This document shows positions 1 to 63,700 of a stretch of DNA of 63,700 nucleotides, in pieces. A program made the translations under genes and the position numbers. The DNA is from Lachnospiraceae bacterium (GTDB lineage: Bacteria > Bacillota > Clostridia > Lachnospirales > Lachnospiraceae), in assembly GCA_017619975.1 (NCBI GenBank), contig JAFZRH010000082.1, positions 1 to 63,700 on the forward strand, in the 5' to 3' direction. Every line of letters starts with the position of its first letter. The stretch's first letter is position 1. Below the pieces are notes generated by a model that was not told the DNA's origin, ran no database searches, and saw nothing but the letters and a program-made list of their open reading frames with translations.

Positions 1-710
1 CAGTCCAGGCCCTCCCCGTATTCACGCGTTTTGATCTCTTCCGCATAACTTTTGCTGACCGTAGTGACCGCATCTGAAAAGACCAGCGCGCCCTGCATCA
101 TATTGCCGCATCCGCCGCTGCAAAGGGGCCCGGAACCGAACAGCTCACCCGGCAGACCGCTGATATCCATCAGATACTGGCGGTCGCAGACGCCCTGAAA
201 CTTCAGATTGTGAATCGTGAAAATGGTCGTGATATTGCGGTAGAAATCCTGATCGGCGTACCGTGTTTTCAGGTAGACCGGGATAAGACCGCTGTGCCAG
301 TCGTGGCAGTGAATGATATCCGGCTGGAAATTCAGGATCGGCAGGATCGCCAGCACCGCTTTGCAGAAGAAAGTGAATTTTTCGATATCGTAGGTATAGT
401 CCGTATAGGGACCGGAGCCGCCGAAATAGGCTTCGTTATCGATAAACCAGAAGGTGATGCCGTTCAGATTCAGTTCCCGCAGACCCAGATAACGGTCCTG
501 CCCGTTGAAATGCATCACGGTGTGCATGACGTCGGTCATCTGAGAGCGGTAGCGGGGAGAAATGCAGGTATAACAGGGCAGGACGACGCGGACGTCATAC
601 TGTTCTTTGTCAAAGGCATAGGGCAGGGATCCTGCCACGTCGGCCAGACCGCCGGTCTTGATAAAGGGAACGGCTTCCGCCGCGGCGAAGAGGACCTTCG
701 TTTTTGTCAT
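1..710 (-). CDS. glgA: Glycogen synthase, N-terminal part (cut by window edge)
   Basis: This is the first 236 residues of a GT5 glycogen/starch synthase, reading leftward and truncated by the window start. Family knowledge: it transfers glucose from ADP-glucose to a growing alpha-1,4-glucan in the cytoplasm. Visible signatures are the KTGGLADV motif at residues 18-25, which binds ADP-glucose in this family, and an HDWHSG motif in the N-terminal Rossmann domain. The ATG at 710 overlaps the stop of the upstream threonine aldolase gene by four bases (ATGA), so the two are probably translationally coupled. The C-terminal catalytic half cannot be assessed. Confidence 0.93.
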   Translation of the reverse strand, partial: MTKTKVLFAAAEAVPFIKTGGLADVAGSLPYAFDKEQYDVRVVLPCYTCISPRYRSQMTDVMHTVMHFNGQDRYLGLRELNLNGITFWFIDNEAYFGGSGPYTDYTYDIEKFTFFCKAVLAILPILNFQPDIIHCHDWHSGLIPVYLKTRYADQDFYRNITTIFTIHNLKFQGVCDRQYLMDISGLPGELFGSGPLCSGGCGNMMQGALVFSDAVTTVSKSYAEEIKTREYGEGLD

Positions 711-1780
711 GTCTGATCTCCTTTCAGAAGGCTGCATAATTGTTCCGGCTCTTCCGGGCGTGTCGCCCAGCTGCATACAAAACGTACGACGACCGTGCCG
801 TCCGGCGCATAGTCCCAGAAGCCGCCGATGTTTGCTTCCTGCAGCCTGCGGTATATTTCCGGCTTCACACGGAAAAAGATCTGGTTGGTGGGAGAGGAAA
901 CGGCGGGTTCGAAGCCGGCTGCCTGCAGGCTTTCCCGCAGCTTTTGTGCCGTTTCGACGGCATAGCAGCCGATCTGCCGGTACAGATCCCGCTCGAAAAG
1001 CCGTTTGAACTGAACACCGAGCAGCCTTCCCTTGGCCAGCATGGCGCCGTGCTGTTTTTCGATGGTAATGAAATGGGGCACGAGGCCGGGCCGGGGCAGC
1101 ACCAGCGCTTCGCCGAAAAGAGCGCCGCACTTGGTCCCGCCGATATAAAAAGCGTCGCACAGGCGCGCCAGGTCCGGCAGCTGTACGTCGTTTTCGGGAC
1201 AGGCGAGGGCATAGGCAAGACGGGCGCCGTCCGCATAGATCTTCAGTCCGAAACGGTCGGCTGCCGCGCGGATCCGGGTCAGCTCCTCCAGGGAGTAAAG
1301 CGTCCCGTACTCGGTCGGCTGTGAAAGATAGATAACACCCGGGAAGACCATATGCTCATAGGATTCGTCCGCATAGAAACGTTCGCACCAGGCGACGATG
1401 CTGTCCGCGCGGATCCTGCCGTCTTTTGCCGGAAGCGTCAGCACCTTGTGTCCCGTGAACTCGACGGCACCGGCTTCATGCACCGCGATGTGTCCGGTCT
1501 CGGCGGCCAGGACGCCTTCGTAGGGTTTCAGCAGCGCATCCAGTGCCAGCGCATTCGTCTGCGTGCCGCCGGTCAGGAAGAAAACTTCCGCTTTCGGCGC
1601 GCGGCAGGCACGGCGGATCTTCGCGGCAGCCTCCGCACAGTAATGATCGCTGCCGTAGCCGGGGGTGTTTTCCGCATTGCTGGCGATCAGCGCGCGCAAA
1701 ACGGCCGGATGGGCACCGGCGGTATAATCGGTGGACAGGATCGGTCCGGGTCGTTTGGCATTCGTACTTTTCATCCGCAT
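707..1780 (-). CDS. ltaE: Low-specificity L-threonine aldolase / beta-eliminating lyase family
   Basis: 357 residues, a normal length for the PLP-dependent threonine aldolase family (fold type I aminotransferase-like). Known members cleave L-threonine or allo-threonine to glycine and acetaldehyde. Visible are the TGGTQTNA segment that cradles the PLP phosphate, an ADGARLAYAL segment with the Asp that pairs with the PLP nitrogen, and YIGGTKCGALFG, whose Lys is the likely Schiff-base residue. The ATG at 1780 lies about 28 bases downstream of a good promoter. The gene is coupled to glgA by a four-base overlap, an unexpected pairing with no obvious pathway link. Substrate specificity cannot be told from the sequence. 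Confidence 0.88.
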   Translation of the reverse strand: MRMKSTNAKRPGPILSTDYTAGAHPAVLRALIASNAENTPGYGSDHYCAEAAAKIRRACRAPKAEVFFLTGGTQTNALALDALLKPYEGVLAAETGHIAVHEAGAVEFTGHKVLTLPAKDGRIRADSIVAWCERFYADESYEHMVFPGVIYLSQPTEYGTLYSLEELTRIRAAADRFGLKIYADGARLAYALACPENDVQLPDLARLCDAFYIGGTKCGALFGEALVLPRPGLVPHFITIEKQHGAMLAKGRLLGVQFKRLFERDLYRQIGCYAVETAQKLRESLQAAGFEPAVSSPTNQIFFRVKPEIYRRLQEANIGGFWDYAPDGTVVVRFVCSWATRPEEPEQLCSLLKGDQT

Positions 1781-1807
1781 ACCTCAGAGCAAGTGTCTTG
1801 CAGCTCG

Positions 1808-1836
1808 AGTATACTTCATATTTTCAGGCTTGGCAA
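1808..1836 (-). promoter_or_regulatory. Sigma-A-type promoter for ltaE-glgA
   Basis: On the minus strand TTGCCA (1831-1836) and TATACT (1808-1813) are separated by 17 bases, close to the vegetative consensus. It lies just upstream of the ltaE start. Confidence 0.7.
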
Positions 1837-1899
1837 GGGAAGAAAAACGCAAAAGCAGGGGAAAAGAACGGCGGCCGGCAGCCGGACAGGAGAAAAAAC

Positions 1900-1927
1900 T
1901 TGCAATTTTGTTAAAAACGTTTATAAT
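1900..1927 (+). promoter_or_regulatory. Sigma-A-type promoter for the Sel1/two-component operon
   Basis: TTGCAA at 1900-1905 and TATAAT at 1922-1927 with a 16-base spacer, about 40 bases before the Sel1-repeat gene. It diverges from the ltaE promoter. Confidence 0.7.
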
Positions 1928-1968
1928 ATAAACAAATAATCGGAAAATTAAAGAGGCGTCCGAATTCT

Positions 1969-2562
1969 ATGAGCGATTCTGCGGAAAAGAGTTATGAGGA
2001 ATATCAGGAGCTGCTCCGGCAAGGCATCCGCCCGAAAGCCGGCCTGGCTCTGATGGTTTCCGCCATCATGGGATATCTTCCCGCGCAGGCCGAACTGGGC
2101 TATAAATATCTGAACGGGATCCTTTTCCCGCAGGACTATACCCAGGCGATGCGCTGGCTGAGCGCAGCTGCCGAAAAAGACGATCTGGATTCCATCGTCA
2201 ATCTGGCCATCATGTATATGTACGGCTACGGCACCAGGACCGACGGCCCCAAAGCCGTCGAGCTGCTGGAAAAAGCCATCCGGGCGGAACACCCTTCCGC
2301 AGGCCGCTTTATGGGACTCTGCTATGAAAAAGGGATCGGCCGGGAGAAGAGCGCCGAAAAAGCCGTGGAATGGTATCGCTGGGGCGCGGAAAAAGGGGAT
2401 GCCGGCGCCGCGTATCTGCTGGCAGACGCGTATGAAAACGGCAAAGGGATCCGCTTAGACAGAGAAGAGGCCGTCCGCTGGTATGAAGCGGCGGCTGCCG
2501 AAGAGGGCGAGGAAGCCGAAATGGCGAAAAAAGCCCTTGCCAAACTGAAAGGAAACGCATAA
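1969..2562 (+). CDS. Sel1-repeat (TPR-like) protein
   Basis: 197 residues without a signal peptide, built from about four Sel1-like repeats of roughly 36 residues (A..LG..Y..G......A..W...AA pattern), covering residues 25-185. Sel1 repeats form alpha-solenoids that act as protein-binding scaffolds. It begins an operon with the histidine kinase and response regulator immediately downstream (38 bases to the preferred kinase start), so a role as adaptor in that signalling pathway is possible, but that is inference. The start codon follows a plausible AAAGAGG ribosome site. Confidence 0.82.
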   Translation: MSDSAEKSYEEYQELLRQGIRPKAGLALMVSAIMGYLPAQAELGYKYLNGILFPQDYTQAMRWLSAAAEKDDLDSIVNLAIMYMYGYGTRTDGPKAVELLEKAIRAEHPSAGRFMGLCYEKGIGREKSAEKAVEWYRWGAEKGDAGAAYLLADAYENGKGIRLDREEAVRWYEAAAAEEGEEAEMAKKALAKLKGNA

Positions 2563-2600
2563 GACAGGTGCCGGAGCAAGGAAAAAAAGAAGGCTTTCGG

Positions 2601-3980
2601 ATGGAAGCGGAAAAACTGCCGCAGCTGTTCTGCGGTCTGCTTCTGATCCTGCTCGGCGCGTTTATGCCGCGGATTTTTCATGAATCCGTCTTTCCTGTCC
2701 TGAAATATTACCGGCTGTCGCTGGCGGAAGAGAGCATTCACCTGATCACTTCGGCCGGACTTCTGGTTACCATGAATATTCTGCGGGCTGTCCCGCATTA
2801 CGTAGGGGTCTACTGGGTGGCGGATTCCCTGAACCTACGCCGGGGGAAGAAGCGGATCGCGCTCTTTGATGCCGCGCTGATCCTGATCCTCCTGCTGCTG
2901 ACCTATCGGCTGATCGAGGCGATCAATCAGATCCATTACGATTTCGGCCTGCCGGCCTTCCTGATGGCCGCGATCATCCTCCTTTACGATCTGTTGGATT
3001 ACAATTACGTTTCCCTGTTCAAACGGACACTGTTCATTCTGACGTCCCTGATGGCGGTTCAGTTTCTGGATATCATGCCGGCGGCATCCTTTCTCCCGGT
3101 CGGCCGCGGAGAACTGTCCCGCTATATCAAGACCGCGGCCACTGTCCTGGAAATTGAACAGCAGCTTAACGTGCTGGCGCTGGTCGGTTTTGTTACGCTG
3201 ACGCTGATCTCGCTGATGCTTTTTATTCTGATCCGGGACGAAAACGGTCTGCGGGAGATCTCTTCCCTGCGGGAAGCCAACGCCCGCATGCGGATGGAAA
3301 CGTATGCCAGCGAGATCCAGAACCGTACGTTCCGGGAGATGCAGTATCTGGTTCACGATCTGAAATCCCCCCTGTCCGTCATACGAACGCTGGAGGGAGT
3401 CCTGCGGATCCAGGAGGAGTCGGAAACTCCGGAAAAGAAAGAACTGTTCGACCGCATGGAAAAAGCGACGGATCAGATGAGCAACCGGATCTCGCAGCTG
3501 CTGACGCCCGACCGCAAGGAAGCGTTTACGGTGAGAGAGCTTCTGCACGACGTGATGCAGCAGATCTCGATCGAGGCGTATGCTCCCTACGTAAGCACAC
3601 GGTCGGAGATCGACGATGACGTACTGTACGCCAATCAGATGCTTTTATCCCGCTCGCTGGTCAACCTGATTCAGAATGCCGTGCAGGCGGTGCCGGAGGA
3701 CAGAACGCCCGAGATCGTGCTCGGCGCCTGCCGGGAAGACGGGCAGATCGTTCTTTCCGTCACAGATAACGGCATCGGCGTGACGCGGCAGCAGCAGGAG
3801 AATATCTGGAAACACGGATATTCGGGAAAGAACAGTTCCGGAATGGGACTTGCTTTTGTCAAGATGGCGGTGGAACGCTCCGGCGGGCAGATCCGTATGC
3901 AATCCAGATGGCAGGAGGGGACGGAGATCTCCCTTGTGCTTCCGGGAGAAGGAAAGGAAGAAATCGATGGTGAACGATAA
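2601..3980 (+). CDS. Membrane sensor histidine kinase
   Basis: About 459 residues. The first 220 hold roughly six hydrophobic segments with no clear extracellular sensor domain; a short linker leads to a dimerisation/phosphoacceptor region with HDLKSPL (His 252), then an HATPase_c domain with N-box (NLIQNAVQAV), G1 box (DNGIGV) and G2 box (GMGLAFVK). All catalytic boxes look intact. I prefer ATG 2601, which has AAGAAGG seven bases upstream, over the in-frame GTG at 2568. Its end overlaps the response regulator gene by 14 bases, so they form a coupled pair. The signal is unknown; the multi-helix input suggests a membrane or intramembrane cue. Confidence 0.88.
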   Translation: MEAEKLPQLFCGLLLILLGAFMPRIFHESVFPVLKYYRLSLAEESIHLITSAGLLVTMNILRAVPHYVGVYWVADSLNLRRGKKRIALFDAALILILLLLTYRLIEAINQIHYDFGLPAFLMAAIILLYDLLDYNYVSLFKRTLFILTSLMAVQFLDIMPAASFLPVGRGELSRYIKTAATVLEIEQQLNVLALVGFVTLTLISLMLFILIRDENGLREISSLREANARMRMETYASEIQNRTFREMQYLVHDLKSPLSVIRTLEGVLRIQEESETPEKKELFDRMEKATDQMSNRISQLLTPDRKEAFTVRELLHDVMQQISIEAYAPYVSTRSEIDDDVLYANQMLLSRSLVNLIQNAVQAVPEDRTPEIVLGACREDGQIVLSVTDNGIGVTRQQQENIWKHGYSGKNSSGMGLAFVKMAVERSGGQIRMQSRWQEGTEISLVLPGEGKEEIDGER

Positions 3981-4581
3981 AAAGATCACGATCCTATGCA
4001 TCGACGATAACGAGGACGTCTGTTTTTCCCTGAAGACCCTGTTTCAGACGCAGGGGTGGAATACGGTGACGGCCGGGAACGTTCGGGACGGGCTTGCCGT
4101 GTTCCGGCAGGTCCGGCCGCAGCTGGTGCTGATCGATTACCATATGCCCGGGATCAACGGACTGGAAGGGGTCCGGATGATCCGGGCAATCTCCAACAGC
4201 GTGCCGATCATCGTGCTGACGATCGATGAGGATCAGGAAGTGGCCAACGCCTTTCTGGAAGCCGGCGCCAGTGACTTTGCCTTAAAACCCATCAAGGCGC
4301 CGGATACCATCAGCCGGATCAAGCTGCACTTAAAGCTCCTGGAGCAGCAGCAGTCTTATCTGGTGGATAAGGGCATCAACCGGGAGACGCTGAACCTGAT
4401 CGTCGGTTTTATGGAGAAGCAGTCCGATCCGATCACGTCCCGGGAAATTGCCGAAGGGACCGGGCTGGCGTATCAGACCGTAAGCCGCTATCTGCAGTAT
4501 ATGACGGCCCAGAAGATCGTCAGCAATGAGAGCAATTACGGGAAGGTCGGCCGGCCCAGACAGTTCTATAAACTGCAGTGA
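3967..4581 (+). CDS. Response regulator, receiver plus winged-helix output (DcuR/CitB-like layout)
   Basis: 204 residues. The receiver domain has the acidic pair D13-D14, phosphoacceptor D57 (LIDYHMPG), T85 and K107, all intact. A C-terminal helix-turn-helix region (REIAEGTGLAYQTVSRYLQ) ends in a GRPRQFY segment, an arrangement like CitB/DcuR-type regulators. The ATG at 3967 lies inside the end of the kinase gene, in another frame, giving tight coupling. Likely targets are nearby: the NagA-like/tat/ggt block follows on the same strand, but no operator is evident. Target assignment is inference. Confidence 0.88.
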   Translation: MVNDKKITILCIDDNEDVCFSLKTLFQTQGWNTVTAGNVRDGLAVFRQVRPQLVLIDYHMPGINGLEGVRMIRAISNSVPIIVLTIDEDQEVANAFLEAGASDFALKPIKAPDTISRIKLHLKLLEQQQSYLVDKGINRETLNLIVGFMEKQSDPITSREIAEGTGLAYQTVSRYLQYMTAQKIVSNESNYGKVGRPRQFYKLQ

Positions 4582-4679
4582 CGCGGTCCGCCGGTACCGA
4601 AGAAATATGAGATTATTATAGACTGTAAGCTTCTTTATTTGATATTATAGAGTCGAATATTTGTATAAATGGAGTTTTC

Positions 4680-5837
4680 ATGCTGATAATTAACGGAAAA
4701 CTGCTGCTGCCGAGAGAGTTTAATTATCACGATCTGCGGATTGAAAACGGAAGAATCAAAGAGATCCTTCCCTTCCGTTCCGGTTGTCAGGATGAAGAAA
4801 TATATGACGCAAGAGGCAGTATCGTGATCCCCGGCCTGATCGATCTGGAGGTCCACGGAGCCTGCGGCTACGATATGTCCGATGCCTGCGGAGAAGCCTA
4901 TGAAGCCATCTCGAACTATCTGATTCGGCACGGTGTAACGACGTATGTCGGCGCGATCGACTCTTTCAGCGAGGAGATCCTGGAAGAAGCCTATGCGGCG
5001 GCAGGAGACTGGATCCGGTCGGACCATTTCGGGGCGAAGATGATCGGGCTGAATATGCGGGGGCCGTTTTTAAATCCCGCGGCGGCCGGTCATCATGACC
5101 GCTCAGCCCTGCGCAGGCCGGATGCCGCGCTCTTTGAAAAACTGCAGAACCTTTCCGGCGGGAAGATCCTGGCCGTGAACGTTTCCCCCGAACTGGAAGG
5201 CGCTGCGGAGTTTATCCGGGCCGTCTCCGGAAAGGTCCATGTTGCTCTGTCCAATTCGACGGCGGATTACGAGACCGCCCGGATGGCTTACGCGTTCCGC
5301 GCCGACTGGTGCGGCGACATCCTGTTTGACATGCCGCCCCTTACGGCGCTTGAACCGGGGCTGATCGGAGCCGCGATGGATATTGCCCGGACGGCGACGC
5401 TGCGCTATGCAAATGCCTCCGTGATCCACCCGGCCATGCTCCGGCTGGTCTATAAAGAATTTCTCAACCGTCTCTGCCTGGTCAGCGCCATGTCGGCTTT
5501 CACCGGTCTGAAACCGGGCCGCTACGAAATCGAAGGCCATACCGTCATCCATAAAGCCTTCGCGGCCAGATATGAGGACGGAACGGATGCCGGCGGCGTG
5601 CTGGCGCTGGATTCCTGCCTGCAGGACGTGCTGGGCATGGGCGCCGTGCCGGAGGATCTGGCTTACCGTTCGGTCACGGAAACCCCGGCCAAGGTGCTCG
5701 GGATCTTCGATGAGGTCGGCAGCATCGAGATCGGAAAGCGGGCGGATCTGGCGATCCTGGACCTGCACGGCTACGGCGTTCAGGCAGTCATAAGGGACGG
5801 CATTCTGATGTACGACGAAAGGAAGAATTTCGATTGA
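4680..5837 (+). CDS. NagA-like amidohydrolase-fold protein lacking catalytic residues (probable pseudoenzyme)
   Basis: 385 residues with the fold and length of N-acetylglucosamine-6-phosphate deacetylase, including N-terminal VIPGLIDLEVHG and C-terminal GSIEIGKRADLAIL. The residues that make NagA an enzyme are replaced: the HxH motif is ExH (E57, H59); the LEGPF metal ligand Glu is R127 (MRGPF); the GHS histidine is L190; the second metal His region reads DILFDMP with I214; and the catalytic Asp (LVTDA) is A270 (LVSAM). The reading frame is intact with normal codon use, so it is not decaying DNA. It overlaps the tatB-like gene. It probably binds a ligand or partner rather than deacetylating sugar phosphate. 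Confidence 0.8.
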   Translation: MLIINGKLLLPREFNYHDLRIENGRIKEILPFRSGCQDEEIYDARGSIVIPGLIDLEVHGACGYDMSDACGEAYEAISNYLIRHGVTTYVGAIDSFSEEILEEAYAAAGDWIRSDHFGAKMIGLNMRGPFLNPAAAGHHDRSALRRPDAALFEKLQNLSGGKILAVNVSPELEGAAEFIRAVSGKVHVALSNSTADYETARMAYAFRADWCGDILFDMPPLTALEPGLIGAAMDIARTATLRYANASVIHPAMLRLVYKEFLNRLCLVSAMSAFTGLKPGRYEIEGHTVIHKAFAARYEDGTDAGGVLALDSCLQDVLGMGAVPEDLAYRSVTETPAKVLGIFDEVGSIEIGKRADLAILDLHGYGVQAVIRDGILMYDERKNFD

Positions 5838-6538
5838 AGCTCGGATTCGGCGAAATATTAATGATCATCATCGTGATCCTGTTCGTGATCGGACCGGACA
5901 AGATCCCGGATTTTGCGAGAAAATTCGGGGAGGGTCTGAAAGCGTTCCGGACGGCGACGAGCGGCGTGACGAAGGAGATCCGTGAAAATGTGATCGAGCC
6001 TTTGAACGAAGCGGCGGCTCCTCTGCGGGAAGCAATGGAACCGATCAACGAGATGCGAAACGACATCAATGCGATGGCTGCGGAACTGCAGCACGACATG
6101 CAGGGCATAACGGACGACCTGAACCGGGAGGTCCAAAACCTGTCGGACGACATCAGCCAGGAAGTCCAGGCGGTATCGGATGAACTGAACAAAGCCGGTG
6201 CGGAGCTGGAAAGCGCGGCGCGCGGAGAAGAGATCCCGCCGGAAAAACAGACTTCGGAAGAGGCGGAGGACGAAGCGTCGGAAGCCTTCGGAGAAGCCGG
6301 GAAAGCGGCAGCCAAAGAAGCTGCCCCGAAAGAAACGGTGATGCCCGTCCCGGGAAAAGAAGCGGACGGTGAAATCATAAAAGAAGCGGAGGAGGCACTG
6401 CGCCGGGCCCGGGAAGAGGCCGAGCGAAAAGTCGCCGAAGCGGAAAAGGCACTGCGGGAAGCGCAGGAAGCTCTGACGAAAGTCGGCTCCGGCACCGCGC
6501 TGCCGGAAGACAGTAAAGAAACAAATCTTTCCAGTTAA
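5834..6538 (+). CDS. tatB: TatA/TatB-family protein with long coiled-coil tail
   Basis: 234 residues, longer than typical TatA (60-90) and TatB (around 170). The N terminus has the Tat signature: a short hydrophobic helix followed by FVIGPDKIPDFARKFGEG and an amphipathic helix. Residues about 55-135 form an unbroken heptad-rich helix, then an acidic/Ala-rich region and a second helix at about 180-225. The start is a TTG at 5834 overlapping the stop of the NagA-like gene. It lies 10 bases before tatA. TatB-like proteins form the substrate receptor with TatC; assignment as B rather than A rests on length and the presence of a second, shorter TatA. Confidence 0.82.
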   Translation: MKLGFGEILMIIIVILFVIGPDKIPDFARKFGEGLKAFRTATSGVTKEIRENVIEPLNEAAAPLREAMEPINEMRNDINAMAAELQHDMQGITDDLNREVQNLSDDISQEVQAVSDELNKAGAELESAARGEEIPPEKQTSEEAEDEASEAFGEAGKAAAKEAAPKETVMPVPGKEADGEIIKEAEEALRRAREEAERKVAEAEKALREAQEALTKVGSGTALPEDSKETNLSS

Positions 6539-6548
6539 AGGAGGAAAC

Positions 6549-6773
6549 ATGCAGATGTTAGTTCTTGCTTTACCTACCCTCGGTGTCACGGAGCTGATCC
6601 TGATCCTGGTGGTGATCCTGCTCATTTTCGGGCCGAAGCAGATCCCGAAGCTGGCCAAAATGTTCGGGAAGGCTTCCAAGAAATTTAAAGAAGGCCTGAA
6701 TGACGAAGAGGAAGAAGAGGAGACCAAGACCTCGGTAAAGAAGGAAAAAGCGGGTGACGAAGAAGAAGCCTAA
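6549..6773 (+). CDS. tatA: Sec-independent translocase pore protein TatA
   Basis: 74 residues: an N-terminal transmembrane helix, the hinge FGPKQIPKLAKMFGKASKKF, an amphipathic helix and an acidic/lysine-rich tail. This is the standard TatA plan; many copies assemble into the export path for folded proteins. A strong AAAGGAGG ribosome site precedes it. Its 3' end overlaps tatC by 20 bases in another frame, so it is co-expressed with tatC. Confidence 0.9.
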   Translation: MQMLVLALPTLGVTELILILVVILLIFGPKQIPKLAKMFGKASKKFKEGLNDEEEEEETKTSVKKEKAGDEEEA

Positions 6774-7554
6774 AACCAAAAAGACGGAGAACGCGGAAGG
6801 CATCATGACCGTATCCGGTCATCTGAGGGAGCTTCGGAACCGGATCGCCGTGATCCTGATCACGTTTGTGGTCGCGGTCGCGGTGTTCCTGGCCATCGCC
6901 CCGATGCTGGTCACCTTCTTTACCGATATGGGAACACGCTACGGCTATGAATTCGTTTTTATAGCCCCGCAGGAATTGCTGATGCAGCGCTTCCGCGTAG
7001 CGATCGTCGGTGCCCTGATCGTCAGTTCTCCCGTGATTCTTTTTGAGGTTTTCGGCTTTGCCAGACCGGGGCTGACAGAAAGTGAGAGCGCGACCCTCAA
7101 GGCGGCGCTGACCCTGGGCCTTCTGTTCTTTGCCATCGGCGTCCTGTTTGCCTACTTTGTCGCGATCCCCTTCATGCTGGATTTCCTGATCGGTTTAAAG
7201 TCCGACAACGATTATATCCGGGAATCCATCAGCGTGGCAAGTTACCTGGACTTTGTTCTTCTGCTGTTCACGATCTTCGGCGCGATGTTTGAAATGCCCC
7301 TGATCAGCGTGGTCCTGTCCCGCTTCGGGCTGCTGACCCCGAATATGCTGAACAAAGCCCGCCCGGTCGCCGTTATCCTGATCTTTATCATGGCGGCTGT
7401 CATCACCCCTCCGGACATCGCGTCCCAGATCCTGGTCGCCGTGCCCATGATCCTTCTCTATCTCCTGAGCACGCTTTTAAGCCGCATTTTCTACCGGAAG
7501 AGAAAGCAGAAGCAGGCAGAAGAGGAGGCAGACTCTTCCGAAGAGGAAGAATGA
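6754..7554 (+). CDS. tatC: Sec-independent translocase subunit TatC
   Basis: 266 residues with six predicted membrane helices. The conserved N-terminal HLRELRNRI segment, which with the first cytoplasmic loop recognises the twin-arginine signal, and the FEVFGFARPGLTESE region are present. The likely start is GTG 6754, inside tatA; an in-frame ATG further on (residue 18) sits just before the HLREL helix and is possible. Together with tatA and tatB-like this is a complete Tat translocase. The very next gene encodes a protein with a Tat signal. Confidence 0.93.
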   Translation: MTKKKPKTKKTENAEGIMTVSGHLRELRNRIAVILITFVVAVAVFLAIAPMLVTFFTDMGTRYGYEFVFIAPQELLMQRFRVAIVGALIVSSPVILFEVFGFARPGLTESESATLKAALTLGLLFFAIGVLFAYFVAIPFMLDFLIGLKSDNDYIRESISVASYLDFVLLLFTIFGAMFEMPLISVVLSRFGLLTPNMLNKARPVAVILIFIMAAVITPPDIASQILVAVPMILLYLLSTLLSRIFYRKRKQKQAEEEADSSEEEE

Positions 7555-7571
7555 TCCCTATCGGTACCTTA

Positions 7572-7590
7572 CGTTATCTGTGAGATAACG
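7572..7590. promoter_or_regulatory. Perfect palindrome upstream of ggt
   Basis: CGTTATCT, three bases, then AGATAACG: eight-base perfect arms in the 74-base gap between tatC and ggt. It could be an operator half-site pair or a small hairpin. No T-tract follows, so it is not a terminator. Confidence 0.45.
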
Positions 7591-7628
7591 GCTCATAAAA
7601 GAATATATTCTTAAATGGAGGACACAAC

Positions 7629-9680
7629 ATGAGCAAGAAAGAAATCTCACGCCGCCTGTTCTTAAAGGGCACGGCTGCTGCAGGTGCATCTGTAGCGGCG
7701 GCTTCCCTTTTAGCGGCATGCGGCACCGAACCGGCGCCGACCACGGCACCGACTCAGGCACCTACCGCGGCGCCGACCCAGGCGCCCACGGCGGCTCCCA
7801 CCAAGGCGCCCGAGACCACGGCGGCTCCGGCTCCTACTGAGCCCCCTGTGACCGAACCCCCCGTAACCGAGCCCCCTGTACCTGAATTCGTTTGGGAGAC
7901 CGGCGTAACGAATGCGGAATCCGTTACCGGCGATCCGAACCGCACCTGGACCCTGTGGGATCCGGCCGACGAAACCAAGACGCTGCTTCGCGAAGGCCGC
8001 GGCGACATCGGTGAAAACGGCGCTGTTTCCAGCCCGGACGCCTGGTCTGCCTGGGCCGGCGTACAGGTCATGCAGGCCGGCGGCAATGCCGTTGACGCGG
8101 CGGCGGCTGTTGCTTTCGCGATCTCTGTCTGCGACCCTCAGCACTCCGGTATCGGCGGCGGCGGCTTCATGACCATGCGCGACGCCAAGACCGGTGAGTA
8201 CCGCTTCATCAACTTCCGTGAAACGGCTCCCACCTACGCCCTGGACGGCAACTACTGGCCTATCTATCCGGCCAATCCCGATCAGGATCCTACGGATCCC
8301 ATGAGCACTTACCGTGTTGTATCCGGCACCAATGCCAGCACCAGCGGCGGACGCGCCGTCGGCGTTCCCGGCACCGTGGCCGGCATGGCCTATGCGGTCG
8401 AGCACTACGGCTCCGGCAAGATGAAACTGGCCGACCTGATCCAGCCCGCCGTTGATCTGGCCAAGAACGGCTTCTGGATGGGCCCGACCACCAGCAGCTC
8501 TCTGGAAAGCAACTACAATAACCTGATCATGTATCCGGAATTCGGCAAGGTCTACCTGCTGGATGAAGAAACCGCCGAGAAGCTGGATCGCCCGATCTAC
8601 AAGACCGGCGACAAGTTCACCAACCCCGATCAGGTCAAGACCCTGGAACTGATCCAGGAACTGGGGCCGGAAGCCTTCTACAACGGTGAGATCACCGACG
8701 CCATGATCAAAGTGATCAACAAGTACGGCGGCGTTTTCATCAAGGATGACTTTGCCAACTACACCGCGAAGGAAAAAGCGCCGGTCGTCGGCAATTTCAT
8801 GGGCAAGACGATTATTTCCACGCCTCTGCCTTCCTCCGGCGGCACGACCATCTGCCAGATCCTGAACATTCTGGAAGCCTACGGCACGGATAAGCTGAAA
8901 GGCTACGGCCACAACAGCGCCATGTATCTGCACATCCTGTCCGAAGCCATGAGACTGGCTTACGGCGACCGCGGCAAGTATCTGTACGACTACGGTGAGG
9001 AAGTCGAACTGGAACGCGCCACGATGGATGCGCTGACCAGCAAGGAATATGCGAAGTTCCTGGCTACCCTGATCAAGGAAGACGCGATCATCCCGAACGA
9101 TCAGGTCATCCACGATCCTTTCGAATTCGAGCATCAGGACACCGTCAGCTACTCCGTTGCCGACAAGGAAGGCAACATCGTGACCGTCACCTTCACGGTC
9201 AACGGCATCTTCGGTTCCAAGCTGATCCCGGACGGCTACGGCTTCATCCTGAACAACGAGATGGACGACTTCAACAAGAACCCGTACCATCCCGGCCACA
9301 TCGCTCCCGGCAAGTATCCGCTTTCCTCCATGAGCCCGACCATCGTTCTGAACGAGGACGGCACGCCGTTCATGACGGTCGGCAGCCCGGGCGGCGCCAC
9401 GATCATCGCGGCTGTTGCGCAGGCGATCCTGAACGTTGTTCTGTTCGATATGGAAGCGCAGGAAGCCGTCAACGCCCCTCGTATCAACTCCTCCCTGAGT
9501 GTTGAGAACCGTGTCGGCGCGGACGTTATGGCAGAACTGACCGCCATGGGCCACAAGGTCAATGACTGGGGCGAGTGGACGCCGAGCGCCGGTTCCAACC
9601 AGATCATCGTGTATGATAAGGACGGCAAACTGCATGCCGCGGCCGACCCTCGCCGTGACTGCAAGGCCTGGGCCTTCTGA
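7629..9680 (+). CDS. ggt: Gamma-glutamyltransferase, Tat-exported lipoprotein
   Basis: 683 residues. The N terminus has a twin-arginine signal (SRRLFLKG) ending in a lipobox, LLAAC with Cys 31, so it should be exported folded and anchored by lipid on the outer face of the membrane. A Thr/Pro/Ala linker of about 60 residues follows, then a full gamma-glutamyltransferase domain. The autoproteolysis/nucleophile Thr is about residue 505 in HQDTVSYSV, and the glycine-rich GSPGGATI motif is present near the C terminus. The family hydrolyses or transfers gamma-glutamyl groups from glutathione and related peptides. It heads a five-gene block and directly follows tatBAC, making it the obvious Tat substrate. 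Confidence 0.93.
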   Translation: MSKKEISRRLFLKGTAAAGASVAAASLLAACGTEPAPTTAPTQAPTAAPTQAPTAAPTKAPETTAAPAPTEPPVTEPPVTEPPVPEFVWETGVTNAESVTGDPNRTWTLWDPADETKTLLREGRGDIGENGAVSSPDAWSAWAGVQVMQAGGNAVDAAAAVAFAISVCDPQHSGIGGGGFMTMRDAKTGEYRFINFRETAPTYALDGNYWPIYPANPDQDPTDPMSTYRVVSGTNASTSGGRAVGVPGTVAGMAYAVEHYGSGKMKLADLIQPAVDLAKNGFWMGPTTSSSLESNYNNLIMYPEFGKVYLLDEETAEKLDRPIYKTGDKFTNPDQVKTLELIQELGPEAFYNGEITDAMIKVINKYGGVFIKDDFANYTAKEKAPVVGNFMGKTIISTPLPSSGGTTICQILNILEAYGTDKLKGYGHNSAMYLHILSEAMRLAYGDRGKYLYDYGEEVELERATMDALTSKEYAKFLATLIKEDAIIPNDQVIHDPFEFEHQDTVSYSVADKEGNIVTVTFTVNGIFGSKLIPDGYGFILNNEMDDFNKNPYHPGHIAPGKYPLSSMSPTIVLNEDGTPFMTVGSPGGATIIAAVAQAILNVVLFDMEAQEAVNAPRINSSLSVENRVGADVMAELTAMGHKVNDWGEWTPSAGSNQIIVYDKDGKLHAAADPRRDCKAWAF

Positions 9681-9705
9681 TCGAACGAAAGAGATTTTTC
9701 GTCCG

Positions 9706-9733
9706 GCCCGGCCGGAGTTTGCTCCGGCCGGGC
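9706..9733 (+). other. Strong GC-rich hairpin after ggt
   Basis: Twelve-base perfect arms (9706-9717 and 9722-9733) around a four-base loop, with no T-tract. It could attenuate read-through or protect the ggt transcript end; the operon may continue past it. Confidence 0.6.
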
Positions 9734-9750
9734 TTCCCTACAGAAAAAAC

Positions 9751-9778
9751 CGGAGAAGACGAAGCCTCGTCATCTCCG
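9751..9778 (+). other. Second hairpin before the DUF lipoprotein gene
   Basis: CGGAGA..GACGA pairs with TCGTC..TCTCCG (one mismatch, four-base loop) 17 bases before the next start codon. With the preceding hairpin it may set relative expression of ggt and downstream genes. Confidence 0.5.
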
Positions 9779-9794
9779 TGAAAAGAGGAAGAGT

Positions 9795-10523
9795 ATGAAG
9801 AAATTTATTGCGTTGGCGCTGGCAGCTTTGATGCTTCTGTCTCTGGCTGCCTGCGGAAATGATCCGGCTCCCACGGCGGCGCCTACCCAGAAGGCCACGG
9901 AAACGCAGGCCCCCGCCAACAATAACACTGAGACCAAAGCCCCCGCGGCGGAAACCACTGCGGCAGAGGCCGGTGAGACCAAGAGCGGTGATATCGCGCC
10001 CGGTGAATGGGAAACCAAGGGGCTTCCGAAGATCGAGGCGAGCTGCCTTGACGGCCGTGTGGCTGTTACCAGCATCGGTCAGAGCGCGGACGTGGACGTC
10101 GTAATGAAGCAGCTCAAGAAGCTGAAGATCGACTACTACGATGCCAAGGTTATCGAAGCTTCTTCCCTGACCAGCTCTTATCCGATCCTCATCTGCGTCG
10201 TCGGCGGTTCCAGCAAGGGTCTGGGCGGTGCCGGCCTGAATGAGGACGAAGAAGCGGCCCGTGTGAAAGGCTTACTGGACAAAGCGAAAGAACTGGGAAC
10301 CAAGGTCGTTATGATCCACAACGGCGGTCTGGACCGCCGCGGTACCCTGTCTGATAAATTCATCAATCTGGCCTTCCCTTATGCGACCTACGGCATTGTT
10401 CTGCTGAGCGGTGACGAAGACAATCTGATGAAGGATATTCTGGCTCTCAGCAACGTGCCTTCTGCTTTCGTGGAAAAGACCGGCGATGTTCAGACCGTTC
10501 TGAAGTGGATGTTCGGAAAATAA
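9795..10523 (+). CDS. Lipoprotein of unknown function (possibly DUF6305-like)
   Basis: 242 residues with a Sec lipoprotein signal (LSLAAC, Cys 20), an Ala/Thr/Pro linker to about residue 75, and a compact alpha/beta domain. The domain has a Rossmann-like feel: VAVTSIGQSADVDVV, then PILICVVGGSSKGLGGAG, then KVVMIHNGGLDRRG. I recall similar domains labelled DUF6305 beside transporters, but this is from memory. It lies between ggt and the permease gene, and could act as the extracytoplasmic partner that presents substrate to the permease. That role is inference. Confidence 0.7.
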   Translation: MKKFIALALAALMLLSLAACGNDPAPTAAPTQKATETQAPANNNTETKAPAAETTAAEAGETKSGDIAPGEWETKGLPKIEASCLDGRVAVTSIGQSADVDVVMKQLKKLKIDYYDAKVIEASSLTSSYPILICVVGGSSKGLGGAGLNEDEEAARVKGLLDKAKELGTKVVMIHNGGLDRRGTLSDKFINLAFPYATYGIVLLSGDEDNLMKDILALSNVPSAFVEKTGDVQTVLKWMFGK

Positions 10524-10560
10524 GACAGAGCCTCAGGGATACTGAAGGAGAAAGAATAAT

Positions 10561-11889
10561 ATGACACCCTATATGATTACCTTCTTTGTGATGGTCGGTG
10601 TCTTCATGATCGGCTGCTTTGCCCTGAAATGGCCTGTCGGCGTTTCCATGATGGCTGCAGCGGTAATCGGAGGCTTGGAGGGCATGCTGGTTCACGGAAC
10701 CACTTTCTCTCAGACCATTACCGATCTGGTACGTATGATGGTGGAAGGGGAGTTCGGGTATATCGATACGATCCTGACCATCGCGTGCGCCATGATCTTC
10801 ATGAAAGTCATTGAGGATTCCGGTGCTCTGGATGCCCTGTCTTCTCTGCTGATCGAAAAGTTCCACAAGGTCCCCGCCGTTCTGCTGATCCTGATCATGT
10901 TCATCATCATGTTCCCGGGCATGATCACCGGATCGTCCACTGCGGCCGTGCTTTCCGCCGGTTCCATTATGGCGCCCGTGTTGATGCTGCTGGGACTGGA
11001 TAACGTGACAGCCGGCTCGGTTATTGCCATGGGCGGGATCCTGGGCATGATTGCCCCTCCCGTCAATACGGCTGCTCTGGTCATCTGCGCCGGCATCGAC
11101 GTTCCGTACGTCGGCTTTACCGGTCCGCTGCTTCTGCTGACCCTGCCGCTCGCAATCCTGTTCGTGCTGATGCTCGGCCTGCCGAAGATCAAGAATCTGG
11201 ATTACGAGAAATTAAAACCCGCGCTGGAAAAACAGGATGCGACCCGGAAGGAATACGGCTTCAAGATCTATATCCCGTTCCTGGTGCTGGTCGTTCTGAT
11301 GATCTTCTTTAAAGTGATCGCTGCCAAGATCGGCGTGACCGATCTGGGCATGCCCGTCATCTTCCTGATCAGCGCTGCCGTCGGTCTGTTTACCGGCCGC
11401 AAGATCAATCCGCTGAAGGCGGTGCCGGCTGCGATCCGTACGGCGACCCCCGTTATGGCGATCCTGATGGGCGTCGGCATGTTCATCGAGCTGATGACGG
11501 CAACCGGTGTCCGCGGCTTCATCGTGGTGACCTGCCTGCAGATCCCGTCCGCGCTGTGGATCCTTGCCTGCTGCATCAGCATCCCGCTGTTCGGCGCAGT
11601 TTCCTCCTTCGGTGCCTGCTCCGTTCTGGGCGTACCGTTTGCCTACATCTACGGCACTTATCTGGGCGGCAACGTCGTTGTCTGTCTGGCTGCCATCTCC
11701 CTGATCGCGGCTGTCGGCGACATGATGCCTCCGACGGCGCTGGCCGGTCTGTTCGCGGCGCAGGTGACCGGTGTCAAACAGTACACCAAGATCCTGAAGA
11801 AATGTATCATCCCGATCATCATTCTGCTGATCTGGGCCGGATTTATTCTGGTCAAGTCCAAGACCTTTGCCTGGTCGGTCTTCGGTTAA
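10561..11889 (+). CDS. TRAP large-subunit (DctM)-like membrane transporter
   Basis: 442 residues with about twelve hydrophobic segments in two halves, each with a Gly/Pro-rich re-entrant motif (GMIAPPVNTAA in the first, VGDMMPPTALAGLF in the second), as in DctM-type and related ion-transporter superfamily permeases. Such proteins import organic acids driven by a sodium or proton gradient. No DctP periplasmic protein or standard DctQ is encoded nearby; the upstream lipoprotein and downstream 52-residue membrane protein may fill these roles. Placement suggests uptake of glutamate or another product released by the surface Ggt, which is inference. Confidence 0.78.
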   Translation: MTPYMITFFVMVGVFMIGCFALKWPVGVSMMAAAVIGGLEGMLVHGTTFSQTITDLVRMMVEGEFGYIDTILTIACAMIFMKVIEDSGALDALSSLLIEKFHKVPAVLLILIMFIIMFPGMITGSSTAAVLSAGSIMAPVLMLLGLDNVTAGSVIAMGGILGMIAPPVNTAALVICAGIDVPYVGFTGPLLLLTLPLAILFVLMLGLPKIKNLDYEKLKPALEKQDATRKEYGFKIYIPFLVLVVLMIFFKVIAAKIGVTDLGMPVIFLISAAVGLFTGRKINPLKAVPAAIRTATPVMAILMGVGMFIELMTATGVRGFIVVTCLQIPSALWILACCISIPLFGAVSSFGACSVLGVPFAYIYGTYLGGNVVVCLAAISLIAAVGDMMPPTALAGLFAAQVTGVKQYTKILKKCIIPIIILLIWAGFILVKSKTFAWSVFG

Positions 11890-11905
11890 AGAGAGGAGGA
11901 AGAAA

Positions 11906-12064
11906 ATGGTCACATTTACAACGGTTATTTATCTGATCATCGCGGCGATCGTTTTTGCCAGCGTCCTCTATAACCTGATCTGCAAGGAAGAGAAGGTCGC
12001 CGACAAGATCGCGTGTGCCATGATTTTAGTCCCGCTGGCTCTGCGCCTGCTCTTGATAAAGTAG
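11906..12064 (+). CDS. Small membrane protein, 52 residues
   Basis: Two short hydrophobic helices separated by a charged KEEKVADK loop. The start ATG 11906 has a strong GAGGAGG site upstream. It sits 16 bases after the permease gene and 9 before the deacylase gene, so it is co-transcribed. It is too short to be a normal DctQ, but its position suggests an accessory subunit of the permease. I do not recognise the family. Confidence 0.65.
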   Translation: MVTFTTVIYLIIAAIVFASVLYNLICKEEKVADKIACAMILVPLALRLLLIK

Positions 12065-12073
12065 GAGGTCGGT

Positions 12074-13279
12074 ATGAAGAAAAAAGGCTTAGTCAGCACC
12101 TGCATCATCTTGGCGGTCGCGCTTGCGCTCGCCGTTATCACCGGCATCAGCTTCAGCAAGAAGCGCAATTTCCAGGAAGATATCGTGATCGGCAGCAACG
12201 TAACGGGCGATTTCATGCTGGATGAGTACAACGAAAACTTAAAAGGCACCGTCGGTGACGTGAAGGTTTACGTCCTGAAGGGAGAAGAAGAGGGCGGCAA
12301 GGTCCTGATCTTAGGCGGCACGCACGCCAATGAGCCGGCCGGCCACATGGCGGCGATCCTGATGCTGGAACAGTTCCAGGTCAGCAAGGGAACGGTCTAT
12401 ATCATTCCCAATATCTGCCAGTCCGGTTTAACGCACAACGACCCTCTGGAAGGCACGCCGCAGTATCTGCACTTCACCACCAAGAACGGCGACGTGAGAA
12501 CCTTCCACTTCGGTTCCCGCGCCTCCAACCCGATCGACCAGTGGCCGGATCCGGATACCTATCTGCATACCTCCGGCGACTGGACCAGTGACAAGATCAA
12601 GGAAGGCGTCCAGACGACGCAGACCCTGTCCGGCTCCGAAGTGCGCAACCAGAACCGCTGCTATCCGGGTATTAAGGACGGCACCGTGACGGAGCGCGTT
12701 TCCTACGCGGTCACAAGCATGATCAACGAGCTGAAGATCGACATGGTCATCGACCTGCACGAATCCAGCCCGGAATACGCGGTCAACAACGCCATCGTAG
12801 CCCATCAGGATGCGCTCGGCCTGGCTTCCGATACGAAGCTGGAGCTGGACGGCATTGACATCTCCATTCGTCTGGAACCGTCGCCCGCCAAACTGCGCGG
12901 TCTGACGCACCGCGAACTGGGCGACTATACCGATGCCTACGCGCTGCTCTGCGATGTCGGCAACCCCTCTCAGGGACGGTTCCGCGGCTATACGGATGAA
13001 GCGCTGGCCATCACCGGCGACGACGCCTGCTATCGGGCAGCCTATGCCATCAACGGCGGCACGCTGCTGTACGTGGATTACAGCGCCGGCAATTTCCCGC
13101 TCGCCCTCCGCGTAGCCCGTCACGTGGCGACCTGCGCCCAGCTGATCCTGTCCATGAACTTTGAGATCGACGATGCGGCCCGGGAAGTCATCGTGGATAA
13201 TTTCGAGGACGCCGACATGATCGAAGAGTTCTACAACGATCTGGTGGAAGCGGACGATATCGGCCTGTGGCTGAACTGA
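12074..13279 (+). CDS. Membrane-anchored AstE/aspartoacylase-like zinc deacylase
   Basis: 401 residues. An uncleaved signal anchor at residues 5-27 puts the enzyme outside the membrane. The catalytic domain has GGTHANEPAG (zinc ligands in the HxxE motif) and DLHESSPE (third ligand His), the pattern of the succinylglutamate desuccinylase/aspartoacylase family in the M14-like fold. Those enzymes remove N-acyl groups from amino acids. It is the last gene of the ggt block, ahead of a terminator. With surface Ggt it could strip gamma-glutamyl and N-acyl groups from peptides or conjugates before uptake; substrate is unknown. Confidence 0.8.
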   Translation: MKKKGLVSTCIILAVALALAVITGISFSKKRNFQEDIVIGSNVTGDFMLDEYNENLKGTVGDVKVYVLKGEEEGGKVLILGGTHANEPAGHMAAILMLEQFQVSKGTVYIIPNICQSGLTHNDPLEGTPQYLHFTTKNGDVRTFHFGSRASNPIDQWPDPDTYLHTSGDWTSDKIKEGVQTTQTLSGSEVRNQNRCYPGIKDGTVTERVSYAVTSMINELKIDMVIDLHESSPEYAVNNAIVAHQDALGLASDTKLELDGIDISIRLEPSPAKLRGLTHRELGDYTDAYALLCDVGNPSQGRFRGYTDEALAITGDDACYRAAYAINGGTLLYVDYSAGNFPLALRVARHVATCAQLILSMNFEIDDAAREVIVDNFEDADMIEEFYNDLVEADDIGLWLN

Positions 13280-13302
13280 TCCGACGCTAAGAGCCGATTC
13301 TA

Positions 13303-13421
13303 TCGGAAGAGCCCGGCAGGGTAACCTCACTGCCACGACACGAACTTTTCTCGGACCACGGTTCCAAGGGTCCTCGAAAAGTTGTGATCGGGCACGCTCG
13401 GTTTCCCTGCCGGGTTCTTTC
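13303..13421. repeat. Nested intergenic inverted repeat, copy A
   Basis: Outer arms 13307-13321 and 13405-13419 pair almost perfectly (CCCGGCAGGG / CCCTGCCGGG core); inner arms around 13342-13357 and 13369-13385 also pair. The segments CTGCCACGA and AAAGTT..ATCGGGC.CGCTC are shared with the element near 26640-26745, so it belongs to a dispersed family. It lies between the deacylase stop and the terminator. Confidence 0.6.
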
Positions 13422-13433
13422 GTCGGGAACAAC

Positions 13434-13457
13434 AAAAACCGCCTTTCGGCGGTTTTT
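13434..13457 (+). terminator. Rho-independent terminator of the ggt block
   Basis: AAAAACCGCC, loop TTTC, GGCGGTTTTT: a perfect stem ending in a T run, downstream of the deacylase gene. The A/T-flanked stem could also stop the convergent tRNA-Lys transcript. Confidence 0.88.
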
Positions 13458-13464
13458 CTTTTCG

Positions 13465-13537
13465 TGGGCCATTGGGGGCTCGAACCCCAGACACCCTGAT
13501 TAAGAGTCAGGTGCTCTACCAACTGAGCTAATGGCCC
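13465..13537 (-). tRNA. tRNA-Lys (anticodon CTT)
   Basis: A 73-base cloverleaf on the minus strand: seven-base acceptor stem GGGCCAT/ATGGCCC, D-arm TTAGCTCAGTTGGTAGAGC, anticodon loop CTCTTAA with CTT, and T-arm GGTTCGAGCCCC. CCA is not encoded. Confidence 0.95.
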
Positions 13538-13552
13538 GCGGCGACGATGCAC

Positions 13553-13581
13553 AATATACAACATTCCATCCGGAAATGCAA
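13553..13581 (-). promoter_or_regulatory. Promoter for tRNA-Lys
   Basis: Minus strand TTGCAT (13576-13581) and TATATT (13553-13558) with a 17-base spacer, 16 bases upstream of the tRNA. Confidence 0.65.
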
Positions 13582-13721
13582 GTGTTTTTTTCAGATTTTT
13601 TAAAATATTTTAGCGGAAAGACAGCCTGTGCCGGAGGGTCAAGAAAGAACGGAAAAGAAAAAGCCGTTTATCGGCTTCCCGGCAGGAAGATGTGGAAAAT
13701 TTGAAAAAATACGGCGCTGTC

Positions 13722-13750
13722 TTGCAGAGCCCGGGGGAAAGTGATATAGT
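13722..13750 (+). promoter_or_regulatory. Promoter for the RDD/ABC operon
   Basis: TTGCAG (13722-13727) and TATAGT (13745-13750) with a 17-base spacer, about 70 bases before the RDD gene. Confidence 0.7.
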
Positions 13751-13819
13751 TAAAGTGCGGTTTTTCGGACTGCTTTTTGGCGGGCCGTTAATCTTTGTTT
13801 TGCATGGGAAGTGAGAAAG

Positions 13820-14581
13820 ATGGACTTCAGTCTGCAAAGAGCCAATCCATGGAAGCGCATGTCGGCGTTTCTGTTAGACGGGATCCTCCTCAGCATCTTG
13901 GCGGTGGGGATCGGTACTTTGCTGTCCCTGATTACAGGGTATGACTCTTATACCTCCCGCATGAACGAAGCCTTCGCGCGCTTTGAGAACGAATACGGCG
14001 TCACCTTCGATATAACGCAGGAAGAATATGAAGCGTATTCCACAGAAAAAAAAGAACAATACGATGCTGCTTACGCTGCCCTGATACAGGACGGGGAGGC
14101 TGTGGGACTTTATCAGAAGGTTGTAAATCTGATGCTCCTCATAGTCACCTTTTCCCTCTTGGCAGCGTTTTTGATTCTGGAATTTGCCGTACCGCTGTGG
14201 TTCGGCTACGGCCGTACCGTCGGAAAACGGATCTTCGGACTGGCCCTGACGACGCAGGAAGGTGTCCGGATCCGAACCGTTGCCCTCCTGGTCAGGACGC
14301 TGCTCGGAAAGTTTACGATCGAGACCATGATCCCTGCTTATGTGATCATAATGATCTTTTTCAACATGGCAGGCCTTCTCGGTACGGTTCTGCTGTTTGT
14401 CCTGGCCGTCTGTCAGCTGATCCTGTATTTCACTTCGGAAAACCGGATGCTGCTGCATGACCGCATGGCCGGAACCGTCGTGGTGGATTTCGCTTCCCAG
14501 ACGATCTTTGACACACACGAAGACATGCTGGAAGCCAAGAAGAAGGCTGCTGCCGAAAAAGCGGCTCACCGGGAATGGTGA
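13820..14581 (+). CDS. RDD-family membrane protein
   Basis: 253 residues with the RDD pattern: Arg in the first helix (WKRMSAFLLDGILL, including the Asp), and later helices with a GRTVGKRIFGL segment and LHDRMAGTVVV. Between helices one and two is an extracellular loop of about 60 charged residues. Function of the family is mostly unknown; some members act in ion or solute exchange. The likely start is ATG 13820 rather than the GTG three codons earlier. It leads the ABC-importer operon, 40 bases before the ATPase gene. Confidence 0.83.
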   Translation: MDFSLQRANPWKRMSAFLLDGILLSILAVGIGTLLSLITGYDSYTSRMNEAFARFENEYGVTFDITQEEYEAYSTEKKEQYDAAYAALIQDGEAVGLYQKVVNLMLLIVTFSLLAAFLILEFAVPLWFGYGRTVGKRIFGLALTTQEGVRIRTVALLVRTLLGKFTIETMIPAYVIIMIFFNMAGLLGTVLLFVLAVCQLILYFTSENRMLLHDRMAGTVVVDFASQTIFDTHEDMLEAKKKAAAEKAAHREW

Positions 14582-14621
14582 GCCTACCGATAACACATTT
14601 CACAAAAAGGAAAGAAATGCC

Positions 14622-15719
14622 ATGAAAGTCGTTCTTGAAAACCTGACAAAAGTCTTCCCCAACCGCACGAAAGGCGGGGAGGACGTAGTCGCCGTCAACG
14701 ATTTCAGCTTCGAGATCCCGGACGGCAAGTTAGTGGGTCTTCTCGGCCCCTCCGGCTGCGGAAAAAGTACCACGCTGTACATGATCTGCGGCCTGCAGAA
14801 ACCCAGCGGCGGCAAGATCTTTTTCGGTGAGGACGACGTAACCGATCTGCCTCCGGAACATCGCGGGGTCGGGCTGGTCTTCCAGAACTATGCTCTGTAT
14901 CCTCATATGACCGTGAAGCAGAACATCCTGTATCCGCTGCAGAACTTAAAGGGCGAGGACAAACTCTCCAAGGAAGAGATGCTTAAACGCACCGTCGAGG
15001 TCGCCAAACTGGTGCAGATCGACAACCTGCTGGACCGCAAGCCTTCGGAGCTTTCCGGCGGCCAGCAGCAGCGTGTCGCGATCGCCCGCGCGCTGGTCAA
15101 GATGCCGCGCGTGCTGCTTCTGGATGAGCCGCTGTCCAACCTGGACGCCCGCCTGCGTCTGCAGACCCGTGAAGAGATCCGCCGCATCCAGCAGGAGACC
15201 GGCATCACTACCATCTTCGTGACACATGACCAGGAAGAAGCCATGAGCATCTCCGACATGATCGTCGTGATGAAGCTCGGCGTCGTGCAGCAGATCGGCA
15301 AGCCGCAGAACGTCTACGACGATCCGGCCAACCTCTTTGTCGCGAAATTCCTCGGAACGCCGCCCATCAACGTCTTTGAGGGCGAGGTCCGCGGGGGCAT
15401 GCTGTTCATCGGGGAAGACCCGGTCATGGCAGTCCGGAACGTGCCGGATCAGAAAGTATCCGTAGGCATCCGGCCGGAGGGCTTTATCCTGGATGAGCGG
15501 GGACCGCTGCACTGCCATATCAACGGCGTGGAAGTCATGGGCCGCGACGTGAGCATCGTCGCGACCAACGAAGCGTCCCTGAACCCTGTGGTCCGCTCGA
15601 TCATCAGCGCGGAAAACAAGGTGGATACCTCCAGCGGAACGGTCCGCTACAGCATCAAGCCCCACAAGCTTTTCCTGTTCCATCACGAGACGGAAGAACG
15701 CATTCCTTTCGAGGTATAA
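14622..15719 (+). CDS. CUT1-type ABC transporter ATPase (MsmX/UgpC-like)
   Basis: 365 residues. Walker A is GPSGCGKST, the signature is LSGGQQQR, Walker B is VLLLDEPLSNLD and the switch His is in VTHDQEEAM. A C-terminal TOBE-like region follows from about residue 235. This is the ATPase type that energises sugar and glycerol-phosphate importers; it works at the inner face with the two permeases encoded next. ATG 14622 follows an AAAGGAAAG site. The dedicated ATPase in the operon indicates a self-contained importer. Confidence 0.93.
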   Translation: MKVVLENLTKVFPNRTKGGEDVVAVNDFSFEIPDGKLVGLLGPSGCGKSTTLYMICGLQKPSGGKIFFGEDDVTDLPPEHRGVGLVFQNYALYPHMTVKQNILYPLQNLKGEDKLSKEEMLKRTVEVAKLVQIDNLLDRKPSELSGGQQQRVAIARALVKMPRVLLLDEPLSNLDARLRLQTREEIRRIQQETGITTIFVTHDQEEAMSISDMIVVMKLGVVQQIGKPQNVYDDPANLFVAKFLGTPPINVFEGEVRGGMLFIGEDPVMAVRNVPDQKVSVGIRPEGFILDERGPLHCHINGVEVMGRDVSIVATNEASLNPVVRSIISAENKVDTSSGTVRYSIKPHKLFLFHHETEERIPFEV

Positions 15720-15722
15720 GCC

Positions 15723-16667
15723 ATGGTTGAGAGCAAAAAACAATGGAAAGCCTGGCTGTACCTGGCTCCCGCCCTGGTCCTGCTGGCGATCTTCACGGTC
15801 TGGCCGATCTTTAATACGGTTCGGATGGCCTTCCTGGAGAACTACAGCGGCTTAAAAGCGGCCGGCGGGGAGACCTTCGCGTTCGGCATAGGCAACTTTA
15901 AAAAAGTGCTGGAATACAAAAAATTCGTGAACTGTCTGAAGACGACGGCGCTGCTCTGCGTCGCCACGGTTCCGATCTCGACCCTGCTGGCACTTCTGAT
16001 CTCGGTGGCTTTAAATTCCATCAAGCCGCTGCAGAGGCTCCTGCAGACCATTTTCTTCCTGCCTTACGTCACCAACTCCATCGCCATCGGCATGGTGTTC
16101 GCGGCCATGTTCAATATCGTGGGAAGTTTCCACGGCACGCAGAACGAGATCATTGCGACGGCAGGCATCGTCAACAACGTGATCGAATTCTTCGGCGGGA
16201 CCGCGGTCAACTGGATCAACTCCGGTTCGTCCTACGCCGCGAACATAACGGTCATGATCATCTACATCGTCTGGAATGCGCTGCCGTTTAAGATCCTGAT
16301 CCTGCTCGGCGGTCTCCAGAGCATCAACAAGCAGTATTATGACGCCGCGAAGGTGGACGGATCGACCCGCAGCCGCATCCTGTGGCGCATCACGGTTCCG
16401 CTTCTTTCCCCCATGCTGGCTTACGTTATCATCACCGGTTTTATCGGCGGCTTTAAGGAATATACGAGCATCGTCGGTATTTTCGGCGCGACTATGGGCC
16501 CGCCCGACGACGGCGGCCGCTTAAATACGATGGTCGGATTCATCTACGACGCGCTGTCCACCAACTCGCAGGGACGTGCCAGCGCGGCGGCCCTGATCCT
16601 GTTCGGCATCATTCTTGTCGTGACCCTCATCAACCTGGCGGTCAGCAAGAAGAACACGCACTATTAA
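15723..16667 (+). CDS. ABC importer permease, MalF/UgpA-like
   Basis: 314 residues with six membrane segments and the EAA loop (YYDAAKVDGSTRSRILWRI) that docks on the ATPase. It starts three bases after the ATPase stop. It forms the transmembrane channel with the following MalG-like protein. Family membership implies an oligosaccharide, glycerol-phosphate or similar polar substrate. Confidence 0.92.
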   Translation: MVESKKQWKAWLYLAPALVLLAIFTVWPIFNTVRMAFLENYSGLKAAGGETFAFGIGNFKKVLEYKKFVNCLKTTALLCVATVPISTLLALLISVALNSIKPLQRLLQTIFFLPYVTNSIAIGMVFAAMFNIVGSFHGTQNEIIATAGIVNNVIEFFGGTAVNWINSGSSYAANITVMIIYIVWNALPFKILILLGGLQSINKQYYDAAKVDGSTRSRILWRITVPLLSPMLAYVIITGFIGGFKEYTSIVGIFGATMGPPDDGGRLNTMVGFIYDALSTNSQGRASAAALILFGIILVVTLINLAVSKKNTHY

Positions 16668-16677
16668 GGAGGACGCC

Positions 16678-17571
16678 ATGGCTTCGAATACGATTGCAAC
16701 CATGAAAGAGAAGAACATGCAGTCCGTCAAGACCGCCAGCCAGATCGGCAAGGTCATGGCCATGATCCTGACCTACGCCTTCCTGATCGTGATGGCGATC
16801 ATTGTGCTGTTCCCGTTCTACTGGATGATCAACTCCTCCTTAAAGACGCTGGATGAATACCGCCAGAGCGTGCCGACCTTCTGGCCGAAGGTGGTCATGT
16901 TCAGCAACTACGCGGAAGCTTTCAGCGCCGCCAACCTGGGACGGCTGTTCATCAACACCATGATCGTCGGTATCATTTCCACGATCCTGTCCCTGGTGAT
17001 CACGGTTATTACCGCTTTCGCCTTCGCCCGTCTGGAGTTTAAAGGCAAGAATATCCTCTTTGCCGGCCTGCTGGCAACCATGATGATCCCCGGCGAGCTC
17101 TTTACCATCACGAACTATTCCACCGTCACGACCTTCGGCTGGATCAACACCTATACGGTTTTGATCGTGCCGTTCCTGGTCAGCGTGTTCTACATCTACC
17201 TGCTGCGCCAGAACTTCATGCAGATCCCGAATGAACTGTATCTGGCTGCCAAGGTGGACGGCACGAGTGACTTAAAGTATCTGTGGAAGGTCATGATTCC
17301 GCTGTCTCTGCCGACCCTGATCTCCATTACCATCCTGAAGATGATGGGTGCCTGGAACTCCTACATCTGGCCCCGCCTGGTCGCGAATGACGACGCGCAC
17401 AAGCTGATCACGAACGGTCTGCGCAGCGCCTTCACCGAGACGACCGGCGACGTGAATTACCCGGTGCAGATGGCTGCCGTCGCGCTGGTTTCGGCGCCGC
17501 TGTTCCTGGTCTTCGTTTTCCTGCGCAAGTACATCATGAAAGGCGTCTCGCGCAGCGGCATCAAAGGTTAA
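16678..17571 (+). CDS. ABC importer permease, MalG/UgpE-like
   Basis: 297 residues with six membrane segments; the EAA loop reads LYLAAKVDGTSDLKYLWKV. AAGGAGG precedes the start. It is the partner of the MalF-like permease 10 bases upstream and is followed after 31 bases by the binding-protein gene. Confidence 0.92.
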   Translation: MASNTIATMKEKNMQSVKTASQIGKVMAMILTYAFLIVMAIIVLFPFYWMINSSLKTLDEYRQSVPTFWPKVVMFSNYAEAFSAANLGRLFINTMIVGIISTILSLVITVITAFAFARLEFKGKNILFAGLLATMMIPGELFTITNYSTVTTFGWINTYTVLIVPFLVSVFYIYLLRQNFMQIPNELYLAAKVDGTSDLKYLWKVMIPLSLPTLISITILKMMGAWNSYIWPRLVANDDAHKLITNGLRSAFTETTGDVNYPVQMAAVALVSAPLFLVFVFLRKYIMKGVSRSGIKG

Positions 17572-17602
17572 TATCTAGAATAAACATAAAGGGAGAACAA
17601 AC

Positions 17603-19078
17603 ATGAAAAAACTTTTAGCCATGCTCCTGGTCCTGGCCATGGTGATGGGTCTGGCGGCCTGCGGAGGAGATCCTGCCTCCACGACCTCCGCGCTGAACAA
17701 CACCCCGGCTATCTCCCCGAGCGACAACCCCGGCGGCAACACCACGCCCGCCGCGAAAGGAAACTTCACGGTGCCTACAAACGGCTATGACGGAAGCGAC
17801 GTTACCATCACCTTCTATCATACCATGGGCTCCAATCTGCATGACGTACTGGTCATCTACATCGAGGAATTCAACAAGCTCTATCCGAACATCCATATTC
17901 AGGAAGAGCAGGTCGGCGGCTACGATGACGTGCGTGACCAGATCAGCACGCAGATCACCGTCGGCAACCAGCCGAACATCGCCTACTGCTACCCGGACCA
18001 TGTGGCCCTGTACAACCTGGCGAAAGCCGTTGCCACCCTGGATGATCTGATCGACTCCAAGATCGAAGTGACCCGCGCGGACGGCAGCAAGGAGATCCTC
18101 GGCCTGACCGACGAGCAGAAGGCAGACTTCATCGAAGGCTACTACAATGAAGGCCGCCAGTTCGGCGACGGACTGATGTACACCATGCCTTTCTCCAAGT
18201 CCACCGAAGTGCTCTACTACAACAAGACCTTCTTTGATGAGCACAATCTGACCCTGCCCAAGACCTGGGACGAGATGGAAGAGCTCTGCAAGCAGATCAA
18301 AGCCATCGATCCGAATTCGATCCCGCTGGGCTATGACTCCGAGGCCAACTGGTTCATCACCATGTGCGAACAGTTAAAGTCTCCGTACACCAGCGCCACC
18401 GAACCGCATTACGTATTCGACAACGATACCAACAAAGCTTTCGTGAAGAAGTTCCGCAGCTGGTATCAGAACGGTCTGATGACCACCCAGACCATCTACG
18501 GCGCCTACACCTCCGGCCTGTTCGTGGCGGAGAGCGGCACCCGCAGCTACATGTCCATCGGTTCTTCCGCCGGCGCAACGCACCAGCGTCCGACCGCGGT
18601 AGACGGCGTGTATCCGTTCGATGTCGGCATCACCACCATCCCGCAGGCGGATGCCTCCAATCCGAAGGTCATCTCTCAGGGCCCGAGCGTCTGCATCTTC
18701 CAGAAGTCCAATCCGCAGGAAGTCGTTGCCTCCTGGCTCTTCGTGAAGTTCCTGACCACCAGCGTGGAATTCCAGGCGGAATTCTCCATCGCTTCCGGTT
18801 ATGTGCCGGTCTTAAAGTCGGTGCAGACGGTTCCTGCCTATGCGGACTTCCTGAACAAGGCTGACGGCGGCAGCCATATCTCTGCTCTCAGCGCCAAGGT
18901 CTGCCTGGAGCAGGTGGATGCCTACTACACCTCCCCGGCCTTCAACGGTTCCTCCCGGGCCCGTACCGAGGTCGGCAAGCTGATGTCCAAGTGCTTCTCC
19001 TCCCCGGCTTCCAATGAAGACAAGATGATCGCGGATGCCTTCGAGGATGCTGTCGACGAGTGCGAGTACGGTCAGTAA
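17603..19078 (+). CDS. ABC importer solute-binding lipoprotein (CUT1)
   Basis: 491 residues. The signal ends in a lipobox (LAAC, Cys 20), followed by a short linker and a type-I family 1 extracellular solute-binding fold (VTITFYHTMGSNLHDVL at about residues 70-86; ISTQITVGNQPNIAYCYP; KSTEVLYYNKTFFDEHNL). Such proteins capture substrate outside the cell and deliver it to the permease pair. Two more lipoprotein genes follow and one has a nuclease fold, which hints that the cargo may derive from nucleic acid; the fold itself suggests a carbohydrate. Confidence 0.9.
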   Translation: MKKLLAMLLVLAMVMGLAACGGDPASTTSALNNTPAISPSDNPGGNTTPAAKGNFTVPTNGYDGSDVTITFYHTMGSNLHDVLVIYIEEFNKLYPNIHIQEEQVGGYDDVRDQISTQITVGNQPNIAYCYPDHVALYNLAKAVATLDDLIDSKIEVTRADGSKEILGLTDEQKADFIEGYYNEGRQFGDGLMYTMPFSKSTEVLYYNKTFFDEHNLTLPKTWDEMEELCKQIKAIDPNSIPLGYDSEANWFITMCEQLKSPYTSATEPHYVFDNDTNKAFVKKFRSWYQNGLMTTQTIYGAYTSGLFVAESGTRSYMSIGSSAGATHQRPTAVDGVYPFDVGITTIPQADASNPKVISQGPSVCIFQKSNPQEVVASWLFVKFLTTSVEFQAEFSIASGYVPVLKSVQTVPAYADFLNKADGGSHISALSAKVCLEQVDAYYTSPAFNGSSRARTEVGKLMSKCFSSPASNEDKMIADAFEDAVDECEYGQ

Positions 19079-19079
19079 T

Positions 19080-19097
19080 CAGGCGCTTTGAAGCCTG
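19080..19097 (+). other. Small hairpin after the binding-protein gene
   Basis: CAGGC and GCCTG arms around an eight-base loop, in the 37-base gap. It may stabilise the upstream message, a common way to raise binding-protein levels; weak evidence. Confidence 0.3.
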
Positions 19098-19115
19098 CAC
19101 AGTAAAGGATTAGTT

Positions 19116-20510
19116 ATGAAAGGATCCAAGTTTTTTACGCTGCTTCTGGCGCTGATCCTTCTGGCGGGTCTTACGGCCTGCCAGAAGGATCCGGCGGTCC
19201 CGACGGGCGGACAGGAGAGCACGGCACCCGCAGTGACCGAAACGGAAGCGGCGCAGCCGTCCCAGACGGAATCTGCCTTTGTCTATACCGATTATGTAGG
19301 GCAGCTGAAGCTGGATGAGCGCTCGTCGACCTTAAAGCAGACAGTTACCGTCAAGACCTACGTGGACGGCGATACGACCCATTTCTTCGTGCCGGAATCC
19401 GTAGCGGAAAACGGTGTTCTGAAAGCACGCTATCTGGCCGTCAATACCCCGGAAAGCACCGGCAAGGTGGAAGAGTGGGGCAAGACCGCTTCCAACTTTA
19501 CCCGTTCGAAGCTTTCCACCGCGGCGGCGATCCTCGTGGAATCGGACGACGGAAACTGGAACGTGGACTCCACCGGCGGCCGCTGGCTGGTCTGGGTCTG
19601 GTATAAACCGACGGCAGATGCCGACTGGCGGAATCTGAATGTGGAGCTGCTTCAGAACGGTCTGGCAATTGCGTCTTCCTCGGCGAACAATCGTTACGGC
19701 AGCATCTGTACCGCGGCGATCGCCCAGGCCAAGACCATGAAGCTGGCGATTTATTCCGGCGAGAAGGATCCGGATTTCTATTACGGCGATGCCCGCGAGA
19801 TCACCCTGAAGGAACTGCGCCTGAAAGCGGCGGATTTCAACGGCGACAAGGTCGCTTTTGAAGGCGTCGTGACCCGAAACTACAACAACTCCATCTATGT
19901 GGAGGATCTGGATCCGGAGACCGGTCTGTATTTTGGCATGACGGTCTACCTGGGCTACGGTCTGTCCGGCGAAGGGCTGGAGATCCTGAATGTGGGCAAC
20001 CGCGCCCGTATCGTGGGAACCGTTTCCTATTATGAAGCGGGCGGGACCTATCAGGTGTCCGGTCTGACCTACCGGGCCATGAAGCCGAACGATCCGGGCA
20101 ATATCCAGAAGATCAGCGAGGGCAATGCGGCGGCCTACGTTCCGACAGATCCCGCGACGTTCAACGGACGTTTCACGATCGTGGATGAAGACGGTACGTC
20201 TCAGGTTTATAACTATGCCGAACTGGTGATGGATACCAGCATTTCCATGCAGGGACTCCGCGTCGTTTCGTTCGAGACGACCACGAAGGAGGACAGCTCC
20301 TCCTACGGCGCCATGACGCTTATGTGTGTCGGTGAAGACGGCACGGCGGTGCAGCTTCGCACATCCCCGCTGCGGCATGAAGACGGCTCGCTCGTGACCG
20401 GCAGCGAATACAAAGGCCATACGCTGGATGTTCAGGGAATCGTCGGCGTATTTAACGGAAATTATCAGATCAAGCTTTTTACGCTGAACGACATTACGAT
20501 TGTCAACTGA
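19116..20510 (+). CDS. Lipoprotein with staphylococcal-nuclease-like and OB-fold domains
   Basis: 464 residues. Lipobox LTAC (Cys 22) and a Thr/Glu/Ala linker precede a thermonuclease-like domain at about residues 70-210: VDGDT (first metal Asp), KARYLAVNTPES (catalytic Arg, but the second metal Asp is Asn), EEWGKTASNFT and a GGRW segment in place of YGRG. Residues about 235-330 form an OB-like domain (DKVAFEGVVTRNYNNSIYV), with another beta domain to the end. SNase-family enzymes cleave DNA and RNA. The Asp-to-Asn change may weaken catalysis, so nucleic-acid binding is an alternative. It is co-directional with the ABC importer, 37 bases after it. Confidence 0.78.
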   Translation: MKGSKFFTLLLALILLAGLTACQKDPAVPTGGQESTAPAVTETEAAQPSQTESAFVYTDYVGQLKLDERSSTLKQTVTVKTYVDGDTTHFFVPESVAENGVLKARYLAVNTPESTGKVEEWGKTASNFTRSKLSTAAAILVESDDGNWNVDSTGGRWLVWVWYKPTADADWRNLNVELLQNGLAIASSSANNRYGSICTAAIAQAKTMKLAIYSGEKDPDFYYGDAREITLKELRLKAADFNGDKVAFEGVVTRNYNNSIYVEDLDPETGLYFGMTVYLGYGLSGEGLEILNVGNRARIVGTVSYYEAGGTYQVSGLTYRAMKPNDPGNIQKISEGNAAAYVPTDPATFNGRFTIVDEDGTSQVYNYAELVMDTSISMQGLRVVSFETTTKEDSSSYGAMTLMCVGEDGTAVQLRTSPLRHEDGSLVTGSEYKGHTLDVQGIVGVFNGNYQIKLFTLNDITIVN

Positions 20511-20534
20511 TCGGAGAAAAGGAGAATCAGTTCT

Positions 20535-23327
20535 ATGAAAAAAGTATTTGCGCTGCTTGCAGCGCTGACCCTTATCCTCAGCCTGCTGGCCGCCTGCGGC
20601 ACGCAGGCGAATGAAACCACGCCGGCGCCGACCCAGGCTCCGACCGAAGCGCCTACGGAAGCCCCTACGACCGCCCCTGCGACGGACGATCTGGCAGCGG
20701 CGAAGGATTATATCTTTGCGATGTACAACAGCAAGGCGCTGGCGACACCTGCCGATTATCAGGTGACGTCAGTTGTAGCGATTGCCGGTGTGAGATATGA
20801 AGTCAGCTGGTCTGTCGAGATTACCTCCGGTCCGGCGGACGGCGTCAAGGTCGGCGCGGCCGAGAACAATCAGGTTACGATCGACGTAAACGAGAAGACC
20901 CCGGAAGACGTCGCCTACAATCTGGTAGCGACGGTCAAGGATGCGGCCGGCAAGACGGCTACCACCTCTTTCCCGCACACCATCCCGGCCTACAAGGAAT
21001 TTACCTGGGATGAATACGTTGCGGCCAAGGAAGGCGATACCGTTGTGGTGAAAGGCGTGATCAGCGCGACCATGTCCAAGACCCGCGGCAATTCCGCCAA
21101 CTGCCTGTATCTGCAGGATGCCGACGGCGGCTACTATGTTTACAACATGGCTGATGACCCCGATGCCGCCGGCTATGTACCCGGCATGACGGTCCGCGTG
21201 ACCGGCTCCCGTTCCACCTATTCCGGAACCTATGAGATCATGAATGCTTCCGTCGAAGTGCTGGAAAACGGTCCCGCCGAGCTGGAAGTCGTGGATCTGA
21301 CTGATCTCTATGCGAATGCGGCTTCCCTGAAGGATGCCGAGCTGACCAAACTGCAGGCCAAGCTTGTAACGGTCAAGGGTGTGGAAATCACCGGTCAGGA
21401 TACCGGCAGCGGCTACTACAAGTTCAAACTGGGCAGCCTGGAGAGCTATGCCCGCATTTCCTCCTCCGTCTGCCCGCTGACCAAGGAAGAGCAGACGCAG
21501 TTTACCACCGCGCACGGCGAGCACCTGGGCTGGATCGCGAACGTGACCGGCGTCCTCTGCGTGTATGACGGCGCCTTCTATGTAACGCCCGCCACGGTCG
21601 ATGCATTTGAATACGTCGGTCTGCCGGAGAAGAGCGATGCGGAAAAAGTCGCCTATGAAGCCGATCTGATCGTGATCCCGGAAAAGATCACCGAAGATAC
21701 CGCGGTTGCGGTAGGCAACGTCGGCCAGAGCTATGAAAGCGTTGCGATCGCTTTCTCGGCTGACAACGAGTGCGTGGCAGTAGAAGACGGCAAGCTGATC
21801 TTTACCTGCCCCGATGCGGATACCGAAGTGACAATCAAAGCAGTTCTGACCAGCGGCGCCGAAGTTCTTGAGAAGGAATTCAAGGTCCTGGTCGAAGCGG
21901 CTGCGACCGACGTCTATGTGGCGGAGATCGTGGACGCGCCTGTTGCCGGCGAAGCCTACAAGCTGGTCCTGTTCCAAAACATGGCCGGCGGCGTGTTCTA
22001 CTTCAACGGCGAAGCCTCGGGCGACCGTTATCTGGCGACCACTGAAAAGGCTGACAAGGCCGTCGATGTGTTCCTGGAAGAAGCGGAAGGCGGTTACAAG
22101 CTGTACTTCCTGAACGGCGAAGAGAAGACCTATATCGAGATCGGTCTTAATGAAAACGGCAAGACGGCCGCTCAGCTGAAAGCCGAAAGCGAACTGGTCG
22201 CCGTCTGGAATGAAGAGTTTGGCACCCTGTTCTGCGACGTGAACGGCACGAATTATTATCTGGGCGCTTACAATGCGTATACGACCATCAGCGTTTCCGA
22301 CAGCAAGTACATCAGCGGCGAGAACGCGGCCAACATCGGCATCTCGCAGTTCCCTGCTCATCTGTGCAAGGTCGCTCCTGCCCAGTACAAGAACAACATC
22401 GTGGAAGCACCGGAAGCCGACAAGGCTTACAAGCTGGTTCTGTTCCAGAATGCGGCCGGCGGCGTGTTCTATTTCAACGGCGAAGCCTCGGGCAATCGGT
22501 ATCTGGGAAGCACGGAAAAGGCTGACAAGGCTGTTGACGTGTTCCTGGAAGAAGCGGAAGGCGGCTTCAAGCTGTACTTCCTGAACGGCGAAGAGAAGAC
22601 CTATATCGAGATCGGCCTGAACGGCGATGGCAAGACCGCAGCGATGCTGAAAGCGGAGAGCGATCTGGTTGCTGCCTGGGATGCGGACGCCAAGACGCTG
22701 ATGACCACGGTCGATGGCACGAATTACTATCTCGGCTCCTACAAGACCTATACGACCTTCAGCGTATCGGATGCGAAGTACATCAGCGGCGAGAACGCGG
22801 CGCAGATCGATATCTCGCAGTTCCCGTCCCGTCTGGTGGAGCTGGAGCTTGTCAAGACCGACACGAAGGTCGTGGAAGAGCCGGAAGCCGACAAGGCTTA
22901 CAAGCTGGTTCTGTTCCAGGCCCTGGCCGGCGGTACCTTCTACTTCGACGGAGAGGCCAGCGGCGACCGCTATTTAAGCTCCACGGACAAGCTGTCCAAG
23001 GCGGTCGACGTCTTTTTGGAAGCGGTGGAAGGCGGCTTTAAGCTGTACTTCATGAACGGCGAAGAGAAGACCTATATCGAGATCGGCCTGAACGGCGATG
23101 GCAAGACCGCGGCGATGCTGAAGGCGGAGACCGATCTGGTTGCTGTCTGGAATGCGGATGCCAAGACGCTGATGACCACGATCGACGGCACGAATTACTA
23201 TCTCGGCTCCTACAAGACCTACACGACCTTCAGTGTATCGGATGCCAAGTATATCAGCGGCGAGAATGCGGCGCAGATCGATATCTCGCAGTTCCCGTCC
23301 CGCCTGGTCCTGATCGAAGCGGAATAA
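20535..23327 (+). CDS. Large surface lipoprotein with OB-like domain and three C-terminal tandem repeats
   Basis: 930 residues. Lipobox LLAAC (Cys 21), a short TQAPTEAPT linker, an Ig-like domain (about 50-150), an OB-fold-like domain (about 155-245, DTVVVKGVISATMSK..LYLQDADGGYYVYN), a further OB-like stretch to about 365, an Ig-like domain to about 455, then three repeats of about 155 residues. Each repeat contains AYKLVLFQ, FYFNGEASG.RYL, EEKTYIEIGL and KYISGENAA. The repeat fold is unknown to me; it is rich in predicted beta strands. OB folds suggest single-strand nucleic acid or oligosaccharide binding. It ends the ABC/nuclease block before a clear terminator. Confidence 0.75.
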   Translation: MKKVFALLAALTLILSLLAACGTQANETTPAPTQAPTEAPTEAPTTAPATDDLAAAKDYIFAMYNSKALATPADYQVTSVVAIAGVRYEVSWSVEITSGPADGVKVGAAENNQVTIDVNEKTPEDVAYNLVATVKDAAGKTATTSFPHTIPAYKEFTWDEYVAAKEGDTVVVKGVISATMSKTRGNSANCLYLQDADGGYYVYNMADDPDAAGYVPGMTVRVTGSRSTYSGTYEIMNASVEVLENGPAELEVVDLTDLYANAASLKDAELTKLQAKLVTVKGVEITGQDTGSGYYKFKLGSLESYARISSSVCPLTKEEQTQFTTAHGEHLGWIANVTGVLCVYDGAFYVTPATVDAFEYVGLPEKSDAEKVAYEADLIVIPEKITEDTAVAVGNVGQSYESVAIAFSADNECVAVEDGKLIFTCPDADTEVTIKAVLTSGAEVLEKEFKVLVEAAATDVYVAEIVDAPVAGEAYKLVLFQNMAGGVFYFNGEASGDRYLATTEKADKAVDVFLEEAEGGYKLYFLNGEEKTYIEIGLNENGKTAAQLKAESELVAVWNEEFGTLFCDVNGTNYYLGAYNAYTTISVSDSKYISGENAANIGISQFPAHLCKVAPAQYKNNIVEAPEADKAYKLVLFQNAAGGVFYFNGEASGNRYLGSTEKADKAVDVFLEEAEGGFKLYFLNGEEKTYIEIGLNGDGKTAAMLKAESDLVAAWDADAKTLMTTVDGTNYYLGSYKTYTTFSVSDAKYISGENAAQIDISQFPSRLVELELVKTDTKVVEEPEADKAYKLVLFQALAGGTFYFDGEASGDRYLSSTDKLSKAVDVFLEAVEGGFKLYFMNGEEKTYIEIGLNGDGKTAAMLKAETDLVAVWNADAKTLMTTIDGTNYYLGSYKTYTTFSVSDAKYISGENAAQIDISQFPSRLVLIEAE
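21919..23325 (+). repeat. Three tandem coding repeats of about 465 bases
   Basis: Units at about 21919-22395, 22396-22866 and 22867-23325. Units 2 and 3 are nearly identical over long stretches at the DNA level (for example 22588-22657 against 23056-23125), indicating recent duplication or gene conversion; unit 1 is more diverged. Confidence 0.85.
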
Positions 23328-23344
23328 TCAACACACTCATCCAA

Positions 23345-23383
23345 AAGGCCGGCCCTGGCGTATGCCAGAACCGGCCTTCTTTT
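23345..23383 (+). terminator. Rho-independent terminator
   Basis: AAGGCCGG/CCGGCCTT outer arms, CTGGC/GCCAG inner arms, then CTTTTA. It ends the ABC/lipoprotein operon and separates it from the convergent DUF4956 gene. Confidence 0.85.
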
Positions 23384-23420
23384 ATTGCCTCAGACATGCT
23401 GGATCAGCAGGCCTGTGCCG

Positions 23421-24092
23421 TTACAGCTGTGTTTCTTCCTGATACGGCAGGACGGCGATCTCCAGGTTGCCGTTTTTCGTCCGAAGTTCATCGATGAAGG
23501 CTTTTTCCTCCGAAGGATCCTTCATCTGGATCTTGAAGGAAAGACGGAACATGGAACCCATGCCGGTGGTCTTGACGCCGGCCTTTTCCACGCTCTTTAA
23601 ATAGTGCGAGAAGGTATCGTCAAAGACGTCGGTGTAATCCAGCGATTCGGGGATCGTGATGCGGAGCGTCATTTCCGGCGCCCGGTTTTTATGTTCAAAG
23701 ATCGGCAGGCTGGAGACCAGTGCGTAGATGAAAGCCATCCCCAGCAGGATCACCACGCCGTAGCCCAGATACCCCATGCCGAAGGCGATGCCGGAGCCCA
23801 TCGTGATCAGGATCGCGGCCAGCTCGTCGGAAGAGCCCTGCGCGGAACGGAAGCGGATGAGACCGAAGACGCCGCCGCCGATGGCAACGCCGGCTCCGAT
23901 ATTCCCCTTTACAAAAGTCACGACAGCCGCGATCACAAAGGGCAGGATCGCTGTCACGAAGAAGAAGCGGGGGGTGGAGCGGATACGGAAGCTCATGATC
24001 CAGGCATAAAGGAAGCCGGAAATCAGGGCGGCGGCCGCCATCAGGAAGAACTGAGCCGCGGTAACGGTGGAAGCATAAATGGAATCGAACAT
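23421..24092 (-). CDS. DUF4956 membrane protein
   Basis: 223 residues with about four N-terminal membrane helices (to about residue 120), including the conserved GAGVAIGGGVFGLIRFRSAQ segment, and a C-terminal cytoplasmic domain of about 100 residues. DUF4956 proteins are often encoded beside VTC-domain polyphosphate polymerases, as here, and are thought to be membrane partners. ATG 24092 has AGAAAGGA upstream; it follows the VTC gene by five bases. Exact function is unknown. Confidence 0.85.
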   Translation of the reverse strand: MFDSIYASTVTAAQFFLMAAAALISGFLYAWIMSFRIRSTPRFFFVTAILPFVIAAVVTFVKGNIGAGVAIGGGVFGLIRFRSAQGSSDELAAILITMGSGIAFGMGYLGYGVVILLGMAFIYALVSSLPIFEHKNRAPEMTLRITIPESLDYTDVFDDTFSHYLKSVEKAGVKTTGMGSMFRLSFKIQMKDPSEEKAFIDELRTKNGNLEIAVLPYQEETQL

Positions 24093-24097
24093 GATTT

Positions 24098-24835
24098 TTA
24101 TCCTTTCTGCAGGTTCAGCTGCGCTGCATTCAATATTTGCTGACGGTAAGCGGCTCCGTATTTGGAGAAGCTTGCCCGGTAGATCTTTCCTTCGGAGAGG
24201 ATAGAGGTGAGCCACAGCGGCATGGCCTGCTGCACTTTGATCTCCAGGATCGAATAGCCCGGGGGAAGCAGCAGCGTGCCATCCATGGAGACTTTCAGAT
24301 CCAGATCCTTCGTCCGGTAGCGCGGCGCCTCGTCGATGGTGAGGCGCAGGTCGCCGTCCGGTTCAAAGTATGCGGTCCTGTCGTAGATGATCAGGCAGGC
24401 CGGCACCAGCGTTTTATAGTAATCCCGGAAGTATACGATCTCCCGGTTGATCTGGCCGCCGGCGCAGATATCGCCGAGGCCGTCGAAAAAGCGTTTGACC
24501 AGCGGGATGGTCGTGGAGACCCGGCGTTTATAGACGATCCCTTCCGTCTTGCGCTTGAGCTCCAGGAAGACCGGAGACTCGTCCGTGGCGAGGCCGTAGG
24601 AGCGCAGCCGGATCTTTTCCTTAAACGGCGGCTTCTCGATCGAAGCCCGGATCAGCCGGTAGTCGGGGGTGTCGTAGTAAAGAGAAGCGATCGACGTTTT
24701 GCCGAATTCATCCACCTCCATGTGGCCTTTGATCCGTTCCCGGAAGAAAGCGGCCTGTTCGGGGCTTAAAATGTATTTCAGCTCGTAGCGCTTCATCACG
24801 ACGATGGGGTTGGCAACCTGAGACACGTTTCTCAC
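24098..24835 (-). CDS. VTC-domain protein, predicted polyphosphate polymerase
   Basis: About 245 residues, one VTC domain. Known VTC enzymes make polyphosphate from ATP within a basic tunnel with a metal-binding Glu. Visible elements: KRYELKYILS near the N terminus, SLYYDTPDY, KIRLRSYG, FLELKRKTEGIVYKRR (the Lys/Arg-rich tunnel strand) and YSILEIKVQQAMP with the late Glu. The start may be GTG 24835 or GTG 24826, which is preceded by GGGGGTGAG. It lies seven bases after the degenerate kinase gene and before DUF4956, so control by that pair is likely. Confidence 0.87.
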   Translation of the reverse strand: MRNVSQVANPIVVMKRYELKYILSPEQAAFFRERIKGHMEVDEFGKTSIASLYYDTPDYRLIRASIEKPPFKEKIRLRSYGLATDESPVFLELKRKTEGIVYKRRVSTTIPLVKRFFDGLGDICAGGQINREIVYFRDYYKTLVPACLIIYDRTAYFEPDGDLRLTIDEAPRYRTKDLDLKVSMDGTLLLPPGYSILEIKVQQAMPLWLTSILSEGKIYRASFSKYGAAYRQQILNAAQLNLQKG

Positions 24836-24841
24836 CCCCGT

Positions 24842-26128
24842 CTACAGGAAGAGCTGCAGGATAAAGCGGCCGTCCTCCACCTTCGCGCTGACGCGTCCGC
24901 CGATCTGACGGACCGCATCCTTCACAAAGGAGAGTCCCAGACCCGCGCCGGGCCTATCTTCCGCATTGGCTAAGCGGATAAAGCGGTCGAAAACGTTGTC
25001 GCAGCTTCCGTCCGGCAGCGTGCAGTCGTTGGAGACGGTCAGGATGATGCGTCCTTCGTGTTTTTCGCTCCGGATCAGCGCGTCGCTGACGGCAAATTTG
25101 CCGATGTTGTCCAGCAGTTCATCCGCGATCCTTTTTAACGCTTCCGGATTGGCATTGATCGTGATCCCCTCGGTCCATTCCGCGGTAAGACGGATGCCAG
25201 CCGTTTCGAGAGCGGAGGCCGCTTCCGAAGCCGCCGTCTCAAAGACGGTGCTCAGGGAGCAGTTCTCGCTCGGCGCGCTTTCGTTAAAGAGCGCCAGATT
25301 GCCCAGATTTCGGTTCAGATCCGCCATACGGCTGACCTGACGGTGGATGGAGGAGGTATAGTCGGACGGACCGTTTTCCCGCTCGATCAGCTCGGTATCC
25401 GCCCGGATGACGGTCAGAGGGATCTTGAACTCCTTTTCCGCCTCCAGAATGAACTGCCGCTGTTTGCGGTCCGCATCTTCCAGCGGCTTGAACAGCCGTT
25501 TGCTGATATAGGTCAGGAAGAGGAAGCTGATCAGCAGTCCGAAGACCATTCCGATCAGGGAGATGATCAGGATCCGGTAGGAGGGGGTCAGCTCGCGCCC
25601 CTCATCGATCACGGTCACAAAGACCGAATCGCCTCTCGTATAGCAGCGGTAGCGGTAGGTTCCGTGCGTCCAGCCGGTCACGTCATTTTTCTTGCTCTCG
25701 CTTTTCAGTGACTGTGCCCAGGCAAGGGCTTCTTCTTCCGAGACAGCGGCGATCTGATAGACGGTCAGCTTCGCGTCGCCGTCTTTCCCGAAGCGCACCG
25801 TGAAATAGCGCAGACTGAAGCCGGTTTCGGGAGAATCCGGCCCCATGGGACCGAAGCCGTTCGGCGAGAAGGGAAGGGTGGAAAAATCGCCCGGAGCGGT
25901 TCCTCCTGCGGAGCCGGGCATCTGAGGCGTTTCCTGCGCAAAGTCGGGTGCTTCGTTCTTTTTCTCGGAGAAGCGCCCTTTGTTTTCGGCGAGCATTGCC
26001 GTAATGGCATCTGCGTCCGCTGCCGCCATGGTGAAGTTTGTGACATTGATAATGCTCAGGATCAGCAGCAGCAGGATGAACACCGCCAGCATGGCATAGA
26101 GGACAAATTTTCTGCGGACTTCTCTCAT
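24842..26128 (-). CDS. Histidine-kinase-like membrane protein lacking the phosphoacceptor His
   Basis: 428 residues: helix at 8-30, extracytoplasmic region of about 150 residues, helix at about 186-206, then a HisKA-like region and an HATPase_c-like domain. The H-box reads FILEAEKEFKIPL where kinases have ASHELKTPL; the phosphoacceptor His is Lys 232. The G1 box (DxGxG) is absent (VSNDCTLPDG), while the N-box Asn (LLDNIGKF) and G2 box (GAGLGLSFVK) remain. The frame is open and codon use normal. It overlaps the equally degenerate receiver gene by four bases. It probably signals by shape change or ATP binding rather than phosphotransfer. Confidence 0.8.
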   Translation of the reverse strand: MREVRRKFVLYAMLAVFILLLLILSIINVTNFTMAAADADAITAMLAENKGRFSEKKNEAPDFAQETPQMPGSAGGTAPGDFSTLPFSPNGFGPMGPDSPETGFSLRYFTVRFGKDGDAKLTVYQIAAVSEEEALAWAQSLKSESKKNDVTGWTHGTYRYRCYTRGDSVFVTVIDEGRELTPSYRILIISLIGMVFGLLISFLFLTYISKRLFKPLEDADRKQRQFILEAEKEFKIPLTVIRADTELIERENGPSDYTSSIHRQVSRMADLNRNLGNLALFNESAPSENCSLSTVFETAASEAASALETAGIRLTAEWTEGITINANPEALKRIADELLDNIGKFAVSDALIRSEKHEGRIILTVSNDCTLPDGSCDNVFDRFIRLANAEDRPGAGLGLSFVKDAVRQIGGRVSAKVEDGRFILQLFL

Positions 26129-26493
26129 GAGATCACCGCCTTTCCAAGGGTCAGATTCATAGTCTCCCGAATCTTTTCTTCCAGTTCTTCGGGAGAGAAG
26201 GGATAGGAGAGAAACGCTTCTTCCGGAAGATTCTCCCGGAAGGCATTCTTTTGTTTTTTATCATTCAGCAGCAGAATGAGCCGGATGCCTTCGTTTTTCA
26301 GAAAGCGGATCAGGCCGGCTGTGTCCAGCCGGGGCAGAGCGGCATCGGCAATGATCAGATCCGGACTCCCGCTCAGCTGGGAAAGCAGCTGGGGACCGTC
26401 AAAGGCCGTCAGGACTTCCCGTCCTTCGGTCTGAAGCAGTCTGGAATAGCACAGCAGAAGGTCCCGTTCTGCGCTGGCGAAGAGCAGTTTCAT
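26125..26493 (-). CDS. Stand-alone receiver-like protein with degenerate active site
   Basis: 122 residues, one receiver fold with no output domain. The phosphoacceptor equivalent D50 (LIIADAALPRLD) is kept, but the acidic Mg-binding pair is Ser7-Ala8 (LLFASAERD), the conserved Thr/Ser is Asn 77 and the conserved Lys is Tyr 97 (LSYPFSPEEL). Normal phosphorylation is therefore unlikely. It is the first gene of the operon with the kinase-like, VTC and DUF4956 genes. A strong AGGAAAGGAGG site precedes the ATG. Confidence 0.8.
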   Translation of the reverse strand: MKLLFASAERDLLLCYSRLLQTEGREVLTAFDGPQLLSQLSGSPDLIIADAALPRLDTAGLIRFLKNEGIRLILLLNDKKQKNAFRENLPEEAFLSYPFSPEELEEKIRETMNLTLGKAVIS

Positions 26494-26525
26494 GAGGCTG
26501 CCTCCTTTCCTTTTGAGTTGTTTTT

Positions 26526-26554
26526 ATTGTAATGAATCGGGGAATGAAAATCAA
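26526..26554 (-). promoter_or_regulatory. Promoter for the receiver/kinase-like/VTC/DUF4956 operon
   Basis: Minus strand TTGATT (26549-26554) and TACAAT (26526-26531) with a 17-base spacer, about 32 bases before the first gene. Confidence 0.65.
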
Positions 26555-26629
26555 TTCGGCTGTGTGAAGATTGTGTGAAGCGGGGGAAAAGAATGTGTGA
26601 AATGACGACCAGAGCGGACATGCTGCCCA

Positions 26630-26745
26630 TGCGTCGCTGCCACGATAAAACTTTCCCTGCCCGTTCGGAGACCTTCCTGAACAGAATTGATAATGTCAGG
26701 TCTCCTCAAAGGGCAGGGAAAGTTTATTCGGGCGCGCTCCGCATG
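26630..26745. repeat. Nested intergenic inverted repeat, copy B
   Basis: Perfect 15-base arms (26648-26662 and 26711-26725) enclose eight-base inner arms GGAGACCT/AGGTCTCC (26667-26674 and 26698-26705). Flanks resemble copy A at 13303-13421, and the inner part resembles the elements at 46133-46335. It fills most of the 285-base gap between the receiver gene and surE. Confidence 0.7.
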
Positions 26746-26778
26746 TAAAAAAAGGAGAGTGCCATAAGAAGAATATGA

Positions 26779-27501
26779 TTAACTTTGTTCCCGTATCTTC
26801 CGGTAGGCTTCCCGGTCGGTCCGGTTTACGGTAAGAGGGGAGATGGAGATGTGGCCGTTCATGACCACGTCCAGGTCCAGTTCCGGGTTGAAGGTTCCCG
26901 GCCAGACGGAATAGCCGACGGCCTGCAGCAGGTCGCCGCCGCGGCTTTCGTAGCGGTCGCGGTAGTACGGGCCGGCCTGCCGGGTCCAGTAGATGGTGCC
27001 GTCGGCGGGCGGCGCGATGTTGATGTTTAAAAGATCGGCGGCTTCCAGCAGCCGGTTTTTTTGTATATAGTCCCAGACGCGGTCCAGGCCGCTGCCGACG
27101 CTCGGAAAGCCGTCCGGACTGGTGGAGAAGGCGATGGCTTTCTTTCCGGAGTAGGCCGCCTCGAAGATCGCGCCGCAGGTCGCGGAGTAAACGATGTCCC
27201 AGCCGACGTTGAAGCCCCGGTTGATGCCGGAAAAGACGAGATCGTAGTCCAGAAAGAGTCCGGCGTCCGCTACACGGATGCAGTCGGCCGGCGTGGAGCC
27301 GACTGCCCAGGCGGGAATTCCGTCCGGGAAATCGACCTTGATCACCGGGAACGGCGCGTGGATGTCGATGCTCTGGCTCTTGGCGCTCTGCTCGATGAGC
27401 GGCGCGACGACCGTGACCTCGCCGAGCTTTTTCGCCCAGGCGGCCAGGATCTCGATGCCTTCGGAATGGATGCCGTCGTCGTTCGTGATCAGGATCTTCA
27501 T
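26779..27501 (-). CDS. surE: 5'/3'-nucleotidase SurE
   Basis: 240 residues. The N-terminal NDDG motif (residues 7-10) and SGINRGFNVG, plus VGSTPADC, are the metal- and substrate-binding signatures of SurE, which dephosphorylates nucleoside monophosphates. The ATG overlaps the end of the upstream nrnA-like gene by four bases. With the two DHH phosphoesterases upstream it makes a small nucleotide-recycling group. Confidence 0.93.
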   Translation of the reverse strand: MKILITNDDGIHSEGIEILAAWAKKLGEVTVVAPLIEQSAKSQSIDIHAPFPVIKVDFPDGIPAWAVGSTPADCIRVADAGLFLDYDLVFSGINRGFNVGWDIVYSATCGAIFEAAYSGKKAIAFSTSPDGFPSVGSGLDRVWDYIQKNRLLEAADLLNINIAPPADGTIYWTRQAGPYYRDRYESRGGDLLQAVGYSVWPGTFNPELDLDVVMNGHISISPLTVNRTDREAYRKIREQS

Positions 27502-28478
27502 AACCAGCCCTCGTGGGTGCGTTTGTATTCGCCGAGCATTTCGTCCGCTTCGCGGATCAGGGCTTCGGCCTCTTCCCAGCTGTAGACGGTGGCGCCGGCG
27601 GCTTTGTCGTGACCGCCGCCGTGGTAGCGGGACGCCAGCTCCTGCACGGTGATGAAGCGGGAGCGAAGACGCACGCGGATGGAACCGTCGCCGTTGTCAA
27701 TGAAAGCCAGCCAGATCAGATAGTTCTTGATGGAGTCCAGATAGCCGATGGTATTGCTGGCGGCTTCCCGGTCCAGACCGAAGCGATTCTGCATTTCCTG
27801 CGTTACGAACAGATACGCGACGCCGTTTTCGGTGCGCTCCATGTTTTCATAGACGTAGGCAGCATATTTGAACTGCTCGTAGTCCTCCAGATTCAGGTGC
27901 GCGAACAGGGTCTCCGTGTCGATGCCGGTGTCCAGCAGCACGCCGGCCAGGCGCAGGGTCTCGCCGGTGACGGAGGGGAAGCGGAAGCGGCCGGAGTCCG
28001 TTACCATGCCTGCGTAGAGCGGGAGAGCGGCTTCCTTCGTCATTGTCAGCTCATCCGCAAACTGCCGGTAGAAATCCACGATCATCTCGCAGGCGGAGGA
28101 GCGTTCCTCCTCGACCCAGGAAATGTCTCCGTAGGGCTTGTCGTCGATATGATGGTCGATCTTGATCAGTTCGCGGCCGAGCTCAAACTTTTTGTTGGAG
28201 ATGCGGTCCTTTGTTCCCACGTCGACCACGATGACCAGCGCGTCTTCATAGAAGGCATCGGGCGGTGTTTCATCGTCCGGGCCGAGGAAGGCCAGATAGG
28301 CGGAAGCGTCCTCGCTGACCAGACGGATGTCCTTGTCCGGGAAGCTGGCCCTTAGGAGCGCGGCAAGTCCGTGCGTGGAGCCGATGGCGTCCCCGTCCGG
28401 CCGGATGTGGCGCGAGATCACGATCTTATCGTATGCTTTGATCTTATCCAGGATCTGCTGCTTGATGCTTTCGTTCAT
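27498..28478 (-). CDS. DHH/DHHA1 phosphoesterase, NrnA-like (copy 2)
   Basis: 326 residues. HIRPDGDAIGS, VDVGT, IDHHIDD (the DHH motif), GMVTDSGRF and the C-terminal HGGGHDKAAG of the DHHA1 domain are all intact. NrnA-type enzymes degrade nano-RNA and dephosphorylate 3'-phosphoadenosine 5'-phosphate; some relatives hydrolyse c-di-AMP breakdown products. It lies 54 bases after a second, diverged paralogue and is coupled to surE. Confidence 0.9.
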   Translation of the reverse strand: MNESIKQQILDKIKAYDKIVISRHIRPDGDAIGSTHGLAALLRASFPDKDIRLVSEDASAYLAFLGPDDETPPDAFYEDALVIVVDVGTKDRISNKKFELGRELIKIDHHIDDKPYGDISWVEEERSSACEMIVDFYRQFADELTMTKEAALPLYAGMVTDSGRFRFPSVTGETLRLAGVLLDTGIDTETLFAHLNLEDYEQFKYAAYVYENMERTENGVAYLFVTQEMQNRFGLDREAASNTIGYLDSIKNYLIWLAFIDNGDGSIRVRLRSRFITVQELASRYHGGGHDKAAGATVYSWEEAEALIREADEMLGEYKRTHEGWL

Positions 28479-28532
28479 CGGTGCTGTCTCCTTTTTGAGT
28501 CTGTGCGGGAAATGTCCGGCTCGCGTCGCTCT

Positions 28533-29483
28533 TTATCTTCCTGCCTCAATAATTTTGTCCAGGTCTGCCAGCAGGGCGTAGACTTCTTCCTTGTTCTTTA
28601 GGGTGCAGCCGCAGGCCTTGGCATGGCCGCCGCCGCCGTATTTCACCGCGACCGGCTGGATCGTGTAGCGGCTGGAGCGAAGCTCTGTCAGGATCCCATC
28701 CGGACTTTCGGTAAAGTTCGCCCAGATATCGATCCCCTTTAAGTCGCTCATCACGCCGACCATGCCGCGGGATACGTCGAAGATGCCCATCTGCATCGCT
28801 TCGATCTCTTCCTTTGAATTGTAAAGGTAGGCGGTGCCGCCGGCAGAGTATTGAATTTTCAGGGCAAAATGAGCCCGCTTCTGCACTTCCTCGACGGTGG
28901 AAGCGTAAAGGTTCCGGTAGAGCTCGTTCGTGTCGAGGCCCTGCTCCAAAAGCGCGGCGGCGAGACGCAGCGTGCGCGGCGAGGTGGAATCGTAGCGGAA
29001 GCGGCCGGAGTCCGTCACCATGCCCAGATACAGCGGCAGGGCGGAGCGGGGAGAAAGCGTAAGGCCGCTTTCCAGCGCAAAGTCCGTGAGCAGGCCGCAG
29101 GCGCTTTCAAAAGACGGATCCGAAATGTCTACCTGCGCGATCTTCTCCTGAAAGAGGTGATGATCGAAGCGGACTGTGGCAGCCGCCTGTTCCCAGCGGG
29201 GATCATAGATCATGGATCTTGCGCCGCAGTCCAGGATGATGCAGAGCGCGGAGGGGAAGACCTCATCCGGCACTTCTTCCGGCGCGCTGTCCGGAAGAAA
29301 AGAAAAGCGTGCGGCGGAATCGCCGACCATCCGGATAGTTTTTCCGGGGAAGTTCTCTTCGAGCAGGTTCTTCAGGCCTGTCTGCGAACCCACGGCGTCC
29401 CCGTCCGGCATCGCGTGGCGGTGCAGGATCACGGTATCGTACTGTTGAATGAGGCTCAGCGCCTCCCGGTATAAAGCGTTCAT
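28533..29483 (-). CDS. DHH/DHHA1 phosphoesterase, NrnA-like (copy 1)
   Basis: 316 residues. Motifs are HAMPDGDAVGS, LDCGARS, FDHHLFQ, GMVTDSGRF and YGGGGHAKACGC, so the two-metal site and the DHHA1 substrate-binding motif are complete. The start overlaps the cca stop by four bases. The tandem copy downstream is clearly homologous but diverged, suggesting division of substrates between short RNAs, pAp or cyclic dinucleotide products. Confidence 0.9.
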   Translation of the reverse strand: MNALYREALSLIQQYDTVILHRHAMPDGDAVGSQTGLKNLLEENFPGKTIRMVGDSAARFSFLPDSAPEEVPDEVFPSALCIILDCGARSMIYDPRWEQAAATVRFDHHLFQEKIAQVDISDPSFESACGLLTDFALESGLTLSPRSALPLYLGMVTDSGRFRYDSTSPRTLRLAAALLEQGLDTNELYRNLYASTVEEVQKRAHFALKIQYSAGGTAYLYNSKEEIEAMQMGIFDVSRGMVGVMSDLKGIDIWANFTESPDGILTELRSSRYTIQPVAVKYGGGGHAKACGCTLKNKEEVYALLADLDKIIEAGR

Positions 29484-30799
29484 ACAAAATGCCCCAGCAG
29501 ATAGTCTTTCGTGTTATGGGAAGGATCCTCCAGCACGTCTTCCAGCATGGCTTTCAGCAGCTCGCCCATTTCCGGGCCCGGCCGGATCCCCGCGGCAATG
29601 AGATCGCTGCCGCCCACGGCCAGATCCTTCAGACTTAAGGGATCCCTGTTCTTTAAAATCTCATGATATGCCTCAACGGTTCCTTGAAAGCGCGGAGCGA
29701 ATTCCTGATGGGAAAGAGGTCCCTTCCCCTGATTGTCCGCCTGAATAAAGGTCAGAAAATCCGGGAAAAGATCTTCCCCGACCCGGCCGATGAGCCGGCG
29801 CACGTTGGGCAGTGTGGGGCTCACGCGGATATCATGCACCTCGACCAGATGCGTCACCTGCTCGACGGTTTTATTATCGTAGCGGTATTCCCGAAGAAAA
29901 TCCGCCGCGTAGACGGCGCTTAAGGCCGGATGCCCCTTGAAATGATCGATGCCCCGTTCATCCGTCCTGCGGGCTTCGGTCTTGCCGGCATCGTGCAGGA
30001 GAGCGGTCAGGCGCTGCAGCAGCGTCGGCGGCGTCGCTTTTAAGACTTCCAGCGTATGGTGTCCCACGTCATAGATGTGGAAGGGAGAATGCTGCGGCGT
30101 AGCCAGCATTTCATCAAAGCGAGGCATAATGACGGATGTGATGCCCGCATCGGCCAGGATCTCAAAATGGTCCGGATGGTCGGAAAGCAGGAGCTTGCTG
30201 ATCTCATCCCGGATCCGTTCTTTGCTGACCATGGTCAGGCGCGGCGCCAGTTTTCGGATAGCGGCAAACGTCTCCGGGTCGATCCCGAAGCCGAGCTGGG
30301 CGCTGAAGCGTACGGCGCGCAGCATGCGCAGGGCATCCTCGGTAAAGCGTTCCACGGGGTTTCCCACGGCGCGGATGATTCCGGCTTTTAAGTCCTCGGT
30401 GCCGCCGAAGAGATCGATCAGTCCATTCCGCGGCGAATATGCCATAGCGTTAACGGTGAAGTCGCGGCGGGAGAGATCTTCCCGAAGAGAAGAGACGAAG
30501 CTCACGCTGTCCGGATGGCGGCCGTCCGTATAGGTGCCGTCGCTGCGGTAGGTCGTGACTTCAAAACCGTCCCGGCCGAGCATGACCGTTACGGTGCCGT
30601 GCTGGATCCCCGTGGCGACGGTACGCCGAAAAAGCTTCTGCACGGTCTGCGGAAGCGCGGACGTCGTAATATCCCAGTCCCCGGGCTTTCGGCCGAGCAG
30701 ACTGTCACGTACGCAGCCGCCGACGATATACGCCTCATAGCCGGCTTCCTGCAGCGTGTTCAGAATACTTTCCGCCTTGGGCGGCAGGGTGATCTTCAT
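29480..30799 (-). CDS. cca: CCA tRNA nucleotidyltransferase with HD domain
   Basis: 439 residues. The nucleotidyltransferase head has IVGGCVRDSLLG and GDWDITT (catalytic carboxylates); a poly(A)-polymerase-type RNA-binding region follows; an HD domain has LTALLHDAGK. It adds or repairs the 3' CCA of tRNAs, in keeping with the tRNA genes here that do not encode CCA. It lies downstream of tRNA-Arg and tRNA-Leu on the same strand and is coupled to the nrnA/surE genes. Confidence 0.94.
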   Translation of the reverse strand: MKITLPPKAESILNTLQEAGYEAYIVGGCVRDSLLGRKPGDWDITTSALPQTVQKLFRRTVATGIQHGTVTVMLGRDGFEVTTYRSDGTYTDGRHPDSVSFVSSLREDLSRRDFTVNAMAYSPRNGLIDLFGGTEDLKAGIIRAVGNPVERFTEDALRMLRAVRFSAQLGFGIDPETFAAIRKLAPRLTMVSKERIRDEISKLLLSDHPDHFEILADAGITSVIMPRFDEMLATPQHSPFHIYDVGHHTLEVLKATPPTLLQRLTALLHDAGKTEARRTDERGIDHFKGHPALSAVYAADFLREYRYDNKTVEQVTHLVEVHDIRVSPTLPNVRRLIGRVGEDLFPDFLTFIQADNQGKGPLSHQEFAPRFQGTVEAYHEILKNRDPLSLKDLAVGGSDLIAAGIRPGPEMGELLKAMLEDVLEDPSHNTKDYLLGHFV

Positions 30800-30847
30800 A
30801 AGCGGAGATTTCCTTCCCTCACAGAATCAAGTGAGTCGGATCCGATC

Positions 30848-30929
30848 TGCGGACTGAGGGACTCGAACCCTTACACCTCTCGATACAGGAACCTAAATCC
30901 TGCGCGTCTGCCAATTCCGCCAAGTCCGC
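30848..30929 (-). tRNA. tRNA-Leu (anticodon TAG)
   Basis: 82 bases on the minus strand with acceptor stem GCGGACT/AGTCCGC, class II variable arm, anticodon loop TTTAGGT with TAG, and T-arm GGGTTCGAGTCCC. No encoded CCA. Confidence 0.94.
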
Positions 30930-30967
30930 GATAAAAAGAAAACGCCTTGCGGTCACAAGGCGATTCG

Positions 30968-31041
30968 TGTGCGTTAGAGGATTCGAACCCCCGACCTTTT
31001 GGTCCGTAGCCAAACGCTCTATCCAGCTGAGCTAAACGCAC
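30968..31041 (-). tRNA. tRNA-Arg (anticodon ACG)
   Basis: 74 bases on the minus strand: acceptor GTGCGTT/AACGCAC, D-arm TAGCTCAGCTGGATAGAGC, anticodon loop CTACGGA with ACG, T-arm GGGTTCGAATCC. The wobble A is expected to be deaminated to inosine. No encoded CCA. Confidence 0.95.
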
Positions 31042-31063
31042 CCGTTCCAACGGAACGCTCCAT

Positions 31064-31092
31064 ATCATAGCGCGTCGGCCCTGGCTTGTCAA
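31064..31092 (-). promoter_or_regulatory. Consensus promoter for tRNA-Arg/tRNA-Leu (and perhaps cca)
   Basis: Minus strand TTGACA (31087-31092) and TATGAT (31064-31069), 17-base spacer. Confidence 0.8.
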
Positions 31093-31154
31093 GTATTTTT
31101 CCAAAGATTCCGGACAGATTTTGTAATATTTCAAAGTCAGACGTCAAAAAGGCT

Positions 31155-31184
31155 TTGACCTTCTTTCTATTTATGTGATATAAT
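31155..31184 (+). promoter_or_regulatory. Promoter for the mrp/DD-carboxypeptidase/dut operon
   Basis: TTGACC (31155-31160) and TATAAT (31179-31184) with an 18-base spacer, 27 bases before the mrp start. Confidence 0.8.
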
Positions 31185-31211
31185 ATCCCGGTGTCTTTTA
31201 GGAGGATCATT

Positions 31212-32039
31212 ATGGCAAGAGATTGTGACAATACATCCTGTACCCGTGAGAGCTGCGAGGGCTGCCCCTCAAAAAGCGATCCCGTCGATTTTTCCGCTCC
31301 CGTGAACGGGCAGAGCCGCATTGCGCACGTGATCGGCGTGATGAGCGGCAAGGGCGGCGTCGGAAAGTCTTCCGTGACAGCGATGCTGGCGGTGGCGCTC
31401 CGCCGGCAGGGATATGAAGTCGGTATTCTGGATGCGGATATCACGGGGCCGTCGATCCCGCATCTGTTCGGTGTCAGCGATATTCCCGGTGCAACGGCCG
31501 ACGATATGCTGCCTGCGGTAACGGAAACCGGTATCAAGATTATTTCTGTCAACCTGCTGCTGGAAGATACTTCCAGCCCCGTCATCTGGCGCGGCCCGGT
31601 GCTGGGCTCCGTGATCCGTCAGTTCTGGACCAATGTGATCTGGGGCGAGCTGGATTATCTGCTGGTGGATATGCCTCCCGGAACGGGTGACGTACCGCTC
31701 ACGGTTTTTCAGGCGCTTCCGCTGGACGGCGTGATCCTGGTCAGCTCTCCGCAGAGTCTGGTGAACATGGTGGTCGGAAAAGCCTGGGGGATGGCAAAAA
31801 TGATGAATATTCCCGTGCTGGCCGTCATAGAAAATTTCAGCTATGTCGAATGTCCGGACTGCGGGAAAAAGCTCTTTGTGTTCGGGGAAGGGAAGACGGA
31901 AGCCTGGGCCGCGGCGCATGCGGTGCCTTTCGCTTTAAAGCTTCCGATGGATCCGTCGGTCAGCGCCTACGGAGATGAAGGAAAGATGGAACGCTATCCC
32001 GGCCGGATGATGGAAGCGGTGATTCCTTTTTTGAGGTAG
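31212..32039 (+). CDS. mrp: Mrp/NBP35-family Fe-S cluster carrier ATPase
   Basis: 275 residues. A Cys-rich N terminus (DCDNTSCTRESCEGC) resembles NBP35-type cluster-binding extensions; then the deviant P-loop SGKGGVGKSS at about 42-51, DADITGPSIPH and DMPPGTGD (switch regions), and the CPDC pair near residue 220 that bridges a cluster at the dimer interface. These proteins assemble and deliver 4Fe-4S clusters. Abundant Fe-S proteins are encoded nearby. ATG 31212 follows a perfect AGGAGG at about 31200-31205. Confidence 0.92.
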   Translation: MARDCDNTSCTRESCEGCPSKSDPVDFSAPVNGQSRIAHVIGVMSGKGGVGKSSVTAMLAVALRRQGYEVGILDADITGPSIPHLFGVSDIPGATADDMLPAVTETGIKIISVNLLLEDTSSPVIWRGPVLGSVIRQFWTNVIWGELDYLLVDMPPGTGDVPLTVFQALPLDGVILVSSPQSLVNMVVGKAWGMAKMMNIPVLAVIENFSYVECPDCGKKLFVFGEGKTEAWAAAHAVPFALKLPMDPSVSAYGDEGKMERYPGRMMEAVIPFLR

Positions 32040-32045
32040 TTTTTT

Positions 32046-33593
32046 GTGAGTAAACGGATATTGAGACACGGCACCGCGCTGCTTCTGATGACGGTGCTGT
32101 TCATTTCTTCCCTGCTGACGCCCGTCACGGCGCAGGCGCAGGAGATACAAAGAAGCCGGACCGGGATCGGACGGGAGGATCACGCCTTCGTGGAAATGCC
32201 GGGCTTTATCAAGCCGGCGGAACCGTCGATCCACGGTGCGATGGCGATCCTGGTGGAACTGAATTCCGGAACGATCCTGTATGCCAAAAATATCAATCAG
32301 CGGACTTATCCGGCCAGCACCACGAAAGTGATGACCGCGCTTCTGGCACTGGAAAATCTTCAGCTGGACGATACCCTGCTGATTTCCTACAATGCCACGC
32401 ATGATCTGATCTCCGGCGGCTTTGACGGACGTTTTCTGGAGGGGCAGGTCTTTACGATCGAGGAAGCGCTGTACGGTCTCTGCCTGGATTCGGTCAATAC
32501 TCTGGGCTATGCGCTTGCGGAGAAAATGGACGGAGACGTTCCGTCTTTTGCCGCCCGGATGAATGCCCGCGCGGCGGAGCTCGGGGCTCTGTTTACGTCC
32601 TTTACGAATCCGCACGGTCTGAACGATCTGGATCATCTGACCACGGCTTACGATATGGCGAAGATCCTCTGGGGAGCGATCGAGCTGGACGATTACCGGC
32701 GCATCGCCGGGACCGACCGGTATAACTGCGGAGAACTGAAAAGCGGACAGGTCATGAATTTCAGCCATACGCTGCGCCTGCTGCATCCGGAAAATTCCTG
32801 GTATGATTCCCGTGTTGTCTGCGGCAAGACCGGCTGGACCGAAGATGCCCACTTCTGTCGGGCGGTCTACGCCACGAACGGAGAACTGGATCTGATCTGT
32901 GTGGTCTTCAATTCCAACGGCGCGGACAATGTGGATTCCGACGTGAAAGGGCTGCTGGATTACGGCTTCAACAACTTCTCGCTGAGAAAAATGCCGGTTT
33001 TCGGCAACGGCAGCGTGCTGGGCGGCGTTATTCAGGATGAGAACGGAAAGGATCATACCATTCATTTTGCCGTCGGAGAGGGAAGAGTTTTAAACGGGAG
33101 CGTCGTTCTGGTCCCGAATACCTATGCGAATCTGCCCTGGACGCTGGATCTTTGCCTGGATGACGGAAACCTGAAGGGATATGCTTCTCTGGGCGGCGTG
33201 GCGCTGGTGGAATATCCGCTGATCCTGAAGCTGCCGGAAGAAACCACCAAGAGCAATTATTTCCCGACGGCGGTCCTGACGGTCGAAGAGCAGGAATCGG
33301 CGAATCCGTCAACGGAAAACAACCCGGCTGTGTCTTCGGAGAGGCCTGCGGATCAGGTCACGGAAACAGCGGCGGCAGATCCGACCAATCAGACGGCCGG
33401 GGCATCGCTGCTGCCGGATCGGAACGAGCCGCAGGAACCGGGGGCGTTCGGCCATAATCTGCTGACGCTGGCTTTGATCATTTGTGCCGCGTTTTTTGTC
33501 CTTTGTCTGGTCGCCCTTCTCTTTACCCTGGGGCAGAACAGAAGACTTCGGAAACGGGTAGACCGGCGGAATGCCCTGAAGAAAGACACATGA
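32046..33593 (+). CDS. D-Ala-D-Ala carboxypeptidase (S11), membrane-anchored
   Basis: 515 residues. Signal peptide (to about 30), S11 penicillin-binding domain with SxxK at S91-K94 (STTKVMT), SVN, and CGKTGWTED (KTG box), then a beta-rich C-terminal domain, a Thr/Ala/Pro linker and a membrane helix at about 475-497. Members trim the terminal D-Ala of peptidoglycan stem peptides outside the membrane. GTG start. The catalytic domain is closely similar to the dockerin-bearing paralogue at 55671, including REDH.FVEMP and NATHDLISGGFD, so one copy is self-anchored and the other scaffold-borne. Confidence 0.9.
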   Translation: MSKRILRHGTALLLMTVLFISSLLTPVTAQAQEIQRSRTGIGREDHAFVEMPGFIKPAEPSIHGAMAILVELNSGTILYAKNINQRTYPASTTKVMTALLALENLQLDDTLLISYNATHDLISGGFDGRFLEGQVFTIEEALYGLCLDSVNTLGYALAEKMDGDVPSFAARMNARAAELGALFTSFTNPHGLNDLDHLTTAYDMAKILWGAIELDDYRRIAGTDRYNCGELKSGQVMNFSHTLRLLHPENSWYDSRVVCGKTGWTEDAHFCRAVYATNGELDLICVVFNSNGADNVDSDVKGLLDYGFNNFSLRKMPVFGNGSVLGGVIQDENGKDHTIHFAVGEGRVLNGSVVLVPNTYANLPWTLDLCLDDGNLKGYASLGGVALVEYPLILKLPEETTKSNYFPTAVLTVEEQESANPSTENNPAVSSERPADQVTETAAADPTNQTAGASLLPDRNEPQEPGAFGHNLLTLALIICAAFFVLCLVALLFTLGQNRRLRKRVDRRNALKKDT

Positions 33594-34030
33594 AGAAAGA
33601 AGTATTGCAGATCCGATATCTGACCGAAGATGCCGAGCCGCTGACCTATGTGGAGGGAAAATCCGACTGGATCGACCTGCGGGCAGCGCGGGAAGTGCAT
33701 TTTGAGAAGGGGCAGTTTCAGCTGATCCCGCTCGGGATCGCCGTGAAGCTTCCCGAAGGCTACGAGGCGCATGTGGCGCCGCGCAGCAGCACGTTTAAAA
33801 ATTTCGGCCTGCTGCAGGTGAACGGCGTCGGCGTCGTGGACGGATCCTACTGCGGCGACAACGACGAGTGGTTTGTTCCGATGCTGGCGACGCGGGAAGT
33901 GACGGTCCGCAAGGGCGACCGGATCTGTCAGTTCCGGATCATGAAAAACCAGCCGCCGCTGGAGTTTAAGGCGGTCGATCATTTGGACGGAGAAGACCGG
34001 GGCGGCTTCGGCAGCACGGGGATCCGCTAG
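33590..34030 (+). CDS. dut: dUTP diphosphatase (trimeric)
   Basis: 146 residues with the trimeric dUTPase motifs: SDWIDLRAA (motif 1), APRSSTFKNFGL (2), GVVDGSYCGDNDEW (3), and RGGFGSTG (5, which caps the active site). It hydrolyses dUTP to dUMP and pyrophosphate. The ATG overlaps the carboxypeptidase stop by four bases (ATGA). A strong terminator follows. Confidence 0.93.
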   Translation: MKKEVLQIRYLTEDAEPLTYVEGKSDWIDLRAAREVHFEKGQFQLIPLGIAVKLPEGYEAHVAPRSSTFKNFGLLQVNGVGVVDGSYCGDNDEWFVPMLATREVTVRKGDRICQFRIMKNQPPLEFKAVDHLDGEDRGGFGSTGIR

Positions 34031-34050
34031 AAGAGAAGAACTGAAAAAGG

Positions 34051-34081
34051 AAAGGGCCTGTGCCGCGGCACAGGCCCTTTT
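34051..34081. terminator. Strong hairpin terminator, likely bidirectional
   Basis: Fourteen-base perfect arms AAAGGGCCTGTGCC/GGCACAGGCCCTTT with a two-base loop and flanking A/T runs, between convergent dut and the hydrogenase operon end. Confidence 0.9.
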
Positions 34082-34098
34082 GGTATGGAGGCGAAGCC

Positions 34099-35547
34099 TT
34101 ATTTCATCGACAGTACGCCCATCGGGCAGGTGCTGACGCAGGCGCCGCACTGGATGCAGGCATCCCGGTTGATGGACCAGTCGCCGTCCACGGTGATGGC
34201 GCCCATCGGGCAGGCACCGGCACAGGCACCGCAGAAGATGCAGCCTTCGCCAAACTGAACGCCGGATTCCCCGGCAGCAGCTTCGGCCGCCGGCGCGGCA
34301 GCTTTCGGCGCGGGAGCGGCAGGAACCGTTTCTTTCGCGACGGGAGCCGCTTCGGGCGCCGCCGTCTTGCCGTCCAGGTCACCGATGCGCAAGGTCTTCT
34401 TCGGGCAGTTCGCCACGCAGATGCCGCACCAGACGCACTTCTCGCGGTCGACGGTCCAGCTCTTTGACGCGCGGTCCACCGTGATGGCTTCCATCGGGCA
34501 CTTGCGCATGCACATGCCGCAGTAGATGCAGTCAGGCCCTAAGATGACGCCGGTATCCCAGTCGTTCTTCGCCTGCGGGATCAAACCGGAGAGGAGAGCG
34601 GGAAGGGCTTTTTTCACGGATTCGGGCGCTTTAGCGCTTTCAGCCGGTAAATGCTCGGCCTTCGGCTCAGAATCGCTCTGAGGGGCCTTTACGGGCGCTG
34701 CAGGGGCAGCCGGGGCAGCGGGAGCAGCTTTCACCGGCTCGGAAGGAGCAGGCGCGGCCGGAGCAGCCGGCGCGGCGGCTTTCTCAAAGCGGGACGGCGT
34801 ATTCTCGTCCACGTCGCCCATCGAAAGCGTCTTCTTCGGGCAGCCGCTGACGCAGGCACCGCAGCGGATGCAGGCATTCCGGTCGATCTCCCAGGTCTTC
34901 GCGGCGCGGTCTACGGTCAGAGCGCCGACGGGGCACTTCTTCGCGCAGAGCGTGCAGAATACGCAGTCGCCGCCCATGATGACGCCCTGTGCCTTCGGTT
35001 CCTGGAAGGAGAGCGCTTTCTTCGGGCACTTCGTGATGCACTGTCCGCACTGGACGCATTCGTCGTAGTTGATGGTCCAGCTCTTTGTCGCACGGTCTAC
35101 GGTGATGGCGTTCTCCGGGCAGTTGCGCGCGCAGAGTCCGCAGTAGACGCAGTTCGCCTTGTCCAGCGTGACGCGGCCGGCAACCTTCTGCTTGATGCGG
35201 GAGCCCGTCACGATCAGATCCTTCGGATCCTCCGCGACCATGTGGTAGTCTTCGCTTAAGGAGATGGCCTTGGTGCCGCAGAAATCCTGGCAGGTGCCGC
35301 AGAAGGTGCAGCTGGTCAGATTGATGTCGTAGGTGATCTTTTCGCCGCCTTCGACTTCTTCCACGGTGCGGGTGATCGCGCCGGGCGAGCAGACCTTAAT
35401 GCACATGCCGCAGTTGACGCATTTTTCCGGATCATAGACGATGCGGCCACGGTAGGCGGGCTTGGCATCGACCGGAACTTCGGGGAAGCGGACGGTGTGA
35501 GGCTTTTTAAACAGGTTGGATAATGCTTTTTTCGCGAAAGGGAACAT
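34099..35547 (-). CDS. Ten-cluster polyferredoxin, NuoI/MbhN-like subunit of the hydrogenase
   Basis: About 482 residues. The first 75 residues look like the NuoI/EchF/MbhN electron-transfer subunit with two 4Fe-4S motifs (CVNCGMCIKVC, CTFCGTCQDFC). Eight more CxxCxxCxxxC motifs follow in pairs: CVYCGLCARNC, CVQCGQCITKC, CVFCTLCAKKC, CIRCGACVSGC, then after an Ala/Pro linker CIYCGMCMRKC and CVWCGICVANC, and after another Ala/Pro linker CIFCGACAGAC and CIQCGACVSTC. Usual subunits have two clusters. It would wire several electron donors to the hydrogenase. ATG 35547 (GGGAGG upstream) is preferred over the overlapping GTG 35550. Last gene of the operon. Confidence 0.9.
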   Translation of the reverse strand: MFPFAKKALSNLFKKPHTVRFPEVPVDAKPAYRGRIVYDPEKCVNCGMCIKVCSPGAITRTVEEVEGGEKITYDINLTSCTFCGTCQDFCGTKAISLSEDYHMVAEDPKDLIVTGSRIKQKVAGRVTLDKANCVYCGLCARNCPENAITVDRATKSWTINYDECVQCGQCITKCPKKALSFQEPKAQGVIMGGDCVFCTLCAKKCPVGALTVDRAAKTWEIDRNACIRCGACVSGCPKKTLSMGDVDENTPSRFEKAAAPAAPAAPAPSEPVKAAPAAPAAPAAPVKAPQSDSEPKAEHLPAESAKAPESVKKALPALLSGLIPQAKNDWDTGVILGPDCIYCGMCMRKCPMEAITVDRASKSWTVDREKCVWCGICVANCPKKTLRIGDLDGKTAAPEAAPVAKETVPAAPAPKAAAPAAEAAAGESGVQFGEGCIFCGACAGACPMGAITVDGDWSINRDACIQCGACVSTCPMGVLSMK

Positions 35548-35987
35548 CACATGGCCTCCCGTTTTTTCTTAAGGATCTGCGCAGCCTTGTACAGGCCTTC
35601 GATGATCGCTTCGGGCTTGGGCGTGCAGCCGGCGATGGCTACGTCCACTTCGCAGAACTTCTCCAGCGGAGCTTCCACGGAGTAGCTGCCTTTAAAGACG
35701 TTGCCGGACTGCGGGCAGGAACCGATAGTCACGACGCAGTGCGGATTCGGAACCTGTTCCAGGGTGCGGAGCAGCCGGTCCTTCGACTGGGACGTGATGG
35801 GTCCGGAGACGACCACGATATCCGCGTGCCGCGGGGTGCCGGCGAGTTTAAAGCCGTAGCGCTCCACGTCGTAGCGGGGCGTTAAGCAGGCGACCAGTTC
35901 GATATCGCAGCCGTTGCAGGAACCGGTGTTGACGTGATAGATCCAGGGGGATTTCGTCATACTGTTTGCAATGATCTTTTTAAACAT
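35547..35987 (-). CDS. Group 4 [NiFe] hydrogenase small subunit (NuoB/MbhJ/EchC-like)
   Basis: 146 residues. The proximal 4Fe-4S ligands are GSCNGCDIEL, the TIGSCPQSG Cys and the AGCTPKP Cys, as in NuoB and energy-converting hydrogenases. It passes electrons from the polyferredoxin to the NiFe site in the large subunit. It starts 12 bases after the NuoH-like gene and its stop abuts the polyferredoxin start. Confidence 0.93.
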   Translation of the reverse strand: MFKKIIANSMTKSPWIYHVNTGSCNGCDIELVACLTPRYDVERYGFKLAGTPRHADIVVVSGPITSQSKDRLLRTLEQVPNPHCVVTIGSCPQSGNVFKGSYSVEAPLEKFCEVDVAIAGCTPKPEAIIEGLYKAAQILKKKREAM

Positions 35988-35999
35988 TTCACCGCCTCC

Positions 36000-36980
36000 T
36001 TACAGTCCGAACCAGACCAGGACCAGGCTGACAAGCGCCAGACCCGCGACTACGGTCCAGTAGAATTTGAACAGATGCTCGATCTTTAAGCGCGCGGTAA
36101 ACGCGTGGATAAAGGTCATGCACAGGATGGTCAGCACCGCGCTGATGACAAAGAGCACCAGACCGCCGAGCAGCCAGTACTGGCCGAGGTTGATGTCGCC
36201 CAGGAACAGGACGGAGAAGAGCGCCGTCATGACGAACATCTTGATGGCGGTATTCAGCTTGAAGATGGCCAGCGGAGCGCCGCTGTATTCGATCAGCGGT
36301 CCTTCGCAGATCTCGGTCTCGGCTTCGGCTACGTCGAAGGGCTGCGTGCCGACTTCCGCCGGGATGATCAGCAGGAAGGCCAGGGCGGCCGGGATCATGC
36401 TCCACTGGAAGAGAAGACAGCCGTTCGTCAGCTGCCAGTCGGAGATCCCCTGCAGGGAGAAGACCAGCGCACTGCCGCCGACTTTCTTCGCGACCGCTAA
36501 GAGCACCATGACCAGCGGCAGTTCATAGCCGAGCATGACGACCATCTCACGGGAGATGCCGACACCGGCGAAGGGGCTGCCGGAAGCGCTTCCGCCGATG
36601 ATCAGGGCCACGGCCGGGATCGTCAGCAGATACAGGATGACGATCAGATCCGCAGTGCCCCCGAAAGCGGCCGAATGACCGAAGATCGGGAAGAAGAGCA
36701 TCATCAGGGAAAGGGAGACCAGTCCGATGATCGGAGCCGCCTTGTAGATGCCGGGGCGGGCCGCCGCGGGAATGATGGTCTCTTTGCCCATGAGTTTGAA
36801 GAAGTCATAAAAAGGCTGCACGATGGGCGGGCCGATGCGCCGCTGCATATGGGCCAGCACCTTCCGGTCAATGCCGGCCAGAAGCAGGCCGCCGACGGCG
36901 GCGAACAAAAGTCCCGGGAAGATCAGAACATGCAGGGCCACCACGAGGACGTCGAGTAATCTCGCAAGAATGTCAGGCAT
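36000..36980 (-). CDS. Hydrogenase membrane anchor (NuoH/MbhM/EchB-like)
   Basis: 326 residues with about eight membrane helices. Conserved features include LAHMQRRIGPPIVQPFYDF after the first helix and AEVGTQPFDVAEAETEI, the Glu-rich loop at the junction with the peripheral arm. It couples redox chemistry to ion movement, as NuoH does in complex I. AAGGAGG precedes the start. Confidence 0.93.
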   Translation of the reverse strand: MPDILARLLDVLVVALHVLIFPGLLFAAVGGLLLAGIDRKVLAHMQRRIGPPIVQPFYDFFKLMGKETIIPAAARPGIYKAAPIIGLVSLSLMMLFFPIFGHSAAFGGTADLIVILYLLTIPAVALIIGGSASGSPFAGVGISREMVVMLGYELPLVMVLLAVAKKVGGSALVFSLQGISDWQLTNGCLLFQWSMIPAALAFLLIIPAEVGTQPFDVAEAETEICEGPLIEYSGAPLAIFKLNTAIKMFVMTALFSVLFLGDINLGQYWLLGGLVLFVISAVLTILCMTFIHAFTARLKIEHLFKFYWTVVAGLALVSLVLVWFGL

Positions 36981-36992
36981 TTTCTTTCCTCC

Positions 36993-38915
36993 TTATGACA
37001 GAAATACAAAGGTGAAGAGGGTGATCAGCGTGACGCCGATCACGACCCAGAGGGCATAGTCGTTGGTCTTTCCGGAATGCAGATTGCCCATGACTTTGAA
37101 GTAGCCCTTCAGATCCTTCTTGAAGCCCCAGAACAGATCGGAGCCGCCGACGTGGGAATGCAGGCTTTCTTCGCAGCCGAAGAAGGTGGCGTGCTTGCTG
37201 TCTGTTTTCTCCGGCAGACTGACCGGGCCGCGTTCCCGGGCGCCGCTGACGGCGACCAGCGTTACGGCGCAGGTCACGATCACAAAGAGCAGCAGCCAGA
37301 ACACGGGATCCCAGATGCTGACCGAGGTGAAGGTGGTAGGCTGCGGTCCGATGCCGTTCGCGAAGGCGTAGCCTTCTCCCATCATGGTATCCACGTACTT
37401 GGCGGGATTGGTGACGGCGTTGACGGCGGGATTCACGACGTAGACAATGGTCTGATTGTAGAAGAGGCCGCAGGCGATGCAGAGCGCCGACATGATGAAC
37501 ATGGGCAGCTGCATGCCGAAAGGCACTTCTTTCGTCTTCTCGAGGGTGGCGGGAGCCTGTCCGAAGAAGACCGCGCCGGTAACTTTAATGAACGAAGCCA
37601 GCGTCATAACGGAGACCAGAAGCGCCGTGACGGTGATGATCACGTAGATGAAGTTTCCGCTTAAATTCGCTTTCTCATACGCCGCCTGATAGATGATCCA
37701 CTTGGAAGCAAAACCGTTGAAGGGCGGGATGCCGCTGATGGCGAAGGCGCCGACCAGGAAGCAGGCCGTGGTGCGCGGCATCCGTTTGGCCAGACCGCCC
37801 AGCTTGTCCAGGTTGGTGGTGCCTGTCGCGTAGTAGACCGCGCCGGCCGTCAGGAAGAGCAGCCCCTTGAACAGCGTGTGGTTCATGGCGTGGAACAGAC
37901 CGCCGTACAGACCGAGATTTGTACCCAGGCCGACGGCCATCAGCACGTAGCCGATCTGAGAAATGCTGTGGAAGGCCAGAAGACGCTTGAAATCGTGCTG
38001 CGCCAGCGCCATCGTGACGCCGACGAACATGGTCAGCGCACCGAGGATGGAAAGAAGCAGCATCAGAGATTCCTTGTCCATGGTCCGGAACAGGATGTAG
38101 GTCAGCCGGATGATGCCGTAGATGCCCGCCTTGTTGACCATGCCGGAGAACAGCGTGGAAACGGAGGCCGGAGCGGTGGCGTAGGCATCGGCCGCCGGCG
38201 TGTGGAACGGAACCACGAAGCTCTTGACGGCGAGACCCGCCAGCATGGTGCCGAAGGCCAGGAGCGTGGTGGGCTGCATTCCCTTCGAGGAAATGAGCGC
38301 CGCGATTTGCGCCATGTTCAGCGTATGGGTGGTCAGATACAGGAGCGCCACGCCCAAAAGGAAGAGCGAAGAGCCGATGGAGCCGAGCACCAGATACTTG
38401 AAGGCGCCTTCCAGCGCTTCCGGATGCTTGCCGTGACGGAAGGCCGTCAGAGCCACGGAAGCGAAGGTCATGATCTCGATCATGATGAAGAGGTTGAAAA
38501 CGTCGCCGGTAAACACGAGACCGAGGACGGAACCCGCCAGCATCAGGAACAGCGTGTAGTAGTGACCCAGATGGCCGTCCCGCTCCATGTAGCGGCGGGA
38601 GAAGAGCACGCTCATCAGGAAGGTGAGCGCGGTCAGCAGACCGAAGAACAGGCCCAGACCGTCGATCTCATAGCCGATACCGAAGGCATAGCCGCCTTCC
38701 GGCTTCCAGCCGCCCATCCAGTAGGAAATCACCTCGCCCCTGAAAAAGACCGGGACGATCAGATAGAAGGTCATGGCGGCCGCGCCGAGGCAGGCGATCA
38801 GGCTGATCGCGTAGCGGACGTGTTTGTTCTTATTGCCGAAGATCTCCACCAGGAAGGCTGCCAGGAACAGACCCATCACGGAGATAACGGGGAAATGTAC
38901 GTAGAAATTACTCAT
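36993..38915 (-). CDS. Antiporter-like ion-pumping subunit (MrpD/NuoN/MbhH-like)
   Basis: 640 residues with about fourteen or more helices. It has the antiporter core (FNLFIMIEIMTFASVAL with the key Glu, KSFVVPFHTPAADAYATAPA with the key Lys, AFHSISQIGYVLMAVGLG) and a C-terminal extension with extra helices. Homologues pump protons or sodium in Mrp antiporters and in Mbh hydrogenase. Its start overlaps the MnhC-like gene by four bases. Confidence 0.92.
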   Translation of the reverse strand: MSNFYVHFPVISVMGLFLAAFLVEIFGNKNKHVRYAISLIACLGAAAMTFYLIVPVFFRGEVISYWMGGWKPEGGYAFGIGYEIDGLGLFFGLLTALTFLMSVLFSRRYMERDGHLGHYYTLFLMLAGSVLGLVFTGDVFNLFIMIEIMTFASVALTAFRHGKHPEALEGAFKYLVLGSIGSSLFLLGVALLYLTTHTLNMAQIAALISSKGMQPTTLLAFGTMLAGLAVKSFVVPFHTPAADAYATAPASVSTLFSGMVNKAGIYGIIRLTYILFRTMDKESLMLLLSILGALTMFVGVTMALAQHDFKRLLAFHSISQIGYVLMAVGLGTNLGLYGGLFHAMNHTLFKGLLFLTAGAVYYATGTTNLDKLGGLAKRMPRTTACFLVGAFAISGIPPFNGFASKWIIYQAAYEKANLSGNFIYVIITVTALLVSVMTLASFIKVTGAVFFGQAPATLEKTKEVPFGMQLPMFIMSALCIACGLFYNQTIVYVVNPAVNAVTNPAKYVDTMMGEGYAFANGIGPQPTTFTSVSIWDPVFWLLLFVIVTCAVTLVAVSGARERGPVSLPEKTDSKHATFFGCEESLHSHVGGSDLFWGFKKDLKGYFKVMGNLHSGKTNDYALWVVIGVTLITLFTFVFLS

Positions 38916-39268
38916 CCGTTCAGCCTCCTTATCTCGTCGGCATCCGTCGTTTTATAGCGGCGCTTCAGCATGATGACCAGGGACAGAGCCATGGCGTCCA
39001 CGCAGGCGCCGATGACGATGCTGGTCAGGGTCAGGGCCTGGGGAATCGGGTCCACGAAGAAGGACAGGTTCCCGTTGATGATGTCCGAGAGCGTGTAGAT
39101 CGGCGCGGTGCCGTTTTCATGGAAGCCGATGCTGACGATCAGCATGTTGATGCCGTAATCCATGATGCCCATGCCGATGACGATCTTGATCAGCTCGCGC
39201 TTGGCGCACATGACGTAGAGGCCGAGCGCGATGAGGCAGATGGCAACGATATAGTTTATGAGTATCAT
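38912..39268 (-). CDS. MnhC/NuoK-like subunit (MbhG-like)
   Basis: 118 residues with three helices and the NuoK/MrpC pattern (KIVIGMGIMDYGINMLIV, PQALTLTSIVIGACVDAMALSL). It packs beside the antiporter-like subunit in Mrp and Mbh complexes. Four-base overlaps at both ends show tight coupling. Confidence 0.9.
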   Translation of the reverse strand: MILINYIVAICLIALGLYVMCAKRELIKIVIGMGIMDYGINMLIVSIGFHENGTAPIYTLSDIINGNLSFFVDPIPQALTLTSIVIGACVDAMALSLVIMLKRRYKTTDADEIRRLNG

Positions 39269-39741
39269 TCCTTCGCCTCCTTTTCATTGTCCGTATCCGG
39301 TGCGAGGATACCCATGAGCAGCAGCAGCAAAAAGCCGACGCCGCAGAGGACCTTGAAGCCGACGGCGTAGCTCATGAAGGTGATGGTGCCGCCGCTGATC
39401 AGGTCGCCGACCGGACCGATGTTGTAGAAAATGTTGCGGCAGAACACGCTGCCGACGAAGATGCCGCCCAGACCCAGGATCACGTACAGCGTGGCACCGA
39501 CGGATTCACCGACCCGGAGCGCTTCGCTGCTGATCGCTTTGGAAGCGGTCTTGTAGCCGTAGCCGAGATAGAGCAGCAGAGCGGAGGACGCCACGATGAC
39601 GCCGCCCTGGAAGCCGCCGCCCGGACTTACGGTCCCGAAAAGGATGATGTACAGGCCGAAGATGAGCGCGAAGGGCAGGAACTTATCGGCGCCGCATTTG
39701 ACGATCACGTTTTGCTGCGTGATGCCTTTTTTATACTTCAT
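39265..39741 (-). CDS. MnhB-like subunit (MbhF-like)
   Basis: 158 residues, four helices, with LYIILFGTVSPGGGFQGGV, the Gly-rich signature of MnhB/MrpB. It belongs to the ion-translocating module. It overlaps the upstream MbhE-like gene by 11 bases. Confidence 0.9.
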   Translation of the reverse strand: MKYKKGITQQNVIVKCGADKFLPFALIFGLYIILFGTVSPGGGFQGGVIVASSALLLYLGYGYKTASKAISSEALRVGESVGATLYVILGLGGIFVGSVFCRNIFYNIGPVGDLISGGTITFMSYAVGFKVLCGVGFLLLLLMGILAPDTDNEKEAKE

Positions 39742-40105
39742 CTTTTTCTTCCTCCTTTCCGGCTTCCCTGTGAGAGATGGCCAGGATCACGAAGGATCCG
39801 GCAATGGCGGTCAGCAGGATGAACGATTCGCCGAGCGTATCGTAGCCACGGAAGTCGAACACGACGGAGGCGACATCGTTGGCCGCGTAGGCTTCGTCCA
39901 GGTTTTTCTGGACGATGATCGCCGCCGCGCCGTCGGCACCGTTTAAGTCTTCGACGTTCGGATCGACGACTTCATTCATGTTGACCTTGCTGCCGTCGTA
40001 GGTGGGCGGCAGATTGATCTTGGCCCAGACCAGCGCATACAGGCCGGCCGCCAGGAGCATCAGCACGCAGATCAGAGCGAGGATTCGTCTGGTTTTAGTC
40101 TTCAT
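39731..40105 (-). CDS. MbhE-like hydrogenase membrane subunit
   Basis: 124 residues with one helix at each end and a soluble loop between; VVFDFRGYDTLGESFILLTAI is the signature of the MbhE/MrpA C-terminal region. ATG 40105 is chosen because AAGGAGG lies nine bases upstream; earlier in-frame ATGs would sit on or before that site. It overlaps the DUF4040 gene by 11 bases. Confidence 0.82.
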   Translation of the reverse strand: MKTKTRRILALICVLMLLAAGLYALVWAKINLPPTYDGSKVNMNEVVDPNVEDLNGADGAAAIIVQKNLDEAYAANDVASVVFDFRGYDTLGESFILLTAIAGSFVILAISHREAGKEEEKDEV

Positions 40106-40400
40106 GAGGCTCATCCTCCTTCTTTTCATCGTGTTTGCTGGTCTTCTGCAGGGCGATGATAAAGAGCACCGTGGAAAGCACGGCGCCGACCGCCGCTTCC
40201 GCGATGGCTACGTCCGGAGCCTGCAGCAGAATGAAGCCCAGAGCCACAAAGCCGCCCGTCACGCCCAGCGCGATGATGGAGGACAGGAGCTTTTTGGAGA
40301 AGGCCGCGTAGAGCGCGCTGACCAGGATCCCGATCATGACGAGCGTGTTCAGGACGGTCAGAGCGTCGAAATTCATCAGAGCCAGGAGATTAAGCTTCAT
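40095..40400 (-). CDS. DUF4040/MbhD-like subunit
   Basis: 101 residues with three helices: FILLQAPDVAIAEAAVGAVL is the conserved segment of the MbhD/MrpA-type domain, whose Asp and Glu lie in the ion path. The acidic, lysine-rich tail is cytoplasmic. Overlaps the MnhG gene by 11 bases. Confidence 0.88.
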   Translation of the reverse strand: MKLNLLALMNFDALTVLNTLVMIGILVSALYAAFSKKLLSSIIALGVTGGFVALGFILLQAPDVAIAEAAVGAVLSTVLFIIALQKTSKHDEKKEDEPHED

Positions 40401-40734
40401 CTTCCAGATCCTCCTTTAACTGATCCACGGTCAGATCCTTTTCGGTGACGGCTTTGCTCGCGTAGGCGGCGCGGCCGAGCGCATGACCGGTGATCGGCGC
40501 GGTGAGCAGGTAGAACGCTCCCAGAACGCCCAGCTTCACGGCCATGGCGGAATCCTTCAGGATGAAGATCGCGTACAGGATACCGGCGACGATGACGCCC
40601 AGGATCCCCAGCGTGGAGATGTTGGTGGCGGACTGCATGCGGGAAAGGGTATCCTTCAGGCGGAGCATGCCGACTACGCCGGCGATGGCGAAGAAGAGAC
40701 TGATGCCCAGCAGCACGTAAATAGCGTACATCAT
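40390..40734 (-). CDS. MnhG-like subunit (MbhC-like)
   Basis: 114 residues, three helices. The MnhG signature (GMLRLKDTLSRMQSATNIST and LTAPITGHALGRAAY) is clear. It is part of the sodium/proton-translocating module of Mrp-type complexes. Overlaps its upstream neighbour by four bases. Confidence 0.9.
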   Translation of the reverse strand: MMYAIYVLLGISLFFAIAGVVGMLRLKDTLSRMQSATNISTLGILGVIVAGILYAIFILKDSAMAVKLGVLGAFYLLTAPITGHALGRAAYASKAVTEKDLTVDQLKEDLEDEA

Positions 40735-40985
40735 AAGCGTCCCTCCACATATCTGGCGATGATAACGGAGCCGATGAAGCCGAGCAGAGCCGTTACCAGC
40801 GCAATGTCAAGGAAAATGCCGCGGCCGCTGTAGAGCGCGAACAGCACCAGGGCGATATCCGTCAGCACGTCGATGCTGTCGGCCGCCACGGCCCGGTCCA
40901 CGCCGCTGGGACCTTTAAAGAGGCGGTAGAACAGAAGCAGCGCCAGTACGATAAAGCACAGCGCGCCGTAAAGAAAGACTTCCAT
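40731..40985 (-). CDS. MnhF-like subunit (MbhB-like)
   Basis: 84 residues, three helices, with RLFKGPSGVDRAVAADSIDV, the MnhF/MrpF signature. The start ATG 40985 overlaps the MnhE stop by one base (TGATG), a reinitiation arrangement. Longer in-frame readings upstream are shadows of the MnhE gene. Confidence 0.9.
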   Translation of the reverse strand: MEVFLYGALCFIVLALLLFYRLFKGPSGVDRAVAADSIDVLTDIALVLFALYSGRGIFLDIALVTALLGFIGSVIIARYVEGRL

Positions 40986-41533
40986 CAGCGCCAGATCCTC
41001 CTTATCCAGGATTCCAGAGTCCCCTTGATGGCCTTGCCGGCCTTTCCGGACTCTGTTTCGTTCACGTTGATCCAGTGAACGTAGTAGTAGCTTTTGCCGT
41101 TTTCCTCCACGATGTCCAGCGTGATGGTGCCGGGCGTTAAGGTGATGGAATTGGCCAACATGGACCGGCCGTATTCGCTCGTCAGTTCCGTCGGGATCTT
41201 GACGACGCCGGGCTTCGTCTTTTTCAGGCCCAGACCGCGCAGCGCCATATCCGTATTGGCCTTGATCAGTTCGATGGGGAAGATGATCAGGCAGTAGAAG
41301 ATGAGCAGCAGCAGCCGGTCCGGCCTGAGAAGCCAGAAGGCCTTTTCGTGCACGAAGTAGCGTGCGGAAAAGACGGCGACCAGTAAAGAAATGAGAGCGC
41401 CGGCGATCAGAATCTGCCATTCTCCCTGTTCCAGACCGTCCCAGAGCTGCGTGATCTCACCGGTCAGCAGCAGCCAGAAGACAAAGCAGAGAAGAAAGGT
41501 GGCGCACAGGGCGGGTAACTTATGCTTTTTCAA
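40985..41533 (-). CDS. MnhE-like subunit (MbhA-like)
   Basis: 182 residues: two to three N-terminal helices and a soluble MnhE domain (IELIKANTDMALRGLG, NSITLTPGTITLDI, YYYVHWINV). The start is a TTG with AAGGAGG six bases upstream. First of the Mrp-like membrane genes in the operon. Confidence 0.9.
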   Translation of the reverse strand: MKKHKLPALCATFLLCFVFWLLLTGEITQLWDGLEQGEWQILIAGALISLLVAVFSARYFVHEKAFWLLRPDRLLLLIFYCLIIFPIELIKANTDMALRGLGLKKTKPGVVKIPTELTSEYGRSMLANSITLTPGTITLDIVEENGKSYYYVHWINVNETESGKAGKAIKGTLESWIRRIWR

Positions 41534-41574
41534 AAGAAACCTCCTTACGTAAGAGTATTCTGTGAGTTCGTTGA

Positions 41575-41916
41575 TTATTCGACCAGAAGATCCGTCAGCT
41601 TGTAGCCGCTGCCTCCGGTGAGGCGGATCTTCTCACTGCCGCAGACCGGGCAGACGTACAGGCCGCGCCGTCCTTCGCTTTCGGCCCCGCAGGCTTCGCA
41701 GCGGATCTGCGGCGGTACGAATTCGGCGATCAGCTTCGCGCCTTCTGCCGCGGTTCCCCGGGAAAGCTCCCGCAGGGCGTGCTCCAGATAGGAGGGCACC
41801 ACACCGGAGAGGACGCCGATGGAAAGGCGGATCTCCAGGATCCGGCTCGCCTCGTTTTCCTTCACCAGCGGCAGAGCGGTCCGCAGGATCTGTTCGGCAA
41901 TGGCCATCTCGTGCAT
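41575..41916 (-). CDS. hypA: Hydrogenase nickel insertion protein HypA
   Basis: 113 residues. N-terminal MHEM contains the nickel-binding His 2; two zinc CxxC pairs (CEAC and CPVC) form the structural site. HypA delivers nickel to the hydrogenase large subunit, usually with the GTPase HypB, which is not encoded in this window. Placing hypA inside the structural operon, right after the large-subunit gene, ties nickel loading to its client. Confidence 0.94.
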   Translation of the reverse strand: MHEMAIAEQILRTALPLVKENEASRILEIRLSIGVLSGVVPSYLEHALRELSRGTAAEGAKLIAEFVPPQIRCEACGAESEGRRGLYVCPVCGSEKIRLTGGSGYKLTDLLVE

Positions 41917-41952
41917 GCTGTATTCCTTCTTGTCCGGCCTGCTTCGCTGGTC

Positions 41953-43035
41953 TTAGCGGTCCATGCAGGAGAAGCAGGGGTCGATGCTCGCGATGATGAG
42001 GCCGGCGTCCGCTACGGAATTGCCCCGCAGCATAACCGGAACGGTAGGCGCGTTCTTGAAGGTCGGCACGTGGATGCTGACGCGCTTGGTGTACTCGGTC
42101 CCGTCGGTGACCAGCTTGTAGGAAAGCTGGCCGCGCGGCGCCTCGTGGCGCACCATGTATTCCCCGGCTTTGATCTTCGGGATGCGGTAGCCCAGGTTGA
42201 TGGGCCCCTTCGGCAGCTGGTCCAGCGCCTGGCGGACGATCTTGATGCTCTCGAAGTTCTCCAGCACCCGGATGACCACGCGGCTGAAGACGTCGCAGGT
42301 ATCGAAGACGGCGATGTCGAAATCGAAGTCGTCGTAGCTCGAGTACGGGGCGTCCTTGCGGACGTCGACCGGGATCCCCGAGGCTCTGGCCTGCGGGCCG
42401 ACCGCGCCGATGCGCAGCGCGTCTTCCTTCGTCAGAACGCCGACGCCCTTCGTACGGAGCGCGACGGTCTTGTCGGAGAGCAGCATGTCCTTGATGACGT
42501 TCATGGAGGCTTCGATCTTGTCCAGCATTTCCAGAACGTTCTTGCGGGTCTCGTCCGAGATGTCGCGGCGGGAGCCGCCGATGGTCACCATGCCGTAGTT
42601 GACGCGGTTGCCGGTGATCTCCTCCAGAATGTCCATGATGGCTTCGCGGTCGTCCCAGCTGTGCATGAACAGGGAGTCGTGGCCGATCAGGTGCAGGGCG
42701 ATGCCCAACCACAGATAGTGGGAGTGCAGGCGCTCCAGCTCCGCGACGATGACGCGGATGTACTGGCCGCGCTTGGGCACTTCGATCTCCCCGACGGCTT
42801 CGCAGGCCATCGCGTAGGCCAGGGCGTGCGAGTGCGAGCAGATGCCGCAGACGCGCTCCACCATGACGAGGTTCTGGATGAAGTTCTTCTGGGTGGCCAG
42901 CTTTTCGATGCCGCGGTGATTGTAGCCGATAAAGACTTCGGCGTCTTTGATCTCCTCACCTTCCACATGCAGTCTGGCGTGGACCGGTTCCTCCAGGGCG
43001 GGATGGTAAGGCCCGATGGGGACGATATAACTCAT
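41953..43035 (-). CDS. Group 4 [NiFe] hydrogenase large subunit (NuoD/MbhL-like), no C-terminal tail
   Basis: 360 residues. Nickel ligands are present in the N-terminal RVCGICSHSH (C63, C66) and the C-terminal DPCFSCMDR (C354, C357), so this is a hydrogenase and not a Ni-free complex I subunit. The protein ends at Arg 360, exactly where the maturation protease cuts other hydrogenases, so there is no propeptide. Family knowledge: H2 evolution from reduced ferredoxin coupled to ion pumping. The start overlaps the NuoC-like gene by four bases. Confidence 0.94.
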   Translation of the reverse strand: MSYIVPIGPYHPALEEPVHARLHVEGEEIKDAEVFIGYNHRGIEKLATQKNFIQNLVMVERVCGICSHSHALAYAMACEAVGEIEVPKRGQYIRVIVAELERLHSHYLWLGIALHLIGHDSLFMHSWDDREAIMDILEEITGNRVNYGMVTIGGSRRDISDETRKNVLEMLDKIEASMNVIKDMLLSDKTVALRTKGVGVLTKEDALRIGAVGPQARASGIPVDVRKDAPYSSYDDFDFDIAVFDTCDVFSRVVIRVLENFESIKIVRQALDQLPKGPINLGYRIPKIKAGEYMVRHEAPRGQLSYKLVTDGTEYTKRVSIHVPTFKNAPTVPVMLRGNSVADAGLIIASIDPCFSCMDR

Positions 43036-43427
43036 TTCCCGGCCTCCTCTCCGTGCGCTTTTTTGATCAGCTCTTCCATGGGCGTGACCAGGATCTGGCC
43101 CTGACCTTCAAACATGGTATCCGGCAGGAACAGGCGCTTCGAGACATCCAGTCCTTCGAAGGTCAGGCCCATGAGCTCGTTGATCTCGCGCTCCGGCCAT
43201 TCGGCCCCCAGATCGTAGATGTCGGCAATGCTGGGAAGGACGCTTTCGCCCTCCACCACATAGGATTCAATACCGCCTTTCGTTTCGAATTCGTAGGAAA
43301 CGTTCGGCTTCCCGTCGTCTTCGAAATAGGCGTGGATCATGGCAAGAGGAACGCCTTCGGCCCGCAGCTTTTCGGCTGTCGGGCGCAGCTCCTCTTTCGT
43401 GATGCTGTGCTTATGATAGGTCTGCAT
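43032..43427 (-). CDS. NuoC-like hydrogenase subunit (MbhK-like)
   Basis: 131 residues with the 30 kDa-subunit signature WPEREINELMGLTFEGLDV and KRLFLPD. It stabilises the large subunit in the peripheral arm. First gene of the 14-gene operon, with AAGGAGG five bases before the ATG. Confidence 0.88.
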   Translation of the reverse strand: MQTYHKHSITKEELRPTAEKLRAEGVPLAMIHAYFEDDGKPNVSYEFETKGGIESYVVEGESVLPSIADIYDLGAEWPEREINELMGLTFEGLDVSKRLFLPDTMFEGQGQILVTPMEELIKKAHGEEAGK

Positions 43428-43464
43428 AAAGCCTCCTTCATTGTGCCTAAACTCAATCTGAAAT

Positions 43465-43493
43465 AGTATAGCATTAATTCGGAAAAATGTCTT
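43465..43493 (-). promoter_or_regulatory. Promoter for the hydrogenase operon
   Basis: Minus strand AAGACA (43488-43493), 17-base spacer, TGCTATACT with an extended -10 (TATACT at 43465-43470), about 38 bases before the first gene. Confidence 0.6.
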
Positions 43494-43558
43494 CGGTTTC
43501 CGCGCATTTTTTTTCGCTGCTTACTTAATATTATTAATATTTTCAGTTTTTTGGGGGC

Positions 43559-43587
43559 TTGAAGGATCGCGGCCGATGTGCTATGAT
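43559..43587 (+). promoter_or_regulatory. Promoter for methionine gamma-lyase
   Basis: TTGAAG (43559-43564) and TATGAT (43582-43587), 17-base spacer, leaving a leader of about 110 bases. Confidence 0.65.
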
Positions 43588-43599
43588 CAGCCTGACAAA

Positions 43600-43665
43600 G
43601 GCAGAGCAACTGCCGGTATTCGTAGAACGGGGCAAAAGACGCGGGATTTCGGATCCCGCGCGTCT
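43600..43665 (+). promoter_or_regulatory. Leader RNA with two hairpins before megL
   Basis: GGCAG/CTGCC (43600-43614) and AGACGCGGGA..TCCCGCG..TCT (43637-43665). The second is strong but lacks a T-tract. It does not match a SAM or T-box pattern I know. Possible attenuator or stabiliser; low confidence on function. Confidence 0.4.
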
Positions 43666-43704
43666 GCTGCGCTTAAAAGATTATTTTCAGGAGGAAATAT
43701 CATT

Positions 43705-44898
43705 ATGGAGCTCGGACAGTGCGGGTTCGGTACGAAGGCGATCCACGCCGGAAACGAAAAGGATACGCTTTACGGAGCGCTGGCGACGCCGATCTATCAG
43801 ACGTCGACGTTTGTGTTTGACAGCTGTGAGCAGGGCGGCCGGCGCTTTGCCGGGGAAGAAGAGGGATTTATCTATACCCGGCTGGGCAATCCGACCGTAT
43901 CGGTCCTGGAAAAGAAGGTCGCTGCCCTGGAAGGCGGAGAAGCCTGCGTGGCGGCCGCTTCCGGCATGGGCGCCGTTTCTTCCTGCCTCTGGACCGTCGC
44001 ACGGGCCGGCGCGCATATCCTCGCGGATACCACGCTCTACGGCTGCACCTTCGCCCTGCTTTCGCACGGCATGACGCGCTACGGCGTCGAGGTGGATTTC
44101 ATCGATACGTCCGACCTTGACGAAGTCCGGTCTCATTTAAAGAAGAATACGGCGGCCGTCTATCTGGAGACGCCCGCCAATCCGACCCTCAAGATCGCTG
44201 ATATCGCCGCGGTGGCGAAGATCGCCCATGCGTTTAACCCGGCGATCCGCGTGATCTGCGACAACACCTTTGCTTCGCCGGCGCTTCAGAATCCGCTCGC
44301 GCTCGGCGCGGACGCGGTGATCCATTCCGCCACCAAATACCTGAACGGCCACGGCGACGTGATTGCCGGCTTCGTGGTCGGCGACGCGGAATTCATCAAG
44401 GAAGTGCGGCTGTTCGGCTTAAAGGACATGACCGGCGCGGTGATGGATCCCTTCGCGGCCTTCCTGATTCTCCGCGGCTTAAAGACGCTGGAGATCCGGA
44501 TGGCGCGGCACTGCGAAAGCGCCGAAAAGATCGCGGCTTTCCTGGCGGCGCATCCGGCGGTGGAAAGGGTGTATTATCCCGGTATGCCGGAGCATCCCGG
44601 TCACGAAACGGCGGCGCGGCAGATGCGGCGCTTCGGCGGCATCATCAGCTTCGAAGTGCGCGGCGGGAAGGAAGCCGGGATGCGTGTGGTGGACAGTCTG
44701 AAGATGATCGCCTGCGCCGTGTCTCTGGGGGATGCGGAGAGCCTGATCGAGCACCCGGCTTCGATGACGCATTCCACCTACACGGAGGAAGCGCTGGCGG
44801 CATCCGGGATCGCGCCCGGTCTGATCCGCCTCTCGGTCGGCCTGGAGAACGCGGAAGATATCATCGCGGACTTAAAACAGGCGCTGGACCGGCTGTAA
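43705..44898 (+). CDS. megL: Methionine gamma-lyase
   Basis: 397 residues of the Cys/Met metabolism PLP family. IYTRLGNPTVSVLE, ASGMGAVSS (phosphate-binding), DNTFASPALQNPL with the PLP-pairing Asp, and HSATKYLNGHGD with the Schiff-base Lys are clear; overall pattern fits methionine gamma-lyase, which yields methanethiol, ammonia and 2-oxobutyrate. Cystathionine gamma-lyase is an alternative reading. ATG 43705 follows CAGGAGG. It stands alone between two divergent or convergent hydrogenase-related blocks. Confidence 0.88.
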   Translation: MELGQCGFGTKAIHAGNEKDTLYGALATPIYQTSTFVFDSCEQGGRRFAGEEEGFIYTRLGNPTVSVLEKKVAALEGGEACVAAASGMGAVSSCLWTVARAGAHILADTTLYGCTFALLSHGMTRYGVEVDFIDTSDLDEVRSHLKKNTAAVYLETPANPTLKIADIAAVAKIAHAFNPAIRVICDNTFASPALQNPLALGADAVIHSATKYLNGHGDVIAGFVVGDAEFIKEVRLFGLKDMTGAVMDPFAAFLILRGLKTLEIRMARHCESAEKIAAFLAAHPAVERVYYPGMPEHPGHETAARQMRRFGGIISFEVRGGKEAGMRVVDSLKMIACAVSLGDAESLIEHPASMTHSTYTEEALAASGIAPGLIRLSVGLENAEDIIADLKQALDRL

Positions 44899-44910
44899 GA
44901 AAAGAGATAA

Positions 44911-45081
44911 AGGCTCTGTGAAAAAACACCTCACAGTGTCATTCCGAGCGAAGCGAGGAATCTTTCGCCCGAAGGGCGAATTCTGCTGCTGAAACAAGAG
45001 AAAAGATTCTTCGACGCCGGCAAAAGCATTCCGCTTTTGCCGACGCTCAGAATGACACGGTTCATAGTTTTTCACAGGCCT
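44911..45081. repeat. MITE-like palindromic element
   Basis: Outer arms AGGC.CTGTGAAAAA (44911-44925) and TTTTTCACAGGCCT (45068-45081); inner arms begin GTGTCATTCCGAGCG (44936) and end with CAGAATGACAC (45058). Two internal hairpins lie at 44963-44980 and 45019-45041. The GTCATTC.GAGCGAAGCGA core is known to be dispersed in many bacterial genomes. It fills the gap between megL and hypE. Confidence 0.75.
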
Positions 45082-45087
45082 GTTAGA

Positions 45088-46089
45088 TCAGCAGATGCGG
45101 GGAAACTGGGCGCCGGCCAGGGCGGTCAGAAGGCGGCCCGAGCCCCACGGCGTCTTTAAGACGGTATAAGAAGGATGGTCGTTTGTGATCTCTCCGATCA
45201 CGGCGGCCATTTTTCCTTCCGGGAAGCGGCGAAGGAGCGAGAGCGCTTCCTCCGCTTTGTCGGCCGAAACGATGGCGATGAGCTTGCCTTCGTTGGCGCT
45301 GTACAGGGGATCCAGTCCCAGAAGATCGCAGGCGGTCCGTACGGCGGGATCGATCGGCAGGGCTTTTTCCTCCAGCTCGATGCCGAGGCCGGCGCTTTCC
45401 GCCAGTTCGGCGCAGACGGTGGCCAGTCCGCCGCGGGTGGGATCCCGCAGAACGCGCAGATCTTCCCCAAGCGAATAGAGGGCAGCGGCCATCGGTGCCA
45501 GGTTTGCGCAGTCGGACATTAGTTCCGCTTCCAGCATCTGCGGATGGCGGGCCAGAAGGATCGTGAGGCCGTGATTGCCGAGCGGGCCGGAAACCAGCAC
45601 GGCATCCCCGGGACGGATCGCCTTCGAAGCGAGACCGGGTCTTTTCAGAACCCCGATCCCGGCCGTGTTGATAAAGAGCCCGTCGCAGCTGCCTTTTTCC
45701 ACGACTTTCGTATCGCCGGTGACCACTGAGACGCCGGCTTTTTTGGCTTCTTCGGCAGCCGTATCCAGGATCCGGACCAGGTCCTTCGTCGGGAAACCTT
45801 CTCCGATCACGAGACTGAAGGAAAGATATTTCGGCTCGCCGCCGGCCATGGCGACGTCGTTTAAGGTGCCGCAGACCGCGAGTTTTCCGATGTTTCCGCC
45901 GGGGAAGAAGAGGGGCGAGACGACGAAGCTGTCCGTGGAAAAGACAAGCTGCTCCGCGCCGGGCAGGACGGCGCCGTCGCCCAGCGAGTTCAGGGCAGGA
46001 TTGCCGAAGCGCGGCAGGATCAGTTCCTGGATGAGCGCGGCGGTCTTGCGCCCGCCGCTGCCGTAATCGAGAGAAATATATTCGTCCAT
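45088..46089 (-). CDS. hypE: Hydrogenase maturation protein HypE
   Basis: 333 residues, PurM-like. It ends in the required PRIC, whose Cys accepts the carbamoyl group from HypF before dehydration to cyanide for the NiFe site. ATP-binding features include DYGSGGRKTAALI near the N terminus and GDTKVVEKGSCD. ATG 46089 has AAAGGA upstream. It lies last in the hypF-C-D-E row, separated from hypD by a 339-base repeat-filled gap. Confidence 0.94.
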   Translation of the reverse strand: MDEYISLDYGSGGRKTAALIQELILPRFGNPALNSLGDGAVLPGAEQLVFSTDSFVVSPLFFPGGNIGKLAVCGTLNDVAMAGGEPKYLSFSLVIGEGFPTKDLVRILDTAAEEAKKAGVSVVTGDTKVVEKGSCDGLFINTAGIGVLKRPGLASKAIRPGDAVLVSGPLGNHGLTILLARHPQMLEAELMSDCANLAPMAAALYSLGEDLRVLRDPTRGGLATVCAELAESAGLGIELEEKALPIDPAVRTACDLLGLDPLYSANEGKLIAIVSADKAEEALSLLRRFPEGKMAAVIGEITNDHPSYTVLKTPWGSGRLLTALAGAQFPRIC

Positions 46090-46132
46090 CGTGGGATTTC
46101 CTTTCGTATTCTGCATGTAGAAGCGGTAAAGT

Positions 46133-46335
46133 CTGCCCTTCTGCAGAGGCAGCTTCTTTCAGCCCGCTTCGGCGACCTCCCTGAATATGAGAAATGTCAG
46201 GTCGCCTCAAGGGGCGTTCAAGAAGCTGCCTCTGCGGCAGGGGCGGGAGCTTTCGGCCAGCATAAGTGACTTCCCTGAACACAAAAATGTCAGGTCGCCT
46301 CAAGGGGCGTTCAAGAAGCTGCCTCTGCGGCAGGG
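46133..46335. repeat. Intergenic inverted repeat with duplicated right half (copies C and D)
   Basis: Arms of 16 bases (46143-46158 and 46220-46235) enclose GGCGACCT/AGGTCGCC (46171-46178 and 46199-46206). The right half, 46178-46242, recurs at 46270-46335 with an offset of about 93 bases. The inner core CCTGAA..AATGTCAGGTCGCCTCAA is shared with the 26630-26745 element. It occupies the hypE-hypD gap. Confidence 0.75.
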
Positions 46336-46363
46336 CTGGAGTTTTTTCATCCGCCGACATTAG

Positions 46364-46409
46364 GTGTCATCCTGAGCGAGCGACCGGTGGGAGCGAGTCG
46401 AAGGATCTT
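46364..46409. repeat. Partial GTGTCAT-type repeat
   Basis: GTGTCATCCTGAGCGAGCG at the left and GAGTCGAAGGATCTT at the right. It resembles the left end of the element at 44911-45081, so it is probably a degenerate or half copy just past the hypD stop. Confidence 0.6.
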
Positions 46410-46428
46410 ATGTGTTCAAGCGGTTCTT

Positions 46429-47463
46429 TCACCAGTTTCGATACGTGTACGCTGCGGCGCAGCTGCCTTCGCTGGAGACCATGCAGGGGCCGAGCGGCGC
46501 TTCCGGCGTACAGACTTTCCCGAAGAAGGGGCAACCAGCCGGCTCGATCTTGCCGCAGATCACGTCGCCGCAGCGGCACGCCGTCGGCGCGGATTTGTCC
46601 GGCAGGCGGATGTCGAATTTTTCGGCGGCATCGAAAGATTTATAGTCTGCCTTCAGCGCAAAAGCACTGTTCTCGATCGTACCAAGCCCCCGCCAGAGCG
46701 CGGCGCAGGACTCGGTCATTTCTTCCATCAACTGAAGAGCCAGCCGGTTTCCTTCCCGAGAGACCGTGCGGGTATAGGTATTGACCAGCTGCGGATCCTT
46801 TTCCCGCACCTGGCGGATCAGTTCCTTGACGGAGAGCCAGATATCGGCCGGCTCGAAGCCGCTGATGACCGCCGGCAGTCGGTATTCTTCCGGCAGAAAG
46901 CGGAAGCCTTCTTCTCCCAAGATCACGGCGACGTGACCGGGGCAGAGGAAGCCGTCGATCTTCGATTCGGGATCCGCGAGCAGGGCCCGGACCGCCGGCT
47001 CAATGCGGCGAAGCAGCAGAAAAACACTGAAATTCGGAACATTCTGTTCTTTGGCGGCGCGGACCGCGGCCAGAGTCCCCGGTGCGGTGGTTTCAAAGCC
47101 GACGCCGGCAAAAACAACTTCCCGGGAGGGATCGGCCTTTGCCATTTCCAGCGCGTCCATCGGGGAAAAGACCATTTCGACGCGGCTGCCGTGTCCCTTT
47201 TCCTTGAGCAGGCTGATGTCCGGCGAAGTCCCGGGCACGCGGAGCATGTCGCCGTAGGTACAGACCGTAACGTCCGGCAGACGGCTGAGCGAGACCAGCG
47301 CATCGATGGCTTCCGGCGGTGTGACACAGACGGGGCAGCCGGGGCCGGAGAGGAGCCTTACGTCTTCCGGCAGCAGCTGCTTGATGCCTGCGCGGGCGAT
47401 CGCGTGCGTATGCGTTCCACAGATCTCCATCAGGCGAATGGGGCGTTCCTTACCGTGAGCCAT
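46429..47463 (-). CDS. hypD: Hydrogenase maturation protein HypD
   Basis: 344 residues. MEICGTHTHAIARAGI carries the conserved Cys; GPGCPVCVTP, GFETTAPGT and the C-terminal cluster ligands (ACRCGDV, GCPFFGKVC) are present. HypD with HypC holds the iron while CN and CO ligands are attached, using its 4Fe-4S cluster and thiols. ATG 47463 lies inside the end of hypC (14-base overlap). Confidence 0.94.
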   Translation of the reverse strand: MAHGKERPIRLMEICGTHTHAIARAGIKQLLPEDVRLLSGPGCPVCVTPPEAIDALVSLSRLPDVTVCTYGDMLRVPGTSPDISLLKEKGHGSRVEMVFSPMDALEMAKADPSREVVFAGVGFETTAPGTLAAVRAAKEQNVPNFSVFLLLRRIEPAVRALLADPESKIDGFLCPGHVAVILGEEGFRFLPEEYRLPAVISGFEPADIWLSVKELIRQVREKDPQLVNTYTRTVSREGNRLALQLMEEMTESCAALWRGLGTIENSAFALKADYKSFDAAEKFDIRLPDKSAPTACRCGDVICGKIEPAGCPFFGKVCTPEAPLGPCMVSSEGSCAAAYTYRNW

Positions 47464-47704
47464 GCGCAACCTCCTGCCGGATCGCGGCCATTTCCCGCTC
47501 GACTTCGGCGGCCAGCTGCTGCGAGAGCGCGGCCTCCTGCGGGTCCACTTTTTCAATAGCAAAGCCGGCATGGACCATCACGTAGTCCCCGGGCTTCGGA
47601 TCCTTTATAAAATCCAGACGCACCGGCCGACGGATCCCGTCGCGGCTGCCGACGGCGTCGTTTCCGTTGATTTCATCTATCCTCAGAGGTACGGCAAGAC
47701 ACAT
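47450..47704 (-). CDS. hypC: Hydrogenase maturation chaperone HypC
   Basis: 84 residues beginning MCLAVPLRI, in which Cys 2 binds the iron precursor. VRLDFIKDPKPGDYVMVHAG is the typical OB-like core. It chaperones the Fe(CN)2CO unit to the large subunit. Overlaps hypD and follows hypF by 64 bases. Confidence 0.94.
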   Translation of the reverse strand: MCLAVPLRIDEINGNDAVGSRDGIRRPVRLDFIKDPKPGDYVMVHAGFAIEKVDPQEAALSQQLAAEVEREMAAIRQEVAHGSR

Positions 47705-47768
47705 AGCTATTCTTTATCCTTTTCGATCTTTCCGGCAGTCCGTCGGCGGGCGGACATAGCAGAAGTTT

Positions 47769-50132
47769 TTATTTCAGTCTGGCGGCGGCGACGGCAAGCT
47801 GGCCCAGACACAGGCCCTCGTCGTTCGCCGACACCTGTTTATGATGATACACGCGGAAGCCCTCTTTTTCAAGCGCCCGCGGCAGTTTCTCCACGAGGAA
47901 CATGTTCTGGAAGGTCCCGCCGGAAAGGACGATCTGTTCAAAGCGCTGCGGGGGCGGCAGCTCATCCTTGAGGCGGCGGCAGATCTCCGTGCTCATCCGG
48001 ACCAGCGTATTCAAAAACATCGCGGCCAGACGCGCGGGCGGGACGTTTTCTTCCCGCTTTAAGCGGATCAGCTCCGCGGTCATCGGCCGCTCGTCAAAGA
48101 GCAGCCGGCCTTGACCGGTCAGGAGACCGTACGACAGCGTTTCGCGGGCACCGGTTTCGGCGGCCGCTTCCAGAAGGATCGCGGCCTGGCCTTCGTAGCT
48201 CGCCTGAGCGCAGATTCCCAGCAGGCAGCTGACCGCATCGAAAAGGCGCCCCATGCTGCTGGAAAGAGGGCAGTTGATGCCGCTTTCCAGCTGCCGCAGG
48301 GCGGCCGCCGCGGCCGCATCTTTCGTCAGGGAAAGCCGTTCCGCCTCCAGTGCCGGAAGCACTTCCCGTCTGTTTTCGGCCGCCCATTTTGCGGCATCCT
48401 CCAGCAGAGAGACGGCTAAACGGCGGATCTCGCGCACGGCCTTATCTCCGCCGGGCAGGCGGAAAGGTCTGAGCGAGGCAGCGCGGGTAAAGTCCGAAGA
48501 ATCGCCGAGCAAAAATTCCCCGCCCCAGACGGTTCCGTCCGTGCCGTAGCCGCTGCCGTCCCAGATGATGCCAAGCGAGCGGCCGCTTAAGCCGTTGTCT
48601 GCCAGGCAGGCTGCCATGTGCGCATGATGGTGCTGGACGCGGATGAGCGGCAGACCTTCCGCCGCGGCGCGCCTTTCCGCGTAACGCGTGGTCAGAAAAT
48701 CCGGATGCAGATCACAGACCAGCGCCTGCGGTTTTAAGTCGAAGAGCTTCTCGTAATGCGAGATCGTGTCCTCGTAGTGGGAGAGCGTCTCCCAGTTTTT
48801 ACAGTCGCCGATGTGCGGGGAGAGGAAGACCTGCGCCGGGCCGCTTCCGTCAACAGGCAGTTTGGAGATGGCAAAGCTCGCTTTCTGTTCGGCGCCGCAG
48901 GCGAGGATCGAACGGGAGAACGACAGCGTTTCCGGCTCGATCGGCTCCGGCGCATAGCCGCGGGAGCGGCGGGCAAAGTATGGCTTTCCGTCCAGTTCCC
49001 AGAGCAGCGAATCGTCGCAGCGCGCCACGATGTCGCGGTTATGCAGCAGGAAGCCGTCCGCGATGCCGGCCAGTTCCCGCAAAGCGTCTTCGTTATCTTT
49101 CAGGATCGGTTTATCGGACAGGTTCGCGCTGGTCATAACTAAAAGCGCGGGCCCGTCGTTTAGCAGCAGCTCGTGCAGCGGCGTGTAAGGCAGCATGATG
49201 CCGAGCCGGCTGTTTTCGCTTAAAAACCCGAAGGCGGCCGGATCTTTCTTCTTCAGGAGAACGATGGGACGCTGGCGGCGCTTCAATAGCGCTTCTTCGG
49301 CCGGCGTGATTTCGCAGACGGCGCGCACGGCATCCAGATCCCGCGCCATCAGGGCGAAGGGCTTTTCTTCGCGCTCCTTGCGGCGGCGCAGAGCAAGGAC
49401 GCTTTCCTCAAGATCCGCGCGGCAGGCCAGATGCATGCCGCCCAGGCCTTTGACGCAGAGGATTCCGCCCTGCTCCAAAAGGCGGACAGCTGCCGCCAGC
49501 GCCGCCTCCCCTTCACCTTCGGGGGCGGTTTCCGGCTTCGGAAAGCCGGCCGTTTCAAAGTATTCCAGCTGCGGCCCGCAGTCCGGGCAGCAGGTCGGCT
49601 GCGCGTGATAGCGCCGGTCCGCGATATCGTGATATTCCGCGTCGCAGGGTCCGCACATCGGGAACTTTCCCATGGACGTCAGCGGCCTGTCGTAGGGCAC
49701 GTCTTTCACGATCGTATAGCGCGGTCCGCAGTTGGTGCAGTTGATAAAGGGATAGCGATAGCGGCGGTTTTTCGAATCGAAAAGCTCCCGTCGGCAGTCT
49801 TCGCAAAGGCCCACGTCCGGCGAGATCAGCGCCTGCCGGCCCGGCAGCACCTGAGAACTTAAAATGCGGAAATCCGTATAATCCTTCAGTTCGTGATAGA
49901 AAACCGCCTGTACGTCGCGTACAACGGCGAGCGCCGGCGCCTTGGTCCAGAGTTCGTCGATGAAGAGGCGGACGCGATCGTCCTCCCCTTCGATCTCGAT
50001 CTCTACGCCCTGAGAAGTGTTGCGGATGAATCCGCAAAGAGAATGATCCGTGATCTGTTTGTGAATAAAGGGACGGAAGCCCACGCCCTGCACGATGCCG
50101 GAAACCCTGATATTCGCGCCGATGCGTGCCAT
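47769..50132 (-). CDS. hypF: Carbamoyltransferase HypF
   Basis: 787 residues with the complete HypF order: acylphosphatase domain (SGIVQGVGFRPFIHK), two zinc-finger motifs (CEDC..CTNC and CGPC..CPDC), a YrdC-like domain, and a Kae1-like carbamoyltransferase domain with HHHAHMAACLADNGL. It converts carbamoyl phosphate to the thiocarbamate on HypE. ATG 50132 has AAGGAGGG upstream and is preferred over an in-frame start 18 codons earlier. Confidence 0.94.
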   Translation of the reverse strand: MARIGANIRVSGIVQGVGFRPFIHKQITDHSLCGFIRNTSQGVEIEIEGEDDRVRLFIDELWTKAPALAVVRDVQAVFYHELKDYTDFRILSSQVLPGRQALISPDVGLCEDCRRELFDSKNRRYRYPFINCTNCGPRYTIVKDVPYDRPLTSMGKFPMCGPCDAEYHDIADRRYHAQPTCCPDCGPQLEYFETAGFPKPETAPEGEGEAALAAAVRLLEQGGILCVKGLGGMHLACRADLEESVLALRRRKEREEKPFALMARDLDAVRAVCEITPAEEALLKRRQRPIVLLKKKDPAAFGFLSENSRLGIMLPYTPLHELLLNDGPALLVMTSANLSDKPILKDNEDALRELAGIADGFLLHNRDIVARCDDSLLWELDGKPYFARRSRGYAPEPIEPETLSFSRSILACGAEQKASFAISKLPVDGSGPAQVFLSPHIGDCKNWETLSHYEDTISHYEKLFDLKPQALVCDLHPDFLTTRYAERRAAAEGLPLIRVQHHHAHMAACLADNGLSGRSLGIIWDGSGYGTDGTVWGGEFLLGDSSDFTRAASLRPFRLPGGDKAVREIRRLAVSLLEDAAKWAAENRREVLPALEAERLSLTKDAAAAAALRQLESGINCPLSSSMGRLFDAVSCLLGICAQASYEGQAAILLEAAAETGARETLSYGLLTGQGRLLFDERPMTAELIRLKREENVPPARLAAMFLNTLVRMSTEICRRLKDELPPPQRFEQIVLSGGTFQNMFLVEKLPRALEKEGFRVYHHKQVSANDEGLCLGQLAVAAARLK

Positions 50133-50157
50133 GCTTTCATCCCTCCTTTGCCAGGAC

Positions 50158-50186
50158 AATATATCACTTTCTTGCCGGATTGGCAA
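50158..50186 (-). promoter_or_regulatory. Promoter for hypF-hypC-hypD-hypE
   Basis: Minus strand TTGCCA (50181-50186) and TATATT (50158-50163), 17-base spacer, about 26 bases before hypF. Confidence 0.7.
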
Positions 50187-50294
50187 GGAATAAGCAAGGA
50201 AAGAAGCATAGCGGGAACGGGCAGGGGAAAATCATGCCGGCAAAGAGGAAAAGATTAAGAACAGGGCCATGCCGCTGAAAAGCAGGAAATTGCT

Positions 50295-50324
50295 TTGACA
50301 GGTCTTTCCTGTTTGTGGTATTCT
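50295..50324 (+). promoter_or_regulatory. Promoter for the cyclophilin gene
   Basis: TTGACA (50295-50300) and TATTCT (50319-50324), 18-base spacer. Confidence 0.7.
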
Positions 50325-50364
50325 ATCAATAATACAAAACCATTGAACCAATATCGGAGGCAAT

Positions 50365-50841
50365 ATGAGCAAAATCATCATTACCATGGAAAACGGCGGC
50401 GTGATCGAAGCGGAGCTGTACCCGGAGATCGCGCCGATCACGGTCAAAAATTTTGAAGAACTGGTCGAAAAGAAGTTCTACGACGGCCTGATCTTTCACC
50501 GGGTCATTCCCGGCTTCATGATCCAGGGCGGCTGCCCCTACGGAACGGGCACGGGCGGTCCCGGCTATGAGATCAAGGGCGAATTCGCCGCGAACGGCGT
50601 GAAGAACGACTTAAAGCACACCCGCGGCGTGCTCTCCATGGCCCGTGCCATGCATCCGGATTCCGCCGGCTCGCAGTTCTTCATCATGCATGCGGATGCA
50701 CCGCACCTGGACGGACAGTACGCAGCCTTCGGCAAGGTGACAAGCGGCATGGACGTGGTGGACAGAATAGCCGCCGTCCGCACAGATTTCCGGGACAGAC
50801 CCTTAAAAGAACAGAAGATAAAGAGCATCCGACTGTCGTAA
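50365..50841 (+). CDS. Peptidyl-prolyl cis-trans isomerase, cyclophilin type
   Basis: 158 residues, cytoplasmic (no signal). FHRVIPGFMIQGG, MARAMHPDSAGSQFFI and LDGQYAAFGKV are the cyclophilin active-site segments. It speeds proline isomerisation in folding proteins. ATCGGAGG precedes the start. Confidence 0.93.
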   Translation: MSKIIITMENGGVIEAELYPEIAPITVKNFEELVEKKFYDGLIFHRVIPGFMIQGGCPYGTGTGGPGYEIKGEFAANGVKNDLKHTRGVLSMARAMHPDSAGSQFFIMHADAPHLDGQYAAFGKVTSGMDVVDRIAAVRTDFRDRPLKEQKIKSIRLS

Positions 50842-50876
50842 AAGCGTGAAACGGGACAGGAAAGGCAGGTGGTCCC

Positions 50877-51749
50877 ATGGCTGAAACTTATTGCGGAAAG
50901 AACTGTGCGGAATGCACGGAGAAGGAACTCTTAAACTGCCCCGGCTGTCAGGCGGGGCCCGGACGGAAGTACGGCGGAGACTGCGAGCTGGCAGCCTGCT
51001 GCCGGGAAAAAGGGCATGAAAGCTGCGGCACCTGCGCGTTTCGGGAGAACTGCCGAAAACTCCTGGGCCGGGAACAGCAGCCGAAGATCCGGCAGCGCCG
51101 GATCGAGGCGCAGCAAAAGAGAGAAGCAGAAGAAGCCGCCCGCAGACAGTTCTTGGGCAAATGGCTCTGGATCCTGTTCTGGCTGATCGTGCCGGCTACC
51201 GTAGCCGGGCTTTTCGGCAATGAATATGTATCAAGGGCTTCGGCCCCTCTCTATGTGTTCGGGCAGGTCCTGAGCGCCGCCTGTTCCCTTGCCTACGCGC
51301 TGATCCTCCTCAAGCTTTCGGCGGAAGAGGAGCATTACCGCACGGCCGGCATCTGTGATCTGATCACCGTGGCGGCCGGCCTGCTGATCCTGATCCTTTT
51401 CAGAGGGGAAAAAGCCCCGGCCTGGTCGCTGGCCATAACCCTGCCGGCTCTGTTCGTTCGATGGGCCGGCGAATACAACGAATATCAGGGACATTCGGAG
51501 ATCCTGAGCGGTACGGACACGGTGCTTCAGGAAAAATGGCTGAAGCTGTGGAAGTGGTACCGGGGCTGCATGATGAGCTTGCTGGCCGGCAGCCTGCTGG
51601 TGCTGGCCGCGCCGGTCCTGGGAGCGCTTCTGGTAACGGCCGCCTCGATCGGCATCATCGTCGTGGACACAGTCAAACTCGTCTATCTGTACCGGACGGC
51701 GAAGATCTTCCGGGAGGAACCCGAAGAAAAGAACGGACGGGAAAACTGA
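50877..51749 (+). CDS. Cys-rich (DUF3795-like) membrane protein
   Basis: 290 residues. The first 65 residues hold a Cys-rich zinc- or cluster-binding module (CGKNCAECTEKELLNCPGC; CELAACCREKGHESCGTC) like DUF3795. A charged coiled stretch follows, then about five membrane helices (from about residue 93), the last near 250. Function is unknown. It sits between cyclophilin and tgt, 36 bases after the former. Confidence 0.7.
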   Translation: MAETYCGKNCAECTEKELLNCPGCQAGPGRKYGGDCELAACCREKGHESCGTCAFRENCRKLLGREQQPKIRQRRIEAQQKREAEEAARRQFLGKWLWILFWLIVPATVAGLFGNEYVSRASAPLYVFGQVLSAACSLAYALILLKLSAEEEHYRTAGICDLITVAAGLLILILFRGEKAPAWSLAITLPALFVRWAGEYNEYQGHSEILSGTDTVLQEKWLKLWKWYRGCMMSLLAGSLLVLAAPVLGALLVTAASIGIIVVDTVKLVYLYRTAKIFREEPEEKNGREN

Positions 51750-51765
51750 AGCTGCGGAGCAGAAC

Positions 51766-52962
51766 ATGGCAAAATACACTTTACTGAAAACAGAAGGCCG
51801 CGCCAAGCGGGGCCGCTTTGAAACGGTGCACGGGATCATCGAGACGCCGGTCTTCATGAACGTGGGCACGGCCGCGGCCATCAAAGGCGCGGTCTCCACG
51901 GAGGACCTGAAAGAGATCGGCTGCCAGGTGGAGCTCTCCAATACCTATCACCTGCACGTACGGCCGGGCGATGAGATCGTTTACCGTCTGGGCGGACTGC
52001 ATAAATTCATGAACTGGGACCGGCCGATCCTGACGGATTCAGGCGGCTTCCAGGTCTTTTCACTGGCGGACCTGCGGAAGATAAAAGAAGAAGGCGTGCA
52101 TTTCCACTCGCACGTGGACGGCCGGAAGATCTTCATGGGGCCGGAGGAGAGCATGCAGATCCAGTCGCACCTGGCCTCCACCATCGCGATGGCCTTCGAC
52201 GAATGCATCGAAAACCCTTCTCCGAAAGATTACGTGGAGCGCAGCGTGGACCGGACCACCCGCTGGCTCGTCCGCTGCAAAAACGAGCTGGACCGCCTGA
52301 ACGCGCTGTCGGAGACTATCAACCGGGAGCAGCTCTTGTTCGGCATCAATCAGGGCTCGACCTTCGAGGACGTGCGAATCCGCCACGCCCAGGAGATCTC
52401 GGCCCTGGATCTGCCCGGCTACGCCGTGGGCGGGCTGGCCGTAGGCGAGAGCCACGAAGAGATGTATCACATCCTGGACGTCGTGGTCCCGCATCTGCCG
52501 CTCGAAAAGCCGACCTATCTGATGGGCGTCGGCACGCCGGCGAATATCCTGGAAAGCGTGGAGCGGGGCGTCGATTTCTTCGACTGCGTCTATCCCAGCC
52601 GGAACGGGCGCCACGGCCACGTCTATACGAATCACGGCAAGCTGAACCTTCTGAACAAGGCTTACGAGCTGGATGAGCGGCCCATCGAGGAAGACTGCGG
52701 CTGTCCGGCCTGCCGCAGATACAGCCGCGCGTACATCCGCCATCTCCTGAAAGCGGGCGAAATGCTCGGAATGCGACTTTGTGTCTTGCATAATTTATAT
52801 TTTTATAATACAATGATGAGCGAGATCCGCGGCAGCCTGGACGCCGGAACCTTTTCCTCTTACAAAAAAAGCAAGCTGGAAGGCGTGACGGAAGGTCAGA
52901 AAGAGACCGCGCAGCGGGAAAACGCTGCCGGCAATAAACGGATCGAAGGAGACAGTTTATGA
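51766..52962 (+). CDS. tgt: Queuine/preQ1 tRNA-ribosyltransferase
   Basis: 398 residues. LTDSGGFQVFSLADLRK has the catalytic Asp region, FDCVYPSRNGRHGH carries the nucleophilic Asp and tRNA-binding loop, and the zinc site is DCGCPACRRYSRAYIRHL. The enzyme exchanges the wobble guanine in tRNAs with GUN anticodons for preQ1. No queuosine biosynthesis genes lie nearby. Its stop overlaps yajC (ATGA). Confidence 0.95.
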   Translation: MAKYTLLKTEGRAKRGRFETVHGIIETPVFMNVGTAAAIKGAVSTEDLKEIGCQVELSNTYHLHVRPGDEIVYRLGGLHKFMNWDRPILTDSGGFQVFSLADLRKIKEEGVHFHSHVDGRKIFMGPEESMQIQSHLASTIAMAFDECIENPSPKDYVERSVDRTTRWLVRCKNELDRLNALSETINREQLLFGINQGSTFEDVRIRHAQEISALDLPGYAVGGLAVGESHEEMYHILDVVVPHLPLEKPTYLMGVGTPANILESVERGVDFFDCVYPSRNGRHGHVYTNHGKLNLLNKAYELDERPIEEDCGCPACRRYSRAYIRHLLKAGEMLGMRLCVLHNLYFYNTMMSEIRGSLDAGTFSSYKKSKLEGVTEGQKETAQRENAAGNKRIEGDSL

Positions 52963-53288
52963 ACCTTTTACTGGCAGAAGCTGCCACCACCGGATCGACC
53001 GGCGGCGGTATGAACACCTGGGTGATCATCGTTTACGTGGTCCTGATCGGCGCCATGATGTACTTCATGATCATCAAGCCGCAGAAGAAGCAGCGCAAGG
53101 AACAGGCGGAGCTGATGAACCGCATGGAGGTCGGTGACAGCGTCATGACCACGGCCGGTTTTTACGGCGTAATCATCGACATGACGGACGATACCGTCAT
53201 CGTTGAGTTTGGCAACAACAAGAACTGCCGCATCCCGATGCAGAAGCAGGCGATCGTACAGATCGAAAAGCCTGCCGATAACGGCTGA
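52959..53288 (+). CDS. yajC: Preprotein translocase subunit YajC
   Basis: 109 residues: one N-terminal helix, MIIKPQKKQRKEQAELMNRM and GDSVMTTAGFYGVI, the YajC signature. It associates with SecDF to aid Sec export. The tgt-yajC order is common in bacteria. secD and secF are not present here. Confidence 0.92.
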   Translation: MNLLLAEAATTGSTGGGMNTWVIIVYVVLIGAMMYFMIIKPQKKQRKEQAELMNRMEVGDSVMTTAGFYGVIIDMTDDTVIVEFGNNKNCRIPMQKQAIVQIEKPADNG

Positions 53289-53368
53289 ACCTTTACAAAT
53301 CCATAGATCTGCCAGACAAAGGCCTTGAAAACCGAGACCTTTGTTTGTGTTATCCGGAAGGGAAGAAA

Positions 53369-55636
53369 ATGAACCGAAAAACAGCCAGCAGAAAACATGC
53401 GGTATCGGTCGGCGTCTTTGCGATGCTTGTGTTTTTTCTGTGCCTGTTTTTCCTGAAGATCCCCGCGCGGGCCGATATCAGTTCGGCCGAAGATCCCGGC
53501 GAAGTGACGACGGCGGCCGGTGACGAAGAGGTCACCACGGCGGAAGAAAGCACGGCTCCGGAAAACACCACGGAAGAAAACACCGAAGAAACGACGGAAC
53601 CGACTTCGCCGACGGAAACGGAACCGGAACAGCCGGATTATCATGAGGCGGTCGAGATCCCGCTGTCTTCACCCTTCACATACGGCAATATTACGGAAGA
53701 TACCGAACTCGTTTTTGTGACCGGCGATCAGACGCCGATCAACGTCCGGGGCGGAGCCGGGACCGAGTATCCGGTCGTCGGCAAAACACGGAAGTGGCAG
53801 TCGTTCCGCCAGCTGGATACCGAAACGGATGCGGAAGGGAAGATCTGGTATAAAGTGCTGATCGAGCTGGAAGACGAATCCTATGAGGGGTATATCTCGT
53901 CGCTGGTCAGCCGTTCCGTCTATCTTTCCGTCGGGGAGGATCCTTTCGCCAGCTATCTGATCCTGATGGGTTTTCCGGAAAGCTATGCGTCGCGTCTCAG
54001 TCTGGTCCATGCACAGTATCAGGCCTGGTTTTTTATTCCGACTTATACGGGGATCGACTGGGCGGATGCTTTGTATGCGGAAGCGAATCCGGATCACGCG
54101 GTCGGGATCAGCCTGACCTATATCTCAAAAGGCCCGTCTTCCTACCGATCCATGAAGCACAACAATTTCGACTGGGAAGCAAATGCCTGGAAAGGCTACG
54201 ACGGCGGCAACTGGACGCTGGCTTCCGATGAGCTCGTCGCCTATTTCCTGGATCCCCGCAATTTCCTGAGTCCGTATGACGACAGTATTTTCCTGTTCCT
54301 GAATCTGCTTTACGACGGAACGCAGACGGAGGAGGGCATCCGGAATATCGTCAGGAATTCCTTTATGGAAGACGGAAAACATAAGTACGGAGAGAGTTTT
54401 TCCTATCCGGCCGAATTCCTCCGGATCGGACAGGAACTGGGGATCAGTCCCTACTATCTGGTCTCAACCGTGCTCCAGGAAGTCAGTGCCGGCGGCAGCG
54501 GGAGCGTCAGCGGCAGCTATCAGGGAAACCTGTCGTATTATTCCGGAATCTATAATTACTATAACATCGGAGCCTATACGCACGGCGGGATGACGGCGGT
54601 GGAATCCGGCCTGCAGTGGGCGTCGGCCACACCGGCTGCGAATGCCAATGCGTACAACCGACCCTGGAACGACCGGATCAAAGCCATGGAGGGCGGTGCC
54701 CGGTATTTCGTGTACAACTATATCGGCCGCGGCCAGAATACTTTCTATTATAAAAAATTCAACGTGATAGGCGCTTCTCTTTACACCCATCAGTACATGA
54801 CGAATATTTTAGGCGCCTATTCGGAAGCCGTCTATTTCGGACGGGCGTATGACGCTTCGGCCCGGGCGGCGATCCTGAGTTTTGATATCCCGATCTATAA
54901 CAATATGCCGGAGCAGCCCTGCCCGCTGCCGACCAAAGACGGGAACCCCAACACCCGCTTACAGAAACTGACGGCGGGCGATGCCGTGATTTCGCCGCAG
55001 CTGAACGTGAACGACACGGAATACAGTGCCGCCGTTTTTACGGGAACGGTCACGGTCCTGGCCGAGACGATCGACGCAGGCGCGCAGGTCGAAGGGGCAG
55101 GCACGTTCGACCTGACCGAAGGAAAAAACCTGATTACGCTGACGGTAACGGCTGAGAACGGCGATACGAGAGAGTATCATCTGAATCTCTGGTATGAAGA
55201 TCCGGGAGATCTGACGCCGGTGACCTCGTATACCGTACAGGGGGATCTCATCAGCGGGATCGAGCCGGGCATCAGCGCTGCGGAATTTAAAGAGAATATC
55301 AGCTTTGCGGACGGAGTGAACTGGATCCTGTCGGCGGCCGACGGAGAAGAGAAGACGGACGACAAGCTGATGCAGACGGGTGACCGCATTCAGATCCTTT
55401 CCCCGAACGGCGTGGTCTGGCAGACCTATACGATCCTGATTTACGGCGACGTGAACGGGGATGGAATGATCGACATTTTTGACCTGGTCGGTGTGCGGAA
55501 CCATATTATCCAGACGGCGGAACTGGCGGAGATCTCTTTCCTGGCCGGAGACGTCAACAGGGACGGCACCGTCGACATTTTTGATCTGGTCGGCGTCCGG
55601 AATCACATCATCCAGTTTGCTCTGATCGAGCAGTAA
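53369..55636 (+). CDS. Secreted glucosaminidase with SH3 and C-terminal dockerin
   Basis: 755 residues. Signal peptide to about 35; Thr/Glu linker; SH3-like domain at about 105-190 (TPINVRGGAGTEYPVVGKT); a LytD-like glucosaminidase region at about 330-500 with likely catalytic Glu near 371 (STVLQEVSAGG) and YNYYNIGAY; a cadherin-like beta domain at about 540-610; a module at about 620-690 shared with the next protein; and a dockerin at about 692-755 with two calcium loops (DVNGDGMIDIFDLVGVRNHI and DVNRDGTVDIFDLVGVRNHI). Predicted to cut peptidoglycan glycan strands. It should bind the cohesin protein two genes downstream. Start ATG 53369 follows GGAAGGGA. Confidence 0.88.
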   Translation: MNRKTASRKHAVSVGVFAMLVFFLCLFFLKIPARADISSAEDPGEVTTAAGDEEVTTAEESTAPENTTEENTEETTEPTSPTETEPEQPDYHEAVEIPLSSPFTYGNITEDTELVFVTGDQTPINVRGGAGTEYPVVGKTRKWQSFRQLDTETDAEGKIWYKVLIELEDESYEGYISSLVSRSVYLSVGEDPFASYLILMGFPESYASRLSLVHAQYQAWFFIPTYTGIDWADALYAEANPDHAVGISLTYISKGPSSYRSMKHNNFDWEANAWKGYDGGNWTLASDELVAYFLDPRNFLSPYDDSIFLFLNLLYDGTQTEEGIRNIVRNSFMEDGKHKYGESFSYPAEFLRIGQELGISPYYLVSTVLQEVSAGGSGSVSGSYQGNLSYYSGIYNYYNIGAYTHGGMTAVESGLQWASATPAANANAYNRPWNDRIKAMEGGARYFVYNYIGRGQNTFYYKKFNVIGASLYTHQYMTNILGAYSEAVYFGRAYDASARAAILSFDIPIYNNMPEQPCPLPTKDGNPNTRLQKLTAGDAVISPQLNVNDTEYSAAVFTGTVTVLAETIDAGAQVEGAGTFDLTEGKNLITLTVTAENGDTREYHLNLWYEDPGDLTPVTSYTVQGDLISGIEPGISAAEFKENISFADGVNWILSAADGEEKTDDKLMQTGDRIQILSPNGVVWQTYTILIYGDVNGDGMIDIFDLVGVRNHIIQTAELAEISFLAGDVNRDGTVDIFDLVGVRNHIIQFALIEQ

Positions 55637-55670
55637 GGACGGGGAACCGACGGTGGCTGAGGGGACGGCA

Positions 55671-57035
55671 GTGAGAAAAACGCTATTGAAAAAAATATGT
55701 GCTCTCGTGACAGCGGCGGTTCTTCTGCTGGCGCTGCTTCCGCTGCCTGTCCGGGCGGAACCGACGCCGGGGCGGACGAAGATCGGGCGGGAGGATCACG
55801 GCTTTGTCGAGATGCCGTCCTCCTTCTATGCCTCGCAGCCGTCCATCAATTCCAAGGCCGCCATCCTGGTGGATCTGGGAACCGGAACGATCCTGTTTGA
55901 AAAAAACATCCATCAGCAGAAGTATCCGGCCAGTACGACAAAAGTGATGACGGCGCTTCTGGCGCTGGAAAAACTGGAACTGGACGATACGCTGACCGTT
56001 TCCTACAACGCCACGCACGATCTGATCTCCGGCGGTTTTGACTGGCGCTTCCAGGCCGGTCAGGTCTTTACGATCGAAGAAGCGCTTTACGGCCTCTGCC
56101 TGGCTTCCGTCAACACGCTGGGCTATGCCCTGGCGGAAGAGATCAGCGGCGACGTTCCGACCTTTGCGGCGCTTATGAACGAACGGGCTGCCGCTGCCGG
56201 CGCGCTGAACACGCATTTCACCAATCCTCACGGCTTAAATGATATGAATCATCTGACGACCGTATACGATATGGCGAAAATTCTCTGGGCGGCCGTCGAG
56301 CTGGACGACTACCGCCGCATTGCGGGGACGGATTACTATTCCTGCGCGGAACCGAAAAACGGACAGGTCATGAACTTCAGTCATACCCTGTCCTTTGTCC
56401 ATCCCTCCAACAAGTGGTACGATCCCCGTGTGGTGTGCGGCAAGACCGGATGGACGGAAGATGCGAATCTGTGCCGCGCGATCTACGCCACAGACGGAAA
56501 CCGGCATCTGATCTGTATCGTCTACGACTTTACCGGCGACCAGGATTATATAGAATCCGACGTGGAGACACTGCTGGATTACGGCTTTTCCTTTGACGAG
56601 GCGAGTCTGGCATCCCTGCAGACCTCTTACACGCTGCGAAACGGGGTCCTCTCCGGGGTTCAGCCCGGAACCGTGGCGTCACAGCTCCGCGCGCGGATCA
56701 GTCTGCAGACGGCCGGCAGCTGGGTGCTGACGGATGCGCAGGGCGTGGAAAAATCCGGGTCTTCGCTGATCAGAACCGGAGATAAGATCTGGGTGTACGC
56801 ACCGAACGGCGTGCTCCGCTACAGCGTTGAAATCGTGATCTACGGAGACGTGAACGGAGACGGGATCATTGATATTTTTGATCTTGTCGGGATCAGAAAT
56901 CATATTATAGCCATAAAAGATCTGCAGGACAGCGCATTCCGGGCAGGAGACGTCAACCGGGACGGTTCGGTGGATATCTTTGACCTGGTCGGGATCCGGA
57001 ATCATATTATCGAATACTCGTTGATTGAACAGTAA
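55671..57035 (+). CDS. D-Ala-D-Ala carboxypeptidase with C-terminal dockerin
   Basis: 454 residues. Signal peptide (to about 30); S11 domain with SxxK at S88-K91, SVN and CGKTGWTEDA; a module at about 320-390 (SYTLRNGVLSGVQPGT..) like the one in the upstream protein; then a dockerin (DVNGDGIIDIFDLVGIRNHI, DVNRDGSVDIFDLVGIRNHI). The catalytic half is closely similar to the TM-anchored enzyme at 32046. Dockerins are usually on fibre-degrading enzymes, so one on a peptidoglycan carboxypeptidase is unusual. GTG 55671 with GAGGGG upstream is preferred over GTG 55653. It lies 34 bases after the glucosaminidase gene. Confidence 0.9.
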   Translation: MRKTLLKKICALVTAAVLLLALLPLPVRAEPTPGRTKIGREDHGFVEMPSSFYASQPSINSKAAILVDLGTGTILFEKNIHQQKYPASTTKVMTALLALEKLELDDTLTVSYNATHDLISGGFDWRFQAGQVFTIEEALYGLCLASVNTLGYALAEEISGDVPTFAALMNERAAAAGALNTHFTNPHGLNDMNHLTTVYDMAKILWAAVELDDYRRIAGTDYYSCAEPKNGQVMNFSHTLSFVHPSNKWYDPRVVCGKTGWTEDANLCRAIYATDGNRHLICIVYDFTGDQDYIESDVETLLDYGFSFDEASLASLQTSYTLRNGVLSGVQPGTVASQLRARISLQTAGSWVLTDAQGVEKSGSSLIRTGDKIWVYAPNGVLRYSVEIVIYGDVNGDGIIDIFDLVGIRNHIIAIKDLQDSAFRAGDVNRDGSVDIFDLVGIRNHIIEYSLIEQ

Positions 57036-57050
57036 AGGAGGCAAAAGAGA

Positions 57051-59003
57051 ATGAAAAGAAGGAAAATATCCTATCTATTGACCGCGGCCTTCGCGGCGCT
57101 GACGGTCTTGTTCTCCGTGCACGCGGCGGCAGAGATCCATTTCTCCGATCCGAGCTGCAAAGTCGGAGAGACGGTGACCATTTCATTTTATGTCTCAGAA
57201 CCCTTTAGCATGGGACAAATTTATCTGGTTTACGACAGTTCTTTATTAGAGTATGTCGCTCTTAGTACAACCGGAACGAGTTCTTCGGTCAATTATTCAG
57301 GTAATATGATTTATATTGTTTCTGGTGGTTTGGATAAAGAGTTGCATAGTGTTTCCTATTCGCTGACGATGAGAGCGTTAAAAGCAGGAGTAGGAAAAAT
57401 TACTGTGGATAGTGATCATACAAAGTTTTCAGATGTCAATCAGAATGCAATCGCTTCTGGTTCTCACGGATCCTCCACGATCACGATCACCGAAGCGGCG
57501 ACACAGCCGCCTACGGAACCGCCCACCGAGCCTCCGACAGAGCCCCCGACGGAACCGCCCACCGAGCCGCCGACCGATCCGCCCCACGAACACGTCTACA
57601 ACGTCCGGACGGTCGTGCAGGAAAACTACCGGACCAGCGAAAGCGCGGACGGCAAATACATCATTTACTGGGATCAGGTGCGCTATGACTGCGCCTGCGG
57701 CGAAGCCTTCGGAGCGGATCTTCTGGATCAGGAAAACCATCGGGAGCTGAAGCCGGCGGAGACGACCGCGCCAGAACCTTCTTCCGAAGCCCGTCTGAGC
57801 GTGCTTCATTTCTCTGGCGTGGGAGAGATGACGCCTGCCTTCGATCCGGATACCTACAGCTACCGGCTGACGATCGATCCGGAAGTCGACGCCCTGCAGG
57901 TCCGCTACAGTCCGAAGGATGAGAACGCGACGGCCTATTTCTGGCCGTGGATCGACGGACAGTCGCATGACGGGGAACAGAAAACGATCCCTTACGGAGA
58001 AACCGTATTCACGATCCGCGTAACGGCGGAAGATGACACCACCACGCGTGATTACCGCGTCACCATCGTCCGGCCCGCGCCGGAAACGGAGCCGGTCCCG
58101 ACCACCACGCCGGTTGAGACCACGCCCGAAGAAACGACTACGGAAGAGACAACTCCGGAAGAAACGACCACGGAGGAGACCACGCCCGAAGAAACCACCA
58201 CGGAAGAAACGACGCCGGAAGAGACGACCACGGAACCGGTCACGGAGCCGGATGTGATCACGGTCGACAGTACGCCTGTCACGGTCAAGATCCTGCCGCT
58301 GCCGGAAGATCTGGATCTGTCGCCCGAATACACCGTTGTTCAGGTTGTCGCGCAGGGCGGCGTCACCTACCGTGCGCTGGCTCCGACGGGGGAAACGGAT
58401 CCGGTGCATCTGCTGCTGTACGGTGTTCCGATCCGCGAAGTGCCGGAAAGCACTTCACCGGAAGGGGCGGTCATTCCTGCCGGCTATGAAGAGATCGGTG
58501 AGCCGTCGCTGTACGTCTATGACCGCTATCAGGGGACGCTGCAGCGCTACGGTCTGATCCGCCAGCCGGAAACCTCGGCGCCTGACCCGGAAACAAAGGA
58601 ACCCGAACCGGAAACGACGCAGCCGGTGACCGAGATCCCGGAGAGCCCCGCCGGAACGGAAACTTCGGCTCCTGCAGCGACGGCTCCCGACGCGACAGCC
58701 CCGGAAACGCCGGACAGAAACAATTCGGAGGGGAATCTCCCCTGGTGGATCTGGCTGGCGCTGCTGATCCTGTTCGGTATCTGCCTGACGGCGATCATCG
58801 TTCTGCTGGTCTCGAAAGACCGTCTGGAAAAACGGCTGCTTCAGGCTGAGCGTTTAAGCACCGACGAAGAGGAAGCCTACCTGAAGATGAATACGAACGC
58901 GCTCTATGACGCAGCCAAGGCGGCGAATCCCCCGAAAACCTACGGCATAGAGGATATAGAAGATCTGGACGAAGTACTGAAGGGCGGCAGGGACGGTCAG
59001 TAA
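57051..59003 (+). CDS. Membrane-anchored cohesin protein (single-cohesin scaffoldin)
   Basis: 650 residues. Signal peptide to about 26; a cohesin-type domain at about 27-145 (CKVGETVTISFYVSEPFSM, IYLVYDSSLLEYVAL); a PTEPP repeat linker at about 150-180; a small domain with CAC; a cadherin-like beta domain at about 245-345; a TTPEETTTEE repeat linker; a further beta region to about 500; a Pro/Thr linker; a membrane helix at about 563-587; and a 63-residue charged cytoplasmic tail. The order is that of an anchoring scaffoldin, except that the anchor is a membrane helix with a real cytoplasmic tail. It lies 15 bases after the dockerin carboxypeptidase gene. Confidence 0.85.
   Translation: MKRRKISYLLTAAFAALTVLFSVHAAAEIHFSDPSCKVGETVTISFYVSEPFSMGQIYLVYDSSLLEYVALSTTGTSSSVNYSGNMIYIVSGGLDKELHSVSYSLTMRALKAGVGKITVDSDHTKFSDVNQNAIASGSHGSSTITITEAATQPPTEPPTEPPTEPPTEPPTEPPTDPPHEHVYNVRTVVQENYRTSESADGKYIIYWDQVRYDCACGEAFGADLLDQENHRELKPAETTAPEPSSEARLSVLHFSGVGEMTPAFDPDTYSYRLTIDPEVDALQVRYSPKDENATAYFWPWIDGQSHDGEQKTIPYGETVFTIRVTAEDDTTTRDYRVTIVRPAPETEPVPTTTPVETTPEETTTEETTPEETTTEETTPEETTTEETTPEETTTEPVTEPDVITVDSTPVTVKILPLPEDLDLSPEYTVVQVVAQGGVTYRALAPTGETDPVHLLLYGVPIREVPESTSPEGAVIPAGYEEIGEPSLYVYDRYQGTLQRYGLIRQPETSAPDPETKEPEPETTQPVTEIPESPAGTETSAPAATAPDATAPETPDRNNSEGNLPWWIWLALLILFGICLTAIIVLLVSKDRLEKRLLQAERLSTDEEEAYLKMNTNALYDAAKAANPPKTYGIEDIEDLDEVLKGGRDGQ
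57185..57470 (+). other. AT-rich island coding for the cohesin domain
   Basis: By my count 67 of 180 bases (37%) are G or C in 57241-57420, against 41 of 60 (68%) in 57481-57540. Codons such as TTA, AGT, ATT and GTT dominate here but are rare in the surrounding gene. The change coincides with the cohesin-coding part. Confidence 0.85.
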
Positions 59004-59042
59004 AAGCCGCGCAGAAGAAGAGAAAGAAATCAGGTTCGGTTC

Positions 59043-59660
59043 ATGAAATTTTATGCGGTTCGCCGGGGGCGGATCCCCGGCGTATACGAAAACTGGAGTG
59101 ACTGTGAAGCGCAGGTAAAAGGGTTTCCGTCTGCCGTTTATAAAAGTTTTCCTTCGTTGCAGGAAGCGGAATTGTTTTTGCAGGATTCCGTCCCCGCTGA
59201 AACGAAGGCCCCTGCCTGGCCGGAAATCTATGTTGACGGCAGTTTTCGGGCGGATACCGGCGAGTATTCCTACGGGCTGGTCGTGCTGGAGGGCGGAGAA
59301 GAACAGACTTACTGTGAGAAGTTTGATGATCCGGAGCTGGCGCAGATGCGAAACGTAGCCGGCGAGATCCGAGGCGCGCAGGCGGCAATGGAGCTTGCTC
59401 TTGCGCAGGGCTGGCCGGGCATCTTCCTGTATCATGACTATGCGGGGATCGCCAACTGGTGTACGGGCGAGTGGAAAGCTGCTAAACCGGGGACCGTGGC
59501 CTACCGGGATTATTACAGAAGGATCCGGGACCGTCTGACGGTTCAGTTTATCAAGGTCAAAGGACATTCTCACGACCGGTACAACGATCTGGCGGATCAG
59601 CTGGCCAAAGAGGCACTCGGCATCGGCGGGGCGGAAGTCTCCGGGAAAGAGAGCGGCTGA
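59043..59660 (+). CDS. rnhA: Ribonuclease H with viroplasmin-like N-terminal domain
   Basis: 205 residues. Residues 1-45 form the RNA/DNA-hybrid-binding viroplasmin domain (KFYAVRRGRIPGVYENW); the RNase HI fold follows with active-site residues in IYVDGSF (Asp), AGEIRGAQAAM (Glu), HDYAGI (Asp) and HDRYNDLADQLAKEAL (Asp). It removes RNA from RNA/DNA hybrids. Convergent with carD across a shared terminator. Confidence 0.93.
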   Translation: MKFYAVRRGRIPGVYENWSDCEAQVKGFPSAVYKSFPSLQEAELFLQDSVPAETKAPAWPEIYVDGSFRADTGEYSYGLVVLEGGEEQTYCEKFDDPELAQMRNVAGEIRGAQAAMELALAQGWPGIFLYHDYAGIANWCTGEWKAAKPGTVAYRDYYRRIRDRLTVQFIKVKGHSHDRYNDLADQLAKEALGIGGAEVSGKESG

Positions 59661-59678
59661 AACAGATGCCGCATCAGG

Positions 59679-59711
59679 AAAAACGGCAGGGATTTTGTCC
59701 CTGCCGTTTTA
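59679..59711. terminator. Bidirectional terminator between rnhA and carD
   Basis: AAAACGGCAGGGA and TCCCTGCCGTTTT arms with a five-base loop, flanked by A and T runs on both strands. Confidence 0.9.
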
Positions 59712-60209
59712 CTTGCGGATCCTTTCTTTTATGTAGTTCGGCACGTCCCCGGGATCGATTCCGAGCACATAGGCGAATTCTTCGTTGATCAGGCGTTCCG
59801 CGTCTTTCAGAAAAGAGGAGTCGGCGGAACGGAGCTTCCGTCCGTCTTCCTGCATGACCGCTTTTCGTTCATAAAGCGTCTTGACCAGTGAGATCAGCTG
59901 ACGGTGCTCTCCGCTGCGGATGATCTGCTGAAAGACTTCCTTGCGCGCGGCATCCGCGTCGATCCAGACGGAATCGACCTCATTGATCTCGCTGATCGCC
60001 GTCAGGACTTCCTCCTTTGTCAGAACGGGTCTGACCCGGGAGAGAAGCATCTCGTTGTCTGTCGGGAGATAAATGACGCTGTTTTTACGATACAAAGGAT
60101 GCAGTTGATAAAAACGGCGAAGCTGTTCACCGAGTTTTTTTTCAACAATCCCGCTTACCTCACACACACCGTCCAGGCTGTAATGGACGACGTCGCCTGC
60201 CGCAATCAT
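59709..60209 (-). CDS. CarD-family transcription regulator
   Basis: 166 residues. Residues 1-60 form the RNA-polymerase-interacting Tudor-like domain (IAAGDVVHYSLDGVCEVSGI); the rest is helical and ends with EEFAYVLGIDPGDVP. CarD/CdnL proteins bind the polymerase beta subunit and stabilise open promoters, often at stable-RNA genes. A promoter is visible upstream. Confidence 0.9.
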   Translation of the reverse strand: MIAAGDVVHYSLDGVCEVSGIVEKKLGEQLRRFYQLHPLYRKNSVIYLPTDNEMLLSRVRPVLTKEEVLTAISEINEVDSVWIDADAARKEVFQQIIRSGEHRQLISLVKTLYERKAVMQEDGRKLRSADSSFLKDAERLINEEFAYVLGIDPGDVPNYIKERIRK

Positions 60210-60256
60210 CCGGACCTCCCTTCTATAAAAGCTGACACACGAAGAAATACATGTTT

Positions 60257-60285
60257 ATAATACCATGAAAAAAGAATAAATTCAA
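60257..60285 (-). promoter_or_regulatory. Promoter for carD
   Basis: Minus strand TTGAAT (60280-60285) and TATTAT (60257-60262), 17-base spacer. Confidence 0.65.
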
Positions 60286-60354
60286 CGAAAAAACGTCAAT
60301 AACAGTAAATTGTTTTATGTTTCTTCCGGATTCTGTTGTCAGATTTACTTGTTT

Positions 60355-61761
60355 TCAGCGGCACAGCTGCGCTTCCGCGCGCCGTACCGTAAGCCGCAGG
60401 AAGGTAAAACTGAGCGCAAAAGAGACGATCTCGGCCAGCGGGAAGGCAAGCCAGACGTTGTCCAGCACCTTCGTCAAAGAGAAGAGATAAGCCGCCGGCA
60501 GCAGGACCACCACCTGCCGGCAGATGGAGATCAGAAGAGAATGGAACGGGTTGCCGATGGCCTGACAGACCGAGCCGGCAATAATGCAGAATCCGGCCAG
60601 CGGGAAATGCAGACAGATGATCCGCAGCGCCCGGACACCGATGGAAAGCATTTCGTCCGTGGGAGAGAAGATTCCCAGGAGGATCTTGGGCATCGTCAGG
60701 AACAGGAGCGCTCCGAAACTCATAAAACTGACGGATGAAAGAATGGTCAGACGGTAGGTCTTCCGGACGCGGTCCATATGTCCGGCGCCGAAATTGTAGG
60801 AAACGATGGGCACCATGGCATTGTTCAGACCGAAGATCGGCATGAAAATGAAGCTCTGCAGCTTGAAATAGATGCCGTAGACTGCCGTGGCGGCTTCCGT
60901 AAAGCCGATCAGGATCTGGTTCATGCAGAAATTGACGACGGAGCCGATGGACTGCATGAGGATGGACGGAAAGCCGATCCGGTAGATATCCAGAGCGATC
61001 CGGGCGTTGAAGCGGATCTTTTTGAAGGCCGGGCTCAGCTCCGGATTGTACTTCAGGTTCAGGAGAACGCCGACCAGCGCGGCGGCGCCCTGACCGATGA
61101 CGGTTGCCACGGCGGCGCCTTTTACTTCCAGCCGGGGAAAGCCCGCGTAGCCGAAGATAAAGAGTGGATCCAGGATGATATTGATGCCGGCGCCGACCAG
61201 CTGGCAGATCATGGATTTATCGGTCCGGCCGGTGGACTGCAGGAGCCTTTCCAGGGTGACCTGGGCATACAGGAAGAAGCAGATCCCCATAACGATGCTC
61301 AGATAGTCCCCGCCGTAACGGATGATCTGTTCGTTCTGCGTCTGCATGGCGAAGAAAGAGCGGGCGAAGAAAAGTCCGATCAATGAGAAAACGGCCGCCA
61401 TGACGATCTCAAGAAAGAGGCCGACGCCGGCGATCTGCCGGGCTTTCTCCTCCATCTTTTCTCCCAGGGAGCGGGAGATCAGAGCGCTCATGCCGACGCC
61501 GGTGCCGATGGAGAAGGCAATCAGAAGAGACTGCATGGGGAAGGCCAGGCTGACGGCGTTCATCGCATCCTGATGCAGCTCCAGCCGGGAAACGAAATAG
61601 CTGTCGACGATATTGTAAAAAGCCTGGAACATCATGGAGATGGTCATGGGCAGCGCCATGGAAAACAAAAGCTTTCCGATGGGCTGCGTCCCCATTTTAT
61701 TGGAGGCAGGTTCGGGACTGGTTTCGGAATCAGAAATGTTTCGGAAAGGATCCTTGGTCAT
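60355..61761 (-). CDS. MATE-family multidrug/metabolite exporter
   Basis: 468 residues, twelve helices in two homologous halves; the N-half has PMTISMMFQAFYNIVDSYFV and the second half has GFPSILMQSIGSVVNFCMN. MATE proteins expel cationic drugs or metabolites using Na+ or H+ gradients. The substrate cannot be inferred. It diverges from the HAD gene across a 96-base palindrome-containing gap. Confidence 0.92.
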   Translation of the reverse strand: MTKDPFRNISDSETSPEPASNKMGTQPIGKLLFSMALPMTISMMFQAFYNIVDSYFVSRLELHQDAMNAVSLAFPMQSLLIAFSIGTGVGMSALISRSLGEKMEEKARQIAGVGLFLEIVMAAVFSLIGLFFARSFFAMQTQNEQIIRYGGDYLSIVMGICFFLYAQVTLERLLQSTGRTDKSMICQLVGAGINIILDPLFIFGYAGFPRLEVKGAAVATVIGQGAAALVGVLLNLKYNPELSPAFKKIRFNARIALDIYRIGFPSILMQSIGSVVNFCMNQILIGFTEAATAVYGIYFKLQSFIFMPIFGLNNAMVPIVSYNFGAGHMDRVRKTYRLTILSSVSFMSFGALLFLTMPKILLGIFSPTDEMLSIGVRALRIICLHFPLAGFCIIAGSVCQAIGNPFHSLLISICRQVVVLLPAAYLFSLTKVLDNVWLAFPLAEIVSFALSFTFLRLTVRRAEAQLCR

Positions 61762-61793
61762 GTCAGCTCCTTGCGGTGGTTGTCTGCTGAACC

Positions 61794-61853
61794 GTATCTT
61801 ATCACAGACCGGTCAAAAGGTATAGCGATTTATCCGGTTTTATGATAAGATAC
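61794..61853. promoter_or_regulatory. Inverted repeat in the MATE/HAD divergent region
   Basis: GTATCTTATCA (61794-61804) and TGATAAGATAC (61843-61853) are perfect 11-base inverted repeats 38 bases apart. They may be paired binding sites for one regulator controlling both genes. Confidence 0.45.
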
Positions 61854-61857
61854 CGTC

Positions 61858-62667
61858 ATGAGCAGTTTACAGGCAAAAAAATTATTCCTCCTGGATATGG
61901 ACGGGACCCTCTATCTGGACGAGACGCTGTTTGACGGCGTGCCGGAATTCCTGGCGCGGATCCGGGCCAAGGGCGGACGCTATCTGTTTTTGACGAATAA
62001 TTCCTCCCGCGGCATCGAAGGGTATCTGAAGAAGATGGCTCGTCTGGGGATCCCGGCCGAAGAGGAGGATTTCCTGACTTCGACGGATGCGACGATCCGC
62101 ACGATCCGGAAGGAATATCCGGACCGCCTGATCTACGTCGTGGGAACGCAGTCGTTAAAAGAGCAGCTGCGCTCGGCGGGCCTTTGCCTGTCGGAGGAGC
62201 CTTCGGAGGACGTCAATCTGCTGCTGATCGGCTTCGACCGGGAGCTGACGTATAAAAAGCTGGAAGATGCCTGCATCCTGCTGGGCCGGAACGTCGACTA
62301 TCTGGCCACGAATCCGGACTGGGTCTGTCCGGTCGCCTTCGGTTTTGAACCGGACTGCGGCAGCATCTGCGAGATGCTCTGGCACGCCACGGGGAAAAAG
62401 CCGCGCGTGATCGGAAAGCCCGAGCCGCAGATGGTCTTCCTGGCACTGGAGAGGACCGGTTTCACGAAGGAAGAGACTGTGGTGGTAGGAGACCGGCTCT
62501 ATACGGATATCGCCTGCGGCGTAAACGCGGGCGTGGATACCGTCTTCGTCCTAAGCGGCGAAGGAAAAAGAGAAGATATTGAAACGATGGGGATCCGTCC
62601 AGTCTGGGTGCTGGCGGATATCCGATCGCTTTTGGAGGAGATGGAAAAAGATGACGGAAAAGCTTGA
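61858..62667 (+). CDS. HAD-IIA family phosphatase (NagD-like)
   Basis: 269 residues. Motif I LLDMDGTLYLDE, motif II FLTNNSS, motif III Lys in GKPEPQM, motif IV VGDRLYTDIACGVNAG, with the large C2 cap between. Relatives dephosphorylate nucleotides, sugar phosphates or glycerol phosphate. The stop overlaps the GDPD gene by 17 bases, so release of phosphate from glycerol 3-phosphate or similar is a plausible shared theme. Confidence 0.9.
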   Translation: MSSLQAKKLFLLDMDGTLYLDETLFDGVPEFLARIRAKGGRYLFLTNNSSRGIEGYLKKMARLGIPAEEEDFLTSTDATIRTIRKEYPDRLIYVVGTQSLKEQLRSAGLCLSEEPSEDVNLLLIGFDRELTYKKLEDACILLGRNVDYLATNPDWVCPVAFGFEPDCGSICEMLWHATGKKPRVIGKPEPQMVFLALERTGFTKEETVVVGDRLYTDIACGVNAGVDTVFVLSGEGKREDIETMGIRPVWVLADIRSLLEEMEKDDGKA

Positions 62668-63505
62668 AGTGAAAGTGAAAAAACTGTTCTGGATCCTGCT
62701 GCTGATCCTGTGTCCCCTTGTACTGCTGTATGCGCTGCTGCTGCGCTGCCGGCGGGGGGCCAAGTGGCCGGAAGGCTTAAAAGGCGTGCGTTTCGCGCAC
62801 CGCGGCCTGCATCATCAGCCGGATGCGCCGGAGAATTCGCTGGCAGCGTTCCGGGCCGCCGTGGAAAACGGCTACGGCGCGGAGCTGGATATCCACCTGA
62901 TGAAGGACGGCAATCTGGCCGTGATCCATGACAGTTCCTTAATACGCACAGCCGGTGCGGATGTGGAAGTGGAAGATCTGACCGCGGAAGAGCTGAAGCA
63001 GTACCGGCTGGAAGGCACGGATGAAACGATCCCGCTTTTTGAGGAGGTGCTGGAGATCTTCGACGGGAAAACACCGCTCGTGGTGGAACTCAAATGCGAG
63101 CGCGGCAATTACAATGCCCTGGCTGCCGCCGCCTGCGAGATGCTGGACCGCTATCATGTGACGTACTGCATCGAAAGCTTCGATCCGCGCGCGCTGATCT
63201 GGCTGAAAAACAACCGGCCGGAGATCATCCGCGGACAGCTCTCGGGCGATCTCATGGAAAGCGATTCGAAGCAGAGCAAGCTTACGCTCTGGATCCTGCA
63301 GCATCTGTTCATGAATTGCCTGGCCAGGCCGGATTTCATCGCTTTTGATCATAAGCACCGGGACGAGAGCGCGGAACTGAAATTCTGCCGCGTCGTATAC
63401 GGGGTACAGGAAGTCTCCTGGACAATCCGGTCGGAGGAAAAAGCCAGAGAGCTGGAAGAGGACGGCTGCCTGATCATCTTCGAAAAATTCGGCAAAAAAA
63501 TTTAA
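62651..63505 (+). CDS. Membrane-anchored glycerophosphodiester phosphodiesterase
   Basis: 284 residues. An N-terminal helix (about 12-31) anchors the catalytic domain outside or at the membrane. FAHRGLHHQPDAPENSLAAF and ELDIHLMKDGNLAVIHD contain the conserved His, Glu, Asp and His of the GDPD TIM barrel. It releases glycerol 3-phosphate from deacylated phospholipid head groups or teichoic-acid-type polymers. ATG 62651 follows GGAGGAG. Confidence 0.9.
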   Translation: MTEKLEVKVKKLFWILLLILCPLVLLYALLLRCRRGAKWPEGLKGVRFAHRGLHHQPDAPENSLAAFRAAVENGYGAELDIHLMKDGNLAVIHDSSLIRTAGADVEVEDLTAEELKQYRLEGTDETIPLFEEVLEIFDGKTPLVVELKCERGNYNALAAAACEMLDRYHVTYCIESFDPRALIWLKNNRPEIIRGQLSGDLMESDSKQSKLTLWILQHLFMNCLARPDFIAFDHKHRDESAELKFCRVVYGVQEVSWTIRSEEKARELEEDGCLIIFEKFGKKI

Positions 63506-63513
63506 AAAAGTGA

Positions 63514-63542
63514 TTGACAATCCGAAAAGGATGTTGTAGTAT
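63514..63542 (+). promoter_or_regulatory. Consensus promoter for the tRNA-Gly/tRNA-Leu unit
   Basis: TTGACA (63514-63519) and TAGTAT (63537-63542), 17-base spacer, 25 bases before tRNA-Gly. Confidence 0.8.
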
Positions 63543-63567
63543 ACACCTTGCGCCCCAAAAGGTGCAT

Positions 63568-63639
63568 GCGCGAGTGGCTCAGCGGTGGAGCACCACCTTG
63601 CCAAGGTGGGGGTCGCGGGTTCGATCCCCGTCTCGCGCT
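63568..63639 (+). tRNA. tRNA-Gly (anticodon GCC)
   Basis: 72 bases: acceptor GCGCGAG/CTCGCGC, D-arm GGCTCAGCGGTGGAGC, anticodon loop TTGCCAA with GCC, T-arm GGGTTCGATCCCC. No encoded CCA. Confidence 0.95.
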
Positions 63640-63648
63640 CTTTTATAA

Positions 63649-63700
63649 GCAGTTGTGGCGGAATTGGCATACGCGCATGATTCAGGTTCATGTCCATGTA
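63649..63700 (+). tRNA. tRNA-Leu (anticodon CAG), cut by window end
   Basis: Acceptor 5' strand GCAGTTG, D-arm TGGCGGAATTGGCATACGCG, anticodon stem CATGA/TCATG with loop TTCAGGT (CAG). The variable and T arms lie beyond the window. Confidence 0.85.

Follow-up and report, generated by a model that had tools for sequence, protein, structure and literature searches.

A predicted cohesin-dockerin assembly of peptidoglycan-type enzymes at the membrane of Lachnospiraceae

Genes and modules of the locus

Lachnospiraceae are a bacterial family common in the gut. The window, that is, the whole stretch of 63,700 nucleotides analysed here, carries three adjacent intact genes, P1, P2 and P3, all on the + strand and separated by short gaps, with frames and coordinates as claimed in an earlier preliminary description. 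The relevant features are:

53369..55636, + strand: P1, secreted SagB/GH73-like N-acetylglucosaminidase ending in an X-like module and a type I dockerin (domains, start site, hydropathy)
53951..54931, + strand: P1 catalytic domain (PDB profile matches, alignment; Glu371 invariant)
55274..55435, + strand: P1 X-like module, 5' of the dockerin (own profile; no Pfam match)
55436..55633, + strand: P1 dockerin, repeats DVNGDGMIDIFD / DVNRDGTVDIFD (PF00404, 4.9e-11)
55653..57035, + strand: P2, S11 D-Ala-D-Ala carboxypeptidase in which an X-like module and dockerin replace the C-terminal membrane anchor (Pfam, motifs, hydropathy)
56835..57032, + strand: P2 dockerin, repeats DVNGDGIIDIFD / DVNRDGSVDIFD (PF00404, 2.3e-10)
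57051..59003, + strand: P3, membrane-anchored single-cohesin protein (frame, Pfam, own profiles)
57120..57494, + strand: P3 cohesin domain (matches of relatives, leave-out model)
57771..58091, + strand: P3 cadherin-like domain (PF12733, 1.2e-12)
58299..58604, + strand: P3 conserved extracellular domain, here named CT3 (own profile; unmatched by Pfam in the window)
58755..58811, + strand: P3 transmembrane helix (residues 569-587, mean hydropathy 3.2)
32046..33593, + strand: second S11 of the window, with a C-terminal transmembrane helix and no dockerin (310 positions aligned with P2, 67% of them identical)

Shine-Dalgarno-like motifs are found 5' of the ATG of P1 (GGAAGGG) and of P3 (AGGAGG), and the three genes presumably form one operon. 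Scans of the DNA gave 7 promoter-like sites (shuffled mean 4.0, sd 2.4) and 17 terminator-like sites (shuffled mean 9.0, sd 2.9), from which no conclusion is drawn; an Rfam scan returned four tRNAs and nothing else.

P1 is built of SH3-like, glucosaminidase-like, cadherin-like, X-like and dockerin modules in this order, with the SH3-like and cadherin-like domains scoring below the Pfam cut-off, and its hydropathy profile has a hydrophobic stretch at the N-terminus and no transmembrane segment at the C-terminus. The preliminary description had called P1 a glucosaminidase and had proposed PF01832 as the check; this model found no match in P1 or anywhere in the assembly, but the kinship with staphylococcal glucosaminidases is borne out by other means. 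A PDB profile search with the catalytic part gave 6u0o_B (5e-19), 6fxp (7.6e-19) and 6fxo (1.2e-18) as best matches, with SagB in first place, and a second search placed Atl first (6fxo, 5.7e-19) with SagB just behind. The NCBIfam SagB model matched at 4.4e-6 with 26.1 bits, far under its cut-off of 425. Glu371, invariant in 17 alignment rows, falls opposite a Glu in the staphylococcal enzymes that we take to be the catalytic one. Judged by these profiles, the P1 catalytic domain is a glucosaminidase relative, nearest to the SagB and Atl enzymes; since PF01832 is absent and the SagB score reaches only 26.1 of 425 bits, we call it SagB-like rather than SagB.

The identification of P2 is straightforward. 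S11 enzymes carry the motifs SxxK, SxN and KTG, and P2, which matches the S11 model PF00768 (2.8e-41) as had been predicted, keeps all three (STTK94, SVN152 and KTG264). No C-terminal transmembrane segment was found in P2 by hydropathy. The membrane-anchored second S11 of the window is the likely source of the enzyme part, as judged from its similarity to P2, and the last 137 residues of P2 share 55% identity with the C-terminal end of P1.

Both P1 and P2 indeed terminate in a type I dockerin of two calcium-loop repeats, scoring 43.1 and 41.0 bits, respectively, against a PF00404 cut-off of 22.9. The two had been described as nearly alike: they are of a common type, as discussed below, but their identity is 74% over 66 residues. 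Recent copying between them left no sign, the third-position identity of 45% falling within the between-genome range (36-58%) at sites near saturation. The only other PF00404 match of the assembly is a protein of 3306 residues, which by eye appears subtilase-like.

P3 had been predicted to be membrane-anchored with one cohesin, and its helix agrees with this; the 63-residue tail that follows is presumably cytoplasmic, and CT3 is matched by its own profile in 25/25 P3 proteins. PF00963, the cohesin model proposed as a check, did not match the window's own P3, and the domain is recognized through its relatives instead. At E<=0.1, PF00963 matched 10 of the 20 P3 proteins scanned, window included; when relatives were scanned singly, 8/10 matched at E<=0.01, five of these eight over the curated cut-off. 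A model made from 10 out-of-genus cohesins gave the window domain 68.8 bits; the highest score among 2000 shuffled decoys was 11.0. In a PDB search with the P3 cohesin family profile, cohesin entries lead (1.3e-7), and the first 32 of 44 rows, down to E 0.068, are named scaffoldin/cohesin, O-GlcNAcase NagJ or Endoglucanase, the latter two presumably being cohesin chains. By these profile comparisons the P3 N-terminal domain is very probably a cohesin.

Matched change of cohesin and dockerin within the genus

The best sequence evidence for docking is the matched change of the two modules within the genus. Over 14 pairs, cohesin and dockerin distances are correlated with r 0.89, and with 0.86 when four other domains are removed (Mantel, p 1e-4, a permutation value that takes no account of kinship). 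Given the dockerin, the cohesin has no comparable tie to the P1 catalytic domain (-0.06), the X module (-0.07) or P3 CAD3 (-0.23). Against this, X and CT3 retain ties to the dockerin when the catalytic domain is given, though smaller ones (0.34 each). One locus, L057, whose P1 is truncated at a contig end, enters the cohesin tree and is absent from the Mantel tests and the chassis tree.

Phylogenies point in the same direction for part of the dockerin types, which were labelled IF, IS, GI and MS by eye after alignment. The four owners of IF-type dockerins form one clade in the cohesin tree (100/99), while the other domains reject such a clade (AU p 1.3e-6, the groups in these AU tests being named post hoc). 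Only IF and GI are clades in the cohesin tree; MS needs three changes and IS two, mostly on weak branches. In all three genomes that have both enzymes, the P1 and P2 dockerins are of a common type, and between the window and its sister locus L035 the P1 dockerin, the P2 dockerin and the cohesin are all of different type. In genome G009, a dockerin protein encoded on another contig has the same RMS type as the P1 of that genome (one case).

Such covariation could also be a by-product of linkage, if recombination across the boundary of P1 and P3 carried the two sets of codons along together; the modules would then change in step with no need to bind. Where P2 is absent, the codons of the dockerin lie directly beside those of the cohesin (the gap in 19 such pairs ranges from -4 to 32 nt), so that a single tract might transfer the two with no selection on binding. 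Moreover, the stretch of low P3 identity between the window and L035 is not limited to the cohesin: residues 23-137, from the signal peptide through the cohesin, are 21-32% identical, residues 138-177 are better kept, and the non-matching linker 178-229 falls to 12-22%. The chief argument against a single tract comes from the three P2-containing loci (window, L035 and L038), where P2 separates the P1 dockerin from the cohesin, and yet all three modules change type between the window and L035. The off-contig protein of G009 and the retention, in the window's four dockerin loops, of the positions that we take to be calcium ligands also speak against linkage alone, which we consider rather unlikely.

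With the common dockerin type in 3/3 genomes and the covariation, the assembly of own-wall-type enzymes claimed in the preliminary description gains support. It is very probable that the single membrane cohesin is the intended partner of both dockerins, and we predict with high confidence that P1 and P2 dock on P3, presumably by calcium-dependent physical binding.

Beyond the genus the signal is much weaker. Across 25 out-of-genus pairs the cohesin-dockerin partial correlation is 0.23 (p 0.0016), less than that of cohesin and glucosaminidase (0.46), and the family-wide covariation (39 pairs, L143 dropped) is also much weaker than that within the genus.

Recurrence in the genus and the family

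The core of the system is P1 plus P3, which occur together in 15 of the 16 genus genomes when a P1 cut by a contig end is counted along with whole ones. Elsewhere in the family, a cohesin gene comes next in all 23 dockerin-bearing glucosaminidase loci with readable downstream sequence (two sets, 10 and 13). These were best-scoring loci rather than a random sample, up to 30, 30 and 20 per search, from searches with matches in 20/46, 96/200 and 26/147 genomes; L117, which has a dockerin and ends 120 nt after it, is not among the counted pairs. Also uncounted were G039, G037 and G027, with no dockerin or cohesin in the stretch read, G035 and G044, cut by contig ends, and L095, the contig-cut P1 of G002. 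The same gene order in other genera argues that the pairing is not due to chance.

The relationship appears mostly one-to-one outside the genus, where 16 of the 20 genomes searched have a single PF00404 match, located within the glucosaminidase gene (G151, G167 and G355 of the 23 were left out of these counts). The cohesin profile likewise had a single match in 13 of 15 genomes searched. The genus genomes have one to five PF00404 matches each, so other dockerins exist there. Outside the family, a cohesin lies within the stretch read at 3/6 dockerin-bearing loci. When ten loci were picked by dockerin match alone, the glucosaminidase-cohesin pair was present in four, and in the other six the dockerin belonged to another protein.

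In addition to these pairs, 13 dockerin-less glucosaminidase genes of the family (4 + 9) are followed by a cohesin-like gene, two of the latter nine weakly matching (L116, 1e-5; L124, 8e-6), and in nine of these 13 genomes PF00404 has no match anywhere. G020 and G029 have a P3-like gene with neither such a glucosaminidase nor a dockerin match. For this cohesin-like domain a dockerin is thus not always necessary. An N-terminal anchor substituting for the dockerin was considered for the dockerin-less P1 proteins and rejected, signal-like N-termini being present in both kinds with no difference by eye (loci containing the start).

The 13 loci could mean that P3 carries an immunoglobulin-like adhesion module with no more than a resemblance to a cohesin, with P1 and P3 meeting through their cadherin-like domains; PF12733-like domains are indeed present in both proteins. 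We regard this as improbable, given that cohesin-type entries occupy the leading PDB rows and that cohesin distance tracks the dockerin, not CAD3.

Proposed function and comparison with known systems

As the best overall explanation, which we hold to be reasonably likely from the sequences, P3 would act as a membrane receptor whose single cohesin captures the dockerin of secreted P1 and, in the window species and two relatives, that of P2 as well, fixing both enzymes above the membrane. Near the membrane, P1 would cut nascent glycan strands, like SpdC-held SagB in S. aureus, and P2 would take the terminal D-Ala off the same new strands, the clasp standing in for the enzyme's own membrane helix. 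That the assembly acts on the cell's own peptidoglycan is probable; strand release as its specific function is a possibility on which we place less weight.

The S11 enzyme joined the locus late. P2 lies between P1 and P3 in 3/16 genus genomes, with S11 parts 68-77% identical among the window, L035 and L038, and the PF00404 search found no S11-size frame with a dockerin in the other 13. This bears on the earlier proposal that P1 and P2 compete for the single cohesin, the cell exchanging cutting for trimming. One cohesin facing two similar dockerins of one type from one presumed operon would fit such a scheme; however, with the S11 dockerin in so few genomes, swapping cannot be the general purpose, and two P3 copies could each hold one enzyme side by side. 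Competition seems unlikely.

Alternatively, what the anchor retains on the cell surface may be an autolysin for cell separation or turnover, instead of a strand-release factor, or the enzymes may attack other bacteria. The Atl-type domain is as close to P1 as SagB in the searches above, and P1 has an SH3-like domain. On the other hand, a transmembrane anchor would keep the activity with its producer, and an S11 partner would fit new wall synthesis better than attack; we give these readings a minor chance, though a larger one than competition.

The nearest parallel to a membrane-held P1 is SagB-SpdC of S. aureus, in which the glucosaminidase is held at the membrane by SpdC, a CAAX-protease-like integral membrane protein (PMC10581084, PMC12272431). 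A membrane partner holding a glucosaminidase is common to both, and the P1 catalytic domain is near SagB; P3 differs in having one C-terminal transmembrane helix and a cohesin, with a dockerin on P1, and Pfam gave no CAAX-protease-like match in P3. The accessible parts of these two papers make no mention of a cohesin-dockerin clasp for SagB-SpdC.

The statement that in known cellulosomes the dockerins sit on plant-fibre enzymes proved too strong. According to the parts available of two reports, a VanY protease and a carboxypeptidase of R. flavefaciens carry dockerins (PMC2930009), and its NlpC/P60-like X-dockerin protein RflaF_05439 binds a single surface cohesin, an unpublished result of the authors, who speculated on a cell-cell or protective role (PMC3573020). 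RflaF_05439/ScaE thus resembles P1-P3 in placing a protein of a peptidoglycan-hydrolase superfamily on one surface cohesin, but belongs to a cellulosome whose dockerin proteins number more than 220, and ScaE is sortase-linked (PMC3573020).

Cellulosome, amylosome and mucinolysome scaffolds use the same two clasp modules, whereas P3 has one cohesin, a transmembrane anchor and cargo of peptidoglycan-enzyme type; no carbohydrate-binding Pfam match was found in P3. A cellulosome was rejected as the identity of this locus in view of the one cohesin and the three dockerin proteins of the assembly. We know of no wall-remodelling operon like P1-P2-P3 among the non-cellulosomal cohesin-dockerin pairs, where overlap with Peer et al. 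2009 is possible. Those pairs (Peer et al. 2009; C. perfringens NagJ, entries of which are among the PDB matches) share the use of the clasp outside cellulosomes. The open-access literature searched yielded no earlier description of a P1-P3-type clasp.

Related species have different yet matched versions of the clasp. We tentatively suggest that gut Lachnospiraceae may use the pairs as private address codes for their own wall enzymes. In this scheme the enzyme chassis would follow normal inheritance, the cohesin and all cognate dockerins of a cell would switch specificity together, and secreted wall hydrolases of related neighbours in the same niche would be kept from docking on the wrong cell; new enzymes, such as the S11 protein and the 680-residue protein of G009, would join by gaining the current code. 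If the proposed docking holds true, the cohesin-dockerin clasp would move beyond the digestion of food and into the construction of the bacterium's own wall, and would offer a natural, mostly one-to-one system for studying how clasp specificity changes without loss of the partner. It would also suggest a way in which these bacteria hold a strand cutter of SagB type close to the membrane.

The P1–P3 gene pair and its distribution

The core of the system is a pair of genes, P1 and P3, which encode a dockerin-bearing glucosaminidase-like protein and a membrane-anchored protein with a single cohesin. In the window, which is contig C16 of a Lachnospiraceae metagenome assembly (G000; 2.12 Mb, 82 contigs), a third gene, P2, lies between them, with tgt and yajC upstream of the three genes and an RNase H gene downstream.

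Features of the three-gene locus in the window
53369-55636, + strand, P1: signal-like N-terminus, T/E-rich stretch, SH3-like, glucosaminidase-like and cadherin-like domains, X-like module, dockerin
55653-57035, + strand, P2: S11 carboxypeptidase, X-like module, dockerin
57051-59003, + strand, P3: cohesin, proline/threonine-rich linkers, cadherin-like domain, CT3, one transmembrane helix, 63-residue tail
58299-58604, + strand, CT3 of P3 (name coined here): conserved extracellular domain, present in 25 of 25 P3 proteins compared

P1 and P3 occur together in 15 of the 16 genomes of the genus set (a count that takes in the P1 genes of G002 and G015, which run off their contigs), with P2 in between in three; neither gene was found in G006, which is 83% complete. 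Out of the genus, in the same family, a cohesin gene comes next in 23 of 23 dockerin-bearing glucosaminidase genes, these being the 10 + 13 loci with enough downstream sequence, best-scoring and not random, and L117 being excluded by a contig end. Four of the 23 (L078, L080, L082, L085) were also among ten loci fetched by dockerin match alone, the remaining six of which have the dockerin on proteins other than a glucosaminidase. The glucosaminidase holds the sole match to the dockerin model PF00404 in 16 of the 20 searched out-of-genus genomes with the pair, the other four giving 2, 2, 3 and 12 matches; genus genomes have 1 to 5 each, and the cohesin profile has a single match in 13 of 15 genomes searched. 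Upstream of the pair, tgt is found in loci L063 and L066, and RNase H lies downstream in L057, L063 and L066; the few out-of-genus flanks that were read (L070, L073, L074) show different neighbours, with the pair present only in L073 of these.

Several other proteins were noticed along the way. A 3306-aa secreted protein, subtilase-like by eye, is encoded on another contig of the same assembly (G000:C62:10218-20135; L076:4219-14136) and has a dockerin match (PF00404, 9.6e-11) and a cohesin match (PF00963, 1.1e-5) in one chain; in other genus genomes, PF00404 matches are present in frames of ~1900-3350 aa. In the window, positions 20535-23324 encode a 930-aa lipoprotein-like protein with LAACG close to its N-terminus and three similar ~145-residue repeats in its C-terminal half, for which a Pfam scan at 1e-5 gave no match. 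Positions 34099-35550 (- strand) encode a 483-aa protein in which Ala/Pro-rich linkers lie between numerous 4Fe-4S motifs; with genes for an antiporter-type membrane subunit (36993-38915) and for HypF (47769-50186) nearby, this is possibly a hydrogenase region.

Identity and origin of the three proteins

The preliminary description had read P1, P2 and P3 as a cohesin/dockerin assembly of peptidoglycan enzymes. Its cohesin is supported by other evidence than the Pfam check on the window, where the N-terminal domain of P3 left PF00963 unmatched. Ten of 20 P3 proteins (window included) match this model at E<=0.1, eight of ten relatives do so at E<=0.01 in single scans, and five of these ten (L070, L074, L075, L057, L078) exceed its curated cut-off. 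A separate model, based on ten out-of-genus domains, scores the window domain at 68.8 bits, whereas none of 2000 shuffled decoys exceeds 11.0, and solved cohesins lead the matches of a profile of 25 of these P3 domains (3l8q, 1.3e-7; 1g1k, 2.3e-7) with almost full-domain coverage. A Pfam scan of the window CT3 gave zero matches. The P3 tail beyond the transmembrane helix is often acidic in the window protein and its homologues, several of which end in EFIDLDL- or FVDLD-like motifs and one group in E(I/D)IPL-like motifs (for example, EIDIPL); these ends are possibly an intracellular binding site.

For P1, the glucosaminidase assignment likewise failed its Pfam check, with zero PF01832 matches in P1 and in the whole assembly, but it is borne out by staphylococcal enzyme entries: a profile of 17 P1 catalytic domains matches 6u0o_B (5e-19), 6fxp (7.6e-19) and 6fxo (1.2e-18). 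We take 6u0o to be the SagB-SpdC complex. With a full-length P1 profile, 6fxo (an Atl-type autolysin) ranks first by a tiny margin, and the top NCBIfam model for P1 is SagB, at a score far under the model cut-off. Glu371 of P1 shows no variation across alignments of 16 and 17 rows, and in the profile alignment it pairs with a Glu present in the SagB entries from staphylococci.

P2 joined the pair late. In three of the 16 genus genomes an S11 gene carries a dockerin, and the other 13 gave no dockerin match in an S11-size frame (largest frames left out). The window encodes a second S11 protein (32046-33593), which has a C-terminal transmembrane helix and no dockerin; across 310 aligned positions it shares 67% identity with the enzyme part of P2. 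The final 137 residues of P2 share 55% identity with the C-terminal end of P1. The simplest reading of these sequences is that a resident membrane-anchored S11 gene was copied and its membrane tail replaced by the X-dockerin tail of P1.

Matched change of cohesin and dockerins

On a tree of the chassis (the domains other than cohesin and dockerin), the window and locus L035 are sisters (100/99), with identities of 74% (P1 catalytic), 78% (P3 cadherin-like), 58% (CT3) and 77% (S11), whereas their cohesins are 25% and their dockerins 52-55% identical. With the more distant L062, the window shares 61% (catalytic), 54% (P3 cadherin-like), 34% (CT3) and 26% (X-like module) in the chassis, but 59% in the cohesin and 73% in the dockerin. 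Along P3, identity between the window and L035 is 21-32% at residues 23-137 and 72-92% at 254-328, the low zone exceeding the cohesin (linker 178-229, 12-22%); along P1 it drops from 76-80% at residues 651-700 to 44-52% across the dockerin, and less sharply toward the dockerin of P2. DIFDLVG is present in both the P1 and P2 dockerins of the window, and NISDLIK in both repeats of both dockerins of L035 and L038.

Cohesin and dockerin distances correlate with r 0.89 over 14 genus pairs (partial 0.86 with four other domains removed, permutation p 1e-4), whereas the cohesin, given the dockerin, gives -0.06 with the P1 catalytic domain and -0.23 with the cadherin-like domain of P3 itself; residual ties of the dockerin, given the catalytic domain, are 0.34 with the X module and 0.34 with CT3. 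The chassis tree rejects the four owners of IF-type dockerins (the window type) as a clade (AU p 1.3e-6), while the cohesin tree unites them (100/99) and rejects the window-L035 sisterhood (p 9.4e-6). Dockerin types, which were assigned by eye after alignment, need six changes on the chassis tree, little below the average of 7.2 for shuffled labels (36 of 200 shuffles reach six or fewer), and four on the cohesin tree (shuffled average 8.0; 0 of 200 reach four or fewer), where IF and GI are clades and MS and IS are not, with mostly weak branches.

In loci without P2, the dockerin and cohesin domains adjoin (gaps of -4 to 32 nt), and one recombination tract across the P1-P3 junction could explain their joint change. 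In the window, L035 and L038, however, P2 sits between the P1 dockerin and the cohesin, so that a single junction tract is insufficient by itself for the difference there. On a separate contig of G009, a protein (L087:3559-5598) has an X-dockerin of RMS type, matching the P1 of that genome; since P1 was not detected in G006, its similar protein (L077:4220-6325) has no P1 dockerin for comparison. Both are ~680-700 aa long, with a SpaA-like match, an X-dockerin and an N-terminal part that has YGHCWISLG and VHGGC motifs and no Pfam match; the cohesin may take such a protein as a third cargo.

Some observations do not fit. In the family (best-scoring loci), a cohesin-like gene also lies next to 13 dockerin-less glucosaminidase genes (first set L103, L104, L106, L109; second set L116, L120, L121, L123, L124, L128, L131, L133, L135), the match being weak in L116 and L124, and a PF00404 search gave zero matches in nine of these 13 genomes. 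A P3-like gene is also present in G020 and G029, which have neither such a glucosaminidase nor any dockerin match. The glucosaminidase-P3 partnership may therefore predate the dockerin, or the dockerin may have been lost and the cohesin-like domain bind another ligand. Out of the genus, controlling for the catalytic domain leaves a cohesin-dockerin covariation of 0.23 (25 pairs, p 0.0016), and the cohesin-catalytic tie given the dockerin is stronger (0.46). Outside the family (16 best-scoring loci), six glucosaminidases have a dockerin, with a cohesin visible in three of the six in the stretch read. In the four loci of family f60 (L144, L145, L147, L148), the glucosaminidase has no dockerin, and the downstream protein has cadherin-like and CT3 domains but no cohesin that stands out clearly; this may be a forerunner of the pair or a reduced version of it.

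Proposed role and relation to known systems

Peer et al. (2009) reportedly studied non-cellulosomal modules. Among the matches listed from open-access full texts, none describes a cohesin-dockerin pair of own-wall enzymes; subscription papers were largely outside this search, and thus priority cannot be asserted. Nearest among the matches listed are, from excerpts of the Ruminococcus literature, an R. flavefaciens NlpC/P60 protein with an X-dockerin that reportedly binds ScaE (PMC3573020), a dockerin-bearing VanY protease and carboxypeptidase of the same species (PMC2930009), and, in R. bromii, cell wall hydrolase/autolysin domains beside X modules, not dockerins (PMC5814915). In S. aureus, according to excerpts of two papers, SagB is scaffolded by SpdC and cuts nascent strands to the right length (PMC10581084, PMC12272431). 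In that complex, as far as these excerpts go, a membrane partner holds a glucosaminidase, and P1 would be the same kind of enzyme with P3 as its membrane holder.

We infer the binding of P1 and P2 to P3, the role of calcium, the substrate and the effect. P3 would sit in the membrane, its cohesin holding P1, and in the window also P2, above the membrane surface, where P2 would trim the same new strands that P1 cuts. Since P1 appears to be a SagB-like enzyme that also has a membrane protein as its holder, its most likely task, by analogy, is to cut strands close to the membrane. The modules are known and their use is uncommon; the joint change of specificity is an unusual pattern. In the boldest reading of these sequences, the code switch would keep the enzymes of related neighbours from docking.
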